A DNA stretch of 64,000 nt from Mesostigma viride. Taxonomy: Eukaryota; Streptophyta; Mesostigmatophyceae; Mesostigmatales; Mesostigmataceae. Where the stretch lies: assembly GCA_009746045.1 (NCBI GenBank), contig RPFO01000312.1:82001-146000 (forward strand), given 5' to 3'. Position numbers and translations under genes: made by a program. Below are positions 1 through 64,000 of this stretch, in pieces (the first letter of the stretch is position 1; each line of letters starts with the position of its first letter). Below the pieces are notes generated by a model. That model was not told where the DNA came from, ran no database searches, and worked only from the letters and a program-made list of their open reading frames with translations.

Positions 1-2957
1 TTTGCCTAGCCAAGACCACAACATTAAAATCTCTCTGGGAATCCTCCCAACGCAGTTATAGGCGCACACCCGATCAGGCCTGGTGTTTGGCCGATCAATC
101 CAGGGGTGCAGCCTGCCTGTCTGCTTGCCCAACCACCGTATATGAAGGTACCCCAGGGGCCTGGCCAGGGTCACCCTGGGGCCTCGATACAGCTGTAGCA
201 AACTGATCCTCTGCATTACACCTGCAGCTGGCAAAGCTCAGGTACCCAGGTATAACTGACTCCCATCAGCTTACCTGTCCTTGAATGGCTGATCACAGAA
301 CAGGCATATTATTGCTAAGGTGATGTTTCCAAAACCACTCAAAGCATTTATGGCCAACTGGTTTCCACCTGGCTCACCACGCCAAGCCCAGCTGCCTAAA
401 CCTTGAAAATCAGATGCAAATGCTTGACTTCAGATTGTTGGCACAAATCAAAACATCAAACCGAACACTTGTTAGACCCTTCCCACACTTCAATCCAGAA
501 GAGGTACTTCCTGGGTCTCGATCACTAATTACACACCAGCACATGGTGGTAACGGCCAACCGCGAGGCCCTTATCCACACCCTTATACAACTGTAATAAG
601 GGTGCCCTTCCCTGTCATGCACTAGACCAGGGGCATTCTGCACAATGCTGTGAGTTGCCCACCCTCACACATCAATACAGAGATCACATGGGAGCTCAAC
701 CTGACCCTGTGCAAACAGGCCAGTCACCAACAACCGTCAAATTATTGCAGTAATTTTGGAAACACATTCAGCATCTGATCCCCCAGTGTGTTCATGCTTC
801 AAGGAATAGCAACACCATGCTAGACCGAGCCTGGGGCTGTCCCTCACATATCCCTTAACAGGAATGATGTACTCAACACCCGCTCGGGGACACACTCAAC
901 ATACAAGCGGTGGAGAAAACGGCATGTTACTTGGCCCTCAAGCCCCTTCACACGCAGAACAGCACAACTGTGCTTCGGCTACTGCATACATGACCCAGAA
1001 ACAGCACGTCTTCAGCGAGACCTCCGGCTATGGGAACCCTTCAGCTCTCGCCTTATACGTTATCTGGCTACCCCCGACCAACAAAACCATCCCTGCCTGC
1101 CAGTCGCTGACTCAGGAAATGCTGACCTTGTAGGAGCTGCCTGCCAGTCACGTACACGCGCGCCAACTAATGATGGACGCACCATCCATTAATTCCTTGC
1201 AAACTCCACGAGTTCTGCAATCACGGCCTCAATGCCATGATTCTCATAGCGCCATACCACATATAGCAGTGGAATGCTGAGAGCAAATATGCAATTAACT
1301 GCAACCTGCAGCCATCATTTGCCATCGCTCTACATACTCTAGATCTGCCGCCAGCGACATACCCGGTCGCTCGCGACATACCCAGTCGCCTGCGGCACAC
1401 CCAGTCGCTCGCGACATACACCGTCACCCGCGACTCGGAAAATTAACCAGGAACAACTTCTCCTCGCTGCTCCCCATATGCCGACGCTCTCTCGTCGCAG
1501 TCGAAACAACTTCACCCTCTAGCTGCCGACACGCCCACACCAGCGCCGTTCACAATCGCTCATCAAGCGGTATAAAGAGAACTCGACAGCAATCTGCAGC
1601 TTTGCAATATAAATCTGGAAAGATTGACGAAGGATAACTCCACACCGCACAAACTGCAACCTTGCAGATGACGCCTCGCGTAGCTCCTCGAGCTCGCGAC
1701 CAGCTCGCAGCTATGTCGACTACATGCGCGAAAACACGCCAGCATACTCGACAGTCAACACCAGCCGAGCTTGTCGTAGCCAACACTGCAGCAACATGCT
1801 TGACCGCCACCCATGGCAGCGAAACGCCTTCGCTTGACGACAAATCTCGAACGCTTGAAACTCGTAGCTTCACTCAGGTGCAAAGCATAGCCATGCCGCA
1901 AACCGGAACGCAACCAATGATCTGATCGACTCGATCCATGCCGAACCGCATGCGCAGTTGACTCTTGATAAATCTGGATAACTCGATCCATTTAAACCCA
2001 GCAACCCACAAGGATCACTAAAAGCCGATTCCGCAACATCTTGTCATCAGGAAATGCGAAACAGCCAGGAGCGCTCGTCAACACGTAGCAGGCCAGCAAC
2101 GAAACTCATTCGTCGCCAATAACGTGCCCGCAATCTGGATAGCTCAGGAAACCTTCACGCAGCCAATCCAGCTAGTCCTGGCGTACAAACGCCCACCAAC
2201 GACCTCCAAGATAAACTTAGCCTCGGCCGTCGTTGGGAACTCAACCATTTCCGGAACGCATCATAAACCGATAATCTGGTACCGCGCCCTTCTATGATCC
2301 GCTAGTCTCGATTCCGCGAGTATCCGCAGCAGTCCAGCGCAGGATTAAACTCGACGATGAAGCCCAGGCAGTAAACCGCCTTGATGGAACCGGAACATCG
2401 TTGTAATTTGAGTTAAAGCGCAATGTGTAGGGATAGATAGATTCCAATGCGCGCGGATAGATTCATCATGAGAATGGTTGGAATGGAGCTTGGTTAAAAT
2501 ATAGGCTTACAGCACTCGTGCACGTGAGTGCTTAGACACGAGTTTGCCAAGTCAAGGCAACACACGTGAGGCGGGCTCGCAAGAGATCTAACCAGTTGGC
2601 ACTGGCCTATTCTTTATATACTTGTGCACTGTGCTTTGCTAGGCCTGAGCAGCCTCGTAGGCCTGCTCAGTATTAACACCCCCGGTACAGTATTAACAAC
2701 CTGTGCAGCGTCCAGATCCTATACAGTAGGTCTGCCATACAGGCACAGTGACCACAGAGTACAGTCCACAGTGATTCTTGCGTCTGCACCCAATAGTCCA
2801 GGACTAAGCCTGCGGTACCAACAGACCACAGGTTAAGGTTCCTATTTCCTGCATACGACGTATTAATCCAATACCGTCGTAGGTTCAGCACCTAATTCCT
2901 GTCAGCCCAGGAATTACTGTCGACCCCATATGCCGTCGGCACATATTCACGCACGAC
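1..2957. other. Gene-poor stretch, no recognised feature
   Basis: No open frame here shows a recognisable domain, and the longest frames look like chance openings. The sequence is of mixed composition without long tandem arrays. Nothing supports a gene, RNA or mobile element. Confidence 0.4.
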
Positions 2958-4070
2958 TTAGAAGAATAGCCGGCTCGCGCTCGCGCGCGACCGGGAAGTC
3001 GGAACACCATAACTTTCTTGATACTTGTCGGAATGAACTCGTTCCGGTGCCGCTGGAATCGCAGAGATATGCCGAATCAGGATCACGCCAATGCGCTTGG
3101 CGTTAACTGCGACGGCGGAGGTGGTGGAGGTGGTGTGTTGCTTGAGCATGTCCGCCCAGGTCTGGGTGCATGGGAGGGGCATCACCAGCCTGGCCATGCA
3201 GCGGGGGCCGGCTGCAAGCGGCTTGCAGCGGCAATGTCCTTCACCGCCTGGGCGGTGAGGCCTGCGATGTTTTGCAGGCACTCGATGGCGATCAGTGCGT
3301 TGTCCTGGAGGCGCTTGTCGATGTCGCGGAGCTGGGCGGTGATGGAGTCGGTGGAGTCGGTGCGGGGGGGGGGGGGAGGAGAGGAGGGTGGAGGTGGCGG
3401 TGGAGATGGCGGGGAGCTCAGCAGCCAGCGTGCGGCCCACAGCTAGCTGCCACATCTGCAGCTAGGGGAGTCACGTGCTGTGAGAGGGCGTCTTGAAGGT
3501 GGAGAAGGAAGGTGGATTCGGTCAAGGGGGCGGGGTTCAGAAGGTCCTCGGCAGAGCGCTTAATTAAGGATGGTAAAGAGAGCGGCGAGCTGAAGGCGGG
3601 GGCAAGACCAGCCGGGCCCATGGTGCATGGATAACCATGTCAGATGCACGGTGGGAAAACTGGCCGTCAGCTCCATTGCGGAAAAAGTTGGTTTTGGAGT
3701 TGAGATGCTGGCACAGGGCCAGCAGCGAGGCGTGTGACCCGTAAAACACGAGCTCCAGTATCTTGATAGGTGCATGGCATGTCGAAAAGGCCAGGCCTGA
3801 GGACGTCACGGGTGGAAAATAACCTGTCGACGTCAGATTGTCGCGCTCAGACCAGCTAGGTTCGCCTGGGAAACTGCGCTCGAGCGCAGGCGATGCAGAG
3901 GGCGAGGCAGGCCCGGGAGGGATCTGGGCGACCACCAGTGCGCGACTAGTGTCACCGCTGCCTTCCGGACCTGAGGGCGAAGCTGCAGCCGGAGCTGCAG
4001 ACGTATTTTCAGGGCTTAGCACAGCCACCAGGCTGCGTTGCGTAGAGGAGCGTTTGCTGCTCGTCATCAT
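2958..4070 (-). pseudogene. Broken ORF of unknown function, probably mobile-element derived
   Basis: A coding-like reading starts at the ATG at 4070 (MMTSSKRSSTQRSL) with a Ser/Pro/Ala-rich N-terminus, followed by a more ordered stretch including KILELVFYGSHASLLALCQH, and runs to a stop near 3564. Protein-like sequence then continues in other frames: SAEDLLNPAPLTESTFLLHL around 3500-3600, ELPAISTATSTLLSSPPPP near 3380-3440, and ITAQLRDIDKRLQDNALIAI at about 3240-3350, which looks helical or coiled-coil. One frame change coincides with a G-run at 3364-3376. I see no catalytic motif and do not recognise the family. The Gag-like order (disordered N-terminus, helical middle) suggests ORF1 or gag of a retroelement, but that is inference. 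Frameshifts may be real decay or homopolymer sequencing errors. Confidence 0.4.
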
Positions 4071-7000
4071 ATATTGCGTAATAGCTTCGGAAAATTATTG
4101 TTAGCGCTCCCACGGTCCTAAATTTAGGACTTTGTCCTAATTTGTCCTAGAGGTCACTATAACCGAGGTACCGGGGGGGGGGGGGGTCACTATATGCATG
4201 GACCGTACCCCATGTGGACCGTCCGTACCCGGCATGAGGTACCCGACCCGTGGTACCGGCACATGGTACCCGGATTCCGTACCCGGGTACCGGGTATAAT
4301 GGCGGGAAAGTAGGTACTACCTCGACCAAAAATATATAACCGATTTTGGAGCGAAAAAGTGGGTGCGGGAATGAAGTGAGGTGGATATGGCGACCTGACA
4401 ATCGTGGCCGGCGTTTTCACGTGCGTTTATCATTTCGGGCGCCCAGTAGCAAGAACGAAAGGTTGTTAGTTATGCTTAAAGGCTGTGAATATTTTCTGCG
4501 CAAGTTTTTATGTGTAGCGCTGTAGCACAGCGGCACAACACAAATGGGTCGCAGATCGCCTGCTCGCGGAGGGTCGATTTTGGCACAAACATGTTAGTGT
4601 ATTAGCAATGGTGGTGCGAATCAAGCCAGGAAATTTTTGTGGACGATTTTGATTATAGTCTGGAGTTTAGAAACGGAGTATTTGACATGGGAGCGCCTGG
4701 GCCGTGATATTCTTGCCCGATTTCCATTGTCGACCATGTTTTAGGGACGTTCAGGCTGGGCAGCGAGCGCACCTTATAGGTCTTCACTTTCGGTATTTCT
4801 TGGACCTACTAGAACGCAGCATGTAAGCGTGGTTTATATCATTTTCGAACCGGTTGGCCAGCTTTGGTGCGCTCAGCTCTCGGAAAGCTGACCTCGCTGC
4901 GGATTTCAGCGACTTTTTTGCAACCATCTGGAATGAGGCGACGTAAGTAGCAGGTACGTGCCGGGGTGTCCTAGATCAGGAGTGTAACTGGCAACGCTGT
5001 CGTGGTGTTTTGAGTCAGCCAGCTATGCCTAAAAAGAGGGGACGCTCTCTGTGCACACATAGTTGGTTTACGTCATACAATTTTTTACGTCTCTATCTTC
5101 GTCATCCGCTGCAGCTAAAACACACATGCGTAAGAGCAGTTTTACTCATGTGTTAGTTATAAACCATGGTCCTATGGCCTGCAGTCGTTCAGGGTGTTCT
5201 CAGACAGTATATACAGTATGGTTTACGTGTTACATGCACCCTGAATTCGCTCGCAAAGCGTTGCATGTTAGCACAACGTTCTTTTGTAACTTGATTTGGC
5301 TGCATTCATGTGTTAGTTGCAATGCAAATGCATTGTTTTTTCATCGCTGGGTGGTGGCCAGCATGTCCGTGATGTCAAAGAAGGTTTGGCATATGCTTAG
5401 AGAAAGTTTACCGCAAGGGGTGGGCCATGTTTAAGCCGGGCAACCTCAGCAACCATGCAACCGTATATTGCATTACCTGCACCATCTGTGACACCGTTAA
5501 GCACGCGTATATATAGAGGCAGCCACAGCAGGGTATGGCCGTGTTATACGCTGCCCCGCCATCCCAAGGCCTCGTAGGGTCCCCTAGCGCTTGTAAGATG
5601 CTCAAGGGACCGTGTGGATAGCATGGTAATGCGTTGACACTAATTGGTCCTATTGGTCCTAAATTCTCATTTTGACCAAATTCGCGGTTTGAGGTCTGGC
5701 AGGTGGCAGGGCCCATTCATGCACTAAATGTAATTATTTGACCCCAGGTTTTTGATAGAAACTAAAAAAGTGTGTTATCTGTCATGGGCACGAATGCCAG
5801 GGTCAAATTTTAATGATTGCATGTATATATCCAAGTGGTCCTAAATTTAGGACTTTTTCTGGGAAAACTAACATTATATCAGAGTGTGCGTCTTAGAAAG
5901 ACAAAGCGATTGTGATATTCACAGCCGAATTTGCTGCCCATGCAAACGTGAAAGTTATGAGCTCCGTCAGCCATGGCTACATAGCCACCCATGTACCTCG
6001 TGGCTCGTGCTGTGTTCCCAAGGTTCCGGCTGTTATAAATAGCTCCGGGAAGGGGGGGGGGGGGGGGGGGTAGCCTTCTTTAACCCTTCAATTGTGTCAA
6101 CTGGAACCACCAGAACGGACTGAGTATGGGCATCTTAGTAAGTATGAGAGTATCTAGCCAAATAACATTTTCTGGCCCACCCTTGGAACCAAGGATGCTT
6201 TTATATCAAATAACTTTGGGGTCATGTCATTGGTCACATATCTATGCCCCACAGCTGCTATAAATAGCACCCCCCCCAAGGGGGTACGGTGCAGATGGGG
6301 TTCAAGAGATATATAATGCAATATGGACCATTTCTCAAAATCTGCTGACCCTGGCCCTTTGAGGGGAGTTCAAGATAATCACAGGCATGCCATAGATGCA
6401 TTCACAACATGACATGCCATAGAACTGCACAGGCTAGCTAGCATACAGCCCAAAATAGCTCAGACCGTTATAACGGGTGCAGTTATTTTGGGGTGTTTTG
6501 GTAGCACTACCGTATAGGCATTCAATTCCAACGTGGCACAAAACATCATAGATGGCCACACATGGATTCCCAAACACATTTCCAGCTTAAAAATCACAAC
6601 AGCATGCTATACAACAAGTATAAAGCTTGTGCCAAGGCCCAAAACCAAGAGTATAACGGGTTCACAAGGAGCTACATTATCAATGCATCCAACACACTAT
6701 AAAGCAATTCCAATGATTGGCAATGATAGAGAAAACAAAAGAACTCACCTGGTTGTGCTTCCATGCAAGCAGGCCCTGGCCATTCATGTTTCTTGCATGC
6801 ACTATGGACGCACAAGCAGAAGGATAACTTGGGCCAGCAAACCAAGAAGCAATGCCTAGAGCTTGCCAGAAAACCAATTGTCTCGCTATGTCTGTGCAGG
6901 GAAAAGCATCCCGCTATCAAGCCCACCATGTTAAGAGACAATACCAAACGCTACTTCACTGGTTTCGTTGAAGCCTTAGCTAATAGCAATCAAATCTGGT

Positions 7001-7796
7001 CCAAAATCTGCGTGACATAGTGGTATTCCCCAACCATCACAAGCGAACGCGTACAAGCACTAAAGCAACAAAACGACAAGCAAAAACCATCGATTACATG
7101 TCTAAAACTAGTTTATAAACGATAGGACGACTTGGTACTGTAATGTATAAACGCTAACATGTCAATACGTACCAGGTCGAAACCGCAGATTACCTGCTGT
7201 GCGGGAGCCATCACTCCCACCTCACGGACATAGCCTCGAACCTTTCCTGGCCGTCATCGCTAATAAAACATGTCAAGAATAACGTAACAAGTCTATCCAC
7301 GCGCAAATATATGGACGTTTGCCGCCGAACAACAGGTAGCGTACGCACTGTCACCGCCTGGCCGCTGACAGGATCTGCTGCACCGATTAGAACCTAGAGA
7401 CATACTTGCGCACATCCAGACGCTTCACGGCCAGATTTATAACCTTTATAACACTCAAGGATAATTACTACAAAATTTGAGTTCAAAATTCCAAGCCATG
7501 CTCTCGTACCAGTCATTTGCCTGCACCGCCATAGCCGCGGACGTCAATTATTTTCATTCACGTCGGTCCCGTTTGACCATGGTACCCCCCCAACTTTGAT
7601 TGAGTATATCTCCCTGGCCAGTTGTCCAAAGTACGGTCTGAATAGTGCCAGGCATAGCTTACGTCTAGATCTTTCGATCCCCCCAGGTTTGACCGTTGAA
7701 TTATTTTTGGCGCGGCGCCTGGTTCTGCCACAAACTCAGTCCGTTAGAGTGGCGCGAGTTCAACTGGCGCCACGAAAACGGACTCAGTACAAATTA
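4071..7796. other. Non-coding stretch with poly-G tracts
   Basis: No gene recognised. It contains long G homopolymers near 4172-4186 and 6052-6070 and several short openings without domain resemblance. The phrase 'ggtcctaaatttaggac' recurs loosely (about 4113 and 5838), a small inverted motif of unknown meaning. Confidence 0.35.
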
Positions 7797-9512
7797 AGGG
7801 TTAACCCCTAAATGGTCTTGCTGCCGATTTTCCGCCAAAAAGTGACTTGCAGCCGATTTGTCGGCACCTACTCGGGGGACCAGTTTGCGAGAATACTATT
7901 GGGAATTAGGAAACGTTTAGCTGAGAAGAATGAAAGTTTATAAGTTTCTCCAGAACATGATACTAGGGTTTGCTATATTTTGACCAAGTTTAACAGGTGT
8001 TCCAGACCGTCAAAGTACAAGGGGTCAGGGTACTTTTTCACGTACAACGTGCATTCCGGAAAACGACGACCTGGCCATGGCGGCTTGCGCCCACGCATGG
8101 CATTTACGTTTGCGTTAGAATTTTCTGGCCAAACTTAGCATATTGATTTTATACGTCCTAAAGATCATACAGGCCAATTTTTGGTTCGCGGGAATGCCAT
8201 TTGATAGGTGTCGGCAGCGTTCTTGCTGGAAAAAAACTGCGATCAGGCCGGACGATAGAAACGTTGACAGCAATACCTTTCCGGCGTATTTTAAAGGATA
8301 TATCGGTTTCTTTTTACTTTTTATGATACATAGTAGTCGTAAACGTGCAAGGGTGGCCAGAAATCGCCGAATCCAGCGACCATGCTGCACAACTTTGGTG
8401 TGCCGAAATGCGCCATTTTGCGGCCACCGCCTGGGCCAAGGTAACGCCATCCATGCCTGGTAAAGCTTAAGCATCGTTTTCCTATCGATGTTTGACGTTT
8501 ATATATACGTTCTAGCTTGTGTAGCACATTCTATTTGCATTATTCATGCTCTTTCTTGACCCTGGCCTGGCCCCTTTCTAAAACACCCTTCTTAGATGCT
8601 TCCCTCAGTCAGTTGACCTGCCACAGGGTGATGGTGATAAGTTTTAGAGGCTGTATGGGTTTGAATACCTCCATATATGTTTGTTATACATTTCCCACAC
8701 ACATATTGCATGAGTGTGAGGCAGTTGGCTGGTCTCTGTGGCATCATCAAGCATGTAACCGGTGAGTAGAAGCTTCCCATTGTCAGCATGTGCCACCAGG
8801 TGTGCTGGCCATCACCTGGAAAGCTATAGCAGCTTAGGCCTAGTTTATCCTTGCTAGGGCAGGCTGAAATAGGCTTAAAATCACTAGTTTGTTGGTGGCT
8901 GCCTCCTAGAATGCATGCCTTGCGTAGGGTATCCGTACCACGTTACCTACGTGCATGGACAAGGTGGCACCTGCACATAGGTGCCATGTAAGGGCAGTGT
9001 GATGATGCAGTTATGTTTCCCCATCATTGTGGAAGGGAAATGTATTGTTTGGCATGGTTGGGGGCCATATTAGTAGGTATTAGTAGGTAGTATGCCCACT
9101 CCTACCCCCTTGGTTGCTTTTTACCAACGGTACCCCTATGGGCTGTACTGGGTGTAACTGCTGGTATACCCACCCAAATGATGACCCCAATGGCTCAAAC
9201 TGTTCAGCAACGAATTGTTTATCATCCCTGAAGTGGTAGGTGCCTAGCTCTTACAACATAATTCAAAATGCACATTCTACCAAAAATGAAAACGCTCGTC
9301 TTGACCCCCCTGACTTTGACGGCAGTTATACATGGCCTACGATGAATATATGTGAGGTTGTGATATATCATGGCTTAGGGCAACTCATGGACATGCTTGA
9401 CCCCCAAGGACAGCCATTGGATATTGCTAGGTTGTACAGGGGCTGGTTTACAAAATAGGTGAGTTACTGCCGATTTATCGGCAGCATTTCCGCCCATTTA
9501 GGGGTTAACCCC
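7797..9512. mobile_element. Possible small element bounded by imperfect inverted repeats
   Basis: The left edge (about 7798-7840) reads GGTTAACCCCTAAATGG followed shortly by TGCTGCCGAT. The right edge (about 9466-9512) carries the reverse complement of both motifs in the same order, so the 1.7-kb segment has imperfect terminal inverted repeats of roughly 40 bp. I see no clear target duplication and no transposase. One internal plus-strand frame (9240-9458, 72 residues) looks mildly coding-like but is not recognised. Confidence 0.25.
9240..9458 (+). CDS. Short unrecognised ORF, possible exon
   Basis: A 72-residue frame including RLDPPDFDGSYTWPTMN and LDIARLYRGWFTK. The composition (aromatic, charged, few low-complexity runs) is more protein-like than neighbouring frames, but no domain is recognised and no splice context is obvious. 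It sits near the right end of a possible inverted-repeat element, so it could be transposon-derived. Chance opening cannot be excluded. Confidence 0.2.
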   Translation: MPSSYNIIQNAHSTKNENARLDPPDFDGSYTWPTMNICEVVIYHGLGQLMDMLDPQGQPLDIARLYRGWFTK

Positions 9513-9539
9513 TCCCCCTGGACCCCCTGGGGGTGGCAA

Positions 9540-9624
9540 CGAATGGGGGGGGGGGGGGAGGGGGTCTGAACCCCTTACCCCGGGGGGTCCCCGTGGCTGG
9601 ACGGGGGGGGGGGGGGGGGGGCTA
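9540..9624. repeat. Clustered long poly-G tracts
   Basis: Two G homopolymers, about 9546-9557 and 9604-9620, lie in otherwise G/C-rich sequence. They are probable G-quadruplex or slippage sites and may be mis-called in length. Confidence 0.8.
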
Positions 9625-9766
9625 GACCCCCCCCTCCCGGGCGTTATCTCCGGGAATGTCGCAATTATAAGGTTTTAATAAGAAAAATTACAAGAACAGG
9701 AAATTAGAACAAGGAAAACAAAAAGGAAAAACCTTTAATAACATAAGAAAAGGAAAACAATTGAAA

Positions 9767-10165
9767 TCAATCCTTTTTAACAACAGTAATAGAGAGGGAA
9801 CCAAATTCTAAGGTGAGGGGAGTGTCTAAACTAGAAGAAGAGGACATAGCACGTCGAGGGGGTGACGAAGGAGGAGTAGCAAACACTAGAGATTCCACAG
9901 GAGGACGAACGTGAGGAGCAGGGCGTACATGCAGACCTAGATCTGATTCACTATGGGCTATAAGGAAATGCTGAGCTTCTTCAAAGGTCATAAATTTCTT
10001 ATACCTCATGACGTTGTATGAACGGTTTTGTACTATCTTCCTAGCATCAGACCAAGAGAGGAAAATGGAAGACCATTGAGGCGTAATTACTACGTAATAT
10101 TTAGCTAAGCTATTATTATCACTAGAAGAATGGGAAGGAGCACTAAAAGAACGACGCTGGTTCAT
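9767..10165 (-). CDS. Small protein with viroplasmin / RNase H1 hybrid-binding-like domain
   Basis: An intact 132-residue frame from ATG 10165 to a stop at 9767. Residues about 22-75 match the fold pattern of the caulimoviral P6/eukaryotic RNase H1 N-terminal domain (Pfam Cauli_VI, RHBD): a YYVV-ITPQW strand, an IFLSWSDARK segment where the family has 'G-I/V-Y-x-S-W-x-E/D-A', then KKFMTFEEAQHFLIAHSE, matching 'F-K-S-x-x-E-A-x-x-F'. The C-terminal half is Ser/Pro-rich and probably disordered. In RNase H1 this domain binds RNA/DNA hybrids; here no RNase H catalytic domain follows, so any catalytic role is absent. The stretch is more AT-rich than its surroundings. Short retroposons lie immediately upstream. 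It may belong to a mobile element or be a free-standing domain; family call fairly secure, role unknown. Confidence 0.6.
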   Translation of the reverse strand: MNQRRSFSAPSHSSSDNNSLAKYYVVITPQWSSIFLSWSDARKIVQNRSYNVMRYKKFMTFEEAQHFLIAHSESDLGLHVRPAPHVRPPVESLVFATPPSSPPRRAMSSSSSLDTPLTLEFGSLSITVVKKD

Positions 10166-10343
10166 GGTAACGCACCTTTTTGGTCTTGGGAGGTCACGCT
10201 AGGAAACTGAGGCGTAGGCGGCTGATCGATCTAAGAAGTCTGAAACCGAATTAACCGATATATTGACGACGCACGTAGACACGAGGATTCCAGCGCCGGG
10301 TGGTCGTAAGTATCCGGTTCAAGAGGGCTCTGCATAAGGCGAA

Positions 10344-10703
10344 TTAATTAATAAATTAGGAATATCACTCCGTTGGGAGTCAATGTAGCACATATCCCTG
10401 AGAAGGGGCACATGGCTTTTAATACACTCTAGGCTACTTCCTGCAAGGGTGGGAATGTAAGCGACCCTTGCTCTAGGTGCACCAAGGCACCTGCACCCTC
10501 ATAATCTTCACACTATGCCCAGCTAAGGGGGAGTATGTTATGTGGGCTGTTAGGTAGATGTAGTATGTAGCCAATGTAGATAGATTAGAGCGGTAGGAAT
10601 GTTTGCACCCATCCATCCATCCATCGGGGTTAATGCTCCGTGACTCCCCAACGGGAGCACGAGTCTAATTAATTAATTAATTAATGTTATGTGGGGGAAG
10701 ATG
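10344..10703 (-). mobile_element. Short retroposon with (TTAA)n tail, minus orientation
   Basis: A 13-bp direct repeat TGCATAAGGCGAA at 10331-10343 and 10704-10716 flanks the segment, as expected for a target-primed retrotransposition. Read on the minus strand it ends in a small hairpin (ACTCCCAACGGAGT) followed by an AATT-rich tail at 10344-10360. The same hairpin-plus-tail occurs at 10632-10683 and 28829-28863, so it is a family 3' end. A second copy is inserted inside it. Confidence 0.5.
10547..10683 (+). mobile_element. 5'-truncated retroposon nested in the previous one
   Basis: A 12-bp direct repeat ATGTTATGTGGG at 10535-10546 and 10684-10695 flanks a 137-bp insert. It ends with the stem GCTCCGT...AACGGGAGC and a (TTAA)n microsatellite, like the LINE tail at 28829-28863. 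Strand is set by the tail. Confidence 0.55.
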
Positions 10704-10716
10704 TGCATAAGGCGAA

Positions 10717-10961
10717 GGGCGTCTATAAATAGCAAAACATGCAACTACTAGGTACAGAAAAAGGTGTAATCTACGAGACGCTAATCCTCTCACTACCGTG
10801 GAATGAAAGCTCACACCTGAAAGCCGTCACCTAACTACGACAGGAAACCAGCAACGTAAAGAAAACATGATTGCCGAAAGAGGAGCAGGAACTATCTAAG
10901 AAGGATCTTCCGCTTCGAGCAGGTCTAACTACTAGCCAGGCGTTTCCCGAATCGGGCAGCA
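10717..10961. other. Intergenic, contains TATA-like box
   Basis: No gene recognised. TATAAATAG at about 10724-10732 resembles a core promoter element, but no credible downstream coding start was found. Confidence 0.25.
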
Positions 10962-11387
10962 CTACTTTGCTAGCTTGCCGGCGACCCGCTCATTACCTGG
11001 CAAGGATGTGTCTTCTCCGGCACCCCGGCCGCGGACGGTATCTGGCGTATAATGTGACCGTGTCAAAGGAACTTCGTCTCGTCCACCTAAACTATCCTCG
11101 CTACCATTGTTACGACCTGGCTCTTCCCTTACGTCTCTACTCCATGTACCTCTCCTGACTCTACCTAGACTAACGAGGTTACCTAATGAGGAAGAGCTAT
11201 ACTGACTATAAGATCTGGGACGCGACGGTTCAGTTCTCAATGCACTACGATACATACGACTACAATACGCCATATACCAGATAAACCCGGGCACTACGAA
11301 GTAAACACTAGTAAGCCATGACCCAAGCCAGTGTATTATAAATCCATAACACACGCCGAGTGCCAACCCGAGGGGTAGGACGTGCAT
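10962..11387 (-). CDS. Possible small membrane protein, unrecognised
   Basis: An uninterrupted 141-residue frame from ATG 11387. The first 40 residues contain two hydrophobic stretches (LPLGLALGVCYGFIIHWLG and LTSVYFVVPGFIWYMAY) that could form one or two membrane segments. The rest is Arg/Ser-rich and polar (RRGTWSRDVREEPGRNN). I do not recognise a family. It lies near the viroplasmin-like ORF on the same strand, so both might be remains of one element. A chance opening is quite possible. Confidence 0.3.
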   Translation of the reverse strand: MHVLPLGLALGVCYGFIIHWLGSWLTSVYFVVPGFIWYMAYCSRMYRSALRTEPSRPRSYSQYSSSSLGNLVSLGRVRRGTWSRDVREEPGRNNGSEDSLGGRDEVPLTRSHYTPDTVRGRGAGEDTSLPGNERVAGKLAK

Positions 11388-12183
11388 AAATGATCACTAA
11401 CGGTCCAACATGCTCAAGCCGACATGGCCCTCGCACACAGATGCACGCTGGTCCACTACATCTTACACGAAGGATAAGGACCACTACTAAAGTACGCGGC
11501 GCGGCGCCAAATGCACCTATCTATGCACCGAGGTACCGTGGCACACAACAAGGTTCCAATGAACATTGTCCACCGGTACGAGCTACACGTAAACCTATGA
11601 ACGACTGAGGCAAAGGACCTAATTTACGTCCGTAACTGTAGCAGATTGTTACGCGACGTAACAGGCCGCCCATTTCTCCTTGTATATCATGCGGGCGCGC
11701 TGTACAGATAATCCCAAAAGTCCTGCATATCCTCAAGCAGATGTGTCACATAGGTCCGGGTCATGCCGTGTCCGTCGGTGTGGGGCGCGCGCAAGTTTGC
11801 CAGTCGAGGTTGCGACGGGACACGGGGACCCTGCCATGATAGGAGGAGTGTACCTGGTCGGCCAGTCCTATTATGTAAGCTCGCCCCGCAGGACCCACAT
11901 CCGTATTCACATGGTGTGTGCGGGCAAGATGGCCGGCAAAAAGGAGCCGGCGGCGGTGTCGGATGGCATGGGCGACAAGAGGGAGCTTGCAGTCGAGCTT
12001 GGCCCGGGTGCGGCGCTGTTGGTAGCGGACGCCGAGGATGCATGTGACGGCGCATGGGGTTGAAGCTAAACACGTGAGCCAAGGGGGAAAGTAAAGAAGA
12101 AAACGAGGAAGGAAAATTTGTGAAATTTAGCGTGCGGCAAAAATAAGTCATGAGGAAATGTAGACTTCAAAGGACAAAACGTT
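11388..12183. other. Intergenic, no recognised gene
   Basis: Several overlapping GC-rich frames on both strands exist, but none has recognisable domain content. I see no gene here. Confidence 0.35.
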
Positions 12184-12256
12184 TGGACCAGCAGGGCTTC
12201 GATCCCCGTACCTCCGACATGCGAAGTCGGCGCGCTACCAATTGTGCCACTAGCCC
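12184..12256 (-). tRNA. tRNA-Ala (anticodon CGC)
   Basis: Read on the minus strand from 12256, the 73 nt fold as a standard cloverleaf. The acceptor GGGCTAG pairs with CTGGTCC including the G3:U70 wobble, the main identity element of alanine tRNA, followed by A73 (12184). The anticodon stem CCGAC/GTCGG closes loop TTCGCAT, giving anticodon CGC. The A box (TGGCACAATTGG) and B-box region (GGGATCGAAGCC) are intact. A run of four T's on the transcribed strand follows about 5 nt past the 3' end (12176-12179), a Pol III terminator. No intron and no encoded CCA, as expected for a nuclear gene. Confidence 0.92.
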
Positions 12257-12346
12257 AGGGTGCTTCAAGGCAACGTGTACTGAACACACAAGTTGCAGAC
12301 ATGCTGCAGAAAATAGAAAAAATTGTGGAAGTCGGGAAAAACAAGT

Positions 12347-12419
12347 TGGACCAGCAGGGTTTCGATCCCCGTACCTCCGACATGCAAAGTCGGCGCGCTA
12401 CCGATTGTGCCACTAGCCC
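12347..12419 (-). tRNA. tRNA-Ala (anticodon TGC)
   Basis: The second cloverleaf on the same strand is nearly identical to its neighbour 90 bp away. G3:U70 and A73 are retained. The anticodon loop reads TTTGCAT, giving TGC (decodes GCA). The B-box region reads GGGATCGAAACC. A T5 run on the transcribed strand (complement of 12337-12341) is the terminator. The body matches the first copy but the flanks do not, so this is an old local duplication or a conserved isoacceptor pair. Confidence 0.92.
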
Positions 12420-12903
12420 GGATATTTCGCATTTGCAACTCACTTCGATGTGCAAATCTGAAACATGATATTTTTGGCCGAAATTAACTTATATATTCGT
12501 GTACTTTTTTTAGTGGAAAGCCGCGGCTGCGTGTGGGGTAAGACACTTGGGGCGTAATTGCCTTTGACGTGTTGGCAATTAATTCGTGTCGGGCTTAGAA
12601 CCACAACAGCTGCCCCCTCGATCACGTGCGTTGAATTCTGAGCGACGCGAACGGCGCCTGCCAATGTCCAATTCACCTTGCCAAGGTCATGCCTTCTTCC
12701 TACTTTTACACTCTGCATGCGGGAAGGCTCATATTTTGGGTACGCGCATACATGGGACATCATGATGAGGGACACAAACTTCGGCCACCCAACAACCATG
12801 GCAGCACCGTTTGACGTTTCAGGGTCTACGTAGCATGGTACTGGATGGAATGGAAATCCATACTGTTACGATCAGCTGCACGTCTGCCTAGGCACCGGGT
12901 ACC
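12420..12903. promoter_or_regulatory. Upstream region shared by tRNA-Ala and GT29 gene
   Basis: No coding sequence is recognised between the tRNA genes (minus strand) and the first GT29 exon (plus strand), so promoters for the latter are expected here. I see no convincing TATA box. Confidence 0.3.
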
Positions 12904-24079
<11,176 letters not shown>

Positions 24080-26829
24080 TAGTTCTACTAGTTGAATATA
24101 GCACGGGGCAGCCATCAGCCCCTGGACTACAGTGTGATGGCCGTGTTTTGCTGCATGTACTAGTCGAACACTGTCACCCTTGAAGGCTGCAGGCGCTTTC
24201 ATTCAAGAATGGTCGGCCAGACTCCAGACTTATCGCTTGATGTGGATGCTAGATGCAGGCGTAAAGACTCAGTTTGTGACCTTTTTGTTGGTGAGCTCGT
24301 GGTGGTCAAGTATGCGGCCGAGCGATGTTGATCCATTAATGATTATAAACGTTCATCCAGCGCCCAACGAACTATTCGATGTCCTCCCATGTTGATCCTT
24401 ATAAACGTTCATCCAGCGCCCAACGAACGATTCGATGTCCTCCCATGTTTCATTTCAGACTAGCCGCATACCACCTGTAGCATATGCGCCAGCTGGGCGT
24501 CTGACACTCACCGTGCATATCGGTGCCTGCCTGCCTGACCAGCTCCTATCGCAAAAGAGCCACAGGGTGTAGCTTTTCTCGCATTTGGATACCGGGTGGC
24601 TTGGTGCCGCCATTTCGGACGCCAGCATTTGGATCCCTAGCCAAGAGCGGAGTAGATATCTTTTGGTTCCGTTCATTTCTGCAACCCATGCGGTGTGCCC
24701 ATGTCCCACGGCCATTCATGCCTCATCCTTTATCCGTGAAATGTCCTTTTTCCTTGTGCTGATGTGGCGCCACCTGTCGACGCTCTTCCCTTGTTTTGTC
24801 CCACAATCTGTTCGAATTTTTCTGGTTTGGTCCATGGAACGTTCCCTGTCGCGCTGCCTCTAATCATCGACACAGAACCTTCTAATTCCTCGACATAGTT
24901 TGTGACTTCGATCCGCAATTTCCTTCTTTCTCCCTTGCACGAACTGCTGCAGTCATCTGCTCACCCGGGCACGCGCGGGAGGAGTGCGACACCGGCTAGT
25001 GGGTACTGGCCCCCGGCAACGACCCAGCAAGGGGGGGAACGGCTTCCATTACAGAAGGTCTCTTCCCTTGGCCACCATTGTCGATTTTATTACGTGCCGC
25101 TGTGAAACTGAAACAGAGGGTTCAAGCATTTAGCGGGCGGATTGTCATAAGGAATCCAGCCGAAATTGTTCCTGGTAGCCATCCACTGAGGCTATGGGTG
25201 GTTGCCTCCATGGCACTTACATGGATGGAGCATGCCACCTCCAGCACTGGTTGTCCATCAGTTTGAGTGGGGAGGCGGGCTACCGCAGCCAATAGGGTTC
25301 CCTCCCACTTCCAGGTGGTCTGTGTTCAGGTGCATTCCTTCCAGCTGCTCGAATGTGAGCTGCAGCCAGCAGTGGCCGGGAGGGTGCATACAGCTTGAGC
25401 TGCTTGTCACTAGCTGCTACTTCGAGGTGGGTGGTTCCGCCATGCATGGCGATTCCATCCAAATGTCACAGACATATTACTTGGATGTGATTTATTACTT
25501 GGATGTGCCAAGTCGAGGTGGCTACCTGAATGCCCTGCCTACAGTTTGCGCTAATTCCCTGACAATGGAGGGCTTTTGGACGCTTCCTTCGTGACGACAG
25601 CAGCTTTCTCGGTAGCTAGCTGCCACTCTGTCACCAGAAGGGTATCAGTGGCCACTCGGTGCCACAGGAAACGTGAAAAGCGGCAGCATACGGTGACCCG
25701 GGGGAGGCCAGTATGGGGGAAGCAACCAGCGGTGATTGACAAGGCATTTGCAAGGGCAGTGCCTACAGGTGACGAGTGACGGCATGTGCTTGCCGTGGCA
25801 CGGGGCAGGGTAGTCGCAGTCTACAGCAAGTGACCAGAGCAACCAAGGTGCAGCATTTTGCCAATAAATGAAGGCCACGTGTGGCGCTTGTAATTTATGA
25901 CAGTGTGCAAACTGTTACATCCATGTGGAAGAGAACTTGGAGTTCAGTGTAATGGCTGAATCCTGTGTACGGCAAATGTCTAATGATTCCTGGCCTGACT
26001 TGACTGCCCTTTCAAAGGTCCTTTGTCTTGTGCCCTGGAGGCCTGGACGGTCCGGGGCAGTACCTTGGAATCTATCTGGAATCCGACGGATGTCAGTTGA
26101 GTATCTTCCTGAAGTCAAAAGTGTGACATATGTCTTGAGAGAACCTTACCGTTTAGTCTGTGTTCTGATTGGCTAGAGTCTTGCATGGATCACCTTGGAT
26201 GCCTGATCGAGGCTCGTGGGCACAAGAACCTGCTTGTCATCATAGTCAGTCACCTACGTACCCAACATGTGAAGTTATCTTCTAATAACCAATATCCTCA
26301 CTCCCAGCCTTGTTCTAGGAGAGCCACTCCAAGCCTTGTACTAGGAGAGCCATACTTAGAGCTTGAAAATTTGTGTCTCTTAGATTTCATTTGTGCAAGC
26401 AGAGAGACGCATGACCGGAAAAGGCCAGCCCACCGCTCCCTTCGATGCTTGTCACCATAGCCAGCTAGTCATCGATCCACGTACCCAACTTGTGACCGAG
26501 TTGCTTTCTTACATACCCAACATGCTCATTCCAGGCCATGTTCTAGGCTAGAGCCATACCTCGAGAGCTTCTAGTCTTGTGTCTGCAGAAGAACTTGTGC
26601 AAGCAGCTAACCCGCCCCTCGTGGCTAGATATAGCCCCGCCACTTGTGGCTGGATTGAATCCTACCACCCCCATGCTCATCTCCACCTACTCTGTATACG
26701 GATTTATCATTCGTGCTCACGTAACGCATGCAGTCTAGATGTTTTTAGTCGCTCAGCTGCTCCCTGAGCAACCCCGCGCCCGCCCAGCTCTACAGTACTA
26801 TTAATTAAACAGCCCTGCTATACCTGCGC
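24080..26829. other. Non-coding stretch downstream of GT29
   Basis: No gene recognised. The only structure I see is a tandem duplication of a 58-64 bp unit at 24328-24450 (ATAAACGTTCATCCAGCGCC occurs twice). Confidence 0.4.
24328..24450. repeat. Tandem duplication, two ~60-bp units
   Basis: Both units read GTTGATCC...ATAAACGTTCATCCAGCGCC and end GATGTCCTCCCAT. They differ by a 6-bp indel and one substitution. Confidence 0.85.
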
Positions 26830-28450
26830 AATGCCCAGGTGGTCGCCGCCCGGCTGGCGCTAGCACAGGCCCGCCGCCGCGTGGAGGACCTGTATACCCG
26901 TACTGTGAGCGGCTTACTCAAGCATATACTGCCGCACACGCGGAGGAGGTGCAGACACTTGCCGCAGAGATCAATCGCCACACGGCCGCCAACCAGCACA
27001 AGGCGGCATGGCGGTCTCTTGACCGTCTCACCGGACGACGGGAAAAGCAAAGGGCTGACATCGATTCCGGGCACCCCCGGTGAACGCCTTGAGTTTGGTT
27101 CAGCTCCCAGGCTAAACTATCCGGGGCTCCTGGACCGCCCCGGCCCCCCGCTCAACCCCGCTGCCACTGCACGCCCTGCGGCTAGCCGCGGCGGACTTAT
27201 TGAGCCCCCGCAGCTAGCCGCCCACCCGCGAAACGGAATACTTGGGCCCACCGCTCTCCGCCCCCCTGGACGGCCGACCCCCACAACGAGTGGGCCCCAC
27301 TGGAATGGGCTGCTGCCATCTCCAGTTTCTCCACCCTCCGCAAAGATGCTGCATGCCATGGGAGTGGACAATATTTCACCGGAGGTGGTTCAGAGTGCTT
27401 GAGCTTGAGCCTTTCCTCCGGGGCGTTCGCAACCGGACTCTACGAGATGGCCTCCCCCCGCCGATGTATATTGGAAGACCGCTGTCCGGGTCATGCTCTC
27501 CAAGGGCAAGGGGGATCCGCCGCGGACACCGGCAACTACCACGGCGTATATGCCTCTGCAAAGCTATGTGCCATGAGAGACTGTCTTCATGCGTCTCCTG
27601 CTGAAGTACCGCATGCGTGCCAGCCGGCTCGATTCCCACCTAGGTGAGTCCCAGATGGGCTTCCGTGTTGCTCTGCTGTGCATGCCGCCCTCCTCTCCCG
27701 CTTCAACCAGGTGGATCGAGGGCAAGTGCGGCGTGCTCATGAAGAAGCTTGAACTAGCCATCCCCGCCCACACCGAGGCCCTGGCCACGCAGGTCCCAAA
27801 GCTAGCGGCGCAGACGGCCACCATCGCATCCGGGCCTCCCCGGCAGGACGCTGGCGACCTCCTGCCGCTCTCCTATGGGGACCTACTGCGGTCAGCGACC
27901 GCCTCAACCACTGACGCCATCGCCCTGCACGAAACTCCAGGAGCTGGAGGACCACCGCCTGAGGCCGAACAAAGGGAGGCCACCGATCGCCCCCGCCGCG
28001 AGTGCCGAGTGCATGGTGCTGCGTCATTGGCCCCCAGAAGCCAGGGGAGACGGCAACCAGTGCCCTTGCCGACGAGCTCAAGGACCAGCTTCTTACTACG
28101 TCCCTCATCATGGGCCTGGTATGTAGGTGAGGTAGAAATGCGTGGTACGTGCCACCGCCTTCCCCACTCACGGGACAAGCTAGGCGGCTCCCCCACCAGT
28201 CCTGCTCACCTTCCCCTCCCCTGAGGACAAGCAGCGGTTCCTTTCTCGTCGCAATAGGTTGCCCGACCTCACTCTGGACGCTGGAAGACAACCTGACCCC
28301 CGCTCAGCAGCAGCAGCGACGCGACCTGTGGCCGGAATACCTCCGCCACAAGCAGGATCCCCAGAAGCCCAAGTGGTGCATGTACTGCAGGGGCGGGGAC
28401 CTGATGATCAACCAAAAGATGTGGACGCCCCCTGCGGGCTAGAATAGCCC
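26830..28450 (+). pseudogene. Degenerate LINE (non-LTR retrotransposon) fragments
   Basis: Several frames carry LINE-like sequence. HKAAWRSLDRLTGRREKQRA (about 26998) resembles the linker between endonuclease and reverse transcriptase. EWAPLEWAAAISSF (about 27290), then WKTAVRVMLSKGKGDPP and a NYHGVYASAKLCAM segment (about 27450-27570) match the start of LINE RT ('W-x-x-A-x-V-x-L-x-K-x-G-D-P...N-Y-R'). MGFRVALLC (about 27656) fits the 'Q-x-G-F-R' block. From about 27720 the sequence instead resembles LINE ORF1: EDHRLRPN, then EDNLTPAQQQQRRDLWPEYL ahead of a basic C-terminus ending at 28440. ORF1 thus lies downstream of RT, the reverse of normal order. Frames change repeatedly, so it is dead. 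Confidence 0.55.
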
Positions 28451-28824
28451 TTGTAATCATTGGTAGTCACTGCCGCCATGGCAGCCACCATGCCTAGAAT
28501 GTTTGCCTTAGTAGCCTTGCCACCATTTACCTATAGTCACGTGCACCGCTAACGCACGGTACACAACCCGCCATAGCCTTAGCTTAGCCCTCGTACAGCC
28601 AGCCATGCTATATACGTCCTTGCTATGCTTCGCTTGCTTGCCCACGCTCCTTGTCATGATATGCTCACGCGGGTCACTTAATGCACTGGTCCACAGAATT
28701 TGCCGGATCGTCTATCGTGTCCGATTGCTGCTGTGGCATGCCTCTGGCATGAAGGAGAAAGGGGGTCTCTGCCCTTTCTTCATATTGTGCACGTACAGGG
28801 ATCGATTAAAAGCACTCCGGTGCT

Positions 28825-28863
28825 CCGTGACCGGCTCCCCAACGGGAGCATGTAATTAATTAA
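28825..28863 (+). mobile_element. LINE/SINE 3' tail: hairpin plus (TTAA)n
   Basis: The stem GCTCCGT...AACGGGAGC is followed by ATGTAATTAATTAATT. It shares the hairpin and tail with the retroposons at 10.3-10.7 kb, so they probably use the same retrotransposition machinery. Confidence 0.55.
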
Positions 28864-29242
28864 TTCCGTGTCACTTGGTCGCAATTGTGTTATGGTCACC
28901 ATGGCCATGACCGCGCGCCGCCTGCTGATCGAGGAAGTGGGCCGCCTGGCCTCCGGCCTCTTGCCATTGCTATTGACCTTCTTGGTTTTCACCATGCATG
29001 CAGAGCATTCGATACTACGCGGTCGGATATATGGGATCAACGCCCTATAGGTGGCCCACCCATAGGTGGAGGACGGTCCTCCACCTGTTCCGTGTCCCAT
29101 CGTACATTGTTGAGATCATCCTCCATGCAGTTCTATGAAGGGTCCCAACCCCAGGTCCGTACCGCTGACGGCGTCACTCGATCCGGCGTTCCCCCTGCAT
29201 CATACACGTACACGGGGGTGTGGCAGGTCTGTAACAGTGCTC

Positions 29243-29455
29243 TCAGTTAGGTTAATATTGTGTCATTTGTGTGGAAACCTTTTGCCACTCGGCTTCTATA
29301 AGGTTCCGCACAGTATTACCAGTGATAACCACTCGCTGGTACACTCAAGTTCATTCCGGATCGCTGGTGGTTATCGCTGGTAATATTGTGCGGAACCTTA
29401 GAAGCCGAGTGGCAAAAGGTTTCCACACAATATATAACCTAACTAAGACCTTTGA
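29243..29455. repeat. Fold-back (MITE-like) inverted repeat
   Basis: The left arm (29243-29337) and right arm (29361-29455) are reverse complements over about 90 bp. Landmarks are TGGAAACCTTTTGCCACTCG on the left and its complement near 29405-29425, outward to TTAGGTTA / TAACCTAA. A partial third copy of the outer end occurs at about 29672-29698. No ORF. Confidence 0.7.
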
Positions 29456-29465
29456 CCCCTTCGGG

Positions 29466-29500
29466 GCGCAGGTTCGAATCCACTCGGAGGCGGATTATTT
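29466..29500 (+). other. tRNA-like B box
   Basis: GGTTCGAATCC matches the Pol III B-box consensus exactly, downstream of AGTTAGG, a poor A-box candidate, across the fold-back. The T stem does not pair, so this is not a tRNA gene; a tRNA-derived SINE remnant is possible. Confidence 0.3.
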
Positions 29501-29734
29501 CCGGAATATTTCGTCCCGATTTGGCACCCGATTCATATATATTCATGTCAGCGGACATGCGCTCATATTCATATCCATATTTGCGCACATGCGCTCATAT
29601 TCGTATTCATATCTACGGGTGTTCTGAGCCTAGTGATTCGTACGTCCTCGCCCCAAGAGGCTAGGTTTTAGTTAGGTTATGTAATACTGTGCGGAAAGCA
29701 CATGAAGAAGGATGACTGCCCATGGTGTTTTGTG

Positions 29735-30669
29735 GAATGCAGGCCATGCTGATCAAGAGGGCAGGTGCATGGTTTATCAAGATGGAGGGTGGTAACAACT
29801 ATCCACAGCAGATCATTGTTGATGCCCTCTGAGCAGCCCATTATATGCCCACCAGGCTAGGTGTGCCACTATCAGGCATGGCATGGCTAGCTATAGCATC
29901 TGTGCCCCAGATCATCTGAATTGTTGGTGTTGAGTACAGTAGGCTCTGACTGATACCCAGCTGGTAGAGCTAGGTAGGGGCTGAGCAGCTGGTTGAGTCT
30001 GTCAGGATGGAGCTCATCCCCGCTCATTTTGGCAGCTCGGTAGACCTGTACAAGCCAATCAACACGGTGCTCTATTTGGACAGTTCCATGGACAGCAGGA
30101 AGGTGACGGATGTCAGGGGCAGGGCAGCAGCACCCATTACATTACAACAGGAGCACACTTCTCTGGTCAGCTGGTACATACAGTCGGTTGCATGCAGAAC
30201 AGGGTTACACCCAGCAATAACATCGCTGAGTGAGGGCAATATGTGAAGGGCTACACACTGCTCTTTGCCTCAGGGAGTTATTCTACCAGCTCTGTCAGGT
30301 AGCTTCCTGTAGCTTGCAGCTGCACACACTGGTCAAGACATGCAGATGTCCAGCATGGGCACATTGGTGCAGTTTGTGCACGTACAGACATGCAGCTCGC
30401 CAGGAGCAGGGATCTTGATTATTTGTTGCTGAAGGAGATGACTTACCTTGCTCATTATTATTGAACATGTGCCTGCAGCATGTGGACAACCCAGCAGACG
30501 CCCTCATCGGCTCACCAAGCTGGAGTGCAAGGCTAAGGCTGCTGCAATACCCTGTGCTCAAAGGGCTTTATGGACCCCTTCTCTGGTGGGCCATGAAGTC
30601 TGGACAGCCTTTCTATAGTTGGTGGCTGACGGCCAGTGCTGTTGACCCCAGGGGGGAAGGCAACAGGTA
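29735..30669 (+). pseudogene. Copia-type RNase H fragment
   Basis: Plus-strand remnant of the same pol region found at 42.5-43.3 kb (minus). Segments: MLIKRAGAWFIKMEGGNNYP (about 29750), DLYKPINTVLYLDSSMDSRK (about 30046), RGRAAAPITLQQEHTSLVSW, ELFYQLCQVASCSL, and near the end QHVDNPADALIGSPS (about 30478), the degraded form of the Copia hallmark 'H-V-x-G-x-D-N-x-A-D-x-L-T-K'. Several frameshifts are present. It ends in a purine-rich tract (AGGGGGGAAGG, 30650-30660) directly before the LTR-like repeat. Confidence 0.65.
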
Positions 30670-30930
30670 GATTTAGATGAACGCGGATCAGTGAGTTTCT
30701 GGTCTTCCCAAGATGTGATGTCAGATTGGAGCCATGGTTTCAACCAGCAGCTTTCAACCTTTACCACAGTTGCCTCACTACCCTGTGGTCACTAGCCTGA
30801 GGCGGCAGCACCCACGGACAGTGTTGGGAAAAGACACTTGGCCACTGCTGTGTCCGAGCCTTTCTAGGTTTCACCATTGCTGCCAGGCCTTGCGCGCCTT
30901 GGCAGGTCCGCCACTGTCAGTTTCCTTGGA
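30670..30930 (+). repeat. LTR-like repeat, left half (split by DNA transposon)
   Basis: Nearly identical to 63026-63290. It follows the Copia polypurine tract and is cut off at CCTTGGA, where the 10.2-kb element begins. Its continuation is at 41138. Confidence 0.75.
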
Positions 30931-30959
30931 GGGTGGTTTTACCGGATTAGGATACATTT
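30931..30959 (+). repeat. Left terminal inverted repeat
   Basis: 29 bp, perfect complement of 41109-41137. Inner motif GGATTAGGATACATTT is repeated at 30966-30979. Confidence 0.85.
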
Positions 30960-31333
30960 TTTTGTCTAGGATACATTTGATGCACTGTGCAGTTTTCAGA
31001 TGTGTTTGTGGGGGTTGATTGCGCCTAGCATGCATTTTATTGAAGCAATGAGTTTCCCAAGATATACATTATATAAACTAAGACAATTGACCCATTAACG
31101 CAATGAGACAACATCAATGAGACAACATATGCCAATTGAAGGCTGCCCGCAACTTTATTCCAAGTTCATTATTATATGATTCCAAGACCATAACTCTTCC
31201 AAGACCGTACATCTTCAAGATATAGCACTACAGACACCCACGCGGCTTCCGCGGTCATCACGCTCCTCCTCCAAGACAACTCAACCTTACAGGACGTTGG
31301 GCCATCATACGTCCGGAATAATTGTGTCACTTA

Positions 31334-31640
31334 TTACATAACCAAACTTTTTGAGGGATCGCCATGGTTGCATGGTTTCAACACATGCGCCCTGCACTCA
31401 TGTGCATCAAAGGTGTTGCGTAGTGCCAACTCAGTGTCAAAGAACTGATTCAATAATATTTCCCGTATGGCCATGAAGGCCCACATGAGTTAAACATGGC
31501 CGAGAGTGATTGCATCATCCTTCTTGGCGACATCGGTCTTGACGACGTCGATGGGGAAGACGGCAGCACCTGCATGTGAACAAAAGAATCCATGAACTGT
31601 GGCATCCAAAGGCAACAACATATTAGCATCCCATTGAACA
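31334..31640 (-). pseudogene. 3' end of an ORF inside the transposon, unrecognised
   Basis: Read on the minus strand, ANMLLPLDATVHGFFCSHAG and FPIDVVKTDVAKKDDAITLG run to an in-frame TAA at 31490-31492. After it, WAFMAIREILLNQFFDTELA, LRNTFDAHECRAHVLKPCN and two tandem stops at about 31331-31336 follow. The composition is clearly protein-like on both sides of the internal stop, so this looks like the C-terminal end of a decayed element-encoded protein. I do not recognise the family. It may have been continuous, or spliced, with the coiled-coil ORF at 32729-33354, with the minisatellite lying in an intron or expanded exon. Confidence 0.4.
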
Positions 31641-31659
31641 CGAAGCCACGCTGACCCGG

Positions 31660-32662
31660 CCATCCAGCCGCCCACGCAGCCACAGAGCCAGCCAGCCACG
31701 CAGTGACGCACCCACCCAGCCACACATCCACGCATCCACGCACCCGGCACCCCCCCCCCCCCCAGCCAGCCACGCAGCCACGCAGCCACGCAGCCACGCA
31801 GCAGCGCAGCCACGCAGCCACACAGCCACGCACCCTCCTTTCCAGCCACGCAGCCACGCAGCCACGCAGCCACGCAGCCACGCAGCCACGCAGCCACGCA
31901 GCCACGCAGCAGCGCAGCTACACGCAGCCACACAGCCACGCACCCTCCTTTCCAGCCAAGCAGCCACGCAGCCACGCAGCCACGCAGCCACGCAGCAGCG
32001 CAGCCACGCAGCCACACAGCCACGCACCCTCCTTTCCAGCCACGCAGCCACGCAGCCACGCAGCAGCGCAGCCACGCAGCCACACAGCCACGCACCCTCC
32101 TTTCCAGCCAAGCAGCCACGCAGCCACGCAGCCACGCAGCCACGCAGCAGCGCAGCCACGCAGCCACACAGCCACGCAGCCACGCAGCCACGCAGCAGCG
32201 CAGCCACGCAGCCACGCAGCCACGCAGCAGCGCAGCCACGCAGCCACACAGCCACGCACCCTCCTTTCCAGCCACGCAGCCACGCAGCCACGCAGCCACG
32301 CAGCCACGCAGCCACGCAGCCACGCAGCCACGCAGCCACGCAGCAGCGCAGCCACGCAGCCACACAGCCACGCACCCTCCTTTCCAGCCAAGCAGCCACG
32401 CAGCCACGCAGCAGCGCAGCCACGCAGCCACACAGCCACGCACCCTCCTTTCCAGCCACGCAGCAGCGCAGCCACGCAGCCACGCAGCAGCGCAGCCACG
32501 CAGCCACACAGCCACGCAGCCACGCAGCCACGCAGCAGCGCAGCCACGCAGCCACGCAGCCACGCAGCCACGCAGCCACGCAGCCACGCAGCAGCGCAGC
32601 CACGCAGCCACACAGCCACGCACCCTCCTTTCCAGCCAAGCAGCCACGCAGTCACACAGTCA
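31660..32662. repeat. GCAGCCAC minisatellite with higher-order structure
   Basis: An 8-bp monomer (GCAGCCAC) makes up about 1 kb, punctuated by GCAGCAGC variants and by about nine copies of CCCTCCTTTCCAGCC, giving irregular blocks. Both strands stay open for hundreds of codons (Ser-His-Ala-Ala-Thr-Gln peptides on plus, Ala-Ala-Trp-Leu-Arg-Gly-Cys on minus). Confidence 0.95.
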
Positions 32663-32728
32663 AACCCCCCCTACCCCCCCCCCCCCACACACCCCCCCAC
32701 CCCACCCACTCAACACTACACGAATGAC

Positions 32729-32864
32729 TCACAAAGAACTGCTGCACCACCGATGATCCCTGCGGGAACTGCTCTGCTGCTGACGGTCCCTGCGAAAACT
32801 GCTGCAGTGCCGACAATGCCTGTGGAAACTGCGACATTGCCGACGCTGCCTGCGGGAACTGAAG

Positions 32865-32930
<66 letters not shown>

Positions 32931-32967
32931 AGTTGTTGCTGCAGTTGCTGCTGCAGTTGCTGCTGCA

Positions 32968-33006
<39 letters not shown>

Positions 33007-33354
33007 GCTGGACCACTTGTTTCTGCACCTCTTGACGCAGCTGCAAACCAAGCTCTTCAACCTTCTTGCTTTGGTTCTCCATAGCTCGTTGCATCTCTCT
33101 CATCGTCTGTTCCACGCCCACCAGTACGGGGGTCGGCGGCGGCAGCGGCTGGGTACGCTCTGGCTGGGTGCGCTCTGGCTGCCGTGCAGGACCTTGCCAC
33201 ATCGGCCGGCGCATTGGTGGTTTGCACCGGCCAAAAAATCTACTTTCATGGCACCAGATTTCTTTCCTAGCACCCATTTTCTACAATCGTCCCCGGCATA
33301 ACACAAATCAATCAATTCGTCCATGTCATCGCTTCGGCTATCAGCATCGGGCAT
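32729..33354 (-). pseudogene. Coiled-coil, poly-Gln ORF inside the transposon
   Basis: The minus strand from ATG 33354 reads MPDADSRSDDMDELIDLCYA then KKSGAMKVDFLAGANHQCAG. The reading must shift frame near 33200-33240 to continue as PVLVGVEQTMREMQRAMENQ and KKVEELGLQLRQEVQKQVVQ, a convincing coiled coil, followed by about 45 Gln (a CAG/CTG array) and a Ser/Arg-rich end. A poly-Leu frame on the other strand is a shadow. The N-terminus with two Cys pairs could be a small zinc-binding unit, but this is weak. Function unknown; probably element-encoded, together with 31334-31640. Confidence 0.4.
32868..33003. repeat. (CTG)n trinucleotide array
   Basis: About 45 CTG units interrupted by four CAGTTG blocks at 32930-32973. 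It encodes poly-Gln on the minus strand. Confidence 0.93.
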
Positions 33355-33529
33355 AGTTCCCGTGGCTAGTGCCCATCATTCTTTCCACCTTGAGCGGGGC
33401 GAAGTCACGAATTCAAGCGCGAAGTGCATTTGAATCAAGCGGGAACTGGGTGACACTGCTTGAAGACGTGCAGCTCCAAGGCATGCAAATGATGCAATGT
33501 ATGAAAGATACGATACGCAAAGTTCAGGT

Positions 33530-35155
33530 GTTCAGGTGAAGCCGTGAAGACGTGGTGAAGACAGGTGAAGACGCGGTGAAGACGTGAAGACGTGAAGACG
33601 TGAAGACGTGAAGACACGATACGGCAAGTTCAGGTGAAGTTCAGGTGTTCAGGTGAAGCCGTGAAGACGTGAAGCCGTGAAGCCGTGAAGACGTGGTGAA
33701 GACAGGTGAAGACGCGGTGAAGACGTGAAGACGTGAAGACGTGAAGACGTGAAGACGTGAAGACACGATACGGCAAGTTCAGGTGAAGTTCAGGTGTTCA
33801 GGTGAAGCCGTGAAGACGTGAAGCCGTGAAGCCGTGAAGACGTGGTGAAGACAGGTGAAGACGCGGTGAAGACGTGAAGACGTGAAGACGTGAAGACGTG
33901 AAGACGTGAAGACACGATACGGCAAGTTCAGGTGAAGTTCAGGTGTTCAGGTGAAGCCGTGAAGACGTGAAGACGCGAAGACGTGAAGACGTGGTGAAGA
34001 CAGGTGAAGACGCGGTGAAGACGTGAAGACGTGAAGACGTGAAGACGTGAAGACGTGAAGACACGATACGGCAAGTTCAGGTGAAGTTCAGGTGTTCAGG
34101 TGAAGCCGTGAAGACGTGAAGCCGTGAAGCCGTGAAGACGTGGTGAAGACAGGTGAAGACGCGGTGAAGACGTGAAGACGTGAAGACGTGAAGACGTGAA
34201 GACGTGAAGACACGATACGGCAAGTTCAGGTGAAGTTCAGGTGTTCAGGTGAAGCCGTGAAGCCGTGAAGACGCGAAGACGTGAAGACGTGGTGAAGACA
34301 GGTGAAGACGCGGTGAAGACGTGAAGACGTGAAGACGTGAAGACGTGAAGACGTGAAGACACGATACGGCAAGTTCAGGTGAAGTTCAGGTGTTCAGGTG
34401 AAGCCGTGAAGACGTGAAGCCGTGAAGCCGTGAAGACGTGGTGAAGACAGGTGAAGACGCGGTGAAGACGTGAAGACGTGAAGACGTGAAGACGTGAAGA
34501 CACGATACGGCAAGTTCAGGTGAAGTTCAGGTGTTCAGGTGAAGCCGTGAAGCCGTGAAGACGCGAAGACGTGAAGACGTGGTGAAGACAGGTGAAGACG
34601 CGGTGAAGACGTGAAGACGTGAAGACGTGAAGACGTGAAGACGTGAAGACACGATACGGCAAGTTCAGGTGAAGTTCAGGTGTTCAGGTGAAGCCGTGAA
34701 GACGTGAAGCCGTGAAGCCGTGAAGACGTGGTGAAGACAGGTGAAGACGCGGTGAAGACGTGAAGACGTGAAGACGTGAAGACGTGAAGACACGATACGG
34801 CAAGTTCAGGTGAAGTTCAGGTGTTCAGGTGAAGCCGTGAAGACGTGAAGCCGTGAAGCCGTGAAGACGTGGTGAAGACAGGTGAAGACGCGGTGAAGAC
34901 GTGAAGACGTGAAGACGTGAAGACGTGAAGACACGATACGGCAAGTTCAGGTGAAGTTCAGGTGTTCAGGTGAAGCCGTGAAGACGTGAAGACGCGAAGA
35001 CGTGAAGACGTGGTGAAGACAGGTGAAGACGCGGTGAAGACGTGAAGACGTGAAGACGTGCATGCAAGGTATCAAAGATACGATACGCCGCAAGTTCAGG
35101 TGAAGTCGTGAAGACGTGAAGACGTGAAGACGTGAAGACGTGAAGACGTGACACT
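33530..35155. repeat. GTGAAGAC minisatellite with 149/141-bp higher-order repeat
   Basis: The 8-bp monomer GTGAAGAC is arranged in larger units. The landmark CGGCAAGTTC recurs at 33622, 33771, 33920, 34069, 34218, 34367, 34508, 34657, 34798 and 34939, giving spacings of 149 bp six times, then 141, 149, 141 and 141. The difference of 8 is one monomer. A diverged terminal copy sits near 35085. Variant monomers (GTGAAGCC, GTGGTGAAGACAG) keep fixed positions in each unit. Confidence 0.95.
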
Positions 35156-36292
35156 ACATTTCGCCACCGCGGAAACCCAATTTATGCGAGAATGTGGTTC
35201 CGTCAATACGGCGGGGGTTACAAATTCAATTTCGAAGTTCGGCACCGTCGGATACCAGTAAAGCAACACTTGTTATCTAGAATCGCGCCATTTGGCATCA
35301 ATTGGCCAGTTCTGAAAATTCGATGAAATCTCTAGTCCTTGGTCGAATATTTCCCTCCGATTCCGATGACGAAATTTGAGTACGAATTTCTTAGTACAGT
35401 CCACCGTTTTGTTCGGTTCAGTATATTCCCACGCCGCTTGCTGACCTGACGGAGGCCGAATTCGTACTGAACACTAGCGAAAGTGCGCTCGATACTAAAA
35501 ATTGCTACATCCGAGATGTCTGACGGAATTCCTGCTAGGTCCATGCTTTGGTACTGGACGGATGCTGAAAATCACTGTGGCTCTGTCCGAACGAGGAAAA
35601 TTGTCAGAAATCTACTCTCGATACGAACGTAACGAAATTTCCTAGTATCTGACGCTCGGAGACCTGCCACCGTTTTCCCCTACTAGACCGAACCACATTC
35701 CCCGCTAAAAAAGGTGTCCTAGGCGGCGAAATGTAGTGAAGACGTGAAGACGTGAAGACCAGGACTGACACGTGAAGACTGGGACGTGAAGGCAAGTTGC
35801 AGCACTCGGCCGCTGCAGTCGCACGCAGGTAGAAACGAGTATTGCTGCTTGAATCTGTCAAGACCCCATCGAATGTAAAACAGGTTTTTCGTAAAGAAAT
35901 CCGATTTGTGGGCGGGCTTTACATATTGCTTCTGTCCAAGCACTACCGGATGTAAAACAGTATACTTCTTGAAGAAATAAGTTGGGGCTTTGTTGGGCGT
36001 CACATTTGACCGGTGGGCGGAGTTTCCTGCTTCTGTGAAGGCGCCATCGAATGTAGATCAGTAGATTTTCTAAAGAAATCTGAGTTGTGGGCGGGGCCTT
36101 TATTGCTTGTGTCCATCCACCACCGGATGTAGAACAGTAGACTTATTGAAGGTGAATCACGATACAACAGCTGTAGTTGACAACATCATGACCGGCACAT
36201 CTTTCCCCCACCGCTGCTCAACCCGGTCCCCCCCAAACTCCTCCACACTTGCCCACCTTTCCACCCTCCTCCACGGCCCGTTGTGTTTGCAG
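35156..36292. other. Non-coding interior of transposon with tandem motif block
   Basis: No gene recognised. 35867-36152 holds two ~107-bp copies (spaced 179 bp), each with two submotifs of the form CGRATGTARAACAG...AAAGAAATC. Confidence 0.45.
35867..36152. repeat. Duplicated ~107-bp block
   Basis: Copy 1 at 35867-35976 and copy 2 at 36046-36152 share CATCGAATGTA, TAAAGAAATC, TGTGGGCGGG and CCGGATGTA in the same order with scattered substitutions. Confidence 0.75.
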
Positions 36293-37068
36293 GCGTCGGC
36301 ACAAAGGGAGGAGGCCGTGCGAGCCGGGAAACTCACGGTATGGTTTGATTTCTAGTTTTGTATTAGGACCCTAGGGTAGCTATGTTATATAGGCATGTCT
36401 GACAGCATAGCTCACCATTTCATTACCATGGGATGCTGAGCATACCATTTCCAGAGAGGTAAGTCAGTCACTCTTCGCAGTTGACAAGTCAGAGAAAGCA
36501 ATCAAGTGCAGCGTTCACAACTCTTGCCGCTCGTAACCTTTTGTCTGCCCTGTTTGGCAGCTCCCTGTCTTTGCTTTCTCTCGTATTTCTTTCTTTTGTC
36601 TCTTTTCTACATCTTTCTTTGCTAATTCTTGAATATATGATGCTATTGTAGCATCCTTCTAGCGCGGATCGCTCTTAATATCCTTCTCGCGCACGTTTCC
36701 TCGCTTTTTCTCATGTAAGAGCGTCTTCCCTGCCCATGCAGCGTGTACCTGGTGTGTGTGGCTCTGCCTTGCCAATCACAACTGACCGACATGCTGGTCA
36801 GGCACTGCAGGTCGTTGCCCTTGCGTGTGTGAACCTGCTGTTTTGGCTGTTCCCATGGCCGCTGCGTGTGTCCGTGAATGATACCATGGGAGGGAGACTT
36901 CTCCCATGGGTCCCCTTCGCTGACACTCGTGATGTAGGTTCGCGTCGACTTGTTTCTCTCACTGTGCCCATATTGGCCTCGCACGGCTTTGTCTCTCATT
37001 CCTTGTTTGCATGCGGCGGCGTGTAGACCATCATCTTCATCCGAGACCGCAACAGCAAGGGCCAGGAG
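36293..37068 (+). pseudogene. CFAP299: Two exons of CFAP299 (cilia/flagella-associated protein 299)
   Basis: Exon A 36293-36337 (acceptor TTTGCAG, donor ACG/GTATGG) reads ASAQREEAVRAGKLT. Exon B 37027-37068 (acceptor GGCGTGTAG, donor GAG/GTGAGT) reads TIIFIRDRNSKGQE. Both are in phase 0 at both ends, so they join as ...AGKLTTIIFIRDRNSKGQE. This is the most conserved stretch of CFAP299 (C4orf22), where animals have 'REE-x-x-R-S-G-K-x-x-S-V-I-F-I-R-D-R-N-S-x-G-Q-E', a protein of motile cilia. I find neither the upstream exons nor the following 'SGYIDYAHRLK' exon. The two exons lie entirely inside the proposed 10.2-kb transposon, which suggests a captured genomic fragment rather than a working gene. 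The alternative is a resident gene with very long repeat-filled introns. Confidence 0.7.
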
Positions 37069-37239
37069 GTGAGTAATTGCTGAGGGCATGGCTCCTATCC
37101 CTTGATGAGTCTAGCGCCATGTACCACCCTCTATGCCTGCATATAGGTGACGCATTGAAAATGCAAGCATCTTACTAGAAGTAGCACGGGCCTCCGAGGT
37201 GAGATTCTGCGCAGGCCTCATGATCCCAATGGACCTGCG

Positions 37240-38235
37240 AAGCGCATGGCGCGCATGGGCGGCCGGCCGGCGCAGCTGGCATGCGGCGGGGCGGGGCTGT
37301 CGACGGGCGGCGGGGCAGGGCCGTCGGCGCGCGGGGGGCCAGCGGCGCTGCCGGTGCGCGCGGGCGGCGGGCCGGCGCACCTGGCATGCGGCGGGGCAGG
37401 GCTGTCGACGGGCGGCGGGGCGGGGCAGTCGACGGGCGGCGGGGCAGGGCCAGCGGCGCTGCCGGCGCGCGTGGGCAGCGGGCCGGCGCAGCTGGCATGC
37501 GGCGGGGCGGGGCTGTCGACGGGCGTCGGGGCAGGGCTGTCGACGGGCGGCGGGGCAGGGCCGTCGGCGCGCGGGGGGCCAGCGGCGCTGCCGGCGCGCG
37601 CGGGCGGCGGGCCGGCGCACCTGGCATGCGGTGGGTCGGGGCTGTCGACGGGCGGCGGGGCGGGGCAGTCGACGGGCGGCGGGGCAGGGCCGTCAGCGCG
37701 CGGGGGGCCAGCGGCGCTGCCGGCGCGCGTGGGCGGCGGGCCGGCGCAGCTGGCATGCGGCGGGGCGGGGCAGTCGACAGGCGGCGGGGCGGGGCAGCCG
37801 GTGCGCGGCGGGGCGGCGCCGTCGGCGGGCGGCGAGGTGGCGCAGCCAGCGCGCAGCGAGGTGGCAGCGGCGGCGCAGCCTGCATGCGGCGGGGCAGGGC
37901 TGTCGACGGGCGGCGGGGCGGGGCAGTCGACGGGCGGCGGGGCAGGGCCGTCGGCGCGCGGGGGCCAGCGGCGCTGCCGGCGCGCATGGGCGGCGGGCCG
38001 GCGCAGCTGGCATGCGGCGGGGCGGGGCTGTCAACGGGCGGCGGGGCAGGGCCGTCGGCGCGCGGGGGGCCAACGGCGCTGCCGGCGCGCGTGGGCGGCG
38101 GGCCGGCGCAGCTGGCATGCGGCGGGGCGGGGCAGCCTGTCGACGGGCTACGGGGCGGGGCAGCCGGCGCGCGGCGGGCCGGCGGCGCAGCCGGCGGGCG
38201 GCGGAGCGGCGGAGCGGCGGAGCGGCACAGCCGGT
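37240..38235. repeat. GC-rich minisatellite, ~84% G/C-like, open in several frames
   Basis: Units of roughly 110-170 bp recur, built from GGCATGCGGCGGGGC, CTGTCGACGGGCGGC, GGGCCGTCGGCGCGCGGG and CCAGCGGCGCTGCCG. Three plus frames and two minus frames remain open for 160-330 codons because unit lengths are near multiples of three and stops are rare. I regard these frames as non-genic. Confidence 0.9.
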
Positions 38236-38257
38236 GCCTGAAAAACGCGGTCGCTCA

Positions 38258-39788
38258 ATGAAGGTGCACCACGCCGTCTTCTTCCAGGTACAGGGCAACA
38301 CAGAGACCTGGTTGTCCTACCGGACCACGGAGTCCCAAAAGACGCCGTGGCAGCCCGCGGGGACTCGACAGGAAGGCGCGCCACGGTGCGGGAAGGCGAT
38401 GACACAGCCATACAGGTTTGATGCGGAGGGGCGGCCGCTGTTTGGCGTCCGACTTGTGGATCCAGACCGCATTCCGATGTTGCAGGACACCCCAGCCTTC
38501 GCACCATTGAACATGGAGTTTCTGGGGAAGGAGCTGGAGTCGATCAAAACAAGGGTCGAGAAGTTGCCCCATGGCATCTGGCAGTGGTACTTTCCGCCCG
38601 ACACCATCAAGCCAAACAAGGCCTTTTTTCGCAAGTCAAGTCCCACATGCCCCTGAGGAGGTGCCTGAGGAGTGGCGCCCTTTGCCGTGGCCATCTCGCG
38701 CGGACATCTCCGCCCTGCGTGAGCACGATGCAGCGCCTGAACCACCACCGACGCAAGAAGAGCACTTCATGGCGTTGGTCGACGCAGAGGCGGTGCGCGT
38801 CACCCCGCTGGTAGACCGAGTTCGTCATGATGGCCACACACAGCAGGAATGGGCGGCAGAAGACAGGGCCATGGCAGCCAAGGTCGCTTACTTGAAGCGC
38901 ATGCAAGGCGTTGAGAAAGGCTCCGCTGTTCTATACTGGCACCCTTCAGCTGGTATTCTCTGCAACTCGAAGCTCACGTGGACTCCAGTCCTCGTTGGCA
39001 TCATCAAGGAGGTGGTTGCGAAGGAGGATGGCGGCCAACCTTCTATTGAGCTCTTTGTATACCGCGCTAAGCATTTGCATGACACGTGGCACCCGTGGAA
39101 TACAGACATTGCGCAATGGCCCCATCCGCCAACCACTGCGGCGCACACGGTGATCATCACCGCCTCAGACCTCGTCTTGACACAAGTGGTGGGCAAGCGA
39201 GGTCAGCCGCCCCATGGAGTCTCCTTGGGTGCGAACGAAAAGCTCACCAAGGAGTGCCTAAAGGCGCTGAAGGAGGTGCCCTATGACGCGGAACACCCGG
39301 TCGTGAAGTGGCAAGATGCTGAATGCTCGAAGGGCATCGTCGGCATGGCGAAGGCATGCTGGGAAGGCGTAACGCTGCAGGTCAAGAGTGGCAGCCGCAA
39401 CCTCGTAGGGCAAGTCGTGTGTCATTGGGCGTCGGAGCGTGTGACATCCGCGGACGGTCGCACCGAAAGCCGGGACGGCAGGTACCATGGTCGTGTCGCT
39501 GTTGTCGACACGCAAAACGACATGGTAGCCATGTACTGGGGTGCCCGTTGGGAGGAGGACGCGGTTTCTTGCGTGCCTCTCCACGAGCTGGAGGCACAGA
39601 TCTGCGGGTGCCCCGGTGTGGTCGTCCCTGCGTTGCAAGCGCCGGATATCACCCTGGCCGAGGCTCGATTGCGCGAGATGGTTCCACCCAGCGACGTTGT
39701 GGCGGAGAACAACAACGCAGGCGCCTCCCGGCGTCGGAAGCGAGCGCTCATCCTTGCCGATGACGATGACGACGACGACGACTGCTGA
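38258..39788 (+). pseudogene. Orphan ORF, ~500 codons, one frameshift, acidic C-terminus
   Basis: The first frame starts at ATG 38258 (MKVHHAVFFQ) and stops at 38654-38656; the protein continues in the next frame to TGA 39786-39788. The switch falls in a six-T run (38623-38628), where one T fewer would join AFF to ASQVPHAPEEV, so a sequencing error or recent mutation is likely. Visible parts: a helical stretch (FLGKELESIKTRVEKLPHG), an acidic/Pro-rich linker (EVPEEWRPLPWPSRAD), an ordered region (VLYWHPSAG, LFVYRAKHLHDTWHPWNTD) possibly of SH3-like type, RYHGRVAVVDTQNDMVAMYW, a basic cluster RRRKR and a terminal run of eight Asp. I do not recognise the family. A splice acceptor TTCTTCCAG at 38281-38289 could make this a downstream exon. 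Likely cargo or accessory gene of the transposon. Confidence 0.5.
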
Positions 39789-39789
39789 A

Positions 39790-40175
39790 GCGCAAGCAGC
39801 GTTGTTGTCATTGAGCTGCTCATGTGCTGCTGCTGCTGCTGTGCTGCCATGCTATTGCTGCTGCATTGCTGCCGTACTGCTGCTGTGCTATTGTGCTGAT
39901 GTGTTGCTGCATTGCTGCCGTGCCGCTGATGTATTGCTGTCGTGCTGCTGTGTTGATGCACTGCTGCATTGCTGCCGTGCTGCTGAGCTAGTACTGCCTA
40001 TTAGTGAATTTCCTATCAATGGACTATAGTCCACTGATAGGAAATTCAGGAATCGGCATACTAAGTTGCTGCTGCGCTGACTTGTGCTCCTGCTATGCGG
40101 CCGTGTTGATGTGCTACAGTTGTGCTGCTGCTGTGCTACGGTCATGCTGCTGCTGTGTTGCTGGGCTGATGTGTT
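39790..40175. repeat. Degenerate GCTGCTGTGCTG low-complexity tract
   Basis: Imperfect GCTG/TGCTGC repeats directly after the orphan ORF, interrupted by a 44-bp palindrome at 40005-40048. Confidence 0.85.
40005..40048. repeat. 44-bp near-perfect palindrome
   Basis: Begins TGAATTTCCTATCA and ends with its complement, centred on ACTATAGT, with one mismatched pair. It is sharply bounded inside low-complexity sequence, as if inserted. Confidence 0.85.
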
Positions 40176-41108
40176 GTTGCATTGATGTAGTGGCTATTGT
40201 TCCGCTACTACAATTTGCTACTGATGCCGCTGCTGGTGCTTTTTTGCATGTCAGTGCCCGCTATGTTCACACCACTGTTGCCGCGGTTGGTATCGCGTGA
40301 TTTCCACCGGTTGTGCGTTGACATGTGTTACTCATGCATTTGCCCCTATATTTGGTAGCACGCGGTTTCGCGTTAGTTAGGTGCAGACAGCTGCATGTAG
40401 ACAAACATCTTGTTTAAGTCGGTCAATTAACTGTTCTTGACGCATCATGGTCCAAGTCGACCGACCTGTAGGGACCAGTAGAGCAATTGTCTAGGAGAAA
40501 GAGCGTGATCGCTGCAGAAGCCGCGTGGCAGCCGTGGCTGTACCTGTAGTACGACCTGCATATATATGGATACTGTATTTGGATACTGGGTTGTTTATCA
40601 ATTCTGGTTTTAATTTATTTAGTGTACCTGGTGTTGGCATGCCAACTCAGTGCTAAACTACTTTATGCACAATGATGCAACTTGATGCTATAGTGACGTG
40701 CCACGATGTAACTTTATTAACTTCACCATTAGTCATGGGGTCAATAGGATTGCTCATTATGCCATGTTAACATGAACCATGGGTTACGTAATAGTGAAAA
40801 CAGTAATCATGATGCTCCACTTGAAGTCTCCAACATGGTCATGTTTGGAATTTTATTGATCATATTCACAATATATGAAAAGAGACAACAAACGTGGAAG
40901 CATGGCACGCCGAGGCCGATAATATATTCTGATACGCCGAGGCCGATAATATATGTGTGAAATATGAAAAGAGACAACATCTTTGGCAAGCATGATCATA
41001 TTATGTGTCTGATCAGAATATTATGCTTGCCAAACATATTAATGATATCGACCATGTCCAGAAACCATGTTTGCCAATGGTGCATTTAGGATACATTTGA
41101 AGCCGTGC
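40176..41108. other. Right interior of transposon, no gene seen
   Basis: AT-richer than the rest. It contains a direct repeat (GCCGAGGCCGATAATATAT at 40911 and 40936) and a fold-back TTTGGCAAGCAT...ATGCTTGCCAAA at 40980-41035. No coding region recognised. Confidence 0.4.
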
Positions 41109-41137
41109 AAATGTATCCTAATCCGGTAAAACCACCC
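41109..41137 (-). repeat. Right terminal inverted repeat
   Basis: 29 bp, exact complement of 30931-30959, followed by the GGA target duplication. Confidence 0.85.
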
Positions 41138-41522
41138 GGATGCATCAATCCAGCTAGACGTCTGTCCTTCCATGAATGACAGTAACGTTCTGGATTTATC
41201 CGTCATGACAAGTACCCGTACATCCCAGGCCTGCAGGACTACCAGTCCTGTGACATTAATTCTTGGCACCATCAACCAATACTGACCACAGTACCTCCTA
41301 GTGACAGTTGGTCCTGTGACACGTAACTTGTGATGGTTCACCCAACACTGCCACGTGCCCTGTCCCTCACGTGTCCTTAGTCCTGGTACTACTGTAGCGT
41401 CCGGCGGCATTACTTCGGGACTTGATATCTCTCAAGTTCCTTGTCCAAATAAGGTGTTTAGCACGGCGTTGGAAAGGCCACTTCAAGTATGATATGCTTA
41501 GCATATTGCATCACCAATATGC
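41138..41522 (+). repeat. LTR-like repeat, right half
   Basis: Matches 63291-63672 with few differences (for example two small insertions near 41150 and 41245). Together with 30670-30930 it makes the full repeat. Confidence 0.75.
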
Positions 41523-42440
41523 TAACTCCAACCCTTTCTTGTTTTGGAGCTGCAAGCTTCACACCATGACCAACCCATTCCTTGCTGCTTTGTTAAATGG
41601 ACAACTGGTTACCCTGGACTTATAACAAGCCTCATGAGTACCCCTTTTGCCACCCAGATGGTATCCTTCTTAGAGATCCATGGTTCAACCCTGCCATCTG
41701 ATCATTAAATTGACCTGCAGGTCATCCCCAACCCTTTCTTTTGCAACTGTACCTTGGCTTGGGTTTAAAATTAGGATATTGAATATTCCCTGGGCAACAT
41801 ATCCTGGATATCTGAATGAGAGGCCCTGACTACAGGAAAACGTATGACAGTGAGTTCCTGGTCTTCCCAGTTATCACTGGCGCCCGTTTCATGGCGCCCG
41901 CTCCCGAGCGTTCCAGGCATCATCCATCCAAATGTTCACCAATGGAAGCCACTTCAACACCACTGTGCCCCTGCTTGATGGGGAGCCCATGTCATCACTT
42001 GGTGTTAAAGCCCAGGAGTCATACATACATGCAGGCTGTGGCTCAACTACTAGGGAATCGAACCCTACCCCAGATTCCCCAGGTTAAACTTAACCTGGTC
42101 ACATTACAAACAACAAGAGAGATTCGGGCATACAACATGATTATGTTTTATTATAGAATATCCACCAAAACCAATGTTGAGTGTTCCCAGTGGACCAGCC
42201 TGCACCAGCAAGGCCCAACTGTCAGGTTGCAACACCATAATATCCAAGGTTGTCACTTATTCACAGAGAAACTAAACAAGAGAGATATGTAAAAACAACC
42301 TGGAAGAACTCTCAACATGGCCTGCCCTATCATGGCCTAACTGCCCGAGGCCAAAGGCATCCCACTGCGCTAATCCCTTACAGGAAAAGCTTGCTCCTGT
42401 TGAGCCTTCTACCTGCTTGGTGACAGGTATAGGCTACCTG
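41523..42440. other. Retroelement-derived non-coding region
   Basis: No domain found. On the minus strand its right end continues from the Copia RNase H through a purine-rich tract (complement of about 42440-42455). The piece at 42357-42415 also occurs at 63694-63748 in inverse orientation, so this is probably LTR or untranslated sequence of the Copia family. Confidence 0.45.
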
Positions 42441-42489
42441 CTGCCCTCCCCCCTGGGGACAACAGCACTGGTCAGCCACCAACTGGAAA

Positions 42490-43620
42490 AGGCTGGACTT
42501 TATGTCCCACCAGAAAAGAGGCCCATAAGCCCTTTGAGCACAGGGTATTGCAGCTCAGCCTTGCACTCCAGCTTGGTGAGGGCGTCTGCTGGGTTGTCCA
42601 CACCAGGCACATGTTCAAGATGAGCAAGGTAAGACATCTCCTTCAGCAACAAATAATCAAGATCCCTGCTCCTGGCGAGCTGCATGTCTGTGCACAAACT
42701 GCACCACGCCCATGCTGTCTGTCTTGACCAGTGTGTGCAGCTGCAAGCTACAGGAAGCTACCTGACAGAGCTGGTAGAATAACTCCCTGAGGTAAAGAGC
42801 AGTGTGTAGCCCCTCACATATTGCCCTGCGCTCAGCAATGTCACTGCTGGGTGTAACCCTGTTCTGCAACCTACTGTACCAGCTGACCAGAGAAGTGTGC
42901 TCCTGTTGTAGTGTAATGAGTGCTGCTGCCCTGCCCCTGACATCTGTCACCTTCCTGCTGTCCATGGAACTGTCCACATAGAGCACCATGTTGAGTGGTT
43001 TGTACAAGTCGACCACACCAGCTGCCAGTATGAGTGGAGGTGAGCTCCTGACAGACGCAACCACCTGCTCTGCCCCTACCTCAACCAGCTGAGCGTCTGT
43101 GAGCCTACGTACTCAGCACCAACAAATCTGGGGCACTAATGGTAGCTAGACATGCCAGGATACCCCTGATTGTGGCACACCTAGCCTGGGTAATGGGCTG
43201 CTGGAGGGCATCAATGATCTGCTGGGGATAGTTGTTACCACCCTCCATCTTGATAAACCAAGTACCTGCCCTCTTGATCAGCGTGGCCTGCATTCAACAA
43301 AACACCATGGGCTCATCCTTCTTCATGTGCTGGATCTTTCCCAACTCAAACCTCTTCTGGATCTTGGACAGAACTGAGTCCACCCACTCAGGAGGCCCTA
43401 GAAGGTGCAGGTCATCTCCATGCAGAGATGCAAACACAGGCAACCCTTCATGAGTACTCTGGAACAAGCAAGGATCAACTGGAGACACAGTAAAGCCACA
43501 GTGAGTTTTAAAAAACTTTTCCATGCTCTTTCTCCCGGATGATAGGGCTGGACCTGAGACCCTCCAAACCCTTGAGTATTCTGAGATATTTTGACTTGAT
43601 CTCTGCTCTCCACACCTTGG
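42490..43620 (-). pseudogene. Copia-type reverse transcriptase / RNase H remnant
   Basis: From right to left: an RT region with CGFTVSPVDPCLFQSTHEGL and VFASLHGDDLHLLGPPEW (GDD in place of the usual Y-V-D-D), then FELGKIQHMKKDEPMVF; then IKRAGTWFIKMEGGNNYPQQ; RNase H with LNMVLYVDSSMDSRKVTDVR, RVTPSSDIAERRAICEGLHT and RELFYQLCQ; and finally LLLKEMSYLAHLEHVPGVDN-PADALTK, the Ty1/Copia RNase H ending. Two or more frameshifts split it (43613, 43524 and 43293 boundaries). The upstream RT blocks, integrase and gag are not attached. A second, plus-strand copy is at 29735-30669. Confidence 0.75.
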
Positions 43621-44990
43621 GCACTGTTACAAAGAAGGGAGGGATATCACGCCACGTCTCCTTGGCCTGCTCCACATCACCTCATGGTCCGCCGATGTGG
43701 TCATTTTTTACCACAACACACGTAACGTAACTTTACCGCGTAATTCCATGACCTGCGACGTAAGTGACGTAACGTAAATATGTCCGGCCGGTCGGGGCAG
43801 ACCCAACGTGAATGAAAATGCTTAGGTTGGGTAGGTAATTACGCCATAGCCCAGTAAATACATACCACCACTTTCTTGCAGGCAGTCACGTGACTTTTGC
43901 TAACATTTTTTACCGTTGCGCGCGAGCATAGCGAGATATGGCTGTCAGCGCCCCATTTTGTGGCAATTTTGGGTTCCGCGGCTTGAAATGGGTCAGATGA
44001 TGACCCCTGAACGATGATGCATTATTTTGGTACGTCAAGAATGATCAGATTTATGCTGTTGAGGAAATACTCAGTGGCTATTACCTCTGCCTTGGTAGTC
44101 ACTGTCAGACGAGACGTTCCGTTTGGTATCGCCGGTTTCCTTTGGTTCTTGGGAGTTTCCGTCTGCCTGGGCCTCCCGCGTCTTTATGAAAGTCCGCTGC
44201 GCCATTTGCTGGGAACGTGGACGCGTTAGACGCCATCTTTGCACATATCTTCAACATGGTAATGATGACGGATGCATGGATAGAGCGGCTATGGCCGCCT
44301 CTCCCACTAGTAGCTGCATACGTGACGTATGAGCATGCCGGCCAGCGGAACCCGGCCAGGTCATGATCGAGGCAGGTACGGCAATGCGTTTGCACGTTGT
44401 TTGCAGGGAAACTCGTACGTCCTTACATGTCTTTTGATGAGTATGATAGTGGTTATTGCAACAGCTTTCCATGCCTGCTCTTGGAGGGGTATTAGCCATG
44501 TTATGGTGCACAACTTGTGGCACTTCTTTGGGGGATAACGTTCAGTGATGGCAAGTTGGCGTCATGTTTGGATTCCAGCAGGTTTGGCACTCTATTGTGG
44601 TAATTTATATTGCATAATTGTGTAGCATGGCATAGTTGGCTGTTTGCGCGCGCGTAAGCCACACATGTACACGCGTGCATTATACATGACAAATGGGGTA
44701 TCCGGGTGGTTTGACCAAAGGAAAGCACCATTGGACTATATCCAACTAAATTGTCCAATGTTGGTATTGAGGTTTCTGACCCCCCCTGAGAAAAATGGGG
44801 GGGGTGTACTTTTTCTTGCACGGAAATGATCGTCTTTTGGTCAACTTTGGTTGGAGCTATTATCCAAATGCCTTAATAAACCAATGGTATTATTGCATAT
44901 TCTGAAAGCCCTTCAAGTGTAAATATTCCTAGTACCTAGGTTGAGGGTATTTGGAGTTGTGGTCTAGGAGTTATGATTTTTTTCATTTTC
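43621..44990. other. No gene recognised
   Basis: Mixed-composition sequence with short frames only. I see no domain or repeat structure that I can name. Confidence 0.35.
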
Positions 44991-44994
44991 AGGG

Positions 44995-45440
44995 GTCAAA
45001 AAACCAAAAAAAGTGTTGGCGGACCATGAAAAGCCCTCTTGAAATCAATCAGCACAGAGCTGTACGCAATGCCCTTGACTAGGAAAGACAGATATATACA
45101 CAGAACAATCCTCCAGGTATCATGCAGCATCCCAGGTGTATACAACTCCTCATCTGTCAGCTCCCCCATGCCATGGTACTCAGTCACAACTGGCCTGACA
45201 TGTGGCACCTGCACACCGTCTATCTAGCTCCTTTGCAGCTTAAGCACAAACAAGAGCCTCAGCAACTGATGCTCCCTGGGCAACTCATCCACAGGCTCAG
45301 CACAGTTAGACACTATCCAGTCATGCCCACTGCTAGACAAACCCTAGAATCCATGCCTTAGCCATCTTGGGGCTCTGCATCAATTCTACCAACTGGTGCC
45401 AGGAAATAGGACTGTGACCAGCAATCTGGTACTTGTGCAC
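44995..45440 (-). pseudogene. Copia-family pol fragment (unassigned part)
   Basis: The minus strand reads VDELPREHQLLRLLFVLKLQ, then HVRPVVTEYHGMGELTDEEL and ILCIYLSFLVKGIAYSSVLI in one frame with one stop. Part of it (45228-45440) is repeated inverted at 53190-53403. The composition resembles the neighbouring Copia family, but no diagnostic motif is present. Confidence 0.35.
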
Positions 45441-46151
45441 CCCCAAGTCCCGTGGAGTTAAAGCCCCCGACCGGCTAAGCTATGGCGGTCGGTCACGTTG
45501 AGCTTGGGAGAAGGTGAACACAGAGATCGAACTGCTGTCGGAGCTGGCCAACCACTGGCTTATGTCCTAGCCAGCAAAGCCTATCCGGTTAGCCGTAACC
45601 GTGGGACAGGCTAGCTGTCCGTACCGACCCGGATAAGGCCCCGGACTGGGGCCTAGGTGGCGCTGGCCCTAGGCGCCGCCCTTAGACAGGTCGACCGCAT
45701 CGGACCGCCGGATAATAGCCGGCGGCTTAGCGGACGCTAGCGGAAGGCGTGCGGACGGACATGGGGAACTTAGAGCCAGATGCTAGGGCTCTAGAGTTAC
45801 TCAACTCCGACATACTCTTTTGTTCTTTGATTAATTATCAAAATAATTACATCAAATGCAGACCATACAAAACCCTCTAAGGTAGGGAACTCAAGGGGGC
45901 CTCAAGGCCGTCAAAATCACCATGCACGGTATCGACCCGTGCCCTTGTGATCACACATGAATAGTGATGCAATAAGTAGCAAGAAAAAAAAACAACTATG
46001 CCACCAGACAACAGGTGACCCTTTTATTAGGACCAGTGACCCGCCGACGGGCCCAAGGCACCGTCCAACGTGACTAGGGTATGGTCAAGACAAGCAAAAA
46101 AACTACTACCACGATACTCGTGAATGCTAGCAACACAGGGTGTTATGGCTG
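45228..46151. repeat. Left arm of large inverted repeat
   Basis: Reverse complement of 52482-53403. It contains a Copia fragment (outer 220 bp) and an LTR-like segment (45455-46138) starting TTAAAGCCCCCGAC and ending CTAGCAACA. It directly abuts the Gypsy 5' LTR at 46157. Confidence 0.85.
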
Positions 46152-46156
46152 CATGT

Positions 46157-46914
46157 TGTTGCACGGATGCAACATGCCGTTTGTGGTATTATATTATCCG
46201 TCCCGGTCGATCGGCGCCGACCGTAATCCGGCGCCAGTGCCGAGGCCATAGTTTAGTTGGCAGCCGAGGCAATCCGTGTGGAAGTAAGTGTAGAAGTTTT
46301 GCTGACGAACTTGGCCTTTGCGCCGTAGGCAGACCTAGCGCCTGAACGGGAGTTACGGGACAGCCAAGTGGCACTGCACACGCGTTATGATGGTACCTAT
46401 GTACGGACATTTGGATATTTTTCAGGAGAGGCCTCTAGCCGTACTGGTCTTTAATGTGTTCTAGACGGTTCGAGAAGCCCGCCCCCGCGGACCTGACGTC
46501 ATGCCTGGTTGGCAGCGCTAGGCGCAGCCACCAACGGGGACGAAGGGACAAAATAGGCAAGGCACGAGCTATGCCAGCAATCCGGACCTTGTATCGTAAT
46601 TTACCACGTTGCTCTACATGCAGATTATTTACCATCGCTTAATCCTGGAGTTTGATTCTCCTGTGGGCTCGAGTGTGAATCCCTCGCCTATATATACTGG
46701 GTGTAAGTCTTCCCGCATTGAGTGTTTTAATCTGTGTGGTAACATTGTAATATACGAAACCGGTTTTCCGGGTTTGAGCTTAATCGTATTGTGTGACAAG
46801 TATTCTTAACCCTCTTAAGCCACCATCGTGCGCTGTGACGCATAGGAAGTCAAAGGTCTTTCGCATTCATTCTCAATCATTAAGGCGCTATTTTAAATAG
46901 CCATACGTGTTAAA
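46157..46914 (+). repeat. Gypsy 5' LTR
   Basis: Starts TGTTGCACGGATGC, ends ACGTGTTAAA. Differs from the 3' LTR by scattered substitutions and small indels (for example CATG added near 46618). Confidence 0.88.
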
Positions 46915-46930
46915 CTGGTATCGGAGGAAA
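46915..46930 (+). other. Putative primer-binding site
   Basis: TGGTATCGGAGGAA one base after the LTR resembles the initiator tRNA-Met site of plant-type LTR elements (TGGTATCAGAG). Confidence 0.55.
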
Positions 46931-47589
46931 GTTTCCTAGTGGCCTCTATCCCGTCCCGTTTTTCTGTAATCTGATCCGGATCATCAACGGAATTATATAA
47001 AAGGGCCGGAACCCTTACTAATTCCGCTTGCAGTAATTCATTGTGGGGGTCGGATCCCCACAATTCTAACTGTCCATACCCGTTACCCATATTGCGGTTC
47101 CTGCACGCCCCAACCTGGCCTTGTCCGGTTGACCTAAGGGATTCGTCCGGAAACGAATCTCCTTATATTGCGTGCTTTAAACGGAAACGCTTTGTGGGTT
47201 GCGATTTCACGCATTATTTGGCGTCTTGGCCATTGCCTCACACCCTATATCTGGGATACATACTGTCAGCTCCGGCAAGCTGCAGGAATATCTCACGTCC
47301 TTGACGTATATGGTGCTCGGTCCCCGTGACCCGGTTCGCGTGACAGTGCCCGAGAGGACGCTTCCACGGATCTATTCCAGCACCGGTCGTTCAAGGGACT
47401 GCGCTTCCAGCGGATTCGCATGGACAACCAGGTACATTGCAGGCTAACAAGGAACATGCCCTACCCCCCTTGTTAGAGAATTGTGTAACCTGTTTGGAAG
47501 CTGTGTGGGTGTGTGAGGATTATTATTAATTTATCATCCCGCCAACTGACTAGAGGCACATTGTTTCACACTTGACCAGCCACCACGCG

Positions 47590-49478
47590 ATGGCTGACGG
47601 TATTGAGCGAGGGCGACAAGAGGCCCATCGCTTCTCTCCTGCCCCTTCCCTCGTGGCAGCACTCGAGGCGGCAGAGAGAGCTACCCAAAATAACTCACGC
47701 CCGAGTAGTGAGCGTGGCTCTAGGGGGTCATCCCCGGCACAAAACCCACGGTTGGGAGGGAATTCCTCGGCGGCTGGTGGTGCACCTCCTGATAGCCCTG
47801 TAGTGAATCCCCTTAATGGACCACCAAGTGGAACATCCATCGCGGGATTGTCGGCGGGTCCGGCCCTGGGTGTAGGAGCCGGCGCGGGGGCGCAGGGGAA
47901 TAATGTGACCCTGCACTACGGTAGGAGTGGGGCCCTGCCTACGGTGCTGCCGCAACCTACATCATTGGCCACTTGGCCCAGCAGCGCCCCGGCGCCACCC
48001 TTGTATGATAGCCGATGGCGGTCTTGCCGCGCTGCGAATCGGGCGTCCTATCATGCGCCTGGACCCCTTGGGGCTAGCCCCCTCGGCCATGCCTCGCCAA
48101 TGACTGGGCAGGGCCAGGGCACCGTACGGACCGGTCGGTCTTCCTTCGGGGTCGCAGGGGAGGCAATTCCCCGGCCTCCCCAACTCAGCATACGTCCGCC
48201 TGGCTCCGGGTGACCCACGAGCGCAGCACCCAGCGGCCGGCCACCGCCGCCCATCATCATGCAAGCCGCGCCCACTACTCACATGGGTATGAGCACTCGG
48301 GTGAGGATGAGTGCAGCCCCCCGGCAGGTTACCCGCGTGGGCACACCTCGCAAGGTGTGGCCGGGCCCGGGAGACCCGCGAGTATCATGGGCCATCATGA
48401 CGATGATAGTCACAATGCAAGGCGACTACCACCGTTGCCCAAGCTGTCGGATATTCCCAAGTTTAAACCCGACTGCGCGTACCAAGAGTTTGAGGCTTGG
48501 GAGATTGCAGTGTCTCAGAAGATCGACATCTGGGAGACATACAATCGCAAGCTCTTGGATGAGGATATCAAGGTCAAGCTGGTGTCCAGCGAGGCACTGG
48601 CTCCCGATGTGTGACAAGCTCTCCATTGCGAAAGCGCCCGGGCCAATGGCTTCCCCAGCAGCTTGGCGGAATTATTTCGGCGAGCACGGGCCAAGTACCT
48701 GCCACCCGACCAAGACAAGCTGGACCGGAAGGCTTTGGGGGCGTTCAAGCAGGGGAACCTGAGCTATCGGGAATATATATGACCAAGTTCGAGCTTCTAG
48801 CGGGGCGGGTTGATGACCTGATGGGCCCAGAAGCCTTGGCAAGGTTCTATGAGGGCTTGCAACCCGAATTCCGGGATGAGGTGAAGCGGAAATTCGCCCA
48901 CCTCTCCTGGGCTCAATGGAACCTGCAGGACATCAAAACCTACGAAGCGGAGATAGCTCCCTTGGTGCAGCGGACCCCAAACCCCCGCGTGAATGCACTG
49001 GAACTCAATGAGCTGGGATTCGCCCCCGTGTGGGTGGATGAGCTACAGTACGAGGTCCTGGACATTAATGCCTTGGACACTTCCCGGATTCAGTGCCACC
49101 ATGCACTGCAACCGTGTGGGGCACATCAAACGCGAGTGCCCTGATCTCCCTCCGCTGGACCAGGCCCCGCCTGTGCAACGCAACAACTTCCAAGCGGCCT
49201 CCCCGCAAATGGCCTCGAGGCCACCACCGGCGCGAAATATGCGCTCAGCTCCCAGTGCGGGTGAGCGTGCCCGACGCTTGCAACAAGCGCGCCAACAGCC
49301 CCGGCTGTACCAACAATCCAAGGCGCCCCCAAGCGCCTACCAGCAAGGTGGGCATGCCCTCAACCAACTGGATGCCGCAGACGCGGCCGAGCCTGATGAT
49401 GGCTCTTCCGCGGCCGCATCCGGCCACCTGCGAGGCACCCCGGTGGACGAGGGGCCTGCAGGAGAGGCGTTGGACTGA
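47590..49478 (+). pseudogene. Gypsy gag with CCHC zinc knuckle
   Basis: Starts MADGIERGRQEAHRFSPAP, a disordered Ser/Gly/Pro N-terminus of about 200 residues. The capsid-like part follows in shifted frames: FKPDCAYQEFEAWEIAVSQK, then KYLPPDQDKLDRKALGAFKQ and VDDLMGPEALARFYEGLQPE, the usual retrotransposon-gag helices. Near 49095-49140 CNRVGHIKREC gives the C-x4-H-x4-C part of a zinc knuckle, with its first Cys in the preceding frame (QCHH). A Gln/Pro-rich tail ends at 49478. At least three frameshifts (about 48210, 48610, 49100). Confidence 0.75.
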
Positions 49479-49661
49479 GAGGCCGGGAGGGCACTCCGGG
49501 CGACACCTTACCCGGCCATAAAGAAGTCGCCCAAGTTTTGTTACCATGTAATGTGGTGACAGAGACCCAGGAATGGCAAGCGGAGCCTAGCGAAGGCCCG
49601 CGGCAACTACTCCTCTTCACTGGATCGAAGCCTACCAGACCCCCAGGGCTCTGGGCGTTGT

Positions 49662-50168
49662 TTGGAGGGCATCAAGGTCCTCATTGACAGTGGTGCGGCT
49701 ACCACCTTCGTCAGTGAGGCCATAGTGCAGCGCCTGGGAGTAACCCCGACTCCCCATACCGTTGCTCGGCGCGTGCGATACTCGGATGGCTACACTCAGC
49801 CATCCCCGGGCTATGTGGACTTGGCCCCTACCGTACAAGGCACCAGCGTGCCCATTCGCGCCACGGTCATTCCCTTACAAGCGGCTGATATCATCCTAGG
49901 GATTGACTGGCTGCACATATCCAAGGTGACCGTCTCTCCGTATCCCCTCCCCCGCATCGATGATATCTTTAATAAGGTGGAGGGCGCCAAGTACTTTACG
50001 GTGCTCGATTGTGCAGACGGTTTTTGGCAACTTCGGATCGCCCCCGAAGATTGCCATAAAACAGCCTTTGCCACGCCTTTTGGCCATTACCAATTCCGCG
50101 TGGCGGCCATGGGCTTGTGTAACAGCCCTGCCTCTTTTCAGATGCTCATGAACCACCTCTTTAGCTAG
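49662..50168 (+). pseudogene. Gypsy protease fused to truncated RT
   Basis: Retropepsin: IKVLIDSGAATTFVSEAIVQ (active-site D-S-G) and DIILGIDWL. Directly after it comes SPYPLPRIDDIFNKVEGAKY, then LDCADGFWQLRIAPEDCHKT and FRVAAMGLCNSPASFQMLMN, the middle RT blocks. The first RT blocks (about 120-140 residues in the family) are missing, yet the frame is preserved, so an in-frame deletion removed them. It stops at 50166-50168. Confidence 0.82.
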
Positions 50169-50172
50169 GTCG

Positions 50173-51526
50173 GTGATGGGCACTAGTCGGCTGCCCCAGG
50201 TCTCGGCAGACCTGCGCGACCCGACTATCCCGTGGGACCCGGGGACGCAGCCGTACAAACGCACCTGCGTGGCCATCTACTTGGATGACATCCTCATTTT
50301 CTCTCGCACGTTCGAGGAGCACTTGGAGGATGTTGCCGCGGTTCTGCAGATCATGGCGGATAGTAAACTGTCCGCCCGCCGCAGCAAGGTAGAATCAGGC
50401 CGCAGCGTCCCCTTTTTAGGCCACATTCTCTCGGACAAGGGCGTGTCCACGGACCCCGATAAGGTCGCCGCCGTCCAACAGTGGCCTGTTCCCGCGAATG
50501 TTCGCGCCTTGCGCAGCTTCTTGGGCTTGGTATCGTATTATCGCCGCTTCATCCCGCGTTTCGCGACCATCGCGGCCCCGCTTACTCACCTCCTCAAGAA
50601 GGACGTACCGTGGGAATGGTCAGGCCTGTGTCAACAGGCCTTTGACCTGCTGAAGGCCAGCTCGCCACTGCGCCTGTCCTCATCCTATAATTCCGGATCC
50701 CACCATGCAAGCCATTCGTGGTCAATAGCGATTCTAGCAAGGTTGCTATTGGCGGTGTGCTGCTCCATTGAAGACCATGGTCTCGGTCTCCAACCGGTCG
50801 AGTATATCTCCCGGACGATGATCCCGGCCGAAAGAAATTACCCGGTCCATCAGCAAGAGTTGTTGGCCGTGGTGTACTGTTGCCATACTTGGCGGCACCA
50901 TCTTCTGGGTGCTCAGTTCAACGTACGTGGCTATGGCCGAACCCGACCCTGCGGACCCGTACCGCTTGATCATCCAGACCGACCATCGGCCCCTCACGCA
51001 CTTGTTGACGCAGCCCACGCTTACGCCACGCCAAGCTCGTTGGCTTAAATATTTGGCACAGTTCGGTCCGTTCAAGATCGAATATGTCAAGGGCCTTGAC
51101 AACATGGTCCCTGACGCCCTGTCGCGTCGCCCGGTCGACTATTGGTTTTATGAGGATCTTGACGTTTTGGCCACGACGTTGATCCCCTCCCATGGTCCCG
51201 TCGCCCCCTTTGGCGACCGCTTGAGCGACCCAATGAGCCCCTTCCTCTTCTGTGGCGCCACAACCGCGGAGGTTGACACTGTTGACCATTCCGTGCGCCT
51301 CGCCGGCAGCACCCCTGCACGTGAGGGCACGTGCGCAGCCGCAGGGGGGGGAAGGACTTCGGCCCCGTACAGCCATGTGGTGCCGGCGACAGGAGTTTAC
51401 CCTCCAATGCAGCCCGTTGGAGAGGAATTCACGTTGGCAAATACTGCAACAACGGTCGTCATCAGCTCGGACCTAGAGCGCCTCATCTCGCGCTTCACGG
51501 TCACTGATCGAGGACAAGGCAAATAA
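50173..51526 (+). pseudogene. Gypsy RT catalytic core and RNase H
   Basis: CVAIYLDDILIFSRTFEEHL holds the RT YLDD box (about 50276). VPFLGHILSDKGVSTDPDKV, LRSFLGLVSYYRRFIPRFAT and FDLLKASSPLRLS follow the family order. RNase H appears in shifted frames: SDSSKVAIGGVLL (about 50715), VEYISRTMIPAERNYPVHQQ, ELLAVVYCCHTWRHHLLGAQ, then IQTDHRPLTHLLTQPTLTPR, YVKGLDNMVPDALSRRP (about 51085-51135). The frame then continues to 51526 without integrase motifs. Confidence 0.82.
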
Positions 51527-51666
51527 AGCCATAGCTGCCCGCCCTCAGAGCATGGACGGCTACCCAGCCAAGTTTCAAAACGGGTTCCTTTACGTGAAGG
51601 GAACAGTGACCATGTATACAGTCATTTATATAAGTCCCGGCTACAGGAGTAGCCGCCTCTTTTGTT

Positions 51667-51680
51667 GGGCGGGGGAGGTG
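51667..51680 (+). other. Polypurine tract
   Basis: GGGCGGGGGAGGTG immediately before the 3' LTR start TGTTGCACGG; the expected plus-strand primer of LTR elements. Confidence 0.6.
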
Positions 51681-52460
51681 TGTTGCACGGATGCAACATG
51701 CCGTTTGTGGTATTATATTATCCGTCCCGGTCGATCGGCGCCGACCGTAATCCGGCGCCAGTGCCGAGGCCATAGTTTAGTTGGCAGCCAAGGCAATCCG
51801 TGTGGAAGTAAGTGTAGAAGTTTTGCTGACGAACTTGGCCTCTGCGCCGTAGGCAGACCTAGCGCCTGAACGGGAGTTACAGGACAGCCAAGTGGCACTG
51901 CACACGCGTTATGATGGTACCTATGTACGGACATTTGGATATTTTTCTAGGAGAGGCCTCTAGCCGTACTGGTCTTTAATGTGTTCTAGACGGTTCGAGA
52001 AGCCCGTCCCCGCGGACCTGACGTCATGCCTGGTTGGCAGCGCTAGGCGCAGCCACCAACGGGGACGAAGGGACAAAATACATGTAGGCAAGGCACGAGC
52101 TATGCCAGCAATCCGGACCTTGTATCGTAATTTACCACGTTGCTCTACAGATTATTTACCATCGCTTAATCCTGGAGTTTGATTCTCCTGTGGGCTCGAG
52201 TGTGAATCCCTCGCCTACTGGGTGTAAGTCTTCCCGCATTGAGTGTTTTAATCTGTGTGGTAACATTGTAATATACGAAACCAGATTTCCGGGTTTGAGC
52301 TTATTCGTATTGTGTGACAAGTATTCTTAACCCTCTTAACCCACCATCGTGCGGGTTAAGTTAAGCCACCATCGTGCGCTGTGACGCATAGGAAGTCAAA
52401 GGTCTTTCGCATTCATTCTCAATCATTAAGGCGCTATTTTAAATAGCCATACGTGTTAAA
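51681..52460 (+). repeat. Gypsy 3' LTR
   Basis: Matches 46157-46914. It carries a private duplication near 52335-52375 (CCACCATCGTGCG twice). Confidence 0.88.
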
Positions 52461-52481
52461 GGTGGATTCATAAAGCGCCCG

Positions 52482-53403
52482 AGCCGTAACCCTGTGTTGC
52501 TAGCATTCACGAGTATCGTGGTAGTAGAGTTTTTTTGCTTGTCTTGACCATACCCTAGCCACGTTGGACGGTGCCTTGGGCCCGTCGGCGGGTCACTGGT
52601 CCTAATAAAAGGGTCACCTTTTGTCTGGTGGCATAGTTGTTTTTTTTTCTTGCTACTTATTGCATCACTATTCATGTGTGATCACAAGGGCACGGGTCGA
52701 TACCGTGCATGGTGATTTTGACGGCCTTGAGGCCCCCTTGAGTTCCCTACCTTAGAGGGTTTTGTATGGTCTGCATTTGATGTAACTATTTTGATAATTA
52801 ATCAAACAACAAAAGAGTATGTCGGAGTTGAGTAACTCTAGAGCCCTAGCATCTGGCTCTAAGTTCCCCATGTCCGTCCGCATGCCTTCCGCTAGCGTCC
52901 GCTAAGCCGCCGGCTATTATCCGGCGGTCCGATGCGGTCGACCTGTCTAAGGGCGGCGCCTAGGGCCGGCGCCACCTAGGCCCCAGTCCGGGGCCTTATC
53001 CGGGTCGGTACGGACAGCTAGCCTGTCCCACGGTTACGGCTAACCGGATAGGCTTTGCTGGCTAGGACATAAGCCAGTGGTTGGCCAGCTCCGACAGCAG
53101 TTCGATCTCTGTGTTCACCTTCTCCCAAGCTCAACGTGACCGACCGCCATAGCTTAGCCGGTCGGGGGCTTTAACTCCACGGGACTTGGGGGTGCACAAG
53201 TACCAGATTGCTGGTCACAGTCCTATTTCCTGGCACCAGTTGGTAGAATTGATGCAGAGCCCCAAGATGGCTAAGGCATGGATTCTAGGGTTTGTCTAGC
53301 AGTGGGCATGACTGGATAGTGTCTAACTGTGCTGAGCCTGTGGATGAGTTGCCCAGGAGCATCAGTTGCTGAGGCTCTTGTTTGTGCTCAAGCTGAAGGA
53401 GCT
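52482..53403. repeat. Right arm of large inverted repeat
   Basis: Reverse complement of 45228-46151. In plus orientation the LTR-like part runs from TGTTGCTAGCATTC (about 52494) to GGGGGCTTTAA (about 53173), with a CCTAATAAAAGG polyadenylation-like signal near 52600. Confidence 0.85.
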
Positions 53404-53626
53404 CGTTGTATTAAGGTGCCCCCAACATGTGTGCCCCCTCTACTTCAGCTTGGGCCTCATGCCCGTATGCACGGTGCATCTGGTATGCTAACAGTTTCAG
53501 GGTGACAGCCTGAGGTGCAGTGGCATTGTCAGGATTCTCAACAGGTGGGGTGACTACTGGGGTAGTGACATAATTTTGCTAACTGGGCAGCTTCAGAGGC
53601 TGCACGAAAGGCCGCCCGTGTGAGCA
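53404..53626. other. Retroelement-like sequence outside the arm
   Basis: No domain recognised. It is probably a continuation of the Copia-family fragment that forms the outer part of the arm, and is interrupted by the fold-back element at 53632. Confidence 0.3.
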
Positions 53627-53631
53627 CCTTG

Positions 53632-54583
53632 AGTTGTACAAGCTAGTGCTTATACTTTTTTATGCGGAAACCTTTTAGCTAAGGTTAACGCATATTCTTA
53701 CATCCTGCGCAGGATGTAAGAATATGCGTTAGCCTTGGCTAAAAAGGTTTGCGCATAAAAAGTATAAGCATTAGCTTGTACAACTTAAAACCTTGCGCGT
53801 TGGGGCGAAATATTAAGCGGCTCCCTAACTAGGGTTTACTTCCGCATCGAATTACTAATTCGATATCGAATTACTGATTCGATATTAATCCCGGGAAAGT
53901 CCGATATCTACCTCGCGAGGCGATTAATTAGGTCCGACCGGTGCCCCGGCGGATCCTCCCAAATAATCCCTACTCGGCACTGTCCCCACGAGGTTTCGAA
54001 CCCGTGACTTCCGCGCCGCGCCGGTTCTAAGTTGTACAAGCTAACGCTTATACTTTTTATGCGCAAACCTTTTAGCTAAGGTTAACGCATATTCTTACAT
54101 CCTGCGCAGGATGTAAGAATATGCGTTAACCTTAGCTAAAAGGTTTGCGCATAAAAAGTATAAGCGTTAGCTTGTACAACTTAGAACCGGCGCGGCGCGG
54201 TAGTCACGGGTTCGAAACCTCGTGGGGACAGTGCCGAGTAGGGATTATTTGGGAGGATCCGCCGGGGCACCGGTCGGACCTAATTAATCGCCTAGCGAGG
54301 TAGATATCGGACCTTCCCGGGATTGATATCGAATCAGTAATTCGATATCGAATTAGTAATTCGATGCGGAAGTAAACCCTAGTTAGGGAGCCGCTTAATA
54401 TTCCGCCCCAACGCGCAAAGGTTTTAAGTTGTACAAGCTAGTACGTGCTTATACTTTTTTATGCGGAAACCTTTTAGCTAAGGTTAACGCATATTCTTAC
54501 ATCCTGCGCAGGATGTAAGAATATGCGTTAACCTTAGCTAAAAGGTTTGCGCATAAAAAGTATAAGCATTAGCTTGTACAACT
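53632..54583. mobile_element. 952-bp fold-back element made of three nested palindromes
   Basis: A 5-bp repeat CCTTG (53627-53631 and 54584-54588) flanks an element starting AGTTGTACAAGC and ending with its complement. A ~155-bp palindrome centred on TCCTGCGCAGGA occurs at the left end (53632-53786), the exact middle (54029-54182) and the right end (54426-54583). The ~240-bp segments between them (53787-54028 and 54183-54425) are inverted copies of each other, so the whole element is also one palindrome centred near 54106. Each segment carries a tRNA-like B box (GGGTTCGAAACC on the appropriate strand). No ORF. Non-autonomous, transposase unknown. Confidence 0.88.
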
Positions 54584-54594
54584 CCTTGCCAATG

Positions 54595-56168
54595 TGAAGA
54601 TCCACACTATATAGCTAGGGTGGTGGGTACTGAGAACATCTGCCCGCCCAGCATTCTCTTGCGCTGTCACAACATTCCTCATAGGCCCAACCGCCCCAGT
54701 ATCTAGCTGGGGCGCTGCAGTAGCGCTTGGTCGCTCGGCGTTGTACACACCCGACCTAGAAGGCACCACATTGCTTAGGTCACGCATTGTAGATCCGTGC
54801 TCAGGAAGCACGTGATCCTGGCGCGACAGTGCCAGAGCAGCATCAATGGATTGCGTGAGCACCATCGATCACGGAATGAGACAGAGGATGCAGTCACGTG
54901 GCTTTTAGGAACGACGTCAGGCTCTACGACGGCCCGGTTCAGCGTGACGCATTGAGCAAAAGAAGGGCCGGGTATCGAGCGTGCTCTCACCTGACTTTCG
55001 TGCTGCCCGTCGCTCTGCCCACTCCTCGCGGGTGCCGTGGACGACGATGCGCTTGGCCTTGCACGCCTCCACGCTGTGACCACGCAGAACGTCGTGGAAC
55101 TTGCGGCAAAGGTTGTCCTCGAGCTCCAGGTCCGGGCGAACCCGGCAGTCATCCCGGACATGGCGACGTCCGAAGCAGCGATCACAGCGTTGCTTGCGGT
55201 CAGTAGACGCCCCCTGCTGCCGCTTGGCCGGGGGATTATCGCCCTTCTTGTCGTCGCCACCATGCCCGCGCATGCACCCGCGCTGGCCCCCGTTGTTGCC
55301 GTGGCCGACGACCTTTTTCAGGATGGCCGTAAGCTCCGACCGCGTAATTGGAGCCTCTGCGCCTGAAGAAGAAGACGCGCCGGTATCCACCTTGCGCAGG
55401 GATGGCAGAGCGGCCGAGGCAGTCGGCTTGGACTGCGCACTCTTGAAGCATGAGATCAAATACAGCATGCCCTCGTCGAAACTGATAGCACTGTTCTTTT
55501 TGAGTTCCGTCGCTATGGTCAGATGCACATCCGACGACAGGTCGCATTTCTTGAGAAATCGATTGCACAGGAAAATGGGCTTGAGAGTATCTAGCAGCTT
55601 GTGCTTGTGCACGAAGACCTGGAAATCACGTGCAGCCCCGGGCAAATTCGCCTATTAACTGCATAGCCCTCGAAGTCGTTGAAGGCTTGCTCGTTGGCCT
55701 CTTCCTTAGACCGCGGCAAGTGGGCGTCCAGACCGTTGTAAAAAACTTCCCAGGAACTTTGCCTGTTGTCGTCGGCAATGCGAACTAAATTGGCAATGTT
55801 CGGGTGCTTGGTTGTACTGCAGAATACTGAACTGGCGGAACTTGCCAATCAGCTCCGAATCTTTGTCCGCACGTCCATCGCGCAGACGCTTGAGTGCAGC
55901 CAGAAAATCTGCTGCGTCGTCCGCCGTATAATCGGCAGGTAGATCAGCGGGCACCTCCGTTTGCTTCAGAATTAAGCCCGCGATTCAGAGCATCGTCAGC
56001 AGTAAGCATCAAATGCTTAAACTGCTTGGCCAGTTCAGGTTGTGCCACGAGGGTTTGCATCAGCCTCGTGGCCTCGTCCGCACTAAAGCGTGGCAGGACG
56101 GAGCCTGCGGCCTCGCCACTTGGCGTATCTGTGTGTTCTCCCGTGCGGCTCCGAGTGCCGGAAGCCAT
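54595..56168 (-). pseudogene. Second LTR-element gag, minus strand
   Basis: ATG 56168 begins MASGTRSRTGEHTDTPSGEA; then FSADEATRLMQTLVAQPELA, ADYTADDAADFLAALKRLRD, and after a frameshift QVFVHKHKLLDTLKPIFLCN and HLTIATELKKNSAISFDEGM. A basic Gly-rich stretch precedes CDRCFGRRHVRDDC and CRKFHDVLRGHSVEAC, two Cys/His units like zinc knuckles, ending near 54917 with another frameshift. There is no protease or RT after it. An LTR-like segment (56188-56545) sits about 20 bp upstream of the ATG, so this gag probably belongs to the LTR family that also forms the inverted-repeat arms. Confidence 0.6.
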
Positions 56169-56187
56169 CGGGACGTGTATGAATACA

Positions 56188-56545
56188 AGTTAAAGCCCCC
56201 GACTGGCTAAGCTATGGCGGTCGGTCACGTTGAGCTTGGGAGAAGGTGAACACAGAGATCGACTGCTGTCGGAGCTGGCCAACCACTGGCTTATGTCCTA
56301 GCCAGCAAAGCCTATCCGGTTATAGCCGTAACCGTGGGACAGGCTAGCTGTCCGTACCGACGCGGATAAGGCCCCGGACTGGGGCCTAGGTGGCGCTGGC
56401 CCTAGGCGCCGCCCTTAGACCGGTCGACCGCATCGGACCGCCGGATAATAGCCGGCGGCTTAAGTAGCGGACGCTAGCGGAAGGCGTGCGGACGGACATG
56501 GGGAACTTAGAGCCAGATGCTAGGGCTCTAGAGTTACTCAACTCG
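56188..56545 (-). repeat. Third copy of LTR-like segment, truncated
   Basis: Closely matches 45454-45805 and the complement of 52830-53174. It ends abruptly at the Copia-like protease remnant at 56546. On the minus strand it leads directly into the gag at 56168. Confidence 0.8.
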
Positions 56546-56548
56546 TGG

Positions 56549-57010
56549 TCATCTAGGGTGGTAACTTGGGATGATCAACAAGTCCTCAGCAATGGGTTCC
56601 TTGCCTTCAGGCCCCACACTCTGCTGTCCCTTCACAGCCTTGACTGCCACAGCTAGACCCTTGGAGTAGTGATATCTCTGGAGGGGCAAACTGCCATGAC
56701 CTTCTAGTGCAAGCTCATCTGCTGACAGAGTCACTCCTGGCATGCACAAGAAATTCTGGCCCAAGATGGCAGGCTCCTGGTACCCTTCCACCACACAGAA
56801 TGCAGTGGGTGCACCCAGGATAGGCACAGTCACTCCCCCTAGGATCTTCACTGTTACAGTGCCCGTAAAGTCACTCACTGCCCTGCAGCCAGCCTTATTC
56901 ACCTTCAGGCCCTGAGCATCCTCCACCCTGATGATAGACACCTCTGAGTTAGTATCCACTTCTAAGGTAGCAGCCCAGCAAGAACCCCATTCAGTCAACT
57001 TAGATACCTT
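56549..57010 (-). pseudogene. Retropepsin-like domain of Copia-like element
   Basis: The minus strand reads KVSKLTEWGSCWAATLEVDT-NSEVSIIRVEDAQGLKVN, then VTVKILGGVTVPILGAPTAF and EPAILGQNFLCMPGV. This is the retropepsin pattern (D-T-x-x-x-x-S-I then I-L-G-x-x-F-L). The active-site triad is D-T-N instead of D-T-G, so it would be inactive as written. It lies downstream of the integrase part, which is not the usual order. Confidence 0.55.
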
Positions 57011-57023
57011 TGGATCCTTGTGC

Positions 57024-57572
57024 TTAATTGTTGAACATGAGCGACCGGACAATGTCTGCCATGAGTGGCCTCTTGGACCTTGGTGCAGGCCCAGCCCCCA
57101 CTGGCTCCACCACAGGTGATGCAGTTGCCTCCTGCACCTCATCATCATCAGAGGGATAGCCAACTCCCACGTCAGTGACAGGCACATCAACTACCTGGTC
57201 CCTAACCTGGCCCTCCAGCCAACACTGGGGTCCAGGCCCGTCTGCAGGCCAGATTGCACGTGGCTTGCGTTCCTTGACGTTGGCCCAGCTCAACCTGTAA
57301 GCATGCCTGGGATTACTCTTCAAGGCCACAAGGCAGGAACGATTGGCATCTTCCACACAGGTCATCACCCCATTCTGCCACTTGCCCCTCTTGTCCTGTA
57401 TTGATGGCTCCTTCCACATCCTGACCTTCAGCCCCACCTGAGGCCTCAGCACATTCCAGCCCCTATCCTTACGTTTCAACTGAGCAAACACCCTGTCTGC
57501 CTTCCTTAAGCAAGCCTGGACCACTTCCTGGGCTAACATCCCAAACTGCAGTGCTACAGGATTGACAGCCAC
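57024..57572 (-). pseudogene. Integrase C-terminal / linker region
   Basis: 182 residues: AVNPVALQFGMLAQEVVQAC, KADRVFAQLKRKDRGWN, then VGLKVRMWKEPSIQDKRGKW and HAYRLSWANVKERKP, which resembles the small beta-barrel and tail after an integrase core. An acidic, Pro/Val-rich end (PSDDDEVQEATASPVVEP) follows. Confidence 0.5.
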
Positions 57573-57589
57573 CCCGTCATATTAGTAGT

Positions 57590-57967
57590 TTATTCTGAGG
57601 TTCAGCTGTTCTTCCACCTGCATGCCTGGTCCACACTGCCCTCTCCAAAGCAGATGCTACCAGTGGCACCTTAGGTTCTGCCAGCACTACGGTCTTGACC
57701 TCCGGCCCTGATGGATCTCTCCACAGCACCTTGCTGTCCATGGCTCTCCCTGGTGGGCGTGACCAACAGCTTGCATGGCAGTTGCTCCTGCTGTGACAGT
57801 AGGCACTCAAACTGAATATCAGCCTGCACTGCCTTGTCACACCCCAAAGCCTGGTAAGAGATTCTGCAAGCCCAGCAGCAGGGTGTTCCCCTTCATATCT
57901 GGCAGAATCTGGAGCAGCCTGTACCTGGTAAATCTGTCCACTGCCACCAGTATATATAATAAGCCCC
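57590..57967 (-). pseudogene. Integrase core, C-terminal part
   Basis: In shifted frames the minus strand shows ILVAVDRFTRYRLLQILPDM with KGNTLLLGLQNLLPGFG, ADIQFECLLSQQEQL (second catalytic Asp region) and HGQQGAVERSIRAGGQD (the 'G-x-V-E-R' Glu region). It is interrupted at 57967 by the 2-kb insertion; the sequence resumes at 60030. Confidence 0.65.
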
Positions 57968-58262
57968 ATGGTCTGCGCGGACCTGGCCTCATGGTCGGCG
58001 CGGACCTGGACGTCATATTGGCGTCAGCGCTTGTCGGTGGCGCTGACTCGGGCCATGGCTGACATCATGCTCCGCCGTACGCGGGCTGATTTTGCGGTGC
58101 AGCAGGGTTATTAGGTTCCTCCCGTTAGGAGTTTCCATTGGTCTTATCGTAGTATAGAGATTTGACATGGCTCTGTATAGAGGCCGGTTTATAGCTGGGC
58201 GTTTGCTTTGGTTTGAGTGATTTCACTCTGCTGTAAGTAATTATATTGTCCCAATGTCCAGG

Positions 58263-58286
58263 AAAAGGCCTCAATTGAGGCCTTTT
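58263..58286. repeat. 24-bp perfect palindrome
   Basis: AAAAGGCCTCAA followed by its exact complement, then more T's. A close copy is at 59985-60005. Confidence 0.9.
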
Positions 58287-58394
58287 TTATATTGGGTGTT
58301 GCATATAGCCAAACAAACTTTATTCCAAATATGAGCATAGGACATCCATTATTATGATTGTTTTGGGGTTCCCAGCACTTAACATCAGTCATAC

Positions 58395-58945
58395 AGCCCC
58401 AATACCTATTTAATTATGATTTTATAAAACAGGGTGTTGCTGCGGCGGCACCATGAACACATCATGACCATAGATACATGCATAAAAAAGGCAACAGTGC
58501 TCAGTTCCCTATGCATCTAACGTGTCTTACGGGTCTTGCAAGGCTTTCCCGTGACCCGGTAAGCATGGCAAGGCATGGCATGCTCCCCAAGGGACCACAC
58601 ACACACACTTGCACGGCCGGGGCAGTCGCGAAGCACTGCAGGCAGTAATAGCCTGCCATGGGTATTGCACGTAACTACGAAGAATCCACAGCCTCTATTG
58701 CAACCACGCACAAGGATCATGCATTATCATGACAGTTGTGAACTGCAAAGCGCTTAAATTCGCTCACCAAGCCCCTATACCTATGCACTTATGATATTTT
58801 CTAACAAGGTGTTGCTGTTAAGATAGCACATGAACAGCATGGCAAGATATCAGAGCATGAATGGACACTCATACCCAGTTCTCGGACCTCTAACCCATTT
58901 CTTGGCACTTGCAAGGCTTGCCTGTGACATGAGCAGCGCAGCAGG
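58395..58945 (-). repeat. Two diverged copies of a ~250-bp block
   Basis: Shared landmarks: ATACCTAT...ATGAT, GTGTTGCTG, CACATGAACA, TTGCAAGGCTT, and AGGTTATTAC / AGGCTATTAC on the minus strand. Minus-strand frames end ...YRVTGKPCKTRK and ...AHVTGKPCKCQE, suggesting a duplicated small Cys-rich coding unit. Confidence 0.5.
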
Positions 58946-60029
58946 AACTATCATGCTTCTTACAGAAAGCACGCACGCTTACACAACGGGCCCCATCCGC
59001 AGAGCGCAGCACTACGTAATAACCTGCCTTGAAGTCACACCGGCCAGGTGCCGGTAAACAACAAAAAACTGGCAGCGTTACAAACCACACGATGATATAA
59101 ACCTTCTCCCACCTGGATGCACTCAACTTTCGCACGCATCGACACATGGCATCATGAAGCGCGCACTAACGCGGGCAGTGGAGGTGGCTGCGACAGGAAC
59201 GCTGGTCAAACTCGACTTTTTTAAGCTCTCCGGGACCAGCGCAGGCCGCTCCTCCTGCCGGACAGTAGCTCCATGCATCGTCCATTGACGCATGAAAACG
59301 GCTGCCAGCGTCCGGGCCAGCGCTGCTTGCGTACGAGCGCTGCCATAGCCGGGCGCGCGCGCGTTCTCGCTGTGCGCAACCCAGTTTTTCCTACCTAAAA
59401 ACACCCCTTCTCTACCTACGGATACACGCCAGAAGGCTCGAATATAACCAGCGCCCCTTTAGTCACGGCTGCCCAAACATCCCCCCCGCCGTTCCGCTAG
59501 TCTCCTTCCCAGCATATCGAAGCACCGGCCTGCTGGCAGGCGCACTATCAACGCCATCTACGCCCCATCTGAATTTCACTAACCTGGCATTCAGCACACA
59601 AATAACGACCCCACGAATTTATAAACCGACTTTTGACACATTTAGCGGTCGGGCTAGCTTCATGGACAATTTATCTGCCCAACGCGCTCCATACTGCTCG
59701 AAATGATGCACGGACGTGGCCATACGGTCTATTTTACTCGAGGCCGCCATGGTCGTGCATTCGTGAAAATTCATCGTCGTGTTGCACGAAAGTGGCCAAA
59801 ATAGGTACTTTTCCACCTCACGTATTTTCCAGTAACCGTCGACCCCTGTCGACCCCAACGGGTCAGGACGCTCAGCACATATACCAGATTCGCGCCACTG
59901 GGGCCGGACGGCCCATAGGACCGGTCCTTCCCGCCAAAATACCGTACCCCATGTGATCTTGGTGAAAAAGGCCTCAATTGAGCCAAAAGGCCTCAATTGA
60001 GGCCTCTGGACACTGAGACAATATTATTC

Positions 60030-60250
60030 ATATATAATAAGCCCCTAATATGCTGGACGTCTACCTGGATGTCCCCCTTCTCCCTGGCAGGCTCCCTAGC
60101 ATGGGACCTTGGCTTCTTGGCAGCATTCTCCTTACAGGCACATTGCTCAGCTGCAGCCTGGCATGCTTCCCTCAGTGGCTCATCTCCAATCTTCCAACCA
60201 AACATCTCAGCCATGGCTGTGTGACCAAAGATATTATGCAGCCTGCGTCC
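60030..60250 (-). pseudogene. GAG-pre-integrase and start of integrase core
   Basis: The minus strand reads LHNIFGHTAMAEMFGWKIGD (H-x4-H of the HHCC zinc site), EACQAAAEQCACKENAAKK (Cys part), then REPAREKGDIQVDVQHIRGL with the first catalytic Asp in QVDV. The frame is cut by the insertion at 60029. Confidence 0.65.
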
Positions 60251-61907
60251 AGCATCCGTGTAGCTCAGTTGCCTATAGCCAGATTACGCACCTGGGACTA
60301 CGCCTGGACGGGCCCTGCGTGTGAGGACGCAACATCCACCTTCTGCATCTTGGATCCAGAGGACCCAGCAGACCCTCCCAGCAGAGCATCTAGGCTCCCA
60401 GAGCCAACTCTGTCTGGGGACCCTCCACCTGTTGACAGTTGAGGGGATTGTTGTGCTGCAGCATGCATGCAATCTTGTGGAATGAGAACATCAGTACACC
60501 CCTGGTGCTGATCAGAGGTGGCACCCTGCCCAGAATTATTTACATGTGAAGCTGTGTCCCCACAGGGTGTCTCACTATGTACACGGGACTGCTTCACTAG
60601 TCACTTCTGATCAGACTGCCCCTTCTTCTTGCATGTTAGGGCAATCCCTCTTCCAGTGACCTTCCTTCCCACAAGCAAAACATTTGCTCTTGCCAGACCC
60701 TCCCCCTGGGGCCTTGTTGTCCTGCATGCTTGTTCTGGTTGCCTGAGGCCTGATTATTTTTCTGCCCTTGGCCACCATGCACCCTTACCCTGCTGATGGC
60801 TGTAACGGTTGCCAGACTGGTTCCCCTGATTCTGGTTCCCCTGCTGACCCCCTCTGCACCACCCTGCATGGTTCTGCTCCTTCTGGGCCTGCTTCCTTCT
60901 CCTGCTACCATATGCCGTGTCCCAGATGGGGTACGGTTCTTGTACTGGTTAGCCTGAGACGCTGACCCTCCCTGAGAACTGATACCCTTGCAGGTAGGGA
61001 CCCGGGTCCTGAAGTTAAGTATCACACGCTTCAGAGCCCCCCAGGTGCCATCAGTGAGATCACAGAGCTGTCTAGCAGTAGCCCTACCTTCCTCTGACAA
61101 GCCCATCTTATCAAAGAAGTGGTCTGCCGCTGCCCTGACTGTCACACTGAAGCCCTGTTTCTTGCCTGCCTCCACGATCAACTCAAACCTGGCCAGCTCA
61201 GCACTGGCCACCTCACCCTTGATCTCAAACTCATCAAACTCTCTCTTCTTTTCCATGGTGAGATTGTGGACTTTGTCAGAAAATTCCTCCTTGAGGTCGT
61301 CTAGGAACTGCAGCCAAGTGTGCCCCTCTTAATTTCAGAGCACGCCTAGCCATGTCATTGACCCTTTCAGACGACCCCTTGTTCGCAGTGGAGGAATGAA
61401 ACACCCTGACAATATCCACACCTGCTGCGACAAAACCCACGACTAGCTTCATGTCATCTAGCCACTTATCCAGGCTATCTTGCTTCAGGGGAGGATTGAG
61501 CGCTTTCTGCCCATTCATGACTGTCACTGCATCAGAAAATGGACGGGCCGGTGCCAGGCAACACACTCCCCACACGCACTGGTGGTGCCTGGGGAGGGTC
61601 AATCCTTGCCTCCAAACGCTCGGGCAACATACCAGACACCCTATCGTGAACAGCAGCTTGCTTTGCAGCACGCACACCTGCATGGTGTGACGATCGCGTC
61701 TTCTTCATCAGGCGTTGTGAGCACCACTGCGTCCATAGGTCGCCTGGCAGGCTTGACTTTCTCCACCTCAGCTTGCCCATCACGCCACCGCTTGTGTGTT
61801 CTCCCGGCCCTGGGGTCCAGCTCTGGTATAGGTTCCCCAGCTGGCGCCTCCACGCCTCTCTCCTCCATCGCCTCCCCTTCCTCTCTGGCGATGTCCCCTT
61901 TTGCCAT
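60251..61907 (-). pseudogene. Copia-like gag with zinc knuckle
   Basis: ATG 61907: MAKGDIAREEGEAMEERGVE, a charged N-terminus. Later frames give VTVMNGQKALNPPLKQDSLD, WLDDMKLVVGFVAAGVDIVR, TWLQFLDDLKEEFSDKVHNL, then EGRATARQLCDLTDGTWGAL and a basic Gln/Gly-rich region. CFACGKEGHWKRDC (about 60641-60683) is a perfect C-x2-C-x4-H-x4-C knuckle. A Ser/Gly-rich linker leads to the integrase part. At least three frameshifts (about 61680, 61560, 61320) and one before the knuckle. Confidence 0.72.
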
Positions 61908-62119
61908 TCACTCCCGTTGCTCCTCGGATGTCGCCGCTCCCCGGCTTGCCCTCCTAGGCATTATATGCAATGGCGGCAACTAAACTTGCAACAAGACAGA
62001 ACAGCAAACTTCCACCTAACCTCCACCCCCTCAAGCCTCGTTTTCAGATGAAGCCTCTCCTGCATGCAGTCGGTGCAGGTGCTGGCTCGTGGAATGGCCC
62101 CACCAACGGATTCAATGGT

Positions 62120-63001
62120 TCAATGCCCCTGGTCGTCGTGAGTAGGCACAGGCTTAATAACCACCGGAAGCCTCAAACCATACGCGTAGTCGCGTATCCA
62201 GCGAGAACGCCCCCACCTCAGCAAATGGGCCTCTCCTAAACCAACGTTGTCGTCAATGGTATAGCGATTAATCTCGTCACGACGCGCCTGGTCACGGCCC
62301 TGAGTCCTGAGAGCCGTCACCCTCGTGACGCCTTTGGGCCGACTGAACTACCGCCCCTTCAGGCTGATCCACGAAGTCGTAGAATGTGAAGGCGTCGTCA
62401 GTGGAGACCTCTCGTCCGCCAACCACGTCGACAGTCAAACTTAGCTGGTTCAACTCCCGGCGAGAGTGTGGAGTATCCCGACTGGAATATATGGAGTAAT
62501 GAAGGCCGACGATCAGCAGTGCCCCTGGTCAACTCCAAGACGGAGTGAGCCAGATTCTGGCACTCTGCCACCAATGCTTGCATATCGCCATGAACAATGG
62601 CCTCCCGCCTGTCCTGGGCGACTTGCACAACGTTGGGTACGCCGGCGTAGTCGTCCCCAAGACGAAGATTGGCGACGAGGTCGTTGATCTCTCGGGCACC
62701 CCCGAGGCTTATGGCCATTATCTGCAGAAGCAGGGAGACCGCCTGCTCAAACGCGAATGCGTTTGTATGGCCTGCCCGCCAAGACGCTGGCAGCCTTCTT
62801 ATGATTTCTGCCAGGTCCTCACGGAACCTCAGCAGCTGCTCGGCCGCTCCTCGGACGTATTCGCCCGGCGCCGACACCGCACGAATGTTATGGCGCACTT
62901 CTTCGAGTCCTCGTGCCCTTCCGTGGGTACCGGACTGGTCGCCGCTATCGTTGCTGCACGTGTAAACGTGTTTGTTCTAGCCTCAGAGTCCAAATTCGAC
63001 A
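62120..63001 (-). pseudogene. Broken unrecognised ORF, minus strand
   Basis: Begins MSNLDSEARTNTFTRAATIA at 63001. After a frameshift, RHNIRAVSAPGEYVRGAAEQ and LLRFREDLAEIIRRLPASWR continue through a helical 166-residue frame to 62398. Then STDDAFTFYDFVDQPEGAVV and, in a third frame, INRYTIDDNVGLGEAHLLRW run to 62120. The helical, charged make-up and position upstream of a gag suggest a retroelement or other mobile-element protein, but I recognise no domain. It starts next to the LTR-like repeat at 63026. Confidence 0.4.
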
Positions 63002-63025
63002 TATTTGTCGACCAGACTGTAATAC

Positions 63026-63672
63026 GATTTAGATGAACGCGGATCAGTGAGTTTCTGGTCTTCCCAAGATGTGATGTCAGATTGGAGCCATGGTTTCAAC
63101 CAGCAGCTTTTAACCTTTACCACAGTTGCCTCACTACCCTGTGGTCACTATATACTGAGGCGGCAGCACCCACGGACAGTGTTGGGAAATTAAGACGCTT
63201 GGCCACTGCTGTGTCCGAGCCTTTCTAGGTTTCACCATTGCTGCCAGGCCTTGCGCGCCTTGGCAGGTCCGCCACTGTCAGTTTCCTTGGTTGCATCAAT
63301 CCAGGACGTCTGTCCTTCCATGAATGACAGTAACGTTCTGGATTTATCTGTCATGACAAGTACCCGTACATCCCAGGCCTGCAGGACTGCCAGTCCTGAA
63401 GTCCTGTGACATTCTTGGCACCATCAACCAATATTGACCACAGTACCTCCTAGTGACAGTTGGTCCTGTCACACGTAACTTGTGATGGTTCACCCAACAC
63501 TGCCACGTGCCCTGTCCCTCACGTGTCCTAAGTCCTGGTACTACTGTAGCGTCCGGCGGCATTACTTCGGGACTTGATATCTCTCAAGTTCCTTGTCCAA
63601 ACAAGGTGTTTAGCACGGCGTTGGAAAGGCCACTTCAAGCATGATATGCTTAGCATATTGCATCACCAATAT
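63026..63672 (+). repeat. LTR-like repeat, uninterrupted copy (empty site)
   Basis: Continuous counterpart of 30670-30930 plus 41138-41522. The position equivalent to the 10.2-kb insertion is 63288-63293 (CCTTGG/TTGCATC). Confidence 0.75.
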
Positions 63673-64000
63673 GCAAACTGGTAGCCTGCCTGTTACCATG
63701 CAGGTAGAAGGCTCAACAGGAGCAAGCTCTTCCTGTAAAGGATTATCGGTCACGTCCGTGATCATTTACGTCCGTGCACTCGAGAAACGGCTGTGCACCC
63801 CGAATCATTTACGTCCGGTTCAGTTCCGTTGGTTTGGTTCCGCGGTAGCCGTTTGGCTTGGATTTGTTCAAGTCTGGGTACCGGCCGGTGTGAAGCGCCG
63901 CGCCGGATGCTAGTACTCAACTCCACGACGCTTGTGGCTATTCAGCGTACTTTTGTAGTATGTTCAGTCTACCGTTGGTAGATATCGGACGGCACAGCTA
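63673..64000. other. Window end, no gene seen
   Basis: The first ~75 bp (AGGCTCAACAGGAGCAAGCT region) matches 42357-42415 inverted. The rest shows only short frames and a direct repeat ATCATTTACGTCCG (63762 and 63804). Confidence 0.4.

Follow-up and report, generated by a model that had tools for sequence, protein, structure and literature searches.

The window analysed in the current study, a 64,000-nucleotide stretch of the Mesostigma viride genome, contains a 10.2-kb element that is best explained (probability of about 0.87) as a non-autonomous copy, of Pack type, of a DUF7869 transposon with two genes and terminal inverted repeats (TIRs), rather than as an autonomous element. According to this interpretation, which is based on sequence comparison, the catalytic half of the transposase was replaced by host DNA, and this replacement would account for the missing transposase, the host exons and the orphan ORF.

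The ends of the element were as described in an earlier note on this DNA, and both the perfect 29-bp TIRs and the GGA target duplication were found at their exact coordinates (Table 1). Subterminal motifs had also been claimed for both ends. The motif TAGGATACATTT is present at 30948, 30967 and 41087 on the plus strand and at 41109 on the minus strand, but since one motif at each end sits within the inverted repeat, there is only one extra copy per end. The element had further been credited with its own empty site. The flanks are continuous there, with identities of 96.6% for the left flank (63026-63290) and 95.2% for the right flank (63289-63679); however, this site is no allele but a paralogous copy of the flanking repeat, which the earlier note had called LTR-like, and visual inspection shows GGT in place of the GGA duplicated at the element.

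Table 1. Features of the 10.2-kb element and of its related empty site (positions in the window).
Feature	Position	Strand	Remark
3-bp target duplication GGA, left copy	30928..30930	.	
Left TIR, 29 bp (GGGTGGTTTTACC...)	30931..30959	+	exact reverse complement of 41109-41137
Left subterminal TAGGATACATTT	30967..30978	+	possible transposase site
8-bp CCACGCAG minisatellite	31672..32622	.	
Accessory gene remainder	32729..33280	-	out of frame, glutamine-rich frame
Truncated accessory gene	33100..33354	-	start codon 33354, stop after 84 codons; same start as 929-aa frame of relative
149-bp period GTGAAGAC minisatellite	33544..35151	.	between the divergent genes
Nested insertion, ~585 bp	35152..35736	.	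CACTACATTTCGCC termini
Captured host DUF4464 gene piece	36152..37245	+	introns included; 98.5% over 1,096 aligned columns to parent locus L040
Captured exon A (ASAQREEAVRAGKLT)	36293..36337	+	splice signals by eye
Captured exon B (TIIFIRDRNSKGQE)	37027..37068	+	splice signals by eye; present in parent locus
GC-rich minisatellite, predicted remainder of transposase intron	37248..38230	+	splice model; acceptor just before 38231
Transposase exon 2 (C-terminal half)	38231..39788	+	includes orphan ORF; frame-shifted vs 11.29-kb relative at ~38624-38637
Right subterminal TAGGATACATTT	41087..41098	+	possible transposase site
Right TIR, 29 bp	41109..41137	-	perfect match to left end
3-bp target duplication GGA, right copy	41138..41140	.	
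Related empty site	63026..63679	+	paralogous repeat without insertion

The 29-bp end does not occur singly: in the 440-Mb genome it gave 532 matches (261 + 271, at most 3 mismatches), compared with 0 + 0 for a reversed-pattern control, and inverted pairs were found at other loci. Among the 18 copies in which both ends could be read, 17 had a perfect 3-bp duplication (15 different sequences; the exception, L010, had CCT/CCA) and none had one of 4 bp. The left flanks of 23 copies were unrelated, with no match at E 1e-5. Because inverted pairs with 3-bp duplications and unrelated left flanks exist elsewhere, the element cannot be put down to a faulty assembly join at its own locus. Local duplication as the source of the ends was likewise rejected on the basis of the duplications, the flanks and the end counts. 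Segmental duplication or assembly collapse in place of transposition would agree with the very high identity between copies and with the many small contigs, but it is highly improbable given the diversity of the duplications, the unrelated flanks, the related empty site and an end pair that sits inside another on C777. Inverted termini with a duplication of fixed length at many unrelated sites are those of a TIR transposon (class II, cut-and-paste type), which a transposase would excise and reinsert.

The 36 end pairs contained either the host piece (27 pairs) or a DUF7869 match (eight pairs), none contained both and one contained neither; among the first 100 ends in the list, 28 stayed without a partner under the pairing rule used. 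The claim of a genuine DNA transposon, here shown to be multicopy, with a 3-bp duplication and host exons is upheld. The host-piece tag was detected at 170 places in the genome, one of which is the parent, with the location of tags within elements checked for those inside the 36 end pairs. Twenty copies were fetched from the best 40 matches by identity, which biases identity upward; nine of these equalled the window copy across three compared stretches (3,252 bp), and 18 contained the host piece. Over a fourth stretch (988 bp) none was equal to the window copy, which has ~47 bp more there. The right end was not seen within the fetched 10 kb in five of the 20, including L016, in which the right part is inverted. 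None of the 20 other copies matched the nested insertion at 35152 over a length of 300 bp or more. Judged from these nearly identical Pack-class copies at unrelated sites, the element is real and recently active in the photosynthetic eukaryote M. viride.

Host exons inside the element had been proposed previously, and two DUF4464 exons with introns were indeed identified. The sequence of exon A is present in L040, the only parent locus found, with small differences. Exons A and B followed by element sequence matched PF14713 (E 3.4e-8, 33.7 of 27 bits, residues 3-51), although this match overruns the two exons by ~22 residues of element sequence, the query having been built with a splice acceptor that was later rejected. 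Firmer evidence of capture therefore comes from the DNA-level match with the DUF4464 locus. The host gene is presumably CFAP299. With a host gene fragment inside and the parent gene elsewhere, the element is of Pack type.

In the class to which the window copy belongs, the host piece (~1.09 kb) replaces a stretch that begins ~100 bp before the transposase start and ends within the transposase intron. The sequence changes from relative-like to host-like at the junctions, one of which shows homology of ~1 base and the other of at most ~4. It might be supposed that the exons belong to an ancient gene of the element itself and that the host locus is derived, as the piece is so common among the end pairs and fetched copies. 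This is hardly credible, as a single host locus contains five DUF4464 profile matches (between positions 7 and 230; three exceed the cut-off) against only two internal exons in the element, the longer relative lacks the piece, and the junctions show the switch described above. The host piece may have been captured during the repair of a gap within the element, with the host gene as the template, and the chimera would have spread afterwards.

The longer relative (11.29 kb) has the same 29-bp ends and a TTG/TTG duplication. The earlier note had recognised no transposase family, but from this full-length relative one can be named: its gene matches Pfam DUF7869 (E 2.4e-16, 60.4 bits against a cut-off of 26). 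The spliced model of 1131 aa is collinear with two unspliced ORFs, L034 of a second family (48.9% over 1022 columns) and L036 (47.5% over 1006). These two homologues place the acceptor before 38231, and an acceptor just before 38287/38288 was rejected. The supposed orphan ORF is what is left of the C-terminal exon of the transposase, with a shifted frame. The minisatellites reported as cargo are present, but one of them, large and GC-rich, is the transposase intron in the splice model; the relative has similar repeats at the place matching the 149-bp GTGAAGAC array. Its second protein is placed divergently, with a frame of 929 aa comprising a Cys-rich part and then a glutamine-rich coiled coil, the tail of which crosses repeats; a PHD match of the relative was sub-threshold (E 0.024, 15.1 of 24 bits). 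In the window copy, both the accessory gene and exon 2 are broken, and with the core replaced no intact transposase remains.

A DUF7869 profile match was also obtained in seven more end pairs, 10.5-12.5 kb in length, and the domain occurs at no fewer than 150 genome places (275 candidates, of which 150 were scored, all over the cut-off). An alignment of five DUF7869 families revealed invariant D380, D475, D514 and D516 and the motif GHTHxDxDQxFG; D380, D475 and D514/D516 are candidates for the acidic triad of a DDE/D transposase. The DUF7869 protein may act as a DDE/D-type transposase, binding to both ends and excising the element, reinsertion would follow a 3-bp staggered cut, and the broken class would be moved in trans by the same protein. 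A PDB sequence search with the transposase matched no solved structure (best E 0.51 and 0.17), the predicted fold of the C-terminal half in the window was uninformative (pLDDT 39.8), no relative was found in the viral and prokaryote contigs searched, and no boundary was seen for a DUF7869 family of 585 aa whose termini were sought.

It is also conceivable, though unlikely, that these elements are diverged members of a known superfamily with 3-bp duplications, i.e. PIF/Harbinger, CACTA/EnSpm or Zator. The duplication length fits, and the GG-rich termini resemble those of Harbinger. However, the Pfam scan of the core of the relative (E up to 10) returned DUF7869 and one sub-threshold match and nothing else, with no Harbinger or ISAzo13-type (Zator) transposase, and scans of four other families (E up to 1) gave DUF7869, with one sub-threshold match in two of the four. 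The termini are GGG..CCC and not CAC..GTG as in CACTA/EnSpm, and the TNA and ANT preferences of PIF/Harbinger fit only 1/17 and 0/17 duplications, respectively. The genes of the present elements are divergent and not arranged tail-to-tail as in PIF/Harbinger. According to PMC12730594 and PMC12477816, PIF/Harbinger (PHIS) elements have a 3-bp duplication and two genes, as found here.

MULEs have target duplications of 8-11 bp, unlike the present element, for which 4 bp or more was seen in 0/18 copies. Pack-MULEs are described in PMC6431247 as non-autonomous TIR elements that carry host gene fragments and are moved in trans, and the Pack-type class resembles them in its TIRs, its non-autonomy and its host fragment. 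According to that paper, the Pack-MULEs that were reported first did not exceed 7 kb, whereas the present class measures 9-10 kb and has a relative encoding DUF7869. In Ectocarpus, giant DNA transposons (KDZ, EnSpm, Sola-1) are, according to PMC12477816, generally >10 kb with a transposase that is often pseudogenised, and some families are entirely non-autonomous and were compared with Pack-MULEs; they belong to named superfamilies, whereas DUF7869 was in none of the papers searched. Turmoil-1, a DNA transposon of C. elegans (PMC2572040), has host coding sequence in its inverted repeats, whereas here host sequence replaces the transposase core.

The literature search found no paper with DUF7869, PF25273, IPR057191 or two motif strings (Repbase and most subscription papers lie outside its scope), and for this reason the autonomous DUF7869 group may be an undescribed superfamily. 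A broader proposal, for and against which we hold the balance to be even, is that DUF7869 provides catalysis in an undescribed eukaryotic DDE/D transposon superfamily (3-bp duplication, GGG termini, divergent second gene, minisatellite-filled intron), of which this genome alone contains at least five families. One Pack-type derivative would then have carried a cilium-gene fragment to up to 169 additional sites, where it lies in sense orientation after the sequence found ahead of the transposase start in the longer relative.

These results suggest a function for Pfam DUF7869, a domain found so widely in this genome, and the near-identical long and short partners provide a set from recent activity. 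They also point to a gene fragment that was captured and widely spread by a TIR element of 9-10 kb other than a MULE. This raises the question of whether ~170 copies of two exons in sense orientation influence the single parent gene, for instance through chimeric transcripts or small RNAs.

The inverted repeats and GGA duplication claimed earlier for the 10.2-kb element (the window copy) are both present in the window sequence. The claimed empty site stood in part: a continuous related site exists, but it is a diverged repeat copy (95–97% identical), which makes it a related empty site rather than an allele. In a genome search (440-Mb assembly, 2,243 contigs), the element's first 200 bases matched at 100% in at least 40 places (40 scored of 277 candidates), and the 29-bp end occurred 532 times (261 + 271, ≤3 mismatches; control 0 + 0). 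The assembly also contains an intron-bearing DUF4464 gene and 33 stretches matching the chlorophyll a/b-binding family, which marks the host as a photosynthetic eukaryote; in the latter search one of 14 control genomes, Synechococcus elongatus, gave matches too. The inverted pairs that the earlier note had proposed to look for were found, 36 of them making up 72 of the first 100 places listed. The other 28 ends had no partner under a simple pairing rule; two of these, on contig C777, were outer ends flanking another pair.

Twenty further copies were fetched, and the right end was seen inside the fetched 10 kb in 15 of them. Among the 18 copies readable for the duplication, two additional elements and the window copy included, the flanking three bases were identical in 17, as expected if 3-bp duplications recur at multiple copies, and four identical bases were found in none; the sole exception was L010 (CCT/CCA). 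The 17 duplications were of 15 kinds (TNA fit 1, ANT fit 0), and comparison of 200 bp of left flank among 23 copies gave no match at E 1e-5.

An 11.29-kb relative with the same ends (L029+L030) lacks the host exons. In their place it has an open frame for a protein with a Pfam DUF7869 match (E 2.4e-16), and because of this frame the relative is predicted to be autonomous. A splice model with one 1,775-bp intron (putative donor CAG/GTTATC, acceptor GCACAG/CCG), filled by a GC-rich minisatellite, gives a product of 1131 residues. Two further families, L034 (48.9% over 1022 columns) and L036 (47.5% over 1006 columns), have unspliced frames collinear with this model, both running off the end of the sequence read.

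A segment present in this relative, from ~100 bp upstream of the transposase start into the intron, is absent from the window copy. The missing segment is filled by a piece that is 98.5% identical (12 mismatches, 2 gaps), introns included, to a stretch of a host DUF4464 gene (presumably CFAP299, a cilium protein), bearing out the report of host exons inside the element. A DUF4464 profile search gave five matches, three above the cut-off, all on contig C998, and this locus was taken as the parent. A further diverged parent may lie elsewhere, since 150 of 162 candidates were scored and the element's short exons were absent among the matches listed. The open frame described as an orphan is real, but comparison with L029+L030 identified it as transposase exon 2. 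This exon has a net 4-bp frame difference from the relative, and the second gene runs into a stop after 84 codons, so that both genes are broken in the window copy.

Features of the window and of the compared sequences
Feature	Location	Remark
Terminal inverted repeats	30931..30959, 41109..41137	
Related empty site	63026-63679	
Second gene, start codon	33354 (-)	
Nested insertion	~35152-35736	
Captured host piece	36152-37245	
Exon 2 frame difference	near 38624-38637	
Inverted 84% match	42434-42759 to ~30301-30670	adjoins element's left end; element-adjacent sequence thus recurs locally
ORFs, by eye	48000-51500, 54900-57600	resemble Gypsy-type reverse transcriptase and associated polyprotein fragments
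DUF4464 matches	C998, between 734980 and 757388	
Pair with neither tag nor DUF7869	C667:5467177-5476841	
Inverted right part of element	L016, 8239-10000	in place of normal right end
Interruption, by eye	L019, from ~4592	apparent retrotransposon, integrase/reverse-transcriptase ORF set
Interruption, by eye	L031+L032, ~9,000-12,200	apparent Penelope-like retrotransposon, GIY-YIG-like stretch

When the 36 end pairs were scored for DUF7869 and for a 39-base tag derived from the captured piece, the tag was found in 27, DUF7869 in eight, both in none and neither in one. The tag was present in 21 of 22 pairs of 8.7–10.1 kb and in 1/9 pairs of 10.5–12.5 kb, DUF7869 in 8/9 of the latter. The exchange of the DUF7869 core for the host piece was clean among these pairs, a missing DUF7869 match being weak evidence because 150 of 275 candidates were scored. 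The tag places compared were the first 100 of 170 listed and included the contigs of all 36 pairs. Genome-wide, the tag occurred in 170 places (79 + 91; control 0 + 0), including the parent locus; location in an element was established for those of the other 169 that lie within the 36 pairs.

The captured piece was present in 18 of the 20 fetched copies, the other two (L015, L019) showing no match to it. Full identity to the window over stretches of 690, 1491 and 1071 bp was seen in 12, 12 and 9 copies, respectively, and over all three in nine. In a fourth stretch (988 bp) nine copies had 0 mismatches and none was window-identical, due to ~47 bp extra in the window. This near-identity shows a recent burst, the mean identity being overstated by sampling from perfect end matches. 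Within its GTGAAGAC minisatellite the window copy has a ~585-bp nested insertion with CACTACATTTCGCC termini, matched in none of the 20 other copies, which resembles a short non-autonomous element with CACTA ends.

The DUF7869 profile had at least 150 genome matches (150 scored of 275 candidates), all above the cut-off and in several equal-score groups, as expected for separate multi-copy families. Five families were read and aligned (24–48% identity to the first); D380, D475, G476, G477, N480, N482 and G509-H-T-H-x-D514-x-D516-Q-x-F-G were among the invariant positions, and D380, D475 and D514/D516 are a candidate acidic triad. Another observation concerns a much diverged family (L037, L041, L042; 24% to the main one, 585-aa frame) with 13 equal-scoring copies among the matches listed; two copies were 99.9% identical across ~7.6 kb, so the repeat unit is large; element ends were looked for in it and not found. 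No DUF7869 match was detected in 14 control genomes, which says little about other eukaryotes. Searches for transposase relatives gave 0 pattern matches in viral contigs in one search and 28 in another, and 112 in prokaryote contigs, none confirmed.

In the best supported proposal, DUF7869 protein from intact copies would bind the ends, excise the element and insert it with a 3-bp stagger; TAGGATACATTT, found twice near each end, may be its binding site. Gap repair inside the element, templated by the host gene, would have captured the host piece. The capture junctions, inspected by eye, have ~1 base in common at the left and as many as ~4 at the right, which is consistent with template switching without proving the capture route. 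The captured exons run in the direction of the transposase gene and, by our own reading, exon B ends in the phase of the exon at 38231, so that a chimeric transcript is possible; a protein made from it is doubtful, as neither captured exon has an in-frame ATG.

The literature searched did not contain DUF7869, PF25273, IPR057191 or two motif strings, and Repbase or a subscription paper may already name the transposase group. Judged against known systems as described in PMC12477816, PMC12730594, PMC10045372 and PMC6431247, the element departs from PIF/Harbinger, CACTA and Zator in at least one tested feature of each. It works like a Pack-MULE, but it is not a MULE.
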